The notes beneath the pieces are model-generated. The model did not search any database, was not told where the DNA came from, and worked only from the letters and a program-made list of their open reading frames with translations. The translations under genes were made by a program, and so were the position numbers. From NCBI RefSeq assembly GCF_025024155.1, contig NW_026251801.1, forward strand, positions 1 through 64,000: DNA of 64,000 nt. Reading direction: 5' to 3'. Source of the stretch: Gamsiella multidivaricata. Its lineage: Eukaryota; Mortierellomycota; Mortierellomycetes; Mortierellales; Mortierellaceae. Numbering within the stretch: position 1 is the first letter of the stretch; each line of letters begins with the position of its first letter. Below, one piece after another: positions 1-64,000 of this stretch.

Positions 1-136
1 TCATAAAAAGGTATCTTTTGTGTGTATGTTTTTTCATGCGAGCTTTCCCTGTGTTTGTGTGTTCCTACGCGTGTTTAAGCTGCACTCTAGTATTAAACTG
101 CTGTCGCGCGTTTGTTTCTTTTATGAAAAAAAAAAG

Positions 137-3100
137 CCAAGAACACCGCTTTGGAAGAAGCGGCTGGAACGCTTTGTTAACCCCTGGCGTCGCGAAAGTT
201 CAGATGAAGAAGACGAGCAGGAGGATGATACCTTGGCTAACCCAACAGACCGTGACGATGAAAACCAGGACGATGAAAACCAGGACGATAAAGACGCAGC
301 GAACTTAGAAAAAAACCAGGCAGCTGATCCGATACCAATGGAGGTTGAGCATATCACCAAGGTTATCACGGAAGAGGTGGATACGCAGGTAACCGTCATT
401 TCTGAGAACGGCACTGTTACCACTGCAAAGGAGGACTCACAGGTAAGGAGAGGCATCTATTCAGAGATGCATCAATCAGCTGAACAGAAAAAAACCACAG
501 TAGTTACTGACCATTGACATCGTGCCCTGGTGTGTCTGTATGTTACAAAATAGACAACGTTGGTGGCACTATCTTTGGAGAACACCTTCACTCCCGAAGG
601 AAGCATTGTGGACGATGTGGAGGATCAGGAGGAAACTAGGCGACAGATGGAGCGCGAGGAAAGTTTGCTCAGCGGTCAAGATTCGGACACAGTGATCGAT
701 CGCAAAGAACCAAAGCGCACCAGGAGGAAGCGGGAATCGCGTTCATCCACTCCTGTCCGATCGACCCGTAGAACCACCCGCAGTCAGGCTGCCCAGGTTG
801 AACAGGATGTCCAAGTCGAGCAGGATGCCAATCCTAATGAGAGTACTGCCTCGCATCTACCAGCTACATCTAATGACGCTACTCAGGATCCGGAAGACGC
901 TTCAGAGGAGGAAGCGCCAGCATCGACAGTAGAGTCATCAGTAACACTTGCTGCAGGAGACGAACAGTTGGAGTCAGTGAAATCCAAAGGCGGCAAGAAA
1001 AAAAGAAAGAGCAAGAAGAAAAAGACACCCGTCACTGGGGAAGTTGAGGAGCTCGAACAAGAGCTGGTTGAATCGGGCGAGCGCATTGCCGAAAAGATCC
1101 AACAATCACAGGAGCTTATCGACGCATCCGAGGACTTGCTGGAGCAATCCAATCAGTTGGATGAGGCCACGGTCGAGGCATTGGAAGACTCAAAGGGGCC
1201 ATTCTCGGATGCACCTGAAAGTGGGGAGGATGAGGATGAGGATTCTAGAGCAATTGGCGAGGAAGACGATCAGACATTCCACTCGACAACTCAATTCGAG
1301 CCAACGGAGAATGAGAACGATGAGAGTGAGGAGCAGCAAGATCAGAGCATCGATTACGAGGAAACAAAGTACTATCCACCGGAAGATGAGGAAGAAGAGG
1401 AGAGCGCGGATACTGTCAGATACTATCCGCCAGAGCCACCAAGTATCGAGGGGAACGAGGACAGTGTCCAGGGGAGCATCGGTGAGGACGAGACCGACGA
1501 GCGAACACAGAAGGACGAACGCGAGGAAATTCCAGTGGAAGATCTGCAGGCCGCCTACTATATCGACTCGGCCGACGACCGGGAAAAGAGTCCATCGCCC
1601 CCTGCTGCCGAATACGTTCCAGAGAGCCGTCTGTTTGACTTTATGGAGATCGAGTTTTCGCCAATGCAGAGTCGGTCGCCGAGTGCTGCCCCTGAGATTG
1701 CGACGCCGTCATCAAAGGAGCATTTTGTGGATTGCCCACCCATCATGACACCCAAGGCGGAAAGAACTAAACACACAACGCCGTTGCAATGGGATCAGGA
1801 CATGCACCCAACCTACAACATCACTGTTTTGGCAGCGTTTTTCGAAGAGCACAGAGGCCAGCTGCTCACTCCACACGAGGCCGAGTACTGTCATCGACTG
1901 ATCGACGATTCTGTCATGCGTAAGTACAAATACTTCTTTTCGTTGCTATCGTTGCTATCCCAATCGATGCCATCAGATTTTAACCACCCCGATTTTTTTT
2001 TCTTGATGGTGTAGCCTATCGCAAGGATAGATGGCACAATGGCGAGGATGGTGTCTCTTTCCGGGACCCCGTAAGTACCCCTGTCAAGTCCGTAATCGCA
2101 GACGCTTTTGCCTCAGATCCTATTGCTGTTGGTCCTTCGACCTCCACTACCAAAGCAAACCAACACTCTGCTCCATTCGCGATCAAACGACGACCCTCCG
2201 GTGACTTGTATCGTGACAGAAAGGAGCCGACACCACGAACTCAGCCCATATCAAGTGAAGAATACCTCGAAATCAAAAAGTACGAGGGTGTCGAGTGGGA
2301 AGATCTGCCCAAGCATGTTAAGATCAAGCGCTTCTTGGAGTGGAAGGGTACAGAGTCGCCAGAAGTCGTCAAGCGGAGGCGGATCGAAACGAGACGTCTC
2401 CAGAAGGAAAGGAATGCTGAGATTTGGGATAAGGACAAAAAGCAAGACATCTCGTTGGCGATGCCGATGACAGAGAAGGTCCCATCTATAAAGCGCACTG
2501 TTTCGGCGTCAGGGATGTTGTCAGATGACGATGAGGAGCACTCGACCTACAAAACAGCGGCGGCGGTAGCTAAGGCCCCATCTCCTGTCAGCACTATTTC
2601 CTCAGCAGTCCCGGCGGCAACATCTGCGACCGTCGAAAGCACAGTTGCCGCAAAGGAAAGTACCCCCAAGCCCTCGTCTTCTGTCGCCCAAAAGCTGCTG
2701 CAGATTGTTGGAAAGAGTACCGAGCCCGAGGATGGTGTTGTAAACGAAATTAAGGCGTCATCGGCGACCTTTCCAGCGCCGTCCATTGCACTCGCTTCAT
2801 CTACACCCGCGAAGCCTCCAATGTCATCTGGCGCCAGCTCATCTGCAGTGTCCTCCTACTCTGCCAGCCTACCCTCGCAAGCAGCTCAACCGGTTTCATT
2901 CCCAAAGTCGGCGACCCAGACTACTGCTGCTCTTACTACGTCTACGTCAGCCTTCAGCTTTGCGACCCCCGCCAAACCTACATCCGAGGCAGCTCCCAGT
3001 ATCGTTTCCACAGCCCCTGCGCCTGGCATTGATAGCACATTCAAACCATTATTATTCGGCGCAGCAGCAGCGGGAGCCTCGACGGCCCTCGGATCCGCTG

Positions 3101-4911
3101 CCGTATTTTCATTCTCTACCCCAAAGACCGACGGAGCCGAGTCATCGAAGCCAACACCGCCTAGTTTCTCATTCTCAGCGCCCAAGGCGGATGCTGCAAG
3201 CCCATCAAAGTCAGCGCCCAAGGCCGACGTAGAAGGGTCGCTAAAGTCTGGACCATCCGGTTTCTTCTTTGGAGCACCCAAGGTTGACGCTACAGAGCCA
3301 TCAAAACCATCCCTGCCTAGTTTTTCATTCGCGGTGCCCAAGACCGACGCATTCGAGCCACCAAAATCAGCACCACCTGCTTTCACCTTTTCAACGCCTA
3401 AATCTGATGTGACACTCCCATCCAAGTCAGCATCCCCCTCTTTCAACTTTGGTGCGCATATCACGCCATCCTCAACACCCACAGCTACCGCACCATCATT
3501 CGGTGCCATGCATGGCTCGCCCTCATCACCCACCGCCGACAAGGATGGCTCCAAAGCAAGTTCCGCACCCTTCAAATCCGCGGCCCCAGGATTTGGATCG
3601 ACCCCAGTGAGTCAATCTTTCCCTAAACCCCCGGCATTCGGCAGTGGTTTTGTATTCGGGCAGACATCAGCAACAACCCCGACATTCGGCTTTGGCGCGA
3701 CGTCCGCATCGAGTTCTGATTCACCTCAAAGGTCATCTGGACAGACATTCGGCTTTGGTATCCCCGCTGGGTTGAGCTCAGTTGCATCTCAGGCACCTGC
3801 GGCAAAGCCGACGTTCGGATTTGGTATCCCTACTGCGTCAGGCGCAGGCGCGTCTGAGAAACCAGCTATAAAGTCGACATTTAACTTTGGCGTGCCATCA
3901 GAATCGAGATCTGGATTCGGTCCAACGCAGGTCTCTTCCTCCTTTGGTCAATCTGTCAAGACAAGTCCCTCTGCGAGCGCCTTCACTGCTGCGTCGATAA
4001 GCTCTTCTTCTGCATTTGGAGCCTCGAGTAATGACAAAGCTGAGGGAATGGCGACAGTCTCTAGTCCGGCAATCGTTGTCCTGAGCGACGGTGAAGATGA
4101 TGAAGACGACAGGAGCAGGAGCAATGATGACAGGGAGGCTGAAGATGATGAACAGGAGCCATACTCAGAGGGGGATAGTCCATCTGGGGATGATCATTTT
4201 GAAGATAACCAGTCCGGGGAGGAATACATCTATGGCGAGAATGGCGAGGAGATCACCATCAACGATGGTGTTGACTACGAAGATGAAGACGCATATGACG
4301 AGTATGATCAAGAAGATGAAGAGGAGCGCGATGGAGGAGATAGTGGTCATCGGAACGAAGAGGCAGACGAGAGTCTTGAGTCCGCCAGATCGCCGGAAGA
4401 TCTGGATACCAGTAGTGGCAGGGGCTCAAGTCAGCCCGAAGCTGCTGAGTCTTCACAATCGACCTCGTTCAGAAGTTTCAGGCCTACGAGCGGATTCACT
4501 TTTGGACAAATATCAGAAACCAAGCCTACTCAGTCGTCTTCATTTGTTTCCTCTGGACCGGTTATAACGTCTTCTCAACAGACGCTCAAATCGCCTGGGT
4601 TTGCCATTGATTCCTCACGCCAGCTATTCTCGGGTTCCTCTTCGTTTACCCAGTCAACATCGACGACATTACCATCATCCAGCGCGGCCTTTGGGGCGAA
4701 CGCATTCGGATCTTCATCGCCTTCATTTGGCTTTGACGCCATAACTGATACTCCTTCTTTTTCAGCTTTCTCGAGACTGCAAGAGCCGAGAGCCAGCATC
4801 TCTGAGTTTGAGGTAGCGCCGATCATCATGGAGGAGGAGGGATTCTACACCGAGGAAGGCACGATCTCTCCGCTGGGAAGCCCTGTTCTGTCTCCAGCTG
4901 GCTCTCCTTGA
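137..4911 (+). CDS. FG-repeat nucleoporin-like protein, 5' partial
   Basis: Probable nuclear-basket type nucleoporin; FG repeats bind transport receptors in the pore. Exons read as 137-442, 554-1919 and 2015-4911, all frame-consistent with GT-AG introns; the first visible exon begins after an AG at 135-136, so the true start lies upstream of the window. About 1,520 residues are visible. The N-terminal part is basic then very acidic (PRTPLWKKRLERFVNPW, then a DE-rich run), resembling the amphipathic/acidic start of Nup1/Nup60 proteins. The C-terminal half is Ser/Thr/Pro/Ala-rich with many FxF and FG motifs (FSFS, FSFA, FTFS, FNFG and at least three FGFG), interrupted near 4080-4380 by a long acidic stretch. 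The FxFG class is clear; assignment to Nup1/Nup153 rather than another FG protein is inference. It ends with a run of Pro/Ser/Gly residues and TGA. Confidence 0.75.
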
Positions 4912-5689
4912 ACAAGATGCTGAGCCGGCTTCGGTATCCATCCACTTCATTCTCAAATATCGTACCTCGTTGACATTGATGTAAATATATTATTGCCATT
5001 GAACAATAAAAGTCAACTTCAAAATAAAATGTATTGTACTCGATCTTCCGGTCAAGAGTCCAATGTACCTTCAGAACAGCATTTTAGATGTTGCTCTTTA
5101 CACGAAGTCTCTCGAGTTGAAACCTCCCTTGAACATTCGAGTAGTATCTGATTCGCAGTTCTAGAGTCCAACACGAGGTTGGGGTAGCAGCCGTTTGTAT
5201 GATCGGCTAGCAACGCGCAACATGGAAGACTGAGGGGGGTTTACATCCGTACATAGCTCGGAATTTACCCGCGCGCTTCTCCGGAAGGCGAACTTCGACC
5301 TGTACGACATAAACCCTCGCCAAGAGCCACCAGGACACCAGATTCTAATTCCTTCTTACCAAAACCATGGGGATGCTACATGTCTTCCTACTTGCAGCCA
5401 TAGACGGGCTTTCTTTCGGGGTGTTTTTACGTTGTCAAAAAAAAAAATTGCGAGGTTGGATAATACGAGACCTGTCTACTGCACCATAGCTAGATCATAA
5501 ATAATGCGCAGAAAACCAATACTGCCGAGATCACAACCAGGGTTAGGCAGGATGATCATTCGATCGACGGCGAGAACAGGAATAAAGGATACAATGGGGC
5601 TCTGGTGTTTTATGTGCGTTTATTTAGTGCAGTCGTCATGCAGCGCTCGAATACACAGGCGATACCTGTCAGATCTAATTTGGAATATG
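4912..5689. other. intergenic, no gene seen
   Basis: Holds the 3' UTR of the nucleoporin-like gene, with AATAAA-type A-rich signals near 5000-5035, followed by sequence without a convincing reading frame. The start of the Dicer-like remnant defines its right edge. Confidence 0.6.
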
Positions 5690-6952
5690 TAAAAACGGCC
5701 CCAAAAACAGCCTCGAGCAATTCACCAAAGCTCTTTGCGAGTTGAGAAGTTACCACCACCCAGCGCATCATTTCTGACGCTTCATGACTTCAGCGTCGTG
5801 ATCGTGCTATTTCCCTTCACTGGGAATCTCCTCGCCCAGTACTCGACGGCAATCAAATCCAGCGCACAGTCCCCGATAAACCCCAGGCGTTGGTACTGGA
5901 GCGTGGCCATGTCCAGGGCATACGCCAATAGGCGAACGTCTGCCCTATGATGCCTTCCACAGCGTGAAGGCGTTCAAAGTCCTGTGCCTGTGGGCGAGGC
6001 AATGGCTTTGCTACTCTTCCTGTAGCATCCTGTGGATGGAAAAGAGCAAAAGAGAGGATGAGAACAAGAGAGAGAGAGAGAGGAAAAAAGGAAAGAAAAA
6101 AAAGTCGGTTAGATCAAGATTACTGCTTCAACTCGAATCAATATAGCGTGCAACAGGCCTTGAAGGAAATGCCTTATAACCAAACCAAAGTGAATGGTAT
6201 CCATGGCAAGCTCCTCGTTGGCCTCGGAAGTAATCAAGAGATTCCTGTCACCTTGGTAGACCCCTCGATCACCTGTCTCTCCTTTGCAGCCTGCTCGACA
6301 GATGGCGCTAGTTATTTGTGAACAGTTTAATCGGCAATGGAGGAGACATGCAAAAGCGTTAGAGAAGCAGTAGTACTTGCGGCTGTACATGCAGTGCTGC
6401 TCATGCTGCTGCACTGTTCATTCTGTCTTCTTTCTGGCGTATGTTTGTGCAGATATGGGATCATAAGACTTACCACTCGGGCGTGCACCAATGGATGCCT
6501 CAGAAGGCCGACTGCGATCTCCACAGAGGTCATTATCACCTCGAACTCCATTGAGAGTGCTTGCCACATCTGGGCGTTGGCTGTCTCTGGAGCCGCAGCG
6601 TCCTGAACGACTGTGGCTTTGATGCGGTTGCTCTGGTAGGAGCGGCCTAGGCTCGGACCGAGAGCACGCGTGTCTGGCACTACAAACAGGACGATACCCT
6701 GCAAAAGAAGACAAGGAGGGACATGATTGAGATATATGTGTGAGTGCGGGTGACCGTAGGTGAGTGTGGAGATAGAGAAGCACATCCAGTCACGGTGCTG
6801 ATAGGACAGATTACCCGGCCGCGGTGTTCCTGGCGTATCTTTTTAACAATCTGTGTGAGGAGCGGCAGAGCAAGCTGCGCGTCAACACAGACTGGATCGG
6901 CTGCCGCAACAATATATGCAGCAATGGTAGGGATGAGTGCGGTGGTGTTCAT
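5690..6952 (-). pseudogene. Dicer-like pseudogene, truncated copy
   Basis: Minus-strand remnant of the gene found intact-looking in the palindrome arms. It keeps the same ATG (6950-6952), first exon and first intron. The exon encoding the start of the helicase-C region is deleted by roughly 0.4 kb around 6310, and most of the helicase-C to RNase III interval is gone (about 6010-6060 jumps between these parts). The RNase IIIb segment at 5690-5990 retains recognisable antisense of the YQRLEF-type signature region but with more substitutions than between the two arms. It cannot encode a Dicer. The homology to the arm copies is direct; the Dicer assignment comes from those copies. Confidence 0.75.
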
Positions 6953-7121
6953 GATGGTCTGTGGCGGTGGTCGATGAAGATATGTAAAGTGGTTGATGTG
7001 ATGGTGCTTCTGAAGAGACACAAAGGGCTGGAAAGAAAGAGTGAGAGTGTGTGTGTCAGTGTGTAAGTGTGAGTGTGTGAGTGTGAGAGAGTATGTGGAG
7101 CAAAGGTGAAGGGAACCAGGG

Positions 7122-7127
7122 TTTATA
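7122..7127 (-). promoter_or_regulatory. TATA box of the Dicer-like remnant
   Basis: TATAAA on the minus strand, about 170 bp upstream of the ATG at 6952 and followed by a CA/CT-rich leader. The same box and spacing occur in both palindrome copies (37451 and 53083). Confidence 0.5.
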
Positions 7128-8103
7128 TGGCCTGTGCTTCATGCTCTGGGTATATGCACACTCGATGAAAGGCACCCGGAGTTGACGGTGTCCAGGTTTA
7201 TTCAGTCTTATTCAGTTCAGTTCAGCTTATTCCAGATCGAGTGTGTCCGTGAGGAGTATGTGGGAATGGTATGTGGGAATGGTATCTGTGAAAAACGAGA
7301 CGCCCTTTTAATAATGGGCAAGTCGTGCCTTATATACTATAATATGCATTTAGTATAGGAGCTTAATGAAGAATCGGCACCGAGTATAGTGGCAGATGCA
7401 GAGAAACGGGAAACTTTCAATAAACAAGACAATATGGTGAATACACCACAGCTGGTAAGAAAGCGTGTGAGAATATGAAGAAAGACAAAGCAAAGGCGAG
7501 GGGGAAGCAGAGTTTATATGGCTAGTGCTTCTTGCTCTAGGCATATGCGCACTCACTGAAAAGCGCCCGGAGTTGACAGTGTGGTGCGGTAAATCCACAA
7601 AGAGTGCATATGGGGTAGCCGGATACAAGGATCAGGCACATCACTTGATATGATGATCATACCAACCACGGGCTGTACATGCAGTTATGGGATGTGCAAG
7701 TAGAGGGGCGTGCAGTTATGGAATAGTCATAGGGTTCGCATTCATATTTATTGGCTGTTGCTCGTAGCTCTGGCGCGACGGGAGCCGCTGCATTGCGGAC
7801 GCGCTTTGGCCTCAAAATGCAAACCCCGAAGATTACTGGGCCATAGAGTGCTGTAATACAATGGCTACTGTTTACTACGATACATTTTGGTAGGGCACTG
7901 TACATCAACAGCTGTCGAAGAAAAGAGGTGTTTCCAAATGGAGAACCAAACGTAAAGGGTCGATGTCTCTGTTGGCTCGACTCCCTCGTACTTATCAGGC
8001 ATCGACTGCTTCACGCTAAACATGCAAGGAAATAATATCAAATGAATTAGTTTCCAAAATAAAAAATACTTTGAAAGGCAATCGCCACCAAGGACAAGAT
8101 GAC

Positions 8104-9416
8104 CTACAGAATCCGCAGAATCTCGATGGTGACCATTTCGTCGGTGTCGTCTTCAAAACGAGACATATCCTCCTTGAGTTGTTTCATGAGTTCTCCTAAC
8201 CTGGCTTCCTTGAGACCATCGTCGTCGTCCACAAACTGACGATAAGTTTGGAGGCGATCACGGATTTTTGGATACTCCAACTCGATGGCTGCTCGGCACT
8301 CTGACAACAGATCAGCATGTTGGGGGAAATCCTTATGAACATCCAGATCCACGATACCGCTGATAGCAGCACTATTGACAGGAATAAATGAAAAGTCGGA
8401 TGATGAGAATAAAGGCGATACATACATTACAGCAAAAACAGATAGAAAACAACGCAAAACATTCCTCTTACAACACATCCTTCTTTTCGACCGTCGGCAA
8501 CTCAAGGAACGTGTCCAATCGGTTCCAGACATAATCGTATAGGAACGACTGGCAGATACTCAACTGAGGTTTGTGCTTGGCTTCTTGAACGGCTCCCCTC
8601 GTGCCTAATAATTAATGTAGAAGGACAGGACAAAGTTAATCGTTTGGTGTGCGATGCAATCTCGACACCTGAGCAAATGTAGAGAGGAGATAAGCTTACT
8701 GCATGGTAGAGTGCTCTGATGAGCGGATGAAAACCCGGTTCGGGCTCCTCCTCCAATGCTTGAAGGTCTTGAATCAGGCCTTCAACAGTCTCTTCGCCCT
8801 TGCCATCCTCTTCGTCTTGATCATCATCATCGTCGTTGTCACTCGCGACTGTCTTGTCCCCATTACCAGCTCCCGTACTCTTAGTAACTTTCAGTCCGTC
8901 CACAACAGTCTCATCGCTTGTATCGTCGTGCTCATCGATGGCCTCATCGCTGTCCAGATCCTCCTCGACGCCGACATAATCGCCCCTGGCCATGGTAATT
9001 CCACTCCTCTTCTTGTTTGAAGTCTGTGGCGTTTGAGCAGCGGTTCGCTTTTCGGTCGACCTTGATGACGAGGTCCATGTAGACGGGCTCGACGTGGCAT
9101 CTTCCTCTGCGAATGGATCAGGCAAGTTGTTCTAATAGCACAAGCAAAATACAGAGGAGGTAATTCAGAGAAGGTCAGCAACGACGTTACAGGAGAAAAC
9201 TGCGCGCTCATTTTTTGGCAACGATACACAACTTGCCTTGTTCTGGATAATATTAGGAAGCTCGTTTGCTGCCGCGTCAACCAAACTTGTTCCCACGACC
9301 GACTTTCCTTTCTTGATAGCCAACGCTTGCTTTCGTCCGAGCCAGAACAGGGCTGCTCGAGACTTGTTCTCTTTCCATGTTTTCAAATCGTCAAGGGCCG
9401 CTCTCTTTGCGGACAT
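8104..9416 (-). CDS. Uncharacterised acidic protein, four exons
   Basis: Not recognised. Exons read as 9237-9416, 8700-9131, 8472-8563 and 8104-8371, joining in frame to about 323 residues. The first intron is best read as GC-AG (GCAAGT...TTAG). The N-terminal 60 residues are basic and helical with an aromatic patch (RAALFWLGRK). The middle is low-complexity and strongly acidic (DNDDDDDQDEEDGK), and the C-terminal about 120 residues look folded and helical, ending MVTIEILRIL. The ATG at 9416 has an A-rich context. Open coding-like sequence continues upstream (TAYDDFTSAI) and another ATG at about 9559 could start a further exon, so the 5' end is uncertain. The acidic middle would suit a nuclear or chromatin-associated role, but this is only a guess. 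Confidence 0.6.
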
Positions 9417-9559
9417 TTTCCTCCTCGAATTGGTGATGGCGGACGTGAAATCGTCATATGCAGTCTGTGGCTGTGAGTACGCAAATTTGATGCTAGCGCC
9501 TCGATGGTGAGATTATTGGTGCTCTCGACCCATTCACGGTGCTCTTTTTGGACCCCCAT

Positions 9560-10440
9560 GATCTTAGCCAGTAGACAACGGAAACAGGATTAAATATGTC
9601 AACGTATAAAATTATGGAATAAAAAAATTACTCCAAGCAATAAACTTCCAACTCGAGGTCATTTCGGGGAACCCGCAAGCAGGCGCCGTAAACCACGCCA
9701 TTAAGGAAAGGAAGTACGGCTACAGAGAGAGAGCAGCATGCTTTGTAGATGCCAGCCTATCAGTCTCTTTTCTCAAAGAAACAAGTAAATTATCGTTCCT
9801 CGACCAGAGGTCCAGACAGGGGCATTCCTTGTGTTAACAAGGCGCAGACCCCCTGGATCCAGCTTCGGAACCCAGCGAGCACAAAACCTGTCCATCACAC
9901 AATTGGAATCAGAAACGAATGATCCAGCCAGTTTTACGAAGCACGACTCTCTTTTCTTTCTTGCGCTCACAAGAAACCTTTTGTCAGTCTTGAGACTCTT
10001 CCTCGACTTTACCTACTCGAAAGGTCGGTCCTCTAAGACCGCAAGCTCAATCAGGGATTATCGGGTGAGAAAATGAGAGGGATGAATAGAGAGTGGGGTA
10101 GAGGAATTAGTTGGCGACTGCGTAGTGATGCGGGCGAACTTGGCAGAAAAGCGATCGATTGAAGATTGGGCGATGTTAAAAGGAGCGATTAATGAGGAAT
10201 ACGAGAAGGAGAGAAGGAGTGATTGATTGATGGCACATTTCCCGAGGAGCTGTCTGAAGAGACAGTGCACATCATCGTCCAGCGACCATCACACTCTCCA
10301 TCAAGTAAGGGTGTATCTCGTTAATAACAACTGAATCGACTCATAAGAATTGTACTAACGCCGCCCAGCTTGTTCGCCGACTGCTGTGTTGTATAAGTTA
10401 AGACCCCGAAGTTGCCATATTGCGCAAACAGCTGTCCGAC
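9560..10440. other. intergenic, no gene seen
   Basis: Region between the divergently transcribed acidic-protein gene and the Crinkler-like gene. Short open frames here lack family resemblance, splice logic or codon bias. It presumably carries both promoters; no TATA box stands out. Confidence 0.5.
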
Positions 10441-11577
10441 ATGCTCGACCCATCTATAAGTATGTAATTGCTAGACAGAAAGGCGCGTCCATTCATTCAT
10501 ATCTTTATTGCTAAGTCAGGCCACAGCGCATCTTAAAATCTTGTAGACGTTGGAATTGTCGTCAAGCCGAACAGAAAGGTTGTGTGCAAGTGGTCTGCCA
10601 TCGTAGATACGGTGACTGTGGGCGACTTGAAGGAGGCCCTTATCCGACATTATCCTCAGTACGAACACGACGATTATCTGGAATTACTTTTTTACAAAAC
10701 ATACACCAGTGAGCTGGAAACCATATGCCATGACGAGGACTTGCGGAGAATACTCAAAGTCGGCAAGACACAGTCCATGAACAAGATGATCATTTCACTG
10801 AATACTTCAACCAAGACTTTTTCCGCATGGACTCTCAAGGATATTATTTCCGAGTACAACCTCTCAGAATCAACCGATGACGGTCTTGAGGTATTTCCGC
10901 CGTTTATCGATATCCAAGCCGCGCCGCTGGACTCAGACCTTGAGAAGAAGATGCTGGATCAGCTTACCAATGAGGTCGGTTTGAGGGTGGACGTTCTGAA
11001 ACTGCTTGGCGCAAACGAAGCAACAAAATCTATGGTAGTCGCTTCGTTTCTGGTTGCAGCGACAAAACTATTCGAGGAAGACCTGTACCTTGCATCTCAG
11101 CGAAACCTCAGCGGGCGCCGAGGAAATGGACCATTGGACTTTTCAGTGCATCCACGGAAGACACACTCTTTCACTCTTGACGTGACGGAGGTGAAGAAGG
11201 ATGATTCTCGACAGGGCATGGCTCAGAACATTGTACAGCTGGAATCGGCCTTGACAACAAAGAAACGCAAGCGCGGCCCGAACGATGTCGATGGAAAGGA
11301 AGACCCACCGATGGAGATGAGGTCTTACGGGATTGTTACAGACGCAAGCCAATGGCTGTTGATTGAATGTACGATGCATGAAGACGAAACAGTGTCGTAC
11401 AGGATGACTGAGCTTGGGCAGAGCATTAACTACAGTGGCGAGTGGCAGGATAATGCGAAATTTGTTTTCGAAAGGCTTGTATGGCTTTGGTCACGTATGC
11501 GGGATGAGATACCAGCACGCGAAAGATACTCCAGGAAATCGAGTTCTCCACCCAGCAATTGGAAGACCAATGAGTGA
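10441..11577 (+). CDS. Crinkler-like protein with PD-(D/E)XK nuclease-type domain
   Basis: Two exons, 10441-10459 and 10547-11577, giving 349 residues. The tiny first exon (MLDPSI) joins in frame through a GTATGT...TTGTAG intron. Residues 1-90 form a ubiquitin-like header domain of the kind seen in fungal and oomycete Crinklers (VGIVVKPNRKVVCKW, then DLKEALIRHYP). The C-terminal half carries a restriction-endonuclease-fold pattern: Asp204 in PLDFSV, Glu221 and Lys223 in VTEVKK, and Gln233 in GMAQNIVQL, the order expected for a PD-(D/E)XK active site. Crinkler REase domains are described as nuclear-acting or self-defence/effector nucleases in Mucoromycota, chytrids and oomycetes. No classical signal peptide is visible. 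The gene lies 280 bp from a pogo transposon. All four key residues are present, so activity is plausible; function is inferred from the family. Confidence 0.8.
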
Positions 11578-11854
11578 ACGCTCATCACAATTGCTGCCTC
11601 GGATTGTAGATTCATATAGCTGGTATTTTTAGCAAACACAAGCGGTCCAAAAGAGAGAACATCAATAGCATAGCATGAGTAATCCAAGAATAAAATAAAA
11701 AAAAAAAAATTGCGACAACAACAATCAACATCAACAACGACATAACAACAGAGGGACGTGGGCAAGTGGACAGGGACAAGGACTAGGTTGGACAACAGAT
11801 GAGGTTTATTGCTATCTAGGGGCAGCCTTTTTATGTGTTGCTGGAGGCATGCTA
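11578..11854. other. 3' flank of the Crinkler-like gene and transposon target
   Basis: A-rich 3' flank (AATAAAATAAA near 11690) followed by the TA target dinucleotide at 11853-11854. No gene seen. Confidence 0.5.
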
Positions 11855-12002
11855 CAGTCCTCTCTCATTTTCGATACTTTTTTTCGTCGAAAGTGAGATC
11901 GCTAAAGATTCCAGCGATTCTATTGGCTGGAGGGGCATTTTCAGTCAATCAGAGTACTCTATATCTAGGCTCGTAGCACTCTGCCCTCCATCATCCCCAT
12001 CC
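11855..12002 (+). repeat. left terminal inverted repeat of the pogo element
   Basis: About 148 bp identical, in reverse complement, to 14819-14966. It begins CAGTCCTCTCTCATTTTC; beyond 12002 both sides continue as imperfect CATCC/CATCAT simple repeats. Confidence 0.92.
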
Positions 12003-12092
12003 CCATCCTCATCCTCATCCTCGCCAGCGTTCCCAGCATCACTAGCATCGCCAGTACCAGTGCTCCATAATCCCTCTCACCACGTTCTACCC

Positions 12093-14721
12093 ATGCTTCC
12101 TAAGATTGCAGACGCGCTGGACCGACCTAAGTCGAGCGAGGACGCTTCATTGTCGGACGCAGGTCGCGGTAGTTGGACACTTGCTAGCAAAAAGCGGATC
12201 ATGGACAATTGGGATATCTTTCACAGAGGCTATCAGGACCTGCTTGGCAATCCTGTACCAGAATTATCACCATCAATGAAAGACTTTGAGACGGCTAACA
12301 AGCTGCCACCTAAAACGATCACCCGACTCATAAAAATGAGGCCTTTTATCAACAAAATGCCTACCGGCTCTTTGGATACAAGGTGCTACACCAAAGCCCA
12401 CATCCGCGAGTTTTATCCAGTCGAGACGATTCTTCACCAGGAGATCCAACGTCTCCGTAAAATGAACGTGCCGGTAGATCAATGGCTGTTACAGTTGCTT
12501 GCAGGAGAGGTATACGACCTGCTTGTGGAAAGAGATGGACCACTCACGTTTGAAAAGCCTAGATTCTCGTCCGGTTGGGTAGCCAGTTTCAAGGCCACCT
12601 GGGGACTGTCGTTTCATAAGCTGATGGGCGAGGCAGGGTCGGTTGATTGGGATGCGATAGCGGGGCAAGTGGAGGGTCTCAAGTCAATTCTTGCGACCTA
12701 TGATCTGAATGACATCTACAACGCCGACGAGACTGGCCTTTACCTGCAGACCACCTCAAGTTGGACGCTCGATGTCGAGATGAAGGCCGGAGCAGCCATT
12801 CCAGCATCGCGCGTCTCCATTCTCTTCTGCACCAATGCCACAGGAAGCGACAAGCGAAAGCCTTTTATTCTCAGTAAGTATCCTGTCAGAAGTTGATATT
12901 CGGAACGAGGAGAGACATGGTTTATTTTTATTTTTATTTTTATTTTTTTATGCTGGATGCCATGTTGATCATATTTGGATCCATTTAGGCGAAAACCTTG
13001 CTTCTGGCTTCAGGAAAGATGAAACGCTGCAGCGCTTGGTGGATGTCATGCCATGGGATACTGCAAAGCAACCACGCAAGTCCAAGGCAGCTAAAGCAGC
13101 GGCAGTCGCCCAGCAACAGCATCATGACGCTAGTGGACAAGATGGCGCACCTGGCAATACACAACACCAGCAACAGGAGGCCACTTCACAGCATACCCAG
13201 GCGCAGAAGCGGCAGACTAACAAGCGAGCAGATTACATGACCAAGTATACCTTTACCCACTGGCTGCGCCAGTTCCAGCAGGACATCGTCGCGGAGGACC
13301 CTGATCGGCGCGTGGTCCTGCTCATCGACAATGCATCATGCCATGCAGTGGTAGAACGGTGCAGTGTCGATTTTCCGAACATCAAACTGCTGCTTCTGCC
13401 GCCGAACTCGACATCAGTAACACAGCCCCTGGACGCAGGAATCATTGCTGTTTTCAAGAGGCGGTATCGTAATCTCATCCTAAAGTTACGTGTCTTCAAA
13501 TCCTCCCAGCCAGTGCCAGACCCCAATGCGCCTCCTAAAGCGGCCAGCAAGGGAAAAAAAAACACGAGGAGGGCCAAGGCAGTCGACAAGGCCATGAAGT
13601 CGAAGAAGGATGGGTCTTTTAGGGTGTCCAACCTCGAAGGATGGCACATGATAGCTGCTGCCTGGAACGAGGTGGAAGGCAAGTCCATCCGGAGCTGCTT
13701 CAGACACGTCCCCATTTTCGGCGAGGCCCAAAAACAGCAACTTTCAACGCACACTTGTTTAGAAGAGGAGGTGGTTGCGGCGCTCAAGGAGACCCAGCAA
13801 AACATTCTCCATCGGTTCAGGGTGCAGGGTTACCACGACTCAGTGAGTGGCAGAGACCAAGGTCAGAGCGGCTCGTCAACAACGCCAGTCCTAGATATTT
13901 TAATGGACGCCGCGGAACAAAACGCCCTCGTCCCAGAAGATGGCTCTTCGTCAGCAATATCAAGAGGTGTTTCAATCATGGGTGCTCTTGAGAGCCATGA
14001 GAAGCTGCTGGCTTCAACCGCGAAACTTTTGGATGGCTCGCCTTACATATGCGAAGTCATTGATCAACTACAGGAGGACCCCGATTTCATGTCCTTCTTC
14101 TTGTCACTACAGACGGGTTCGGAGCTTTTGGATGGCGACTGGCTAGAGAGCACAAGTGATGGCGAAGGCGCGGAAGACGACGATTTCGTGGTGGTGCCCA
14201 ATCCATTCTTGGTGGTAACCAACGACAGAGGGTCTCCTCTGAAGCCCAAACATATCAACAAGCCTTTACACAGCCGCGTCTATATGAGCCGAGTCGAGCA
14301 ATTGGCTTCCTCAGAGTACTCTGACACTGACCAGTCGGGACCACAAACAACTTCGACTGAGGAGGAAGGATCTATCGACGAGCATTGGGAGAGTGAAGAG
14401 GAGGAGGTCACAGGGGACAAAGCTGTTGGCGAGAATATCGTCAATCTATTGAGTGCCGCTGCAGTTTTGATGACCTCAAAGAAGCACAGGCGATACAGGA
14501 AACAAGTGGAGCTGCTTGCAGATACTCTCATGAGCAAACGCATGGATGACGCCTCAAAGAGCTACCGTACGTCCTTCGCCGAAGACTACAGATCCAAGAT
14601 GGAGGCATTCAACAAGAAGAAGGCAGCTCTGCGCGTCGAGCAAGCGCGGGTCAACAAACGTTTTCCGCCAGCAAGCAAGACCGTCAAGCCAGCACACACC
14701 AGAGTAGTCATGCCACGATGA
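12093..14721 (+). CDS. pogo/Tigger-type DDE transposase with CENP-B-like DNA-binding region
   Basis: Cuts and pastes the surrounding element. Exons 12093-12873 and 12989-14721 (GTAAGT...TTTAG) give 837 residues. The N-terminal third has a helix-turn-helix/CENP-B-like region, including an FSSGWVASFKATWGLSFH segment typical of the second HTH in Tc5/pogo/CENP-B proteins. The DDE_1 catalytic core has Asp211 in YNADETGLY, Asp373 in LLIDNASCH and Asp408 in TSVTQPLDAGII, a DDD triad with 34 residues between the last two. A Q/H-rich, low-complexity insertion at about 290-340 and a 390-residue C-terminal extension make it longer than animal pogo proteins. An acidic patch near the C-terminus is followed by a basic tail. 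No stop or frameshift is seen. The ATG chosen lies just inside the left terminal repeat; the frame is open further upstream but that is TIR sequence. Confidence 0.92.
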
Positions 14722-14818
14722 TATTTATTGATATCCCTTTGCATAAAAAAAATACATATATTGAAATCAGTACGCCTAGGAGCGGTGGCGATGAGGATGA
14801 GGATGAGGATGAAGATGA

Positions 14819-14966
14819 GGATGGGGATGATGGAGGGCAGAGTGCTACGAGCCTAGATATAGAGTACTCTGATTGACTGAAAATGCCCCTCCAGCCAATA
14901 GAATCGCTGGAATCTTTAGCGATCTCACTTTCGACGAAAAAAAGTATCGAAAATGAGAGAGGACTG
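14819..14966 (-). repeat. right terminal inverted repeat of the pogo element
   Basis: Reverse complement of 11855-12002, ending GAGGACTG before the TA duplication. The adjacent GATGAG simple repeat (about 14785-14820) mirrors the CATCCT repeat on the left but differs in copy number. Confidence 0.92.
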
Positions 14967-15519
14967 TAACATAAACGGTTCCCTGGCTCCATCTTCAGGT
15001 AAGCGCTCCAAGAGTCCATGGCTGAGTGCTAACTTTCTGTTGCATTCATGCCCTCTATCACGCATTACAAGTGACGCAATGTCCATACGGCTATTTGACA
15101 AAGAGCCCACGTGTCCACAGCGCCAGGCCCATAAAGAGCCCAAAGGCAAGTGGGAAGTGGGAACTACACCTCTTCAGAATCGGCTCATTAAAAATTTGGT
15201 GGGCTCAAATATTTCTAGCGAATAGGAGTTGTTACTGGTGGTAGGAAACCATAGGGAGTATAATAACTGGCTTGTGGCAGCCAAGCGTTCATAGCGACGT
15301 TGCTTTTTGATCCTTCGATGTCGGCACTTCCTACCATACTGAAGCAGAATTCAGGAAGCGTTGGATTGCTCACCCACTAATAGGGAACATGAGCTGGGTT
15401 TAGACCGTCCTGAGGCAGGTTAGTTTTACCCTACTGATGAAATGTTGTTGCAATGGTAATAGCTGGCAGAGTCGAATAACATGAAGACTCAAGCTTATTA
15501 TCCGAGCTGAATGAAATCA
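14967..15519. other. intergenic, no gene seen
   Basis: Flank of the pogo element leading into a dispersed repeat. No frame here has family resemblance. Confidence 0.5.
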
Positions 15520-16255
15520 GGCGGCCCTCTTCTGCACGTTCACAGTTGCGCCCCGCACATGGTAGTGCATGAGGAAAATATGTTTGTTCGGAAATACCAT
15601 CGTGTGCCTGGCTGAGTGAGATACACGGCACTGTGAGCGTTCGTTTCATGTGCACTTGTACTCTAACGTTGTTGCTCACGGATGTCAATGGACCCTGTGC
15701 CTCAAGTGCCTTGTGCTATACGAAGACAAGGATAAAGGATGGCAGCTCATGATGGAGTGTATATATTTCGTATGTACCAAGGCATGCGGCATGGTGCATG
15801 GTGCATGGCATGTGTGGTAGGTATCATTTCTCTCATGAATTGCTGTTCGCCCTTGGCTAAGACCTATCGCTGAGAGTAGAAAAAAAAGTTACCTCCCGAG
15901 ATTGAACTCGGGCTAGGAAGTGCTATTAGCGGGTGCTCCCAGTAAGTTCAACCGGACCCAAACGTAGAGAACAGAACCACTCCTCCTAGTTTTTTTTTTT
16001 TTTTTTTTTTTCGCGGTCGGAAGGGTCTGATGTACCAGATCATTTCTTTATTTGCATTTACCCTCCCTAAGTGCATTATATCCTTAACTGCACGCTTACA
16101 ATTGACTCGAGATACATAGAAATTGGATCTCTATCTGCACGCTCTGTAAAGGCGTTGATATCCATGCAGGGGATGGGGAATACTACCCTTTTTGTAACAC
16201 GTAGGCTTCAGCTTTTGATACACTGATGAGGTGCGGCAATCGTTGCGCAGGCCCT
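15520..16255 (-). repeat. Dispersed repeat with tRNA-like core, solo copy
   Basis: Homologous to the outer ends of both palindrome arms (35130-35990 and, in this orientation, 54640-55235). On the minus strand a core at 15880-15958 contains a B-box-like GAGTTCAATCTC inside a CCCGAG/CTCGGG stem. A T-run follows, as at the end of an RNA polymerase III unit. The T-loop is one base shorter than a normal tRNA and no proper A box/acceptor stem could be drawn, so it is tRNA-derived or tRNA-like rather than a tRNA gene. Related sequence continues to about 16300 and reappears at 55680-55765. A SINE-like origin is a reasonable inference. Confidence 0.6.
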
Positions 16256-16309
16256 AGGAGTAGGCCCGGGGGATGTGACCTGTCTTTTGGCGACTGTGGG
16301 TTGGTTCTA

Positions 16310-16979
16310 CTTTGGTGGAAAGGTCTGATAGATTCGCAGGGTCAATCGAGAAAGACTGATACCGGAGTACCTCTCTGAGTCGGCGGAGCATACTTTCTGA
16401 ATAACGTGCACTTTCGACCCAATCGAACCACTTTGCCACCGCTGCACAAGTCAATGATAGTGTTGGTACTGATGATGGACATCATATCGTTCACGCTAAT
16501 ACCCGGAAATCTCGGCCCACCATGGACCGCCTATTGGTCAGCCTATCGGGTCCAGTGATGAACGGGAAGGCAGTTAGCGATCTACAAACGGCTAAAAAAC
16601 AGGCGACAATCCAGTTGAGCGTAGCGCTAATTGATCCAGATCAATAATTGACGACGATTGATGGATACGGGGCCAAAATCCATGCCCGATGAGAATGGTG
16701 AAATTTTGAATCGTATTACCTTCAGTCTACTTTCTATATGAGAAAATATTACCTTTATGCGGGGATCGAAACACGACTTGATTTTTTTAGGTAGACAGGT
16801 AGGTATATCATTGTCGCTCATGCATGATGTAAATCGACCTATTACTTGAAGATGACATTGTGCAGGTTCGCAGATGGGATAACTCCAGGTATACTACAAT
16901 TCACAAGCATAAAGTCTGCAGAACACAACAATAGTCTATGCGAATATGTCTTTATAATGTTAATTTTTTTCTTTTCGTT
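16310..16979. other. intergenic, no gene seen
   Basis: 3' side of the OSGIN-like gene. A 66-codon open frame at 16254-16454 on the minus strand has no recognisable features. Confidence 0.45.
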
Positions 16980-19900
16980 CTATACCTCGCTCTTGAGGAT
17001 ATCTGCGACGATTGCCACACCATTGCCCAGCACATAGCGCACAAATTTGGACCCTGTAATCGCCCCCGCCGCATAAATTGAGTGGTCCATTAACGGCCTA
17101 ACCTCTTCCTCCTCTTCTTTTTCTTCCTCTGCAGTTGCATACGCCTGTGATTCTAGCTGCTTGCACGACCCAAGATCAGCAGACGGCGGAGAGAGCTTTA
17201 CCACGCTACATTTTTCTAAATTGCGACCACTGCCTCCATTCTGAGCGCTCGACAGCGACGGCGGTTCCAGCGAGGCCGAGCACAATGTCAATAATGGGAG
17301 CGCTGCCTGCTCTGGAGAGATGATCTTGTACCCCAACAGCGGGGTACAGGGCATCGAGATGCAGGACATAGCCATCGATTTCATCGTCCCTGAAGCAGAT
17401 GACTTGCTGGTGCCTCCTACATGGTCTCCCTTGGTGGAGGTACACTTGTCGCCAGCCATGAGGAGACACTCGACTTGTGTGCCAGTCTTGATATCGTCGG
17501 ATTCTTCCGAGTCGCAAGAAGACGATGCGGACGAAATGGGAATGATATCCGCGGTAGTGGCTGTCATTGCACTGGGTTGTCGGATTGGATAGCAGGGAAG
17601 GCGCGTGCAACGCTTGGGCTTTGTTAGGAATGCGGGAACAGGAGCACCCACGGCTGAAGATGAAGCAAAGGAATGCGATGTCGACAGGTCATATCCTCCA
17701 CTAGCCACGACGGCCCTTGGGATGAGGCGGAAGTTGTACATATCCGAGACTAGCGGATGCAGCAATGTCAATACCTGTGAAGGATCGACCTCGCCGCTAT
17801 CATCGCTTTCATCATTGTCTTCCTCTTCATTTTCCTCCTTATCCTCGTATTCACCCTTTTCTTCCTGCGCTTCTTGATGCTGTTCTCTGTCATTCATTCC
17901 CTGCCGTGTCTCATTTACAATCGTATCCTCGTGGCTCGGTTTGGGGGACGAAGACCTTGCTGAACATCTGAGTCCCAATCCCTGCGCCGCAGCCTGCAAA
18001 ACCTGCATGTGCCAGCTTATTGGCCGAGCCGTTGTCGCCACCCTTGGCCCCAGCACCGGAGACCGCGGCGGTGTACGCGGCGGTGTCGGTATATCGACCA
18101 TCAAGTCGCTCAGCAAATCCTTCTCAAATCGCTGTCGTACGGATCTTCGCCCCCTGCTGTCACTACTGCTCCTCCTTGCCCCAGGAGCCACTGTACCACC
18201 AGCTGCAGGACTCGTGCCATGTTCTTCGGCTGAGAGCATCTCCTGCGCAAGTGATCCCTTCAAGAATCCCATATGCACCTGCTTGCCAATAAATACGCCT
18301 ACTGCAGCAGCACGCTCCTTGATGACGACGCCATGGCCTAGAATGATGACAATCTCGCCCGTGACGGGGTCCCAGCTGCTCACAGACGCGTCAGGTAATC
18401 CTTTGTACCAACATGTGGAGCACAATGGTGTGAAGTCTTGCGTTCTCATCGTTGCGTGCCGTTGCTGCTGCTGTTGGGGATCCATCGCAACGTCGTACTC
18501 CTTCATAGCCATCGCTTCGCATTGCTCGCACGGCTCCCTACTAAACACATTCGTGTGCTGTCCGCCTCCCTCCTTGCGAGTAGAGTACTGCTGAACCGAG
18601 TTTTTGAGTGTCGCACATTTCTTCATCCGTACCCAGATTGATGCGTACTCTGGATAGACATCGCGATGGCATCGTTTGAGTGGAGAGGGTTCCGAGGCAG
18701 AATAATGTTTGTAGATATGGATGATTTGGCGCCAAGGTTGTTTCTCTTGGATGAGAAGGATGGCATCTGCGGCAGAAAGACCAGTCCCGACAATGACGAT
18801 TGGGAGCGTAGAGGAGAGGATCGATGGTCGAGAGGTAACAACTGAGGAGGATACAGGCGAGTCGGCAGACGATTCTAAGAGAGATACCGCTGTTGTGGAT
18901 GGCGAGGGTGAAGATGGTGAACAGCATGGTGATGATGGCGGCGTAACTTCAGAGGACACCGTGGCATAGGTCGAGGATGGTTTTTTCCGCGATGCTGTCG
19001 CCCTAGGTGTTGATAAAGTATTGTTTCTCTTCATCCATTCCTCAAGTTGTCGTGTATCATGAAACGTTTGCTGAATTGTTGCTCCAGGACTAATAGGCGG
19101 TGAACATGGATGTGCGCTGACTGCAGCAAGTCTCTTAGGCTGATCAAAGGTTCCCGTTGCCAAGATTACGGATTTACAGCGGATCATGAATTTCATCCGC
19201 TTCCTTGGAACATTACTGTTACGGCTAGTGCTGTTGCTGCTGCTGCTGCTAGCGCTGTTGTTATTGTTATTGTTGTTGTTGTCGAGTACTGCTGTAGTGT
19301 CGACATACCCAAAAACCACATATCGGGAGGCCGCACACTTCCTGCACGGCGACATTCCGGGGCCTGATCCAGCAAGAGGTGCAGAGGATGATGATGAAAA
19401 AGATATTGTTCCTGGTCGGCTCAAAGTCCTGCTTCGAAGTCGAGGATCGAGCGAGCAACAGCAATGGTTTTCCAAATCCTTCAGATGATATATACCAGTG
19501 ACGGTGGTGTAGTTCGAAAAGTTGGACTGAATCCCCATATGTTTGACATAGGCCTTGTAATAGGCCGAAACCGTGGATCGGAGAGGTCGCTCAAGGTTCT
19601 CAGCGCCTCCGCTGTGTTCAGGGTAGTCGTGAACAAACTTGCTGAACGGATACAACGGCAGTTCCATGTGTTCGTAGTAACTATAGTTTGATAATTAACA
19701 TTAGTAAAGGATATCAGGTATTGAGGAAGAACAAGCTCCGCAGATGCCTAGTGGTGATCATGGCCACTATCGCCGTTTACCTAAGTGTCTGATTATGGTC
19801 ATGGTCCATATCTGCCCAGATACCTCCAACATCTCCCCGCCCCAGGACAACATGAGGCCTCGCTGTGCTCCTGTGGGCTATCACACGACCTGTATGGCAA

Positions 19901-21621
19901 CTTTCATGGATTGTCACCGTGTGCTTCAGGACTGGTGTTGGTGGCGGACTATCAAGTCCCTCCATGACAGGAGAAGGACTCTTGACAACGGGGGGACTTT
20001 CAGGATGGCGCCATTTCAGAAACGAGGGAAACTCGCCTCGATGGGTGTCAAGCAGTGGATGTGCGAGTGAATCGAACATGGCGCTGATGGGATTGGCATC
20101 CCGACCAGCCTCGGCCAATTGGTGTTGGATATGGTTTGTCAAATGGACAAAGTTCTAGCAAAGAAAACATTGGTATGAATATTCAGCATACCTAGCATGT
20201 ACATGTCCGCAGTGCATAAAGGGAGGGCAAAAGGAGTGATATAGTCATTTGGGATGCAAGGGCACGTGCAAAAAAGGGGGGCAGCAGATTAGATTGGTCC
20301 TGTTTGGGTGGCTGTTCGCTTGGGTGTGTTTCTCCACCCATGTGCTGTATTAATGTGTTGTCTGTGTCATGGCAGCTGTGCGCAGATTGATTTTAAGGTT
20401 CATATTTCTCCCCACTCCAACTGATGAGATTGTCCAATAGCGCCGTCGCTCCCCTAGATACGCGTAGAAACAAATGCTATCTCGCGCACAAATAAAATAA
20501 AAATTCAGAGGGCACTGCATCTCTGATATCTGATATCATATGGTGTCATCCGCTCACCGTCGTACACCTTCATATAGTCCACCCACGAATGACAAAGCCA
20601 TCTAAACCTATATCCTGCTTTTTGCGTTGCATTTTTGCTTAGAGAAGAGCATTCCTAGGTGATCATTGGTATCTTTTCTAATCGCGTTTGTGTGTACAGG
20701 CAAAAAAGAAAATGAAAGGGACGTTGCAGCCCACGGGGAGAAAAAACAGAACACACACACGTACGCATATCAACTGAAAGCATACAAGCAAGTATGAGAG
20801 GGATAAGGGTAGACTCTAATATTGCAGATGCCCCTCCCCCCCCCCCCCAAAAAAAAAAAAAAAAAAAAAAAAAAACACCGACCAATGGATTACTGCATGC
20901 ATTTTCGTCTTCCCCTCAACTGGTAGTCGATTAATAATCACTGTCCAAAAATACATATTGAAATATATATCGACTTTAATAAGGGAGGGAACAGACAAGA
21001 ATACAAACAAATAGGCGGCGCATATTTCTTTCGAAAAAGTTTTTTTTTTTTTTTGGCCGAGAACGCCCCATGTGTATTGCCCTGTTTCTTTTGTTATTGT
21101 GAAGCGACAAGAATTCTCTTGGTACAAATATAAATAAAAAAGTTACCTGGCTATGCAATGATCGCGGTCTGCTCTCCGTCAGCGCAGAGGGCGCCAGCAT
21201 GCGATGCAGGATCGGATCAGGGTGTGGGCGGGTTGGATCCGCGTGATAGTAGGGTTCATAGCCAGTCAGCAGGAGCGATAGCAAGATCCCGGCGGGTCCA
21301 TTTCCTGCGGAACGAGAAGGGATTTTGGATGAAACAGTATTTGTTTTATTGGTGTTAGATTTTTTGGCGGGGATAGAAGTTGTCTTATCTGAAGCAAATA
21401 TTCTCACCAACGACAACAACGTCTGTGCTTGAGGGGAGATGCGCAGTTGAAGGTTGCATGGAGGGCGTGGTGGGATGTGGATGTGCCCGCGAACTGGAAT
21501 GAGAATGAGAATGAGAATGAGAATGAGATCTGGAAAGAGGTTGAGGATCGGGCGAGGGTAGATCAGCCAGGGGTTCGAATGAGTGTCCGAATCCTGGCAG
21601 GGACTTTGCCATTTGACACAT
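16980..21621 (-). CDS. OSGIN-like FAD/NAD(P)-binding protein
   Basis: Related to oxidative-stress-induced growth inhibitor (OSGIN1/2) and flavin-monooxygenase-like proteins. Exons 21408-21621, 21147-21304, 19781-20154 and 16980-19680 join in frame to about 1,148 residues. The first Rossmann motif is split by intron 1 (DVVVVG + NGPAGI) and followed by LLLTGYEPYY. Then come QTLSYYEHMELPLYPFSKF, the VSAYYKAYVKHM region, CKSVILATGTFDQP and a second dinucleotide motif IVIVGTGLSAADAI. The C-terminus has AAGAITGSKFVRYVLGNG, as at the end of OSGIN. It is about twice the length of animal OSGIN because of low-complexity insertions (polyN, Ser-rich, DE-rich). The ATG at 21621 precedes an SHSHSHSHS tract; a second ATG (MQPSTAH) would shorten the N-terminus. 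Intron 2 is unusually long (842 bp to 21146 plus flank). Reaction and substrate are unknown. Confidence 0.82.
20155..21146 (-). other. Long intron 2 of the OSGIN-like gene
   Basis: A 992-bp intron in a neighbourhood where others are 50-150 bp (the pogo and eS24 introns are 115 and 473 bp). It contains a C13 run followed by about 27 A (20836-20875) and a T-run near 21040. No embedded gene was recognised. Confidence 0.7.
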
Positions 21622-22958
21622 GAATGGAATGAGCGGCTGAATCCAGTTTCTAGAGAGGGGGGGGAAAGGGGAATGGGATCTCGAGAGTGCAGTGAGGGGA
21701 AGGAGAAGGCGGTGAAGGAAGGGAGTGCGTGGAAAAGCAAAGGCGGAGGCAGAGCAGAGAAGTGGTACAAGAGCAGGTGTGGGATTGCGGAAGGAGGAGA
21801 GAGCAGTTCAATTGAACGGGTTCAATTGAGCGGTTGCGCTTCTTCTGACAAATCAGATGTAGTGCGCGCACTTCGTTTTGACTCGGCTCGACCGCCATTG
21901 CTGAACCGAACTCGCCCGGGATTTTTAATGCAACAGGTACTCTTTGTCAGGTATTCCCTCTCCCTGCGGACAGAACTATGTTGTCAACTTTCGCCATCAA
22001 AAAGAAGCATCATGCATTTATGACATGCATAGTACACGTTCAAGCTCCTCCCCCTAATGTTGTATCATAAACAACGGTCCCGGCATCATCGATGCCAAGT
22101 GCCTATGTAAAATGGAAAGGAAGGGGGGGAAGGCAGGCCAAGGCAGATCAATAACAACAATACTGCAGCTAATGCAACGCTATCGCGCCAATCCCTGTAT
22201 TCAGCGAACAAGAAAAAGGGAACCATATGCATAAAGACAGAGCATTCCCATGTAGCTGTCTCACGCACGATTTTCTATCAAGAAAGAAAGAAGCCTCCGG
22301 TAGACAAGACGCGAATGGTTCCGCTCGCCGATAGCACTATCCCAGTCCAGCACATACAGTTCAAAGAACAAAAAAAAAAGAAAAAAAAAAAGCTTGGAGA
22401 GATGACCATGACCAGGGCTATGGTCACGCCGGATCTCATCTCTGCGTTCTTCTCGTAAAGCTCTTTTTGGTTGGTACAATCCAAGAACTACTTCATTCTG
22501 AACAAATAACAAAAAAGTGCTCTTTCCCCATAAAGCTTGTGGGCTATAAACAAAATGGTTAATATCCATGCGAGCACATGCTGTCGAAGTCCACCCACCC
22601 CTCTTTTTCCCGTATTGCGCAATATCTATTTGGTTTATACGTTGTTAGGGAGATCGCGTTGCGGAAAGGTGTCTAGTCTGAGTTTGATACTCGATCCGAT
22701 TCAGTGAAATAAGATCTATATTTTGTGTAGGCATCTTATTCCAATGCAGCATATCTCTAAGCTGCAGAAGAGACGCGTCTAGGTAGGCGCAGTCCCTCTA
22801 GAGCGCGCTATCCTATCGCCCACGTGATCAGCTACAGGGTGGCATTCGTTCAGGTTGAGCTACATGAACCTCTCTCTCATTGATCTCGGTAACCATTCTC
22901 ACCAAACTCACGATCCCCCACATTCCACAGATCCTTTACGCGGCACGATCACGGCAGT
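21622..22958. other. Divergent intergenic region
   Basis: Separates two divergently transcribed genes. It contains G/A-rich stretches near 21650-21780 and A-runs near 22370, but no coding sequence I can support. It presumably holds both promoters. Confidence 0.5.
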
Positions 22959-25583
22959 ATGGATAACTCGGCATCGCAGCAACAGCAGGATGGTGGCGTG
23001 CAGAGCAGCCCTAACGACTCCACCAATACGCCGCAGGCGCAGCAGGAGGAACCACACCCGGTCGTTATAAATCCAGAGGACTCCTCAGAGTGGGAGACAG
23101 AGCCTTCAGACACTGGCGGTGAGGGCGATATGGACGAGGATGAGGATGACGACTTTATGGACGACGATGGCTTTTTTCCTGACGATCCAGACAGAAATAT
23201 TGATATCGAGGCCCTCACGCCATCCGTCCGGGCTAACAGGCGGCCCAATATCGACGACGATACCTGGTCAGAGTTCAGTGGCGATGAAAAGTATGAGCCA
23301 AAGGCTTCATACGACAGTGAGCCTGGCGGAGGTGATCGGGATATGGTTGATGCCAATCCAGAGGAGATGCCTATATTTTCTGAGAGGGGAGAGCGCAATT
23401 TGACACACAGTATCCGGCAACTCATGCTCAACCTGACCAAGGGTCGTAAGGATCGCGAAAGAAAACTCAGGATTGAAGCATGGCGAGAGGGCGCATTTGC
23501 GGCAACATCATCGTCCTTGGCATCAGCAACTTCACCTAGTTCATCATCCTCGACATCTCCAGCGAGCGGGGCATATCTATATCGATTGATGGTTCGCGGA
23601 ACGGCCTATCCTCAGGAAGTAGAACATTCGCCTGCAGTCACTTTCCATCGCCAATGCGCCAACTCCCTTACGGTTACGCCGTCTCCAATGGGCGTTATGG
23701 ACGATATCTTTACTCTCAACGTTGATTCGATTATGCGCTGCGGCGTACTCGACAAGATGACAATTACCACTTATCGCAAGCGAATGATGGCATCCATGGG
23801 CAATGATCCCACATATGACGATATTGCAGCCCGCCGTATTTTCCAGCACGATATCGAGGGTCTAAAGACGGTCAAGGCCACGAAGTTCCTAAGGAACTCA
23901 TTGTACCAATTCAACCAGCTTCCGCCCTCGGAACACTATGTCCCGATCGACGAGAACGAGAATCCCATCTGCATGGCTCACAAGTACGGCTATCTCGCTA
24001 TGGGCTCGCACGATGGCACATTGGTGGTCTATTGCACGGATATCGAGGGCGAGCCATATGAAATCCATAACGACAAACTTACGGAGTCCCTGCGTTTCGT
24101 CATGCTGAGCAGCATCCAAATTGTTCGTTGGCCGCGGTATTATCGGAGCAGGACGATGACGGACGAAAGCGACTTGGGCGCGACAGACTGGAACAACAGT
24201 ACAGAAGAACTGGACCAAGATGGGGAGGAATATGATGAAAAGGATGGTTATCCGACAAAACCTGGGCAGTTTGATCATTATCTGATCATGACGGGTAACA
24301 ACAGTGGTCTGTTTATCGCCTCCCTTCCGGATCATCCTGAACGAAAGGATCAGCGGTTGCCACGCAACTATGATTACTACTCTGAAGACATGCACGAGCA
24401 CCGGTACAAATTCAAGGATGATCGTACATGGATTCGGACAGGATTTCATGAAGATGCATTAAACGACGCCAGGGTTTCACCAAACGGACGCTGGATTGCA
24501 GTTGTCGGAGATGCGAGCAAGATCTGGACGCTTGAGGTCACTCATGTGCCCGAAACTGAGAAGCAGCGCGAGCAGAGAGAACAGGAGATCATGATGGAGG
24601 ATTTGGAAACGGACTCAGAATACGCGACCGACGAATCCACGTCAGAAATAGAAGAGAAGAACGATAGTACCGATGCACTTGGGGCAGCACGCGGGGAGAA
24701 GCGGTCTCGGAGCGCAGACGACGATCTATCTGATTCCGAAGACAGCTCGTCCTGGACCCCAAAACTCAGGGGAGCACGGATACCACGACTTCTTCATCAA
24801 TTTGGTACTCCAGTCGAGATGCATATTCCGGAGAAGGCTCTGAAAATATCTCAGACAAGACGCGGCACTAGGCGATGGGATTTACAGGAAAGATACAGTT
24901 CTCAATACGTGACATGGAACGCGACTTCGACCAAGCTTGCGCATTCGTCCGACGTGTCCTCATGCGTGCTCGTGTGGTCGATGCCCTCTCGAGAGATCGT
25001 CTGCTCTGTGGATACTGGTGGACCTAGCTACGGAATTGACTTTCACCCGAGGTTGGAGAATTTGTTTGCGGTCGCGAACTGGTATGGTTTCGTGCATGTG
25101 GTGGATGTGACAGGATGTTGCGTTGGTGACGAGGATCTTGTCCCGGACGAAGAGCACTATAACGGCAAGATAACTCAGGGCCCTGGATTAAATGGCTGTG
25201 AGGGTCCCCACTATGAGGAGAAGCACGACATCCTCATGCTCTCATTCCGAGGTGAGAGTGACAAAAGTCTGCGCATCCTGGATGCTATCCGTGGCCTTGG
25301 ATGGAGCACAGACGGACGGCATTTGTATGTGGCGACACTTCGACGCGTGCTGCAGTTCGAATTGGCGGACAATGATGTGCGGATCCCAAGTCTTTTCCAG
25401 CTGTGCGCGCGCAAGGTGCGGGAATGGAAGGAACGGGTTCATAGCCAGAAATACACGCAGGAGTCTGAGGCGAAGATCAACATGGCGTTTAAACCGATTC
25501 CGGAAGAATGGGAGTACGTGCCTTATTTCGTCAAGCGTCGGATCTGGGGTGACCTGTTCCTAATGCGTTCACACGACGAGTGA
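22959..25583 (+). CDS. Fungal WD/beta-propeller-type protein (DUF2415-like)
   Basis: Single exon, 874 residues, ATG in context CAGTATGG. An acidic disordered N-terminus (about 1-140) precedes a region with WD-like blades: LAMGSHDGTLVVYCTDIEG, DARVSPNGRWIAVVGDASKIW, KLAHSSDVSSCVLVWSMPS and IDFHPRLENLFAVANWYGFVHVVDV. The last part (RILDAIRGLGWSTDGRHLYVATLRRVLQFEL) is typical of the C-terminal propeller blade in fungal WD proteins carrying the short DUF2415 motif. Acidic insertions separate the blades. The protein is probably a scaffold; no catalytic motif is seen. The beta-propeller reading is good, the DUF2415 assignment is from memory of the family and moderate. Confidence 0.8.
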   Translation: MDNSASQQQQDGGVQSSPNDSTNTPQAQQEEPHPVVINPEDSSEWETEPSDTGGEGDMDEDEDDDFMDDDGFFPDDPDRNIDIEALTPSVRANRRPNIDDDTWSEFSGDEKYEPKASYDSEPGGGDRDMVDANPEEMPIFSERGERNLTHSIRQLMLNLTKGRKDRERKLRIEAWREGAFAATSSSLASATSPSSSSSTSPASGAYLYRLMVRGTAYPQEVEHSPAVTFHRQCANSLTVTPSPMGVMDDIFTLNVDSIMRCGVLDKMTITTYRKRMMASMGNDPTYDDIAARRIFQHDIEGLKTVKATKFLRNSLYQFNQLPPSEHYVPIDENENPICMAHKYGYLAMGSHDGTLVVYCTDIEGEPYEIHNDKLTESLRFVMLSSIQIVRWPRYYRSRTMTDESDLGATDWNNSTEELDQDGEEYDEKDGYPTKPGQFDHYLIMTGNNSGLFIASLPDHPERKDQRLPRNYDYYSEDMHEHRYKFKDDRTWIRTGFHEDALNDARVSPNGRWIAVVGDASKIWTLEVTHVPETEKQREQREQEIMMEDLETDSEYATDESTSEIEEKNDSTDALGAARGEKRSRSADDDLSDSEDSSSWTPKLRGARIPRLLHQFGTPVEMHIPEKALKISQTRRGTRRWDLQERYSSQYVTWNATSTKLAHSSDVSSCVLVWSMPSREIVCSVDTGGPSYGIDFHPRLENLFAVANWYGFVHVVDVTGCCVGDEDLVPDEEHYNGKITQGPGLNGCEGPHYEEKHDILMLSFRGESDKSLRILDAIRGLGWSTDGRHLYVATLRRVLQFELADNDVRIPSLFQLCARKVREWKERVHSQKYTQESEAKINMAFKPIPEEWEYVPYFVKRRIWGDLFLMRSHDE

Positions 25584-27598
25584 ACAGGCGTACGTTATAA
25601 TAAAAAACAATAAGAAAAAAGCAATGGAAGGCGATATGCGTAGAACGATATGTACTGTGTATAGTTATCTCTTGTGTGCGATTGAGAAGTACGATTGAGA
25701 GCACTTGTGGGCATCAATTGATTAACAAAATGAATCATTATTTCAAAGGCTGGCCCCAGATTTCGCCCTCGTTTTACATTAAGGAATGCATGCAGTCCGT
25801 GTTATCTGGTTCTCGCTAAATATGGTACTGGACACAGGACAGGGCACAGGGCACAGGGCACCGAGTGCTGGGTGCCAGCTGGGTTCTCCGAAAGGATGGT
25901 CCCCATGAGGACAAATAATTCACATTCGGTAACATCCCAACTCGCAGCTCTGTTCAGCTCTCCGGCCTTTAAAAGAGAAATGAGCACCTCCGAGGAGGTG
26001 GTATTAGTCCGTACATGTAGAGTGAAAAGAAAGAGCCTTTTTATTCATATAAAATTAGGCGCCATTGGGTAGGGCGAGTACTTGGTTGTGAGCACGAAAC
26101 AGGGTGGTAGCGCCGTTCTTTCTTCCGCTTTGCTCTCGTTCAAAAGTGCATATTCTACGCTTTCTGGTATGCAGTGTTGCGGATTGTAAGACTAAAGACT
26201 GGGATTAAGTGAAGCGAGGGTATCCAGCCCGGATGCGATGCCCAGCAATATCCTGCTGGCGCGTTTGCCCGGACATACGAATCAATTGAGTCAGACAAAA
26301 AAGTCTTAAGCGGGCTTGTTTTTTTTTTTTTTTTTTTTTTTTCTGGAAGGCCAAAAAGGAAAACGCTTCCGTGATTTCCATTTTTCACTCTCCGGAAAAT
26401 GGGCAGCAATCACAACAAGCAACCACAACAAGCAACCATTAAAAAAGAAGAGCAAGCAATAAGCTGGCGTGAGTTGGGCAGACTCATTGGCATGCTGGGC
26501 CGATGAGTGTTGATGGAGATAGGCTGGCAATTTACCTTGCATATGAGATTAGGGCAATGATGTGATCCGGCAGAGGAGAGCATGCCGGCTACTGGGATGT
26601 TGCCCCCATACAGCCCACGCGGACTGAGAACCAGACACCAGCAGCGGCGAGTGGCAGCAGCAGCAAGCAGTAGAATCTAGTAGAGTCTGTCTCTCTTTCT
26701 TCCCTGTCTTTTCTCCTTCTCTTTTCTGTTTCCTTATTCTCGAAATCCCATTCCACGCCTCCAGCCTGCTCACCTCTGAACTTCAGAGTTCTTTCTCGTC
26801 GCTCTTTCTCCCTCTCCCTCTCTCCCTTTCTCCTCCTCCTCCCTCCTTACTCCTCCCTTCTTCCTCCTCCTCCTTCCTCCTCCGTTCTTCATTCCTCCCT
26901 CATCTTCTCTCCACCTTGTCATCACCTTCTCCTCATTTCGCTTCCACTAAACACTGAACAAAAGGCAAGTGTGCCAACTCAGTCCGTACTGCAGCTGTCA
27001 CTACCCTGTTTCAATCTATTCTATTATACCGCCAAAAGCCCAACCCATTTTTTTCAGGAACGACCCGAATCAACAACACCGACAGCATCAACAATCTCAT
27101 TCAACATTGCGAAATCGCTCAACCACCCCTCCTCAACCCTTGACCCTTTCCCCAAAGACTCTCACCCTGCCTCGTATATCTCAGCCCTACAGTAAAATAA
27201 CGACAATAGTAATACTTTAAGAACGAGTTTCAGGATAATTTTTTTCTATGCCCAATTGAGCCGCCATCTCCCACTTCCAGCCTCCCCATCAACAACCCCT
27301 CTGATGACTATCCCTCCTCCTCTGCTTCTTCTTGATCCTCCTCAGCCTCGTCAATTGCTATCGCTTATCTCTTGGGAGACAAGACATGTCTAAAGCAAAG
27401 CAACTACAGTAAGCGACCTTTGCGGAATCACTCTCTTAACTAAACTAACTTCCCGCATCCCCCATTTTAAATTTTAGATACTCTTGTAGTGTTAATCAAG
27501 TTTAAGCATTTTTCTTTTTTTTCAGGAACGGCATACCTCTTCACGGAAACGACATTCTGCATTATCCTTATTTTTATTATTTCGTTCCTATTTCCGTA
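25584..27598. other. Intergenic region and 5' leader of the Sho1 gene
   Basis: The right part (26690-26940) is a strongly CT-rich stretch typical of fungal core promoters. A leader exon probably ends at 27408 (CTACA|GTAAGC) and resumes at 27526 after TTTTCAG. A T-run lies at 26320-26341. No other gene seen. Confidence 0.5.
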
Positions 27599-28429
27599 AT
27601 GAATCAATTCGACGCTAATCTTATCCTGGCACAGCCATTCTTCCTGTGCTCGCTGATCCTCTTCGTGGTAAGGAACTACCCCTCGAAAGCAAACAGAGAA
27701 CCCCTCTCCCCCCAAGGAACAGGAACAGGAACAGGAATGTTACGATTGCAATTAGGCGCGGACAAAACTATGCAGTTCCTGAAGACTAATACACGGATGA
27801 TGTGGAGGTTTTCTGAAAAAAAAAAAAACAGGACTTCGCCCCTAGGCACGAAGGACTGTTGGGACACTCAGGGACACTTTACAGAGAATCCAGGACTACA
27901 TAGTATATATCTCCCCGCAAGCATAAACCCTCTACGGAAACACCGATAACTGATATTGCGACTTTATTTTCCTCCACAAACCTCCATCTTTCCTCCTACA
28001 TAGATCGGCTGGGTCATCACCTTCATCTCCGCCTGTATCATCGGTGCGAGCATCCACCTGATCTGGGTCGACATTTTCTACAACCTTTTCCTCCTGCTCG
28101 GCACGACTCTCTCCGTCGCGACCCAATCTCTGCACCACTACCGCCTCGTCATCCTCGCCTTCATCGCCGGCTCGCTCTCGTTGATCTTCGTCTGTATCGA
28201 TACCGCCTTGAACGTCCACACGGATACCAACAACTATGCCGCAAAGTACTCTGCCGCCGGCGCTGGCATGATCTTCCAGGCCTTCGTCCTCATCTTCTGG
28301 GTCATCTACTTTGGTGCCGAGGATGACTCGCTTGCCAAGCGGTCCATTAATGGGTTCACTGTTCCCAGGACCCCGCTGACCCATGGCGGCGCTGTTGGTG
28401 TTACGGGCGCACATGATGTTGTCATGGCC

Positions 28430-28461
<32 letters not shown>

Positions 28462-28687
28462 GAATGGACAGAACCTGAGCTCCGTGGTCGTGGCACCGGC
28501 TTCGAATTATGCGTACAAGGCTCGGGCGCTGTACTCCTATGATGCCAACCCTGAGGACAGCAATGAGTTGAGCTTTGCCAAGGGCGAAATTCTGGATATC
28601 GTTGACAACAAGGGCAAATGGTGGCAGGCCCGTAATCAGAATGGAGCCGTCGGTATTGCACCTAGCAACTACCTTCAGTTAGTTTAA
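27599..28687 (+). CDS. SHO1: Sho1-type transmembrane osmosensor with SH3 domain
   Basis: Plasma-membrane sensor that recruits the HOG-pathway MAPKK Pbs2 through its SH3 domain. Exons 27599-27667 and 28004-28687 give 250 residues. Four membrane segments lie at roughly 13-33, 45-62, 70-90 and 107-125, joined by short loops including DTALNVHTDTN. A linker with an 11-residue Gln run (near 165) leads to a C-terminal SH3 domain (about 194-250) with ALYSYDA, ELSF, WWQAR and GIAPSNYLQL, all key ligand-binding positions present. The start MNQFDANL fits the short cytoplasmic N-terminus of Mucoromycota Sho1. An upstream ATG at 27386 would join in frame across a 27409-27525 intron and add 32 residues, so both starts are possible. 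Shorter than the yeast protein (367), mainly in the linker. Confidence 0.93.
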
Positions 28688-29046
28688 AGGAAAAAAAAAG
28701 AGAGAGAAAAAAAGATGGAAACAGAAACGGAAAGAGAAAGCTGCAGGGATGCTCATTGTCGGTGCAAGAGAAAAGAAACAGGGAAAAGAAGAGAAGCACG
28801 ATCCAGGAGATTTGTTACTTTTCACTTCCTCTTCAGTCTGTGCTACCCCTGTTAAACTACTTTTACTGTTGATACTCGAGCTCGAATCCTATCTCTTAGT
28901 CGCGCCATCGTCGTCCCTTCCCCTCCTTCTCCTCATGGTGTTTGCGACAATAATAAAGATTCAAGTTCAGTCACTCGTTCTAGTGCTCAAGATAGAGTTT
29001 TTCATTTGTTCCGAAAAAAAAAAGTGTTCTACTTCTAGCCCTCGGT

Positions 29047-32000
29047 TTACGCGACGCAAAGACCATCGCGACTAAAAAGCCAGATGACTCCGATCCACAC
29101 CAACTGCAGAGCAACTCCGCTCGCCAGGGCCTGCCAAATGGGAACAGCCTGACCACCGCTTTGCTCATGAAGTCGATTACCATAGTCTCGATGCTCGGGC
29201 GACTCGTGCGATCGTCGTGCTTTAGCGAGCACACCGCTGGTCTGACCGTCATTGTTGTTCTCCTCAACACCACGATCATCCGAGTTCAAGTCCGTTCCTG
29301 AGCCTTGATCGCCACTGTCCTCCTGACTATGTTCGTCCCTGCTCTCACCATCTCTTCGTCTTCCTGCTCCTCTTCGTCCAACTCGTCCTGCTACCGTCGC
29401 CACTGCCGAGCTACTGCGCGATAACGATGCGGCTCTAGACTTGAATCTGAACCTATCCACGATTAACGTGAGCACATACCGATCCCATACCACCGTCAAC
29501 ACTAAAACTGGATACAGGACCAACGGTCGGACCATCACCGGGTTACAAATCGACAGACAGAACCACGTCCGCAACACAAGACTCAGCGCTGTGAAATGCA
29601 CCGAAAAATCTTCCGGGACTAGACTGTGCTGCCGTTGTTGCTGCTGTAACTGTTGTTGGTGCTGAAGCGGCATCCTGGATTGAGACGCCGACTGGCTTCG
29701 CTTCTGCAGGGCATGCTGTGTACTCAAAGAATGCCGTCGCTCCCTCTCCATCGAATGCTGGACTGAAGAACGGCGTCGCTCCCTGCCCATCGAATGTTGC
29801 ACAGAAGAACGTCGCCGCTGCTGTCGTCGTTGTCTGGTCATTAAGGCCGTCGAGTCGACCGAAAGATCATCCCCCGACTCGTATCCTGCGTTCGGGGTCG
29901 CCGCAGATGCGGTAGCTGAAGAAAGATCGCTTGGCGGCTTCGTAGTGGATAGAGATCGCTGGTGTGCATGGGCAGAAGCGAGATTCGCCCAATGGCTCTT
30001 TCCTAGAACAGGCCTCCTCTCTGCAACCACATCTTCCTGAGCCTTAACGGACCGACTTCCTTCAGGACGAAAGTTTCTAGAGCTCTCTGAATTTGAAGAT
30101 GACTCTGGGCTCGGAGACCTGTAACGCGGTGCTACTACAGAGTCAACAGGAGGAACGGCGTCCTTTTGCTCATACGTGGAAAAGTGAGAAATAAGAAAAG
30201 ATGAGGATTCGAGAAAAGCTTACACATTGCATCCAGCATATGGCGCGCGCTCTTTGTGATAAGCGAAAAAGTGAGAGCATTTATTGACGATGGGAACTTA
30301 CATCGTGAAGCTGGGCCTTTTTGTGCGTGGTACCAGATTTCAGATCCTCGACTACTGCCGCGACCTCGCGCGAACGCTTGTTTACTCTCATATCACCGCT
30401 TGACTGTGGCTCTGATCTTGCCGGTGCCAGCTCCATGCCTAATCCCAGCGCCGAAGGCTCTCTAAAATCGGTTGCCAGCTTTCTGGCGCGAAACACCTGC
30501 TGTTGTCGCATCATATCCTCCTGCGTCGGCGAGATTGATTTGACTATCGACCCGCTTGTCGCCATCGGTGCCACCCGCGAGCTTCTTAGCGCCAACGGAA
30601 ACGAGACGATTGGAAATGAGGTACCACTTCCAGCTCCGATTCCATTCCCTGTACGTCCGGTATCACTACTCCTTCTCCTCGGCTGTCTCTGTATCCCGCT
30701 GCTAGTCCCAGGCACTGCCGGATGCATCATTTTCCGGCGTAGCATGTACCGGAGCCCTATCCCCAACGGCTTGACTCGCTTATGCAAATTCACGCTGGGG
30801 CTCGCAGTGCTTCTAGCACTCGCGGGAAACGAGGGCGACAACTGCGAGATGGCGTGGCCAGGCACTGATTTCAAGTTCTCAGTGACAAGAGTCGTCCTGC
30901 TCAGTCGGCGATCAGATCCTCCTACTGTGTTGTTGCGGACAGGCTGATGAGAATGCCGGCGATGAATCTGCAAATTACGGCTGCTCCCCGCAGGAGCCAC
31001 ATGTCCGTGTCTTATTGTGTTTCCTGCCGAGTTTCTGATCACCCTCTCCTCGCTCACTTCCTCCGCACTGTCGTCTTCAATCTCCATGGCATCTCCGACT
31101 TCTGTACCCGCTCTGGAAGGAGAATTCTCAGCATTGGAAGGCGAGGACGATCGGGCCGGTGCGGTGGGCATGTCCATATCCCCATGCATCATGCGATCGC
31201 GCTGGTGGCTCAATTTTGAAAGGATATCATCGCATGATGGGCGCTTAGACTTGTCGGGGGATAGCAGGACGCGAATCAAAATCTTGAGTTCCTCAGGGAT
31301 AACACGACCATCGGGTCCGTCCTCTGGTATGGTGATGGATTTGAACTGTCGGATCTCCTTTCTGAGGATATCCACGTCCTCTATCTGAGAGTAAGGAAGT
31401 CGAGAGTAGCACAGATAGTAGAGCACCATTCCGAGTGACCACATATCTCCCTTGAACGAGAATTCGTCAGTATATCGACCATCCACATCCACTATGTAGT
31501 GTCGGCAATAAAGAACACGGAGCAGTTAGTTGACTCGACCAATACAAAACATGCCTTTTTCAAGTAGTGGCAAACATAATTGTCGCTCTTTCATCGTACC
31601 TGCCAAGAGCTCGGGAGCCAAGAATTCAAGTGTGCCTGTCGCCCCTGTCCGATCCCTCTTGGCCTTCTGGTCCAGAATCTCGCACTCTCCGAAATCAGTG
31701 ATCAGAATCCTCGGTCGTTCGCCTTTCTTTCCCTTCACCTGGCTGTCAGAGTAGCTCAGAAGCAGGTTCGGTGGCTTCAGGTCGCGATGAATAATTCCCA
31801 GCCGATGCAAATGCGCTAATCCCTCACAAATATCGAAAAAGAAACTCCAGATCTCGGTGATGGACAGGTGGCGCCGCAGAGAGGCCGTTCTTGAGTCGGA
31901 TATACTGCTGCCTTCACCGCCCTTACCAGTTGTCGATGCCAAAGAACCCTGTAGTCGCTGTCGCTTAGTCTGCAGACGCTCCCTGGCTGTCATCTTTGTT

Positions 32001-33898
32001 GTCTCTCCATCTCTACTGGACCCTTCCACTCCTGCGTATGACTCGGTATTTGTGGGAAGCGTCGTCTCTAGAGGTTGTTCGATGTACTCCTCCAGGTTGC
32101 CGCCATTCGCGCATTCCATCAGAATAAAGAGACACGTAACCTCCGGTCCGAACTTGTGAAGCTGATGATTCTCGAGCCATGCGTGCTTATAGCTCACAAT
32201 ATTTGGATGATGCAACCTCTCCAGTAGGTGGACCTCCCTCAACATTTGAACGAGCCAGTCATGGTTATTTCCGACAGCGACCTTCTTGATTGCATACTCG
32301 CCCAGATGGATGCCGTCAAGGATATGCTGACAGAGAAAGACTGATCCGCGGAATCCTCGCCCTAATTTCCTCTGCTCGACAAAGAACCGATCGTAATAGC
32401 CCTGATTTAGTGCATCGTGCGAGAGATGTATTGGGTTTGGTACGTTTTGAGCACGGGCAGCGGCGCTGTTAGTATCGAGATCAAGGGATGCTCTGCTCGA
32501 AGATGTTGGCGATCCAATTGTCGACTGCGCATGAAAATGGCCTTTTGTATCTGCCTGCAGAGATCCGCGTCTTGAGAGCGCAATACTATAGTAACAGAAA
32601 CCATACGACTTGTTAGCATCGATCATTAAAAGACCGTTCTTGCAGAGACCTTCGGATTTTTTTTTTCTTTTTTCTTTTTTTTTAACGTACTTTGCATCGG
32701 CTAGCATCCTGAAATAGTCCGAGTCCTGAAACGCGGCAGAATTGGTTGAGATATCCTATTTGAAGAAGAAAGTGCTTCAGTACAACTATTCGACATCGAT
32801 TCACATAGCGTGAAGTGAAAACATTTCCCAGCCTGTGAGCTTGTGTCATACCTCGTCATCCCCTGGCTCGTCCAAGTCCAGTGGTCGTCGACACAAAACA
32901 CATATCTGATCGTTACTAAGTGACTATTAAGACCGAGTGGTTTCTAGTTAGTGAACAAAGAAAGTCTCATTCTATAAGTGGCATAAAGAGTGACCTACCA
33001 TCCGATGAGAGTCAAGTCCCACGGTTGTCTGGACGACCAAAGACTGCATCTGCGGATTGTAAAGCACAGTGCGACCTCGAGGTGGAGAGCGTCTAATATA
33101 TCAAGTTCAGTTTTCTTCATATTATCAGTGGTCGGTCCATAGCAAATTAATAGAACATATGGATCAACTACTGCAAAAGCCCGCTTACAAAATGACACGC
33201 CATTCTTGAGAATAGGGTACAACTTCGCGATGGTCCCTTGAAGGTGAAAGCAACGCTCGTGGGGCCCTCTCATCGTCCCAGGCGTTAGGACTTATGGACA
33301 AGGACATGCTTCTATTGGTCCGCCGGACTGGGTACATATCGTTATCAAGTCGGTCAAAGGACGTAGGAGGCATAAGGTTACTCGGAGGTGAGCTGCTGAA
33401 GTGGACCGGTGGACGCAGTAGTTCAGAGGGATCGGATTCGTGGCCCTGGTCGGAGGTGTTATCGCAGTACTGCTGCAACTGCTGGTCGTTGTACGAAGGC
33501 GATGGTGCGAGTTGACGCTGCCGCCGGTCGTACCCTTGGACCAAAGTTCTGCTGGACGAGGTGTCTTCTGGCGTAGGTAGATGGCTGTTCTGGGTGCTGT
33601 TGATTTGCAGCAAGGGTGTCGAATGTGAATATGGACGAGAGTATCGGCCATATGTGTTGTCGTGGCCTTGAGCGTGGTCTTGAGCGTGTTGAGCGTGGTC
33701 ATTGTTCCGCCATGAGATGGGTAGATTTGGGTGTGGAATCAGCCATGGCTGCTGTTGGTGCTCCAGTTGCAAAGGGTGTAACTGACTTGTCCTTGTCCCC
33801 ATCGCGGTGCTATTGGCACTCATGGTGGTGTTGGTGGCACTCATGTTGCGATATTCTTCTTGCCCTCCTCCCTCGTCTTCATTCTGATTGTGATTCAT
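29047..33898 (-). CDS. IKS1: Iks1-like serine/threonine protein kinase
   Basis: Seven exons (33189-33898, 32999-33092, 32852-32905, 32691-32725, 31600-32585, 30302-31491, 29047-30168) join without frame conflict to about 1,396 residues. The N-terminal half has the Iks1-family segment VVPYSQEWRVIL, then TVLYNPQMQSLVV, and a CVLC pair (ICVLCRRPLDLDE). The kinase has P-loop LGRGFRGSVFLC (about 372), Lys in YAIKKV, HRDLKPPN (about 565), DFG in ITDFGEC (about 595) and APE in LAPELLAG, so it should be active. A roughly 65-residue insertion splits the N- and C-lobes. After the kinase comes a long disordered, Arg/Ser-rich tail with two hydrophobic segments, the last near the C-terminus (ALQLVWIGVIWLF), suggesting membrane attachment. 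The gene is convergent with Sho1, with 3' ends about 360 bp apart. Substrate unknown. Confidence 0.9.
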
Positions 33899-34099
33899 GT
33901 CGCTGGCGCGAGAGAGACGTGGAGAGTGAATGGAAACGGGTGTCTTAAGAAAAGGAGCATGTATGAATGTGGGGTAAGGCACGTCACTTTTGGAAATAGA
34001 GCCCAGGCACACCATTGCCGCTGCAGACACACACAACCAATTAATTATAGCGCAATGTTGTTAGCTTTATTACATCGAGCGAGAAATAACTACAGACAT

Positions 34100-34420
34100 T
34101 CATAGTGCGTTGAAGATAGCAGGGACAATGGTCATGACCAAGAACACGGCGGAGATCTTCTTTTGCAAGCTGGTTGCAGCCGAGGGCTTTGTGGCGGTCG
34201 TTGCCGTTGGGGCAGACGTGATCATGGACATGGTTCTCGTGACAGAGGACATGGTCATAGACATGGTCATGTTTGTCGAAGGAACAGCGACGGAAGAAGA
34301 TGGAGCCATTGTGCCGCTGGTGATGACGGGACCTGGGGCGACAGAGGGCCTTCCGCTGGGCATGGTCATCGAGCCTGAGGGAGGAGAAGCCGTGGGCATG
34401 GAGACAGAAGCCGAGGACAT
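34100..34420 (-). CDS. Small Ser/Thr/Met-rich protein with hydrophobic C-terminus
   Basis: 106 residues, not recognised. The body is low-complexity (MSSASVSMPTASPPS, then repeated MTM/TMS motifs), ending in KKISAVFLVMTIVPAIFNAL, a hydrophobic tail that could be a tail anchor or a GPI-type signal. No N-terminal signal peptide is visible, which argues against classical GPI export unless a first exon is missing. A TATA box at 34518-34525 and a CT-rich leader precede the ATG at 34420, supporting a real gene. The opposite-strand open frame over the same bases is probably a shadow. A Met-rich sequence could bind copper, but this is speculation. Confidence 0.5.
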   Translation of the reverse strand: MSSASVSMPTASPPSGSMTMPSGRPSVAPGPVITSGTMAPSSSVAVPSTNMTMSMTMSSVTRTMSMITSAPTATTATKPSAATSLQKKISAVFLVMTIVPAIFNAL

Positions 34421-34445
34421 GTTGCAATTATTTTTCGATGGGTAG

Positions 34446-35129
34446 AAGTGAAGAAAGAAGGGAGGTTTTGGAGTGGACAGATGGCATGAGATGAGGAAGA
34501 GTGGAGGTGAGGATGGGTATTTATATTCGTCTGAATGCTTAACAATCGCTTATGATCGGACAGGGTCCAGACGGCATGTGGACGAGACTTTGTTGGTATG
34601 GCAGTGCCTCATTTTCCCATCTGCACAAGAAGGTGCAGAAGCAATTTAGCCGCGTAGCGTGGGCTCTGTTCCTTTCTTCTTTCTGTACCCCTGTCCATTG
34701 TGTCCAGCTGGACAGCGACTTTCTTGTTGTGGTGGTTGTGCTTCCAAATGCAAGCAGAGGCATGCACAAGTGAGAATGTGAGAAGAAAGTTGCAGGCTTC
34801 ATGGCAAGTGGACATTTAATTGGTCCTAGCTCGGCTCCCGCCGATACCACTTTTCCCTATACTGTTTCCAAATAGGATTCTATTTTTCATTTTTTTGTAT
34901 CCCATATCGTGTCCTTAGTATATCAGTCACTGTTGCCAATTGCCCCTTCTGTGCTACCCTCCTGGGCGGTATCAACCTTGAAGATGACGATGCAGGCTGA
35001 GACGAATCCGGCCCTGCTTTTTTTATATAAAGAATCGTCTCTCGAATCGATTGGCACTGCAAATCCATCGGAGCTAACTAGCAATGATTTACAACAGTTG
35101 CCATTCACGCCGAAGCAGAGCCGATCCTC
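34446..35129. other. intergenic, no gene seen
   Basis: Upstream region of the small protein gene, including its TATA box, then sequence up to the dispersed repeat. No supported coding sequence. Confidence 0.5.
34518..34525 (-). promoter_or_regulatory. TATA box of the small Ser/Thr/Met-rich gene
   Basis: TATAAATA on the minus strand, about 100 bp upstream of the ATG at 34420, followed by a pyrimidine-rich leader. Confidence 0.5.
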
Positions 35130-35990
35130 AGTCGCCTAGGGCCTATGCAGCAATTGCCACACCTCATCAGTGCGTTAAAAGCTGAAGGCTACGTGTTACA
35201 AAAAGGGTAGTATTCCCCATCCCCTCCGTGGTTGTCAACCGCCGCTGCAGGGCGTGCAGGTAGGGATTTTTTTTTTTTTTATTAACATAAATCCCCATGA
35301 GCACGCGACGAAGGGCGTGCAGTTAGGGAGCCTATTTTTATAAGCGTGCAGTTAGGGATACAATGCACTTAGGGAACGAATGCAAATAAAGGAATAATCA
35401 GGTATATCAGACCCTTGTGAACGCGAAAAAAAAAAAACTAGGAATGCGGCTTGAATCCCACCTGTTTAAGTCTGGAGGGACATACCGGGAGCACCCGCTA
35501 ATGGCATCTCCTAGCTTGAGTTCGATCTCGGACAGTGACTTTTTTTTTTTTACTATCTTCAGCGATAGGGACAATCTATTTGACAACCGGGTTGACACTG
35601 TTAGTTGGCAACCCCTATACTAACTCCATGTAAGGCCAACATTTTTTAAATGTCGATTATGCTAGTAGTCCTTTTGGTATTGCATCATGAGATGGTATCC
35701 TTCGTCCTTGTCTTCGCATAGCACAAGGCACTTGAAGCACAAGGCACTTGAGGCGCAGGGTCCATTAACGTCCGTGAGCAGCAACGTTAGAGTACAAGTG
35801 CGCATGAAATGAACGCTCACAGTGCCGTGTGTCTCACTCAGCCAGGCACACGATGGTATTTCCGAACAAACATATTTTCCTTGGGCACTATCGCGTACGG
35901 GGCGCAGCTGTGAACGCGCAGATGAGAGCCGTCTGTTTCATTCAGGTCGAGGTAGGCCCGTGTTTTGCCACCAGTTCGTACATGGCGTTC
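35130..35990 (+). repeat. Dispersed tRNA-like repeat at the outer end of the left arm
   Basis: Same family as 15520-16255. The core 35461-35551 has GAGTTCGATCTC (35518-35529) followed by T12, a possible Pol III terminator. It starts about 195 bp outside the palindrome boundary (35325), so the family is older than, or independent of, the arm duplication. Confidence 0.6.
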
Positions 35991-36879
35991 GCATGATGAG
36001 CGAGACACACGTGGAAATGCATTCATTAGAGACAGAATAGGTCTATTGAAAGGCACTACTCGAATACGAACTATTCTGCATGGATTTTGTGCCAGCCTTC
36101 ATAACTGCAAACACAGCAGCACATAAGAAAATTTATCAATTTAGCTAGAGATAGATCTATTGAATAGGAAATCTATTAGACAAACCAGGCTGTGGAGTTT
36201 GTCGACTGCGCCTCTTGTCTGCATGCGCGAAAGGTGCAGGAGCGACAATGTTGTGGACGTGCTCAGCTTCGATGTACGCGTTGTTGCCATTGCTGCTGGT
36301 GCTGTTGCTCTTGCTGTTACTCTTGCTGCTGCTGTCGTCGTGGTCCTGTTCACTTGAACTTGCCTTTGTATACTAGTCTGCTGAGTCCACTGCCATAAGC
36401 CGAATAATTAAAGATACGTCTTTCCTCAGAGGGACCCTGCTATTTACTCCCTGTAGCAGATTGAATAGCAAGCAAGTGAAGCGACCAACGTCCAGGCAGT
36501 CTTCCTCTCTCCCTCTCTCCCTCTCTCTTCTTTCTTTTCTGCACGGGAGTGTATGCATACAGAATCGTGGGTGAGGGTGGGAACCATGTATAGGGACAGG
36601 CCCCAGCTCCATATCAAAAAAAGGAGGTTGGTGTTCTTTTGCCTCAACCGTTATCAGAGATTGGGCGTTTCCTTTTTGGGTTAGGTTTAACCTCATTTGG
36701 CAACATCCAACCCATGGATCACTGCTGCTTCTGCACGCTGCTTTCCTCGATAGTGCTGCTCATTTGTCCTGTGCCGCTCCATCCACACGTCTCTCGCGTC
36801 GCACCGATGAGGGTCGACTGCCGCACTTGCTCGTCTTCTTCTTGTGCGCCAACGATCATTTCTGATCGACAACGAGAAA

Positions 36880-36983
36880 GACAGAGACAGAGACAGAGAC
36901 AGAGACAGAGACAGAGACAGAGACAGAGACAGAGACAGAGACAGAGACAGAGACAGAGACAGAGACAGAGACAGAGACAGAGT
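36880..36983 (+). repeat. Hexanucleotide microsatellite (GACAGA)n, about 17 units
   Basis: Uninterrupted run with mirror copy (TCTGTC)n at 53556-53659. The same copy number in both arms argues for very recent arm homogenisation, because such arrays change quickly. Confidence 0.9.
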
Positions 36984-37450
36984 CAGGTACAGGGGATTTC
37001 CTGCTGGACAAAAGCTGGCGTCTGTCAAAAGCATTTCCCAGCAGCTGACTCCCCCGCCTTTTCTCTTGGCACCCGTCCTGCTGTTCCTTATGCTTCATGC
37101 TCCATGTTTCATGTCCCGTATGTCATCCGCTGCTATTTATGCTCTACTCATTACTCTCTACTCTCGGTATTCTTCATATTCTCCACAGTGGCCATAGTAT
37201 TGCAGCATTCTATGGTCCAGTGATCTTCGGATTTTGCATTTTGAGCCCAAAGCGCGTCCGCAATGCAGTGGCCCCCGTCGCACCAGAGCCACGGACAGCA
37301 GGTGCCTCTCCTCTCATTGCCAGTGCCAACGAGCCAATAAATCTAGAATAAGCTGAACTGAACTGAATAAGACTGAATAAACCTGGACACCGTCAACTCC
37401 GGGTGCCTTTCATCGAGTGTGCATATACCCAGAGCATGAAGCACAGGCCA

Positions 37451-37456
37451 TATAAA
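37451..37456 (+). promoter_or_regulatory. TATA box of the left-arm Dicer-like gene
   Basis: TATAAA in CCATATAAACC, 170 bp before the ATG at 37626, followed by a CACA/CTCT-rich leader. It is retained in all three copies in the window. Confidence 0.55.
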
Positions 37457-37625
37457 CCCTGGTTCCCTTCACCTTTGCTCCACATACTCTCTCACACTCA
37501 CACACTCACACTTACACACTGACACACACACTCTCACTCTTTCTTTCCAGCCCTTTGTGTCTCTTCAGAAGCACCATCACATCAACCACTTTACATATCT
37601 TCATCGACCACCGCCACAGACCATC

Positions 37626-40017
37626 ATGAACACCACCGCACTCATCCCTACCATTGCTGCATATATTGTTGCGGCAGCCGATCCAGTCTGTGTTGACGCG
37701 CAGCTTGCTCTGCCGCTCCTCACACAGATTGTTAAAAAGATACGCCAGGAACACCGCGGCCGGGTAATCTGTCCTATCAGCACCGTGACTGGATGTGCTT
37801 CTCTATCTCCACACTCACCTACGGTCACCCGCACTCACACATATATCTCAATCATGTCCCTCCTTGTCTTCTTTTGCAGGGTATCGTCCTGTTTGTAGTG
37901 CCAGACACGCGTGCTCTCGATCCGAGCCTAGGCCGCTCCTACCAGAGCAACCGCATCAAAGCCACAGTCGTTCAGGGCGCTGCGGCTCCAGAGACAGCCA
38001 ACGCCCAGATGTGGCAAGCACTCTCAATGGAGTTCGAGGTAATAACGACCTCTGTGGAGATTGCGACCAGCCTTCTGAGGCATCCATTGGTGCACGTCCG
38101 AGTGGTAAGTCCTATGATTCCATATCCGCACAAACATACGCCAGAAAGAAGATAGAGTGAACAGTACAGCAGCATGAGCTTTGAAGTGCCTGCAGGCGCC
38201 ATAGGTTCGAGTCGGTGGTTTGGGCGTTTGAATACGCCGTCGCAAACCTCGGCCCATGGTGTGCAGTCAGTGTATGGCACCCTGCATTGCAGGACTTCAA
38301 GGCCAGAGCCATGAGTACGGCGTCAGCGTCGGCTCATGAGAGTCGTCAAGCGATTGACGACTTGACAGCCATTGCGGACAACCTCGAACATGCGCCGCAA
38401 CCGAACCCCACGATCCGAGGCAAGCTGGATGGGTTGATCAGGATCCTCCAGTCATATCGCAACGAAGCCAATGGCTTCTGCGCGATTGTCCTCGTTGAGC
38501 GTGAGGTAATTGCGCGCGTCCTGTGCGAGTTCCTGGCGCAATTCGGACAGGAGTTTGGTCTGGACTTCGTCCGGTCTTCACTGCTTGCTGGTCGCCGAAT
38601 CAAGAGGGTGGATGTTGGTCGGCGCCGCGAGCAGGCTGCAAGGGAGAAACAGGCGATCAAGGGCTTCCACCGAGGTGACAGGAACCTCCTGGTCACTTCC
38701 GAGGCCAACGAGGAGTTTGCCATGGACGCCATCCACTTTGGTTTGGTTGTCAGGTATGTCCTTCAAGGCCTGTTGCGCGTTATATTGATTCGAGTTGAAG
38801 CAGTAAGGTCGATCTAACCGCTATCTTTTTTCTTTTTTCTTTCTTCTTGTCCTTGTCCTTGTTCTTTTTTTTTTTTTTTTTTTTTTTTTCCTCCTTTCTC
38901 TCTCACTCTCCCTCTCGCTCCCTCTCTTTTACACCCACAATAGGCTCGAACTGCGGGATGAGGACCTCTACGCGTACATAAAGTCGTCCTCTTTGGCTCA
39001 AGACCAGGTCAGGGACGTTGTAGTGCTGAGTTCCTGTCGCGACGCGTCCCACCTCGTGCTCGTCACCCCTTCTGCGATCCGGCCGCGAGCACCTGCTGCT
39101 CCCAAAATTACCCCTGCCGCAACGTCTGCTGTCGGCAACATTGTGTTCAAGTTCGTCATTTCTCTCAACTTTTTCGTGCGGGATTTAACACTAGGCTAGG
39201 GCCGCCTGACCACGCAGACGAGCGTCATGGTAAGCAATCAAATCCTCAATCAAAACCACCCTGCAACGAGCAGTAGTGGCTCCAAAAGACAGCGAGCTAA
39301 TCCGAAAGTAAGGGCGGACAAGGCTAAGCTGGGGCGAGCTTTCCTTGAGGATGGTTGGGACGAGGTTCTGGCTGCAGCCGTAGTGCTTGTTGGCCCTCTA
39401 CCGGGGATTACATTCTGGAGCAATTTTTGGGATGAATTCCAAGATGCTGCAGCAAGAGCGGCAAACACATTGCCTCGCCCACGGACACAGGACTTCGAGC
39501 GTCTTCACGCTGTGGAGGGCATCATAGGGCAGACGTTCGCCTATTGGTGTATGCCCTGGACATGGCCACGCTCCAGTATCAGCGCCTGGAGTTTATCGGG
39601 GACTGCGCGCTGGATTTGGTTGCCGTCGAGTACTGAGCGAGGAGATTCCCAGTGAAGGTAAATAGCACGATTTCGACGCTGCAGTCATCGAGTGCCAGAA
39701 ATGATGTGCTGGCGGTGGTGACCTCCCAGCTACAGCTCCACCATCATATCGAGGCAAAGCAGAACCAGAAGGATAGCCTGAAGCGTGTAGCCAGCCTAGT
39801 CGGTACGGAGGTGCAGGTGCCACCAGGACTGAATTTCTTATACTACTTGAAGGGTCTTAAGCTCACAAAGAGCGCCGGTGATCTGCTCGAGGCTGTTTTT
39901 GGGGCCGTTTTTGTAGACTCAAAATTCGAGCTGACAGCTGTGGCCGGTATATTCGAGCGATGCATGTCGCCCTTGCTGGAGAAGCACATTGCACAATACA
40001 GCGATAGTATATATTAA
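37626..40017 (+). pseudogene. Condensed Dicer-like gene, left arm
   Basis: The first part splices cleanly: exons 37626-37763, 37880-38104, about 38204-38754 and from 38944. It reads as Dicer helicase: QIVKKIRQEHRG, GIVLFVVPDTRALD (motif Ia), SLLRHPLVHV, NLGPWCAVSVWHPAL, KLDGLIRILQSY, RSSLLAG and EKQAIKGFHRGDRNLLVTSEANEE (helicase-C). The Walker A site is replaced (ADPVCVDAQ), the DExH segment is absent, and motif VI reads IKSSSLAQ instead of QSRGRAR. Next comes an RNase IIIa C-terminal piece (LEDGWDEVLAAAVVLVGPLPGI); DUF283, PAZ and most of RNase IIIa are missing. RNase IIIb has LQYQRLEFIGDCALDLVAVEY and GDLLEAVFGAVFVDS, keeping the four acidic catalytic positions, but needs frame changes near 39540 and 39640. 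There is no dsRNA-binding domain. Domain identity is firm; whether any product is made is unknown. Confidence 0.8.
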
Positions 40018-40329
40018 ATAGAAAAATAAAATAAAAAAATAAGAAAAGATAGAAAGGCTTTTGTGTCCGATAGCAGGGTGTGCACGGCAGGAGTAAGGTG
40101 TTGAAGCTCAAAGTACAAAATCCTAATACCTAGTCGATACAGCGCAATTCAGCAAGGAACCATAGGAGGAGTGTCTGCTTCATGAATCCACTAGTTGCTT
40201 GATGTAGCGTATATGCGCTTTTTGCATGGTATCATTGTGGATGGGACGATCTACATCATCCCACACACAAACATACTTTGGGCGACCCAACACTCCATGC
40301 AATCGCTACCAAGGCAGGAGGTTATGAGC

Positions 40330-40490
40330 CACTTGAGATCACTTGATGATCCAAAGAACCCTGATGACTTGCTCGGCGCTGTCTTCGGGGCGGGTTTAAC
40401 GGACTTCAGCTGACAGCAGTCGCCTGAGCCATTGAGTGCTGCATGCGGCCTGCGCTTAGCCAGCAATTTGCATAGAGAGGCATCTATTAA
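40330..40490 (+). pseudogene. Second, tandem RNase III C-terminal fragment, left arm
   Basis: Reads DPKNPDDLLGAVFGAG, then after a frame change LQLTAVA and, past a stop, AIECCMRPALSQQFA. This parallels GDLLEAVFGAVFVDS...ELTAVAGIFERCMSPLLEKHIA of the Dicer-like gene 300 bp upstream. It is a decayed duplicate of the RNase IIIb end, so the element has undergone internal tandem duplication before the palindrome formed. Confidence 0.65.
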
Positions 40491-40666
40491 AGGTATTTCC
40501 CAAGAAACGTCCAATCCTATTTGGGAAACAATATATGAAGCGAGAGCATTAAAGCTTTGAAAGTGAGAACGATTGGAGTCAAGAGCGCAACTAAGTATCA
40601 TTTCACAAATGGGTCATGAACTCATTAGTTATCGATAAGCCGTGTATGTACTGTAATATCTCACTG

Positions 40667-40926
40667 TCTCGAGCTCATTGGTCGTCTCGGCAGCTTTGGC
40701 GAGATATTTCATGGATCAGTATTCGGCCGCGAGCACGCTCAACACGCAATCACCCACCGGTTCCAGAGGCTCGAACTAGTGAAGTCGAGGTCCAACGCGT
40801 AGTAAAGCAGGGCGAAGTCGTTGAAAGAGCAGCCAATGGCGTACAAGTACATCGTTCGGAAATTTTCATTCGTGCTGGAGGTGGTTTCGGTCTGAAGCAT
40901 TCACTCCAATTGAAAATATATAGATA
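40667..40926 (+). pseudogene. Casein-kinase-1-like P-loop fragment, left arm
   Basis: One frame reads LIGRLGSFGEIFHGS then FQRLELVKSRSNA, followed by two stops and KSLKEQPMAYKYIVRKF. This resembles the glycine-rich loop and following strand of CK1 kinases (IGxGSFGxIYxG ... KLExVKSR). The catalytic lysine and the rest of the kinase are not visible. A captured gene fragment is the simplest reading; chance resemblance is possible. Confidence 0.35.
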
Positions 40927-40965
40927 GGCGACAATGTATGTTTTTCCTTACTCATCCTCCAGCAA

Positions 40966-41346
40966 TCAAAGCCTATCTACAAAGAGCCCTAACTCATGCT
41001 CTAATCTAGATTTATTGATGCGACGCAACTTTTCCGCGACATCGACAAGGTCTTGAAAGACACTTTTTGCGTCGTCCAACTTCTTTTTTGATGGACTTGA
41101 TTCCGGCGATACGTATTCTTGAAGAATGGCAGCGGCGGGAGAGCGGAGAACAAAAGTGATCTTCTCCTTGTTTGGCCTCTGAGGAAACCGATAGTCCATG
41201 TCCGAATCATCAGCCTCATGAATCTCGTCTTCCTTAACAAAACCATTCTCCTTGTACTGCTTGAAAACGTCCCTGAATCTTTCATCTCCAATTATTCTCA
41301 TGGCAGACTCAAGGACCGACTTGGAAGGGTCTTCGGTATTGCACAT
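40966..41346 (-). CDS. Uncharacterised ORF, left arm
   Basis: About 126 residues from an internal ATG (MCNTEDPSKSVLESAM); the frame is open further upstream without an ATG, so a 5' exon may be missing. The protein is charged and helical, with ERFRDVFKQYKENGFVKEDEIHEADDS-like polar segments and a C-terminal helix ending LGLFVDRL. No family recognised. It looks coding by composition (balanced, non-repetitive) and is transcribed opposite to the Dicer-like gene, converging on it. An identical copy lies in the right arm. Confidence 0.45.
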   Translation of the reverse strand: MCNTEDPSKSVLESAMRIIGDERFRDVFKQYKENGFVKEDEIHEADDSDMDYRFPQRPNKEKITFVLRSPAAAILQEYVSPESSPSKKKLDDAKSVFQDLVDVAEKLRRINKSRLEHELGLFVDRL

Positions 41347-41836
41347 GCTGACATAATTGAAGACGGCAACGTTTTCTTCCCCGAACGAATAGCAAAAAAA
41401 ATGCAGAGGAAAATGCTTAAACAAAACACGCGTTACCGGAAGACATAAAGGTTCAGGCTAGTTGATCCTATTCCCAGCTACGCAGCATTCATGAGTACAC
41501 AGCGTACATGAGTGCAGGGTTTGACGTTCTGACATGTGCTGGCTGCACCCCCTATCATCTCGTAACCACGCGCTGGCGCTGCTTAAGCCCAACCCACAGA
41601 TAAATGGCCCTCCGGGTGTCCCCCATGTGTTCGGCTGATTATTCTCCGCGCGATTGCGGTTAGCACTTTCACGTTACCTTTACCGAGCCGCTTAATGAGA
41701 GAGGGAGTAAGAGCGTGGGATACCTGCAGGGGTTGCCACCAATTTCAGACACAGCCACCCCAGCGTGCACGTGCCCCAAATCTTTGTTGGCCACACAGCT
41801 CTTTTTTTTCTCTTCTCTTTTCTTCTTCACTCCTCA

Positions 41837-41859
41837 CCCCCCCCCCCCCCCCCCCCCCC
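41837..41859 (+). repeat. C23 homopolymer, left arm
   Basis: Run of 23 C; the mirror run in the right arm has 24 G. It is the only inner difference between the arms that I found, and accounts for the one-base change in the mirror sum. Confidence 0.85.
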
Positions 41860-43457
41860 TCCCTCACTCTCCCTTCTGCACTATTCACTCCCTTCTGCGC
41901 TCTTCACTATCTTTCACACAGCGGACAAGACCACCACGGTAAGCAAACAGAGCTACAAAGCTCCTCCTCTTTTCCTTTCCTGCCAACTGGCAACACAACC
42001 ACAACCACTGCCACTACCACTCCTGCTGCCACTGCACCCCTTGTACCCACTTCTACTGCCACTGCACCTCCTGGTACGTGCTCCACTTCTGTTTCTCGTC
42101 CACTGACCACTTGGCCTTGCTCGGTCCTACCCTACCCTGCCCTTCCTCTCCTTCCTTCTGTCCCTTGACAGAGCAGCACCTCTTTCGTCTCTGCTCCCAC
42201 AACAGACCCCCACAAGGTAGGCAAAGCGCGTCCACACCACCTTCCCTTGCACACAACCAACCTCCTTGCTCACTTGCTGAGCTTTGTCATTAAGGCAGGG
42301 GCCCCCAGAGCGTTTTTAGTCCCTTTTCACGTGTCCACGTGGGTGTGCTTTATAAATGCATAGAATATGGCAGCTAGTATCAGTGCCATTTCGTGTGTGC
42401 CGGTTTGAAGAAGATTTGTTGCAGCACAACGGCAGCCAGGCGCAGTGCGACGGGTCCTACCACTGACCTACATGTGGATTCCTCACGCTGTGGAGGATGA
42501 AGCATTGGGCATGTCGCACAGCATTTAAGTGTGTGCGGGGTGAGGGTAGGGCCTTAGAGCCACGATCCAACAATGGCCCCCGAGTGCTCCATTTAGTGAC
42601 ACAACGGCACACGCCCTTTCTGGTGTTGCACTACCCCCTGTTGCTTCATGTACAGCATGCAAGCGCACCACTCCTTCTGCTCATGGGCATAGTGTGCTGG
42701 GGCCCTCTTTTGAGCCCATACGGCGCAGCACACTGGGTAGATGGCAAACGCAATACCGCTTGGGATATTACACAGCGAGCAGCATCCTCTATCTCCACAA
42801 TTTTCTGCACAGTTGTTCTTCTTTCCGTTTCCACTTCGGATTCTTGTGTGCTCCTTGAGCGCCAAGATGGAAATATGGATGTTTGAAACCGGATGGGTAG
42901 CTCGCTGTCCTTTTCTATGTAGTTTGTTTCTCGTTTCTTTTTGTTCTGCTGGTTCTCAGTTCCCCAAGGCAAAGCGAGACAAAGGCGGGGGGATGGGTTG
43001 TGGAAGTTAGCGCGCCTTCACAGGCTGTGTGATATTGGCAAGTTACGTCTACAGAGCTAACAATTTCTTTTTTCTTTTGCATGTTCTCTCTCTTTATGGT
43101 TGCAAACACAACAACGCGAGCACGATGCGCACTGGACGACACCAAACGGCACCGGAAGGTATTGGACGGTCCTGGTCGGCACCAGACGAGAGTACGACGA
43201 CACCAGAGTGGCACTGGAACAGCAGCAGGACGTATTCAGGGCGATTGAACCGGATGGTCGAGCAGGGCAGGGCGAATGAACAATACAGTCGAGTAAGGAC
43301 GGCTTGAATGCAAATAAACAATCATATCACACATAACAAGTGCACGGGCACCAGCAATGCTAACGAAAGTGATGCGGAGCTTGTTGCTTTGGACGCATCG
43401 CCATGTTGTTTCTTTCGTCTTCGTCTTTGTCTTCGTCTTTGTTTTCGTCTTTGTTTT
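41860..43457. other. Inner part of left arm, no gene supported
   Basis: CT-rich and then mixed sequence up to the inner breakpoint. A 129-codon ATG frame at 42497-42886 lies about 140 bp after a TATAAA but shows no family resemblance, and opposite-strand frames of similar length overlap it. It ends in a GTCTTC/GTCTTT microsatellite. Confidence 0.5.
42328..42356 (+). promoter_or_regulatory. Possible promoter: two CACGTG boxes plus TATAAA
   Basis: CACGTG at 42328-42333 and 42336-42341, followed by TATAAA at 42351-42356. The paired E-boxes and spacing look like a real core promoter; the downstream transcript is unknown. Mirror copy at 48182-48210. Confidence 0.35.
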
Positions 43458-45840
43458 CGTTTTCGCGTTCTTTTTTTTTTTTTTTGTTGCCATATCGCGC
43501 AAGCAGCTGCTACGAACAGCATCCCATGGTCTTGCAGTCTATCATGGCCAAGCATGGGAATGCTTCTTCGATCTTTTCTGCACAGCTGTCCCCAGAACAC
43601 AGATATCGCTCTGAAAAAGTTTTCTATTCTCTTTTCACTCTAGCCTCGCATGCCTTGGCTTGCATCAACAATCAACGGTTATCCTCGCTCCTATTCACCG
43701 ACTGCGTGTTTCTGCTCAGCGGATATCTATCACTTAATGTGATACATACCCATCCTGCAACTGTATCCTTAAACAGGTCTGCATCGGCATCGCCCAGCAC
43801 TCCTCCGACAACCCGCGTTTCCGTCATACTTGGGTACGCATACACAGATTATTCCATAGTTAGGTCCGGCGCACTTGATCACTTCAGCAAGTACAATCTA
43901 TTCAGACCAAGAACGATAGTTAACACTCGGTAGGATGTCCTCTTCATGGCGCCTGCGAGCGACAGGGATTGACCAGAAGGCAAGTCTAAGGTGAGCAGAA
44001 GGGCCTTATCGGGTTAAACGCTCGCTGCCTGTTCCAGGTGTAGATAAGCTCCTGATATGCTGGGAGGTTCAACTTCAGCAGTGCGCTGAACTGCTGTGGG
44101 GACTAGGCGAAGCCTGCTGACACCATGGCATATATATTCGGGGTCCCAAACTTTTGTATGTATGTTCCATTTGTGCTCCGCTGCAATTCCATCTGAAGAG
44201 AGTGAGAATGGAGTGAAAACGGAACGGAAAGCCGTTGGAACGGTTGTTGAAGCGGTTCAGACCTTTCCATTTATATTTCATTTGTGCTCTGCTTCAGGCA
44301 TCACACAGCTTACTTCCTCCTGGCATGCAAAAATGCAGAAATGTAAAAAAACAAGAATGCACAAAAATCCCTTTCACTTGCTCACATCCGCCATCATCCA
44401 CTCTCGATTTGACGATAGAGTCTCGTATGGAACCTCAATTAGCTCCTACAAAGCACTCTCTAGCGCAGCAGTCGTCTAACATCACTTCCAAAGAAGACGG
44501 TGCGTGGCGAGATATCCATTTTTAGGCGCCGTTCAATCGACACCTGATCATATGCTAAACTTGATGTTCCCAGAGTTAAATATGGCCAATGATTTTTTTT
44601 TTTTTTACTTTGGAAGAAGCCGGGAAGCCTCAATATGATCGCAAAGGAAAGCGGAGAAGGGTAAGGAGATAGTGGTGACGAACGACGCGCCATATGAAAC
44701 AGAAGGAAGCTGACACTCTTTGTTTTAATGACTTTGATGTCGATATCTGTTCCAGATGGCTTGAAATCGAATCGAATAGGGCGGTGGTCTTTAGGGCAGG
44801 CAACATAAACCGTATAGGAGAAACAACAAGCGCGAAAATGCCTGGAAGGTGCTGACTAACTGTTTCAATACAGTGTCCGATGAACCTTGCAACATTACAG
44901 GAAAAGCAATGAGGAGCGCACTTTGAGATATAGATACGGTCTCTTTCAGGTCAAGGCAGCAGTCGACGATACTGAGTTCGATGTTGCCATAGCTGATCTC
45001 GCTGGAGAGATCCAGATGGCCAAACAGAACCGGGAGCATATGTGTCACGGCTACGATAGGATGGATGCTATGTTTGGACGAAAGCCGAATGTCGATCTGG
45101 CACATGAGGGTTAGTTTGATCAAGCAATGACCTCTGGGAAGACTACTCGAGGATGCAGTGCTACGAAGTCTCGAGAGAAGGATGCAGAGGATGCAGGGGA
45201 TTTTAAACAACGCTGAGCATGCAGAGAATATTGAGGATGCCACACGTGTCCAGGATGCCGAGGATATTTAGGACAACAAAAAGGCCTGGAGGAGCGCACT
45301 TGCGCCTGAAAAACATTTCGTGGGACCTGAGGACGTTGATCTTGGAAGTCCTGGATTCAGTACGAGAAAATGCGTTGTTGCAAATAGAAGGATGATGGCC
45401 AGTGTTGATTTTGCCTCGGAAAGCAGCTGGGAGCAGCCTTTATTAACGCTGGCTAGCCCAAGGTTCGGCTCCACGCTCAAACGACGGCTCTTTGATGGAT
45501 AAAGCTCCCTGAGCAGAGTTTCTAAACAATCCGACGCACGCAGAGCGCCTCCCAAACCGGATGCTGGTTGCTTTCGTCTTCGTTGACATATCTTTACGTG
45601 CTATGTACTTTTCGCTTAGTTTTAGAATCCATCGAAGAGAAGAACCTGCAGTTGGAGGAAGAGAAGCCTCAGTCCACACAGAAGGTCGCATCAGGTACGA
45701 ACAAGCACCAGCTTATGAACAGTATTGTTGATTAAAACAGCCGTTGGGCCAAATTCTGGAGTTCCTTGACGCGGCGAAGAAATTCTTACAAGTACTTTAT
45801 TATCATGTCGATATCACATCGATATCGCTCCAATAAATTA
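43458..45840. other. Left part of palindrome spacer, nothing recognised
   Basis: Single-copy sequence between the arms. Short frames at 43403-43933, 44887-45114 and 45268-45691 have no family features. A T-run lies at 44588-44602. The mirror axis of the arms is at about 45269, inside this unique region. Confidence 0.5.
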
Positions 45841-47071
45841 CCCTTTGCGCGATTTGTTTCGAGCGCTGTTTCCTTCAAGCTCTTTCCGTACTGTTATAGC
45901 GGTCGCTGTCGTATCAGTTAGGCTGGCGTCGAAGGTGAACATCTTCCGCGTACATCTTTTTCCAAGCATCGCCAAGGAATGCTGGCGTGTTGAGCAGCAC
46001 ACAACATCCCATCGCTCATTCAAACAATGACCGCACATCTTCATTGCGGATACATATCCTCATTTCCCTGAGTAAGCTCCACCGAGATTTCAATACGCCG
46101 ATACAGTGTTCATCGCGGACACAGGACATAGCCAAGCAATAGTTGAAAGCAGTATTGTCAGGGTGGTTCGCTGCAGGAGACTTAGTATGCAGGGATGAAG
46201 TACTTTGTGAGTCTATGCGCAGAGTCAGCAAGGAGGTTCTCGCTGAGTAAGAAGTGCAACTCCAGATTCTTGTATACTTTCATCCGATTGTAGACCTTAT
46301 AGTCCGCGCAAGTTCCTGGGCAACCCACATGCATCGTCACGTTCTGTCTATCCACATCGCAAACAGTCTGCATGGCAACAGAATTTCTATTAAAAACACC
46401 TGTCAGTAAAGATGAGTGATGGGTAGATCATATCTGGCCATGATGCAAAACTCCGTACCTTTTTCTTGTCAAAGTATACTTCTCCATCCATGGCGGGCTC
46501 CTGGGATAGAAGTATAGTCATCCCATCAATGAATCCAATGCAACTGGAAAGCCTTCCTCACACATTATTTGACCAATTTCCTCCCTTCATTTCTCGTTCG
46601 GCCATGCACTCACTCATGCACGATGGACAACAACGCGGTTATCATTCGCTTTTTGCACAGCGTCATTGTACCTGTTTCAGTCCCAAGCTCAAAGGTCGGC
46701 TCGAAAACACCTACTTGTTTCCATAATGTCCAAATCCAGACAAAACGACAGCCAGGTGCCGCTAGGAATCTACCTAGGAGTATGCTGTATTGTTGTGGAA
46801 CACTGATAATCTCGATTAAGGATACATACGGCAGAAAAGTCCTCTTTCGTAGTGCTAAAAGTCGTGCAACACTGGTTGCTTGAAGGTTGAGAAAGATATT
46901 CAGAAGGAAATAAGCTTGTCGATTGCATGGTTGTAGGTAATGGATGGATCGAGAATTCGCAACCATGGCGTAAAGAAGGACTGCGTCTTCTTCCTCTTTT
47001 TCCTCGTCATCCGCACTTACAAGGACAATCCACATGCCCAGATCGGCGATGAGCTGCATACGTTCAGGCAT
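45841..47071 (-). pseudogene. PIF/Harbinger transposase (HARBI1-like), frameshifted
   Basis: Minus-strand transposase remnant. The ATG at 47069-47071 starts MPERMQLIADLGMW. The catalytic part reads IGFIDGMTILLSQEPAMDGEVYF (first Asp), an intron near 46390-46460, QTVCDVDRQNVTMHVGCPGTCADYKVYNR (second Asp in PGTCAD), LLSENLLADSAHRL, and AFNYCLAMSCVRDEHCIGVLKSRW (Glu in DEHCIG), so the DDE residues of DDE_4 are all present. Reading frame changes are needed near 46560 (one base lost before IGFIDG) and near 46187 (one base gained after IPAY). Probably dead. Terminal repeats of the element were not found. The start codon lies 10 bp from the right arm's inner edge. Confidence 0.75.
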
Positions 47072-48181
47072 GCGAGAACTAAAACAAAGACGAAAACAAA
47101 GACGAAGACAAAGACGAAGACGAAAGAAACAACATGGCGATGCGTCCAAAGCAACAAGCTCCGCATCACTTTCGTTAGCATTGCTGGTGCCCGTGCACTT
47201 GTTATGTGTGATATGATTGTTTATTTGCATTCAAGCCGTCCTTACTCGACTGTATTGTTCATTCGCCCTGCCCTGCTCGACCATCCGGTTCAATCGCCCT
47301 GAATACGTCCTGCTGCTGTTCCAGTGCCACTCTGGTGTCGTCGTACTCTCGTCTGGTGCCGACCAGGACCGTCCAATACCTTCCGGTGCCGTTTGGTGTC
47401 GTCCAGTGCGCATCGTGCTCGCGTTGTTGTGTTTGCAACCATAAAGAGAGAGAACATGCAAAAGAAAAAAGAAATTGTTAGCTCTGTAGACGTAACTTGC
47501 CAATATCACACAGCCTGTGAAGGCGCGCTAACTTCCACAACCCATCCCCCCGCCTTTGTCTCGCTTTGCCTTGGGGAACTGAGAACCAGCAGAACAAAAA
47601 GAAACGAGAAACAAACTACATAGAAAAGGACAGCGAGCTACCCATCCGGTTTCAAACATCCATATTTCCATCTTGGCGCTCAAGGAGCACACAAGAATCC
47701 GAAGTGGAAACGGAAAGAAGAACAACTGTGCAGAAAATTGTGGAGATAGAGGATGCTGCTCGCTGTGTAATATCCCAAGCGGTATTGCGTTTGCCATCTA
47801 CCCAGTGTGCTGCGCCGTATGGGCTCAAAAGAGGGCCCCAGCACACTATGCCCATGAGCAGAAGGAGTGGTGCGCTTGCATGCTGTACATGAAGCAACAG
47901 GGGGTAGTGCAACACCAGAAAGGGCGTGTGCCGTTGTGTCACTAAATGGAGCACTCGGGGGCCATTGTTGGATCGTGGCTCTAAGGCCCTACCCTCACCC
48001 CGCACACACTTAAATGCTGTGCGACATGCCCAATGCTTCATCCTCCACAGCGTGAGGAATCCACATGTAGGTCAGTGGTAGGACCCGTCGCACTGCGCCT
48101 GGCTGCCGTTGTGCTGCAACAAATCTTCTTCAAACCGGCACACACGAAATGGCACTGATACTAGCTGCCATATTCTATGCA

Positions 48182-48210
48182 TTTATAAAGCACACCCACG
48201 TGGACACGTG
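48182..48210 (-). promoter_or_regulatory. Possible promoter, mirror copy
   Basis: Paired CACGTG and TATAAA on the minus strand, identical to 42328-42356. Confidence 0.35.
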
Positions 48211-48678
48211 AAAAGGGACTAAAAACGCTCTGGGGGCCCCTGCCTTAATGACAAAGCTCAGCAAGTGAGCAAGGAGGTTGGTTGTGTGCAAGGGAAGGTG
48301 GTGTGGACGCGCTTTGCCTACCTTGTGGGGGTCTGTTGTGGGAGCAGAGACGAAAGAGGTGCTGCTCTGTCAAGGGACAGAAGGAAGGAGAGGAAGGGCA
48401 GGGTAGGGTAGGACCGAGCAAGGCCAAGTGGTCAGTGGACGAGAAACAGAAGTGGAGCACGTACCAGGAGGTGCAGTGGCAGTAGAAGTGGGTACAAGGG
48501 GTGCAGTGGCAGCAGGAGTGGTAGTGGCAGTGGTTGTGGTTGTGTTGCCAGTTGGCAGGAAAGGAAAAGAGGAGGAGCTTTGTAGCTCTGTTTGCTTACC
48601 GTGGTGGTCTTGTCCGCTGTGTGAAAGATAGTGAAGAGCGCAGAAGGGAGTGAATAGTGCAGAAGGGAGAGTGAGGGA

Positions 48679-48702
48679 GGGGGGGGGGGGGGGGGGGGGG
48701 GG
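48679..48702 (+). repeat. G24 homopolymer, right arm
   Basis: Mirror of the C23 run at 41837, one base longer. Confidence 0.85.
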
Positions 48703-49192
48703 TGAGGAGTGAAGAAGAAAAGAGAAGAGAAAAAAAAGAGCTGTGTGGCCAACAAAGATTTGGGGCACGTGCACGCTGGGGTGGCTGTGTCTGAAATTGG
48801 TGGCAACCCCTGCAGGTATCCCACGCTCTTACTCCCTCTCTCATTAAGCGGCTCGGTAAAGGTAACGTGAAAGTGCTAACCGCAATCGCGCGGAGAATAA
48901 TCAGCCGAACACATGGGGGACACCCGGAGGGCCATTTATCTGTGGGTTGGGCTTAAGCAGCGCCAGCGCGTGGTTACGAGATGATAGGGGGTGCAGCCAG
49001 CACATGTCAGAACGTCAAACCCTGCACTCATGTACGCTGTGTACTCATGAATGCTGCGTAGCTGGGAATAGGATCAACTAGCCTGAACCTTTATGTCTTC
49101 CGGTAACGCGTGTTTTGTTTAAGCATTTTCCTCTGCATTTTTTTTGCTATTCGTTCGGGGAAGAAAACGTTGCCGTCTTCAATTATGTCAGC

Positions 49193-49573
49193 ATGTGCAA
49201 TACCGAAGACCCTTCCAAGTCGGTCCTTGAGTCTGCCATGAGAATAATTGGAGATGAAAGATTCAGGGACGTTTTCAAGCAGTACAAGGAGAATGGTTTT
49301 GTTAAGGAAGACGAGATTCATGAGGCTGATGATTCGGACATGGACTATCGGTTTCCTCAGAGGCCAAACAAGGAGAAGATCACTTTTGTTCTCCGCTCTC
49401 CCGCCGCTGCCATTCTTCAAGAATACGTATCGCCGGAATCAAGTCCATCAAAAAAGAAGTTGGACGACGCAAAAAGTGTCTTTCAAGACCTTGTCGATGT
49501 CGCGGAAAAGTTGCGTCGCATCAATAAATCTAGATTAGAGCATGAGTTAGGGCTCTTTGTAGATAGGCTTTGA
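49193..49573 (+). CDS. Uncharacterised ORF, right arm
   Basis: Identical protein to the minus-strand ORF at 40966-41346, about 126 residues from MCNTEDPSK, open upstream to 49115 without an ATG. Charged, helical, no family recognised. It is transcribed toward the right-arm Dicer-like gene, which runs in the opposite direction. Confidence 0.45.
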   Translation: MCNTEDPSKSVLESAMRIIGDERFRDVFKQYKENGFVKEDEIHEADDSDMDYRFPQRPNKEKITFVLRSPAAAILQEYVSPESSPSKKKLDDAKSVFQDLVDVAEKLRRINKSRLEHELGLFVDRL

Positions 49574-49612
49574 TTGCTGGAGGATGAGTAAGGAAAAACA
49601 TACATTGTCGCC

Positions 49613-49872
49613 TATCTATATATTTTCAATTGGAGTGAATGCTTCAGACCGAAACCACCTCCAGCACGAATGAAAATTTCCGAACGATGTACTTGTACGC
49701 CATTGGCTGCTCTTTCAACGACTTCGCCCTGCTTTACTACGCGTTGGACCTCGACTTCACTAGTTCGAGCCTCTGGAACCGGTGGGTGATTGCGTGTTGA
49801 GCGTGCTCGCGGCCGAATACTGATCCATGAAATATCTCGCCAAAGCTGCCGAGACGACCAATGAGCTCGAGA
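49613..49872 (-). pseudogene. Casein-kinase-1-like fragment, right arm
   Basis: Mirror copy of 40667-40926 with the same two in-frame stops after KSRSNA. Confidence 0.35.
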
Positions 49873-50048
49873 CAGTGAGATATTACAGTACATACACGGC
49901 TTATCGATAACTAATGAGTTCATGACCCATTTGTGAAATGATACTTAGTTGCGCTCTTGACTCCAATCGTTCTCACTTTCAAAGCTTTAATGCTCTCGCT
50001 TCATATATTGTTTCCCAAATAGGATTGGACGTTTCTTGGGAAATACCT

Positions 50049-50209
50049 TTAATAGATGCCTCTCTATGCAAATTGCTGGCTAAGCGCAGGCCGCATGCAG
50101 CACTCAATGGCTCAGGCGACTGCTGTCAGCTGAAGTCCGTTAAACCCGCCCCGAAGACAGCGCCGAGCAAGTCATCAGGGTTCTTTGGATCATCAAGTGA
50201 TCTCAAGTG
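50049..50209 (-). pseudogene. Second RNase III fragment, right arm
   Basis: Mirror copy of 40330-40490, with the same frame break and stop. Confidence 0.65.
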
Positions 50210-50521
50210 GCTCATAACCTCCTGCCTTGGTAGCGATTGCATGGAGTGTTGGGTCGCCCAAAGTATGTTTGTGTGTGGGATGATGTAGATCGTCCCATCC
50301 ACAATGATACCATGCAAAAAGCGCATATACGCTACATCAAGCAACTAGTGGATTCATGAAGCAGACACTCCTCCTATGGTTCCTTGCTGAATTGCGCTGT
50401 ATCGACTAGGTATTAGGATTTTGTACTTTGAGCTTCAACACCTTACTCCTGCCGTGCACACCCTGCTATCGGACACAAAAGCCTTTCTATCTTTTCTTAT
50501 TTTTTTATTTTATTTTTCTAT

Positions 50522-52913
50522 TTAATATATACTATCGCTGTATTGTGCAATGTGCTTCTCCAGCAAGGGCGACATGCATCGCTCGAATATACCGGCCACA
50601 GCTGTCAGCTCGAATTTTGAGTCTACAAAAACGGCCCCAAAAACAGCCTCGAGCAGATCACCGGCGCTCTTTGTGAGCTTAAGACCCTTCAAGTAGTATA
50701 AGAAATTCAGTCCTGGTGGCACCTGCACCTCCGTACCGACTAGGCTGGCTACACGCTTCAGGCTATCCTTCTGGTTCTGCTTTGCCTCGATATGATGGTG
50801 GAGCTGTAGCTGGGAGGTCACCACCGCCAGCACATCATTTCTGGCACTCGATGACTGCAGCGTCGAAATCGTGCTATTTACCTTCACTGGGAATCTCCTC
50901 GCTCAGTACTCGACGGCAACCAAATCCAGCGCGCAGTCCCCGATAAACTCCAGGCGCTGATACTGGAGCGTGGCCATGTCCAGGGCATACACCAATAGGC
51001 GAACGTCTGCCCTATGATGCCCTCCACAGCGTGAAGACGCTCGAAGTCCTGTGTCCGTGGGCGAGGCAATGTGTTTGCCGCTCTTGCTGCAGCATCTTGG
51101 AATTCATCCCAAAAATTGCTCCAGAATGTAATCCCCGGTAGAGGGCCAACAAGCACTACGGCTGCAGCCAGAACCTCGTCCCAACCATCCTCAAGGAAAG
51201 CTCGCCCCAGCTTAGCCTTGTCCGCCCTTACTTTCGGATTAGCTCGCTGTCTTTTGGAGCCACTACTGCTCGTTGCAGGGTGGTTTTGATTGAGGATTTG
51301 ATTGCTTACCATGACGCTCGTCTGCGTGGTCAGGCGGCCCTAGCCTAGTGTTAAATCCCGCACGAAAAAGTTGAGAGAAATGACGAACTTGAACACAATG
51401 TTGCCGACAGCAGACGTTGCGGCAGGGGTAATTTTGGGAGCAGCAGGTGCTCGCGGCCGGATCGCAGAAGGGGTGACGAGCACGAGGTGGGACGCGTCGC
51501 GACAGGAACTCAGCACTACAACGTCCCTGACCTGGTCTTGAGCCAAAGAGGACGACTTTATGTACGCGTAGAGGTCCTCATCCCGCAGTTCGAGCCTATT
51601 GTGGGTGTAAAAGAGAGGGAGCGAGAGGGAGAGTGAGAGAGAAAGGAGGAAAAAAAAAAAAAAAAAAAAAAAAAGAACAAGGACAAGGACAAGAAGAAAG
51701 AAAAAAGAAAAAAGATAGCGGTTAGATCGACCTTACTGCTTCAACTCGAATCAATATAACGCGCAACAGGCCTTGAAGGACATACCTGACAACCAAACCA
51801 AAGTGGATGGCGTCCATGGCAAACTCCTCGTTGGCCTCGGAAGTGACCAGGAGGTTCCTGTCACCTCGGTGGAAGCCCTTGATCGCCTGTTTCTCCCTTG
51901 CAGCCTGCTCGCGGCGCCGACCAACATCCACCCTCTTGATTCGGCGACCAGCAAGCAGTGAAGACCGGACGAAGTCCAGACCAAACTCCTGTCCGAATTG
52001 CGCCAGGAACTCGCACAGGACGCGCGCAATTACCTCACGCTCAACGAGGACAATCGCGCAGAAGCCATTGGCTTCGTTGCGATATGACTGGAGGATCCTG
52101 ATCAACCCATCCAGCTTGCCTCGGATCGTGGGGTTCGGTTGCGGCGCATGTTCGAGGTTGTCCGCAATGGCTGTCAAGTCGTCAATCGCTTGACGACTCT
52201 CATGAGCCGACGCTGACGCCGTACTCATGGCTCTGGCCTTGAAGTCCTGCAATGCAGGGTGCCATACACTGACTGCACACCATGGGCCGAGGTTTGCGAC
52301 GGCGTATTCAAACGCCCAAACCACCGACTCGAACCTATGGCGCCTGCAGGCACTTCAAAGCTCATGCTGCTGTACTGTTCACTCTATCTTCTTTCTGGCG
52401 TATGTTTGTGCGGATATGGAATCATAGGACTTACCACTCGGACGTGCACCAATGGATGCCTCAGAAGGCTGGTCGCAATCTCCACAGAGGTCGTTATTAC
52501 CTCGAACTCCATTGAGAGTGCTTGCCACATCTGGGCGTTGGCTGTCTCTGGAGCCGCAGCGCCCTGAACGACTGTGGCTTTGATGCGGTTGCTCTGGTAG
52601 GAGCGGCCTAGGCTCGGATCGAGAGCACGCGTGTCTGGCACTACAAACAGGACGATACCCTGCAAAAGAAGACAAGGAGGGACATGATTGAGATATATGT
52701 GTGAGTGCGGGTGACCGTAGGTGAGTGTGGAGATAGAGAAGCACATCCAGTCACGGTGCTGATAGGACAGATTACCCGGCCGCGGTGTTCCTGGCGTATC
52801 TTTTTAACAATCTGTGTGAGGAGCGGCAGAGCAAGCTGCGCGTCAACACAGACTGGATCGGCTGCCGCAACAATATATGCAGCAATGGTAGGGATGAGTG
52901 CGGTGGTGTTCAT
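50522..52913 (-). pseudogene. Condensed Dicer-like gene, right arm
   Basis: Mirror copy of 37626-40017 with the same ATG (52911-52913), splice sites, altered Walker A and motif VI, missing PAZ/RNase IIIa part, RNase IIIb signature and the same frame breaks. Identical lesions in both arms show the decay came before the arms were duplicated or homogenised, or that these changes are tolerated features of the family. Confidence 0.8.
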
Positions 52914-53082
52914 GATGGTCTGTGGCGGTGGTCGATGAAGATATGTAAAGTGGTTGATGTGATGGTGCTTCTGAAGAGACACAAAGGGCTGGAAAGAAAG
53001 AGTGAGAGTGTGTGTGTCAGTGTGTAAGTGTGAGTGTGTGAGTGTGAGAGAGTATGTGGAGCAAAGGTGAAGGGAACCAGGG

Positions 53083-53088
53083 TTTATA
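53083..53088 (-). promoter_or_regulatory. TATA box of the right-arm Dicer-like gene
   Basis: TATAAA on the minus strand, mirror of 37451-37456. Confidence 0.55.
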
Positions 53089-53555
53089 TGGCCTGTGCTT
53101 CATGCTCTGGGTATATGCACACTCGATGAAAGGCACCCGGAGTTGACGGTGTCCAGGTTTATTCAGTCTTATTCAGTTCAGTTCAGCTTATTCTAGATTT
53201 ATTGGCTCGTTGGCACTGGCAATGAGAGGAGAGGCACCTGCTGTCCGTGGCTCTGGTGCGACGGGGGCCACTGCATTGCGGACGCGCTTTGGGCTCAAAA
53301 TGCAAAATCCGAAGATCACTGGACCATAGAATGCTGCAATACTATGGCCACTGTGGAGAATATGAAGAATACCGAGAGTAGAGAGTAATGAGTAGAGCAT
53401 AAATAGCAGCGGATGACATACGGGACATGAAACATGGAGCATGAAGCATAAGGAACAGCAGGACGGGTGCCAAGAGAAAAGGCGGGGGAGTCAGCTGCTG
53501 GGAAATGCTTTTGACAGACGCCAGCTTTTGTCCAGCAGGAAATCCCCTGTACCTG

Positions 53556-53659
53556 ACTCTGTCTCTGTCTCTGTCTCTGTCTCTGTCTCTGTCTCTGTCT
53601 CTGTCTCTGTCTCTGTCTCTGTCTCTGTCTCTGTCTCTGTCTCTGTCTCTGTCTCTGTC
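53556..53659 (-). repeat. Hexanucleotide microsatellite, right arm
   Basis: (TCTGTC)n on the + strand, mirror of the (GACAGA)n array at 36880-36983. Confidence 0.9.
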
Positions 53660-54639
53660 TTTCTCGTTGTCGATCAGAAATGATCGTTGGCGCACAAGAA
53701 GAAGACGAGCAAGTGCGGCAGTCGACCCTCATCGGTGCGACGCGAGAGACGTGTGGATGGAGCGGCACAGGACAAATGAGCAGCACTATCGAGGAAAGCA
53801 GCGTGCAGAAGCAGCAGTGATCCATGGGTTGGATGTTGCCAAATGAGGTTAAACCTAACCCAAAAAGGAAACGCCCAATCTCTGATAACGGTTGAGGCAA
53901 AAGAACACCAACCTCCTTTTTTTGATATGGAGCTGGGGCCTGTCCCTATACATGGTTCCCACCCTCACCCACGATTCTGTATGCATACACTCCCGTGCAG
54001 AAAAGAAAGAAGAGAGAGGGAGAGAGGGAGAGAGGAAGACTGCCTGGACGTTGGTCGCTTCACTTGCTTGCTATTCAATCTGCTACAGGGAGTAAATAGC
54101 AGGGTCCCTCTGAGGAAAGACGTATCTTTAATTATTCGGCTTATGGCAGTGGACTCAGCAGACTAGTATACAAAGGCAAGTTCAAGTGAACAGGACCACG
54201 ACGACAGCAGCAGCAAGAGTAACAGCAAGAGCAACAGCACCAGCAGCAATGGCAACAACGCGTACATCGAAGCTGAGCACGTCCACAACATTGTCGCTCC
54301 TGCACCTTTCGCGCATGCAGACAAGAGGCGCAGTCGACAAACTCCACAGCCTGGTTTGTCTAATAGATTTCCTATTCAATAGATCTATCTCTAGCTAAAT
54401 TGATAAATTTTCTTATGTGCTGCTGTGTTTGCAGTTATGAAGGCTGGCACAAAATCCATGCAGAATAGTTCGTATTCGAGTAGTGCCTTTCAATAGACCT
54501 ATTCTGTCTCTAATGAATGCATTTCCACGTGTGTCTCGCTCATCATGCGAACGCCATGTACGAACTGGTGGCAAAACACGGGCCTACCTCGACCTGAATG
54601 AAACAGACGGCTCTCATCTGCGCGTTCACAGCTGCGCCC

Positions 54640-55235
54640 CGTACGCGATAGTGCCCAAGGAAAATATGTTTGTTCGGAAATACCATCGTGTGCCTGGCTG
54701 AGTGAGACACACGGCACTGTGAGCGTTCATTTCATGCGCACTTGTACTCTAACGTTGCTGCTCACGGACGTTAATGGACCCTGCGCCTCAAGTGCCTTGT
54801 GCTTCAAGTGCCTTGTGCTATGCGAAGACAAGGACGAAGGATACCATCTCATGATGCAATACCAAAAGGACTACTAGCATAATCGACATTTAAAAAATGT
54901 TGGCCTTACATGGAGTTAGTATAGGGGTTGCCAACTAACAGTGTCAACCCGGTTGTCAAATAGATTGTCCCTATCGCTGAAGATAGTAAAAAAAAAAAAG
55001 TTACTGTCCGAGATCGAACTCAAGCTAGGAGATGCCATTAGCGGGTGCTCCCGGTATGTCCCTCCAGACTTAAACAGGTAGGATTCAAGCCGCATTCCTA
55101 GTTTTTTTTTTTTCGCGTTCACAAGGGTCTGATATACCTGATTATTCCTTTATTTGCATTCGTCCCCTAAGTGCATTGTATCCCTAACTGCACGCTTATA
55201 AAAATAGGCTCCCTAACTGCACGCTCTGTGAGAGC
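54640..55235 (-). repeat. Dispersed tRNA-like repeat at the outer end of the right arm
   Basis: Same family as 15520-16255 and 35130-35990; core 54988-55078. Beyond 55215 it diverges from the left-arm copy, which continues with the family consensus. A further piece of the family is recognisable at 55680-55765. Confidence 0.6.
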
Positions 55236-55921
55236 GGTTGAATACCATGGGAGTACTATCCTTATATACAAAAAAAACCATTAACATGAAAAAGAGAAAC
55301 TAGATGGAGATCGTTATCGACATCTACTTTTTTCCCCATCCCTTCATCATTCGCATTAAGTGGATGCAACAACGAAAAATGCCTCATCAATTCAGACGCC
55401 TCCCACTCATTCAAGCATGGGATTAGTGACAATGTTGTCGGAACCCACAAAAACAAAGATGGGCAAATTCCTCATTCTGATTTCTCTCTTTTGCACTCAG
55501 AAGTGATAACAGAGGGCAAATATCGTGAATAAGAGAGAAGTTAAAGATCAGCCTTCATAAATGAAATTGTCTCCAAAATGCCCTATAGACAAAGGGATAC
55601 TTTTTGTGTTTGCATTTGTGGAGGTTGGCTCAAAATCCATGCAATGTAAATTGTAAATTTTTATCTTCCTTGAATTGAGTCGGGCCATTGATGAGATATA
55701 ACAATTGTTGTGCAAGCCCTAGGGTTAGGCGTTGGGAATGTGGCCTGTCTTTTGGCGACTGTGGATCGCGGCGAGAGAAAATCGCGAACCTGTCAGCCAA
55801 CAGAGAAATAATTAGTGGCAAATCAATCAGACGGTCACTAAATTGAAAACAGTTTTTTTTTTTGTGCTCCTCTACCTTTCACCTCACTACAAACTAAAAC
55901 ACATACACAATCACCATCAGC
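55236..55921. other. Right flank of the palindrome and Jip5 promoter
   Basis: AT-rich, with a dispersed-repeat piece at 55680-55765 (compare 16220-16300). A CT-rich stretch at 55860-55890 precedes the Jip5 ATG. No other gene seen. Confidence 0.5.
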
Positions 55922-57538
55922 ATGGTAACGAATTAGCCGAATCGGATTTCCCAGGGCTTGTTCAAGAGCATGCAAAGGACATCAGCTCTAATACTCTTCT
56001 GCTTGCATTTTATCAAATTGTAGCCAGGAAGTCTGCAGCCCGATACCCTTTCATACAAAAGCACTGTCTTTGACTTTGCATTTCACCCAACCCAGGATAT
56101 TATCGCTACTGGACTCATTACCGGACATATCAACTGGTAAGGACCTAAGCAATCAGATTTGCATCCGCCATGAGCGTGCATTTCTAGTGCCATCGTCAAA
56201 TACTCGATCAAGAGTGTGAGAACTGACATTCGAACATTGGTCCCCGATAGCGTAAAATACATCCCTGGACCTGGGAACAACGAGCCGCTGTGGAGCGTTC
56301 GTCCCTCAAAAAAGTCCTGTCGTGGCCTTGCTTTCAGTCACGATGGCGCTGGTACGTCGCTGACCACACTCGACTTATCTATCATCGACTACACAAGTTT
56401 TTACACAGAAACTAACCAATGGCACTGCTTTCGACTTCAATTAGGGTTGTTTACGGTGTCCAAGGATGGAGCCATTGGCGCATTGGATACAAATACCGGA
56501 GACGTTTTGATCAAAAAGCCTGACGCTCACGAGTAAGTCTATGATTTGGATCAGCCGAAGCAAGTTCTTCACATATTGCATGTAACTCATGACTAACGAT
56601 AATGACTGGTCTTCACTGTAATTGCCTACAGCCATCCAATCAACGCAGTGAAACTACTCACAGAAACCATCCTTGCGACTGGAGACGACAGCGGCGTCAT
56701 CAAACTGTGGGATGTCAGAACAGGAAACGAGGCCATGCAGTACAGCGACCACGATGACTTTATCTCAGATCTTGATTTTGACGCTGATTCAAAGACCTTG
56801 GTTGCGTCTAGCGGACAGGGCACTATTTCGATCTACGATATCCGGAAACCTACAATGTTGGCCATGTCTGCGAATCAAGACGACGAGCTCTTGTCTATTT
56901 GTATTGTCAAGGATCGCCGTAAAGTTGTGGTCGGATCGCAGGAAGGCGTGCTTAACATTTACTCCTGGGGAGACTGGGGAGACTGTACAGATCGTTTCAT
57001 AGGACACCCCAACTCGATTGATACCATCTGTAAGATTGACGAGGACACAGTTGCAACAGGATCCAGCGACGGCATTATCAGGTACATTTTTGTTTCCGGT
57101 AGCTCATGATGCTTTCCTCACAAAGGAATCAATATTAACGACACCACTGAATTAATTGCTTCTGATAGAATCATCGACATCCTACCAAACAAGTTCCAGG
57201 GTATCGTAGGCGAGCATGAGGACTTCCCAATCGAGTGCATCAGAATGTCACACGACAAAACGTATCTTGCCAGTTGTTCCCACGATGATACGGTGCGGTT
57301 CTGGGATGTGCGCTACTTGACCAGTGATCGGGATGAGGAGGAGGACGACAGCGAGGAGGCCCAGGAAACCACTGGTGACAACAAGAGTGATAGTGACGAC
57401 AACAATGACGAGGCAGGACCTAGTGGAGGCATGGATGTCGATTCTGATGATTCCGATGCGCCTAAGAAGAAGAATAATAGGCGACCCAAGAAGCAGGCGC
57501 CTGTACCAAGCAATCCTACCTTTTTTGACGACTTGTAA
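55922..57538 (+). CDS. JIP5: WD-repeat protein Jip5/WDR55
   Basis: Nucleolar WD40 protein needed for ribosome (60S/rRNA) biogenesis. Six exons: 55922-55924 (ATG alone), 56024-56136, 56188-56351, 56445-56532, 56632-57081 and 57169-57538, summing to 395 residues. WD motifs are clear: FDFAFHPTQDIIATGLITG, CRGLAFSHDGAGLFTVSKDG, TILATGDDSGVIKLWDVRTG, LVASSGQGTISIYDIRK, DTVATGSSDGIIR and LASCSHDDTVRFWDV. The family hallmark VVGSQEGVLNIYSWGDWGD is present. The acidic tail followed by a KKKNNRRPKK basic patch is also typical. The ATG-only first exon is inferred from ATG|GTAACG and the absence of another start before PGSLQPD. Confidence 0.93.
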
Positions 57539-57784
57539 TCAATTTGCGCGCACACCCTTTCTCCACAGACAAAATAAATCTCGATAGAACGCTGTACCAC
57601 ACTCCGATGTCCGGCTGACAAATGGCATGCCTCCGTTTTTCTCAAGAACCCAGTGACGTGCGAAACCTGTGCAATTGCCCACTGCTCTCTGCACAAGACG
57701 GACATAGAAACAATGATTCCGACTCGAGTCCTTACTTCCATCAGACATCTCTCCACCACTTCCCTCATTCGAAAAACCACCACC

Positions 57785-58482
57785 ATGCCTGCCACTATCG
57801 TTAAAGTCCCAGCTATTGAGAACTTCCACGAGATTGTAAACAAGACTGTCGAGGAGCACAAGGGCCAGGACGTCTACATTTACTTTTACGCCTCCATTGA
57901 TCCTGCCACCGGAAAGTCCTGGTGCCCCGACTGCGTCACTGGCATGTCTTGCTCCCCAATGGTTTCGTTACTTCTCGCATTCGTTGTAAGGATCGCAGCT
58001 AACCAATGGCTTATCTCAATCAATACATTGTTATGTTAGCTGGCCCGATCGTCGAGGAACGCTTCTCCAAGCTCGATAATGTTGTCTTTGTAGATACACC
58101 CGTTGGAGATCGTCCCACGTATGTCTTTGATTGATTATCGTTCGCAGTGGCATTTAGTTACTTTTGTTCAATTGAGAGACCATGAAGACTCATAATATCT
58201 GTTCGTTGTTCTCATTTTTTAAGATGGAAGGATCCCAACCACCCTTTGCGCCACGACAAGGTGATCAAGATCACTGCTGTTCCTACTCTTGTCCATTGGA
58301 ACACGGTAAGTTACAATAACATTGCGTCTCGTTGTGATGTACCCTTCGCGTTTTATCACGGGCAATAGCATTAAGGCGTTGCATCTAATTGACATTTTTT
58401 TGTTTCTTATTAGAAATCACAGCTCGTTGAGACCGATTGCGAGGATCTTACCAAGTTGGACCAGTTCTTGAAGCGCTCCTGA
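57785..58482 (+). CDS. TXNDC17-like thioredoxin-fold protein
   Basis: Cytosolic thioredoxin-related protein of 14 kDa (TRP14 family), reducing small disulfide substrates. Exons 57785-57941, 58040-58118, 58224-58305 and 58414-58482 give 128 residues, the family's usual length. The active site WCPDC lies in GKSWCPDCVTAGPIVEE, with both cysteines present. VGDRPTWKDPNHPLRHD and ITAVPTLVHWNT (the cis-Pro) follow, ending QFLKRS. The first intron only keeps frame if it begins at GCATGT after CACTG, that is, a GC-AG intron. The gene lies 246 bp after Jip5 in the same direction. Confidence 0.92.
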
Positions 58483-58717
58483 GCGGTGTCGTATACATAT
58501 ATACATAGTCCAATGCTTTATACAGTTATACAATCGTTTTGCCAGCATCGTGCAGGTCGTCACTGAACGATTGTTGGATCGATATGAAAGAGTAACCCTT
58601 AAGGATAAACTCTCATCTTTGCACCGCACATTTTCCTGCCATTAAAATCGTGCCACCAAATTATTATTAGCGGGCTCCAGTGCGCTTCGATTGAACTCCC
58701 TCTTTTGATCAAAAACC
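58483..58717. other. Short intergenic region before the eS24 gene
   Basis: 3' UTR of the thioredoxin-like gene and promoter of the ribosomal protein gene. Nothing else seen. Confidence 0.5.
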
Positions 58718-60331
58718 ATGGCAAGTCTCTCAAAGAAGGGATTGGCAGTCACAACATACATCCTCAGCAATGGATCCGACCAACAAAAAGCCCAAGGGAG
58801 GCATCCATCCAACGGCATATCAGTCTATCATCAATGCTTGGGAGAAGCTGCATATCCCCGCAACCATGACTGAAGTGGCCCATGGACAGGATCTGGATTT
58901 TATTGTGTCTGGCATCCGGAACGATTCTTGGCATAGCTCCATTGTGCGATGAGTTGATGCAACTCTGGACTGGCTTGAAGAATACTCTATTAGAAGTACA
59001 GTAGGAACGAAGGATCGGCAGCTGCACAACGGAAAAGTCGCGGGAGACACTACTTGCAACTCGACATAGCATGGACAGAACGATCGCAAGAAGAGGCGAC
59101 CCATCGTGTCTGCGCTGCAGCAACGACTTTTTATTCGAGGAACGAATGACTGACCGTTATTCATGTCCTCTTTCTTCGGTTGCATCTTTTTAGGCTGATT
59201 CCACTGCTACCATCAGAACCCGCAAGTTCTTGACCAACCGCCTCTTGGCCAGAAAGCAAATGGTAAGGAGAATCAGGATGTTCAGTGTCAGCATAAAGAG
59301 CAGGATACAGAGCGCTTGATCGTCAGGAGAGGCTGATCGCACTTGTGTGGATTGCCTCGAAACACTCTGGTCATCAGATTCAACGAGAGACAGAAGAAAG
59401 GTCGAACCCATCGTCGATCGCGTGTACACCTTTCAGCGAGATCTGGCAGCTCGACAATGTTTTATTATTATTATTGCACGGAATTGACCACTGTCAGCTC
59501 TCTTTCTTTCTCTTTTTTTTTCTGCGCACCGCACTATGTTGATATTAGGTCGTGGATATCATCCACCCTGCCCGTGCCAACATCTCCAAGGATGAGCTCC
59601 GCGAGAAGCTCGCCAAGATGTACAAGGTCGACAAGGAGGTTGTCTTCGTCTTTGGCTTCCGCACCCAGTTCGGTGGTGGAAAGTCCACTGGCTTTGCTTT
59701 GATCTACGACAACTTGGAGTCTGCCAAGAAGTTCGAGCCCAAGTACCGCCTCGTTCGTGTACGTATTCTCTTCGCCTTCTCGGCAATTGCACAACTCGTG
59801 AACCGGTGAATCATTTGTATTCAAAAACAACAGGATAACAGCACAGTTGAAAGTATTACCAGGAGATCGACAAAAGCATCAGGACTTGGAATAATAACTG
59901 GCAACTATGGATGAATATGCATCCACTGTTTCCTCATGTGGATCGACAGGATATCTTTTTGGAAAAGGCCAGCAATGTTTGCGACATTAAGGCAGTTGAG
60001 TGACATCCGGACAATCTACGCTGCAACGGCTTTAACATCTTGGATCAATCATTGCTTGTCATTTCACCAGCATGAAAAGAGAGAGCATTATGGCTGGATA
60101 TATCAATAATTCGGCGGATTCGTGGCGAAGCTGGGTGATCAAACCGTTCATAAGGAGATCTTTTGATTCGCGTCCTAATTGAATGTCTCTGTTATTGGAT
60201 GATAATACAATATATAGCACGGTCTTATGGAGATCAAGAAGGCTTCCCGCAAGCAGCGCAAGGAGCGCAAGAACCGCAGCAAGAAGCTCCGTGGCACCAA
60301 GAAGGCCAAGGCTGCCGTTGCCAAGAAGTAA
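58718..60331 (+). CDS. RPS24: 40S ribosomal protein eS24
   Basis: Small-subunit structural protein. Exons 58718-58720 (ATG alone), 59194-59262, 59549-59758 and 60218-60331 give 131 residues, the normal length. Hallmarks: [65 protein letters not shown] and the basic C-terminus [21 protein letters not shown]. The first intron starts GCAAGT right after the ATG (GC-AG, 473 bp); introns next to the start codon are common in fungal ribosomal protein genes. No clear C/D snoRNA boxes were found in it. Confidence 0.95.
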
Positions 60332-61809
60332 ACGTCGTATCGTTAGACCTCTTCATAGTATACGCGTTTCACATCTTGAAAAGAATTATTTGACGTTCAG
60401 CTCAGTGAAAAATAACAATACTCCTCGTATCCCAGCTCGCATTGTGTGTTTGTTGCAATGGTTGCCATGGCTTTAGTGTGCAAATGTGTATGGATCGGGT
60501 GGGCCAATGTCATTATCCACGGATCTACAATTTTATACTCGCTGCACGCGATATGGACCCAGCTTCCTTGAGGGCCTCCTACAGGAACGAGCGGTTGACG
60601 CTAAATGATTGTGACAGGTTTGTGTCCTGGTGCTTCGCCCTGGCCCTGCCCAGACTCTGGCTTTACTCGAGCCTGCAATGTTGGCCTCCACTTCTGCCGC
60701 GGTAATGATATGCGGGGCAAGATAACCCCAGGTTCAGTCAAACCTAGATACAGGGGTGACACGGGCAAAGAGCAATTGATGTTCACTCTGTGTTGTGGAG
60801 AGTTACGGAATCGACGGAATGTGTCCTCCAGACTTCCGTCCTTTTGGCTAGGAGTGATAGAGTATCCCCCATGGTTCTTCGGAAGAAGGAAAGGCTCCTT
60901 GTTCTCTTCAAGAGCATAATGCGTTGTGTGCTACAAAAGGCGGGAAAGTATTGAAGCGGGTGAACATGTTAAGGGGTAGCTTATCTGTCTCGATTTGGTA
61001 AAAAAAAAAAAAAGAAACAGTGAAATAACAAATGGCTCTCGAGCACCGTCCTCGAAACTACTCCTCCTTGACCTGCGTCCCTCTTTGATCGACTCATAGT
61101 CTTCTCATTCACCTACCCTTCATTGCAAGCTGTCGTGGAAGCAGCTCCTTTTTATTCCTTCTTATTTCCTTCTCTCTGTCGCTCACCCTCCTCCGCTTCT
61201 TCTTCTTATTCCTTTCTTATCTGGACTCTGATCCTGTCCTTATCTTTTCTACAAGGCGCAAGGTGAATTCCGATGGCTCGAAACACGCCTTTTGCCGCTT
61301 CGAACACCACAACCACAGCTCAACTGCACCACCTCCAATCCGACTGAATTGACATGCATGCGATCATGCAGTCGTTATCTCGCTCCATGGCTTTGTCCAT
61401 CAACTATCGTTCCCGGCTCAGCTTTTGGTCACATCTGACTCACAAAGGCGTTTATTCGTTTCCCAACCATAGGAACCCCTTTGCCACCAAATTCATATAT
61501 AGGCCTGCAGCAAAGGACTAGAATTATCTTGACGACAACAGGACCCCATATAACATCCACCGATACCGATATCTACACTTGCATCAGCGCAGCCATTACA
61601 AATCATCTGTTGTAGCAGAACGAACAGGATCAACTTTATTATCAACTTGAAAAAAAAAGAGCGGATCTGCGCACAAATACGGACACTAGCCCAGCTACAA
61701 CTTTTTTTTGGTTCGCCAGATTTCTCACGACATCGCATCATTCCTCAACCCAAATAACGCTCGACTGTACACTCAGCTCACAATACAAACATACACAACA
61801 CAAAAAAGT
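60332..61809. other. Intergenic region before the mitochondrial carrier gene
   Basis: 3' UTR of eS24, then non-coding sequence. A CT-rich stretch at 61130-61240 looks like the carrier gene's promoter, and A-rich sequence follows at 61650-61660. No gene supported. Confidence 0.5.
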
Positions 61810-63952
61810 ATGGCTGACCACTCGTTGAGCCGGATATCCGTCGCGGTGTCGCCAATTGTACCCCCACAATCACCTACTGCATCATTATCAGCAGTACAAC
61901 AGGTCACTGCAGCAGATGTTTCAAATAGCGCAGGGCCCACCCAACCTTCTCCAGCGCAACGCATGATCTCCGCCTGTGCTGGCTCCCTATTGACATCTCT
62001 CCTTGGTAAGTCAATTGAGGATTACCCCCCCTCCCCCCTCCCCCCCCCCCCCCCTCCATCACTGCTTGGTTCTTGATATCAATGGTCTTTTTCACTTCGC
62101 CTTTTTAAGGTTGAATACTAATACTCAAGTTCCTTGCTTCATTTTCAAACAGTTACGCCGCTGGATGTGGTCAAGACAAGGCTCCAATCACAAACAGTCG
62201 TGGCTACACCAACGTGTGCCGTGCCATTCACTTATACCAGCAACGCGTCTGCATACGAGAAGCTGTGCACCTGCTGTCGCGAAGTCTTCTTTGCGCCCGA
62301 ACCTCGACGAACAGCCACAGCAGCGATCCGACAGAACATCGCCAACATACTTTCAGGAGCGATCTCAAAGGACAGACCATCACAACCCCCGCCACCATTC
62401 TATCGCCACAGTAATACACCACATGATCCCCACAGCCATCATAACCACCGCCATATCCGAGGCAAGGATGCAGGATGTGGGCCGAGCATCCTTCAGCAGC
62501 ACCAGGAGGGTACGGTTGTGGGGATGAAGGCTACGCCAGCACAGCAACGACGACTGGAGCAGTTGGCGGCAAATTGTATAGAGAACAACCATGCGAGCAA
62601 GGCGGGGCAAGAACGGCGCTTTCATGGAACGTGGGATGGAATGAAGAAGATTGTACGGTACGAGGGTGCGACTTCGTTATGGAGGGGGCTTTCTCCGACA
62701 GTGGCAATGTCGATCCCGGCGACGGTAATTTATTTTGTGGGGTATGATTATCTGAAGGATGTGTTGTCAGAAACGGCGAGGAAGGCGTCACCGGGCTCGT
62801 TGTTGGGGCAGACGCTTGTTTTCGAGTACGGCGGTTCGCTTGCACCACTGGTCGCTGGAGCATTTGCACGGAGTAAGTTGTTACAAAAACGTCTGTTTTA
62901 TCCTGTTGTGTTTCTGTGCGGCAAGAAAAACTTTCTAATGTTGTCTCTGGTCTTTTCGTCGAGTAGCTGTAGCAGCGACGGTGATTTCGCCACTGGAGCT
63001 ATTCAGGACAAGGATGCAGAGCGTCCACACGGATACAAAGGGGAACTCGGGCTTATTCAGGGGCGTATCGCAAGGAATTGTGGCGATGGTGCGATCAGAA
63101 GGCGTACTTTCACTATGGCGAGGGCTGGCACCAACTCTCTGGCGTGATGTTCCCTTCAGTGGTAAGTCGACGGCTTCTTTTCATGTCGGCCTTTGTTGAC
63201 GGCGTGTGTCGGCTCTTTTTGCTTTTTTTTTTTGCTTTTTTTTTTTCTTTTTTTCGCATTGACTAACGCGTGGTAATTACGTCCGATTTCGCTATATTTG
63301 CGTAGCGCTATACTGGATGGGCTACGAGAATATCAAGAAGCGCCTGGTAGTATGGAGTAACAATCATTCCCAAGTACCATTGAATGAATTCGAGATTGCA
63401 TTCTCCAGTGGTGCTCTCTCTGGCATGGTAAGCAATCTGTATTCAGTTTTACACTGGCTTTTGTTGAGAGTGTGCTTGGTTTAATTGCGCGAACCTTTCT
63501 TTTTTCTACCTTGTACTCACCCATCTACTCCTTCTTTATTACCGCCTCGTGTGCGTTAGATCGCAGCAACGTTGACAACGCCATTCGATGTGGCCAAGAC
63601 CCGCCGCCAGGTGGATTTGATGCAGCCTGTTCACACAAAGATAGGGTCACTGATGCGGGCAATCGTACAGGAAGAAGGCTACCGTGGACTCTGGCGCGGT
63701 CTGACGGCTCGGGTGGCCAAGGTCGCACCAAGCTGTGCGATTATGATCTCAAGCTATGAGATCGGAAAGAAGGCCCTTTCGGAGCAATGGTGGGGACTCG
63801 GATCGTCGTCTGATGGAAAAAATGGGAGTAGTGGGAGCAGTGGGAACGCGAAGGTCGTAGGAAGCGGGGGTGCGACAGGAGCGGATGATCGGTTAGTGTT
63901 GATGCGTGTTGCTGCTACTGCTGCAGGCGTCAGTGCCGCTGCTGCTTCATAA
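61810..63952 (+). CDS. MTM1: Mitochondrial carrier, SLC25A39/40 (Mtm1)-like
   Basis: Inner-membrane carrier; this subfamily imports glutathione and affects Mn-SOD and Fe-S assembly. Exons 61810-62005, 62153-62872, 62967-63161, 63306-63427 and 63560-63952 give 541 residues. Three carrier repeats carry the signature motifs [18 protein letters not shown] and [11 protein letters not shown]. Each is followed by a second-helix motif ([48 protein letters not shown]). The long first loop has CTCCREVFF, the Cys-containing segment characteristic of SLC25A39/40. Longer than yeast Mtm1 because of an His/Pro-rich loop 1 insertion and a Gly/Ser-rich C-terminus. Ends just inside the window. Confidence 0.92.
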
Positions 63953-64000
63953 AGAACGATATTAAGAGGCTCGTCTAGTATTTGACCATGAATGTTGCAC

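What the first reader, a model, noticed from the sequence alone, without database searches (positions are those of the whole stretch)
35325..55214. Giant near-perfect palindrome: two 8.1-kb arms around a 3.6-kb unique spacer
Positions mirror with constant sum 90539 from the outer edge inward, changing by one only at a C23/G24 run. Even a (GACAGA)17 array has equal length in both arms. Such arms imply very recent inverted duplication or continuing gene conversion. The outer 250 bp carries about three substitutions while the interior shows none, which fits conversion that fades at the edges. Long palindromes are unstable, so survival here is notable.
Basis: partly seen in the sequence, partly recalled or inferred. 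Interest (0 to 1): 0.9.

Follow-up and report, generated by a model that had tools for sequence, protein, structure and literature searches.

The report
Old fungal palindrome kept identical
Two 8.1-kb mirror-image DNA arms in a Mortierella-like fungus look almost identical not because they are new but most likely because the two arms keep copying each other, as on human Y-chromosome palindromes; this is a new case of a known kind.

Summary
The palindrome is real in the sequence. Left arm 35315-43466 and right arm 47072-55224 differ at 5 bases plus one C23/G24 run, around a 3605-bp spacer. The mismatches sit only at the two edges of the arm. The host is a Mortierellaceae-like fungus.

The spacer is not unique. 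Contig C30 of the same genome carries a shorter palindrome with the same spacer (87.7% identical), the same inner junctions and homologous inner arms. Over the inner stretch compared, arms are 100% identical within each palindrome but 89% between the two. So the inner inverted repeat is older than the split of the two loci, and each arm pair was homogenised since: concerted evolution by arm-to-arm gene conversion rather than very recent duplication. At the inner edge of C30's arms, left out of that comparison, identity breaks off: 0 substitutions in about 1.79 kb, then 24 differing columns in 89 bp.

A third palindrome (C126, 1.6-kb arms) also differs only at its edges. The arms carry a decayed Dicer-like piece; I found no function for the palindrome. 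Doubts: no reads could be checked, and the outer 6 kb may be a recent extension.

The parts
35315..43466 (+). left arm of the palindrome
   Evidence: self-alignment 99.93% to 55224-47072
47072..55224 (-). right arm of the palindrome
43467..47071 (.). spacer, 3605 bp, GC 0.467; full-length homologue at C30:38630-42183
   Evidence: (3093 of 3525 aligned bases identical)
41391..43466 (+). inner arm unit of left arm, shared with C30 (both arms), C51, C8 and C101 (two places)
47072..49148 (-). inner arm unit of right arm (inverted copy); among the loci found, its junction with the spacer is seen elsewhere only in C30
35315..41390 (+). outer part of left arm, not found at the C30 palindrome; mirror 49149-55224
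39580..39921 (+). RNase III domain of a decayed Dicer-like gene (one in-frame stop); mirror copy 50618-50959 on - strand, also with one in-frame stop
   Evidence: PF00636 52.3 bits, over the cut-off; Dicer chains in PDB, best E 1.9e-4
46182..46427 (-). remnant of a DDE_Tnp_4 (Harbinger-type, name recalled) transposase in the spacer
   Evidence: PF13359 E 3.2e-7; 75% DNA match to C152:54337-54506 over 46068-46237
40966..41457 (-). open frame of 163 aa inside the arm (mirror copy in right arm)
   Evidence: protein search found only the window's own 126-aa protein (27 candidates scored); partial DNA matches at C125, C101, C115
36879..36986 (+). hexamer array, 18.0 copies; equal array at 53553-53660
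41837..41859 (+). C23 run, partner G24 at 48679-48702: the only length difference between arms
35018..35314 (.). left flank: dispersed repeat (matched part 35018-35243), a 15-bp motif at 35252, a 44-bp short repeat 35267-35310, then the arm, which begins with a near-copy of the motif at 35315
55225..55768 (.). right flank: end of what looks like the same dispersed repeat next to the motif, split by a 319-bp stretch that matches another repeat (55281-55599)
5634..16258 (-). third, diverged (69-88%) and interrupted copy of the outer arm, opposite in orientation to the left arm; one 839-bp block (6399-7237) is 98% identical

Best explanation
An old inverted duplication in a Mortierellaceae-like fungus. 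A mosaic of repeat-family DNA (transposase remnant, Dicer-like pseudogene, short repeats) lies head to head around a 3.6-kb core, and the inner part of this arrangement existed before the window locus and the C30 locus separated. Since then the two arms have been rewritten from each other by arm-to-arm gene conversion, so the arms stay identical while the spacer and the paralogous palindrome diverge. Shown: the palindrome; the second palindrome with the same spacer and inner junctions; arm identity within and not between palindromes (inner unit); mismatches confined to the arm edges. Inferred: that the process is gene conversion, through a folded chromatid or the sister chromatid as template; that tracts end where the two sides differ by insertions or deletions; that in the window the tract, or a copying event, reached 6 kb further out than in C30, probably with the left arm as donor. 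I see no sign that the palindrome is kept for a function.
For: (1) C30 has a palindrome with homologous spacer (87.7%) and the same spacer/arm junctions; inner-arm identity is 100% within each palindrome (aligned bases, inner edge left out) and 89.0% between them; winL+winR and C30L+C30R are each split from the rest with support 100. If the window's inner arms had diverged as the spacers did, the chance of no difference in about 1670 bp is about 1e-95. (2) In C30 the arm goes from 0 substitutions (and one 11-bp indel) over 36715-38505 to 24 differing columns in 38506-38594 (Fisher p 2e-32, computed with 23 of 89). (3) All 5 window substitutions lie in the outer 223 or inner 9 bp; about 2e-8 by chance if spread evenly (stretches chosen after seeing the data). 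(4) C126 palindrome: 2 substitutions in 1615 bp, each about 10 bp from an edge. (5) The right junction aligns to the left flank's first motif with 42 of 54 bases identical, motif included, and both flanks show the end of a dispersed repeat a few bases from the motif, as in the diverged copy at 16.1-16.3 kb. (6) An 839-bp block elsewhere in the window is 98% identical to the arms while four neighbouring blocks are 83-88% (Fisher p 2e-21; a fifth small block at 81% was not used), which points to exchange between copies in this cluster.
Against: No reads, no second strain and no other species were available. The outer 6 kb has no second palindrome for comparison, so a single recent extension of the arms is not excluded there. 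The flank homology is weak if the shared motif is left out (36 of 5000 random places score as high), and it lies in a repeat with at least 39 other places in the genome. A first form of the flank test gave 78 of 2000 random places as high. No GC bias, often seen with conversion, was found: 23 AT-to-GC against 27 GC-to-AT changes on the window lineage. C51, a single-arm copy, is 96.8% identical to C30's arms, so copying between loci, or loss of an arm, also plays a part.
Confidence: 0.82

Rival explanations
1. Recent extension (not exclusive with the best explanation: it concerns the outer 6 kb only). A small old palindrome (about 2-kb arms plus spacer, as in C30) was recently enlarged to 8.1 kb by one copying event such as break-induced replication, with the left side as template; the outer 6 kb is simply young.
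For: The outer part 35315-41390 is not found at the C30 palindrome and shows no substitution between 35538 and 41390; the right outer junction lies at a 15-bp motif that also occurs just outside the left arm.
Against: Three substitutions crowd into the outermost 223 bp with none in the next 6 kb, which one copying event would not give unless the edge is a mixed tract; the right flank looks like an older copy of the same region.
Confidence: 0.35
2. Assembly or library artefact (fold-back read, chimeric join, consensus copied to both arms).
For: Arms are almost perfectly identical, and read depth cannot be checked here.
Against: Spacer of 3.6 kb, different flanks on the two sides, mismatches only at edges, a related palindrome on C30 with an 11-bp indel between arms and a diverged inner edge, and a third on C126.
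Confidence: 0.06
3. A DNA transposon with very long terminal inverted repeats, moved by the transposase in its spacer.
For: DDE_Tnp_4 remnant in the spacer; spacer plus arms occur at two places.
Against: Only a fragment of transposase was recognised; inner-arm units exist without the full spacer and partner arm at C51, C8 and C101; arm lengths differ between the two loci, and C30's two outer ends are not symmetric; arms in the window run 6 kb beyond the shared unit.
Confidence: 0.04
4. A repeat-flanked centromere of the Candida tropicalis / fission-yeast type.
For: Same architecture and sizes: core of 3.6 kb without a recognised intact gene, homogenised inverted arms, core related between loci; compare 2-5 kb core and 2-5 kb repeats in PMC4741521 (passages).
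Against: Only two loci in 37.5 Mb hold the whole core; two inner-arm units lie about 90 kb apart on one contig, C101; no marked AT-rich trough; a WDR55-like gene piece starts 1.4 kb from the right arm.
Confidence: 0.03

Closest known systems
Human Y-chromosome palindromes, e.g. P6 (PMC3723533, abstract read)
   Same: Inverted arms over 99.9% identical, identity ascribed to arm-to-arm conversion with tracts of kilobases.
   Different: Fungal locus not known to be sex-linked; arms hold pseudogene pieces and repeats; no GC bias found; no population data.
Caenorhabditis long inverted repeats kept across species (PMC1803023, abstract and Discussion read)
   Same: Inverted structure more conserved than its sequence, arms 99.7% identical in one case, seen by comparing related loci.
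   Different: There orthologues in three species around paralogous gene pairs; here paralogous palindromes in one genome, with a much longer spacer (3.6 kb against 126 bp).
Candida tropicalis homogenised inverted-repeat centromeres (PMC4741521, passages; PMC7292649, passages)
   Same: Core plus inverted repeats, arms more alike within a locus than between loci.
   Different: No evidence of kinetochore function here, and only two loci hold the core.

Membership tests
gene-converted palindrome | long inverted arms with near-complete identity around a spacer | tested here: met
   8.15-kb arms, 99.93%
gene-converted palindrome | arms evolve in concert: more alike within a palindrome than to their counterparts in a related palindrome of shared origin | tested here: met
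   100% within, 89.0% between, spacer 87.7%; inner arms only, inner edge left out; outer 6 kb not testable this way
gene-converted palindrome | conversion events seen among individuals or strains | not testable with these tools
   one genome only
gene-converted palindrome | GC-biased change (common, not defining) | tested here: not met
   23 AT>GC against 27 GC>AT on the window lineage; 5 against 9 on C30's
inverted-repeat centromere | core flanked by homogenised inverted repeats | tested here: met
inverted-repeat centromere | one related locus per chromosome | tested here: inconclusive
   whole core at 2 loci, inner-arm unit at 6 loci of which 2 on one contig; chromosome number unknown
inverted-repeat centromere | CENP-A or kinetochore binding | not testable with these tools
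   no ChIP data
long-TIR transposon | constant element ends shared by copies | tested here: not met
   arm length 8.1 kb against 1.9 kb, asymmetric ends in C30
long-TIR transposon | target-site duplication | not tested
   no fixed element ends to test
long-TIR transposon | intact transposase | tested here: inconclusive
   one fragment of 81 aa matches part of DDE_Tnp_4; no longer frame was recognised, but introns were not modelled

The most novel reading that the evidence does not exclude
The palindromes are repeat-flanked regional centromeres of a Mortierella-like fungus: a fast-evolving core between arms held identical by conversion, as in Candida tropicalis and fission yeast, arisen independently in an early-diverging fungal line. 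A search for Mortierella with centromere and CENP-A listed 6 papers, none by title on Mortierella centromeres (listing only).
Probability: 0.03. Interest if true: 0.8.

Novelty: new member of a known kind. Interest (0 to 1): 0.45.

Why it matters
It gives a natural, internally controlled case of concerted evolution in an early-diverging fungus. Two paralogous palindromes share their spacer, so spacer divergence dates the structure while arm identity dates the last conversion. In the three palindromes seen, identity stops at the arm edges, in places next to insertions or deletions, so limits of conversion tracts could be studied directly. In my literature searches (only named Mortierella) no title listed such a case in a Mortierella relative; only listings were seen there, so that is not proof of absence.

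Tried and rejected
Telomere or subtelomere link: the pattern of four TTAGGG units has no match in the genome, so contig ends could not be judged. GC-biased conversion: not seen. A gene in the spacer, or a switch that inverts the spacer: the one frame compared, the 206-aa frame that runs from the right arm into the spacer, is open in the window but broken in C30, and no gapless stretch tested showed a codon-like substitution pattern; other frames were not compared one by one. Direct alignment of the two flanks without the arm motif is weak (78 of 2000 random places score as high; 36 of 5000); I kept the shared repeat-end/motif junction as supporting evidence only. A genome-wide count of palindromes was not possible: this genome gives no file. 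Among 23 fetched loci (150,533 bases) scanned one by one for arms of 200 bp or more, one inverted repeat over 1 kb (C126) and one of 515 bp (C30) were seen; the C30 palindrome was cut by a locus border in that scan and seen; many of these loci had been chosen by homology to the window. Rfam on the window: only a piece of LSU rRNA. Literature: no case in a Mortierella relative in the listings.
Full report
WHAT IS THERE. The window is bases 1-64000 of contig C174 (129,161 bp) of a 37.48-Mb genome in 180 contigs. One protein of the window has its best named relatives, at 57-62% identity for the top dozen, in Mortierella, Haplosporangium and allied genera; every row with an organism name among the 46 hits is of that kind, and only 8000 candidates were scored (that these are Mortierellaceae is recalled). 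Self-alignment confirms the palindrome: left arm 35315-43466, right arm 47072-55224, spacer 43467-47071. The differences are three substitutions within 223 bp of the outer edge, two within 9 bp of the inner edge, and one base in a C23/G24 run. If five substitutions fell evenly, the chance that all lie in those edge stretches is about 2e-8; the stretches were chosen after seeing the data. Fast-changing sequences are also equal: the hexamer arrays have 18.0 copies each and the T/A runs 25 bases each.

A SECOND PALINDROME WITH THE SAME CORE. There it too lies between inverted arms, 36715-38588 and 42198-44082. The window and C30 align collinearly through left arm, spacer and right arm (41727-49137 against 36715-44408), so both inner junctions are shared. 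The inner-arm unit was aligned from eight places; the diverged innermost stretch (about 70-90 bp) was left out. There the two window arms are identical to each other, the two C30 arms are identical to each other in aligned bases, and the two pairs are 89.0% identical; the spacers are 87.7% identical (3093 of 3525 aligned bases). The maximum-likelihood tree sets winL with winR and C30L with C30R apart, each with support 100. A structure present before a 12% split, with arms that do not differ, means that the arms have been homogenised since the split in both loci. The chance of no difference in about 1670 bp without homogenisation is about 1e-95.

WHERE IDENTITY STOPS. In C30 the arms have no substitution and one 11-bp indel over 36715-38505, then 24 differing columns within 38506-38594, a low-complexity stretch. 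A third palindrome, C126:653272-654886 with 655079-656693 and a 192-bp spacer, differs at two bases, each about 10 bp from an edge. It came to light because part of it is related to the outer arm of the window. C30's left arm lacks about 300 bp that its right arm has, just outside the identical stretch. In the window, the left flank holds a short 44-bp repeat (35267-35310) between two near-copies of a 15-bp motif (35252 and 35315), and the right flank holds a 319-bp stretch of another repeat that begins 56 bp from the arm. Unshared insertions next to the limits fit the idea that they stop conversion; this is inference.

OLDER HOMOLOGY OUTSIDE THE ARMS. Both flanks carry the end of one dispersed repeat (at least 39 other places match it over 100 bp or more; 40 of 207 candidates were scored), and in both it ends a few bases from the motif, as it does in the diverged copy at 16.1-16.3 kb. 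The right junction aligns to the left flank's first motif with 42 of 54 bases identical, motif included, score 46 against a highest value of 29 in 5000 random places of the window; without the arm's own motif, 36 of 5000 random places score as high. An earlier test of the flanks without the motif gave 78 of 2000. I read this as moderate support that the right side was already an old inverted copy which was then overwritten, with the left arm as likely donor.

WHICH SIDE IS OLDER. C101a continues from the inner-arm unit into the left part of the spacer, and C51 and C8 carry the unit with about 231 bp of the left spacer edge. Among the loci found, the right junction is seen elsewhere only in C30. 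So the left arrangement is probably ancestral and the right inner arm the inverted copy. C51 is 96.8% identical to C30's arms, so copying between loci, or loss of one arm, has happened too.

CONTENT. The arms hold an RNase III domain with one in-frame stop in each arm, which matches Dicer chains in the PDB. Two other loci, C35 and C111, each have two uninterrupted RNase III domains. A Dicer-type helicase segment at 38.2-38.8 kb was recognised by eye only; Pfam gave nothing. For a 163-aa frame only the window's own protein was found. The spacer has a DDE_Tnp_4 fragment; the one spacer frame compared with C30 is not kept open there. Gene pieces lie on both sides: a protein kinase at 30.3-32.7 kb and WDR55-like (190 bits, under its cut-off of 200) and thioredoxin-like pieces from 56.6 kb.

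CLUSTER-WIDE EXCHANGE. A third, broken-up copy of the outer arm lies at 5634-16258. One block of 839 bp (6399-7237) is 98.0% identical to the arms, while four neighbouring blocks are 83-88% identical; Fisher p 2e-21 (a fifth block of 108 bp at 81% was not used). The same block on C94 is 84-85% identical to both, so it is not merely a conserved stretch. This is best read as a conversion tract between copies.

RESULTS AGAINST. No GC bias was found: 23 AT-to-GC against 27 GC-to-AT on the window lineage, 5 against 9 on the C30 lineage. The concerted-evolution test covers the inner 2 kb; the outer 6 kb rests on the edge pattern and the flanks. No reads were seen.

COMPARISON WITH KNOWN KINDS. The mechanism is that of human Y palindromes (PMC3723533, abstract) and was proposed for Caenorhabditis inverted repeats (PMC1803023, abstract and Discussion). 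The architecture also resembles Candida tropicalis centromeres, where arms average 93% identity within a centromere and 82% between centromeres (PMC4741521, passages). The centromere reading is kept only as a bold possibility: only two loci hold the core, two inner-arm units sit on one contig, and there is no clear AT-rich trough.

VERDICT. Observation confirmed; interpretation partly supported: an old palindrome maintained by gene conversion, a new member of a known kind.

Noticed in passing
11849-14972: DNA transposon with 174-bp terminal inverted repeats (98.3%), with HTH_Tnp_Tc5 and DDE_1 domains, lying inside the diverged third copy of the outer arm.
   Followed up: partly
15232-15440: Piece of eukaryotic LSU rRNA, 203.6 bits, lying inside repeat-rich DNA.
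   Followed up: no
6399-7237: 839-bp block 98% identical to the palindrome arms while four neighbouring blocks are 83-88% identical: likely conversion tract between copies.
   Followed up: yes
L022 3272-6693 (C126:653272-656693): Another near-perfect palindrome, 1615-bp arms 99.88% identical with a 192-bp spacer.
   Followed up: partly
L050 856-1917 (C123): Uninterrupted 354-aa frame with one RNase III domain, near DNA related to the decayed Dicer-like pieces in the arms: a possible third Dicer-like family beside C35 and C111.
   Followed up: partly
35018-35243: Dispersed repeat with at least 39 other places in the genome, many of them with the same match score, so the copies may be young.
   Followed up: no
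35567-35679: About 113 bp matching a short repeat at about 90-96% in many places, often with an inverted partner some 300 bp away (MITE-like, name recalled).
   Followed up: no
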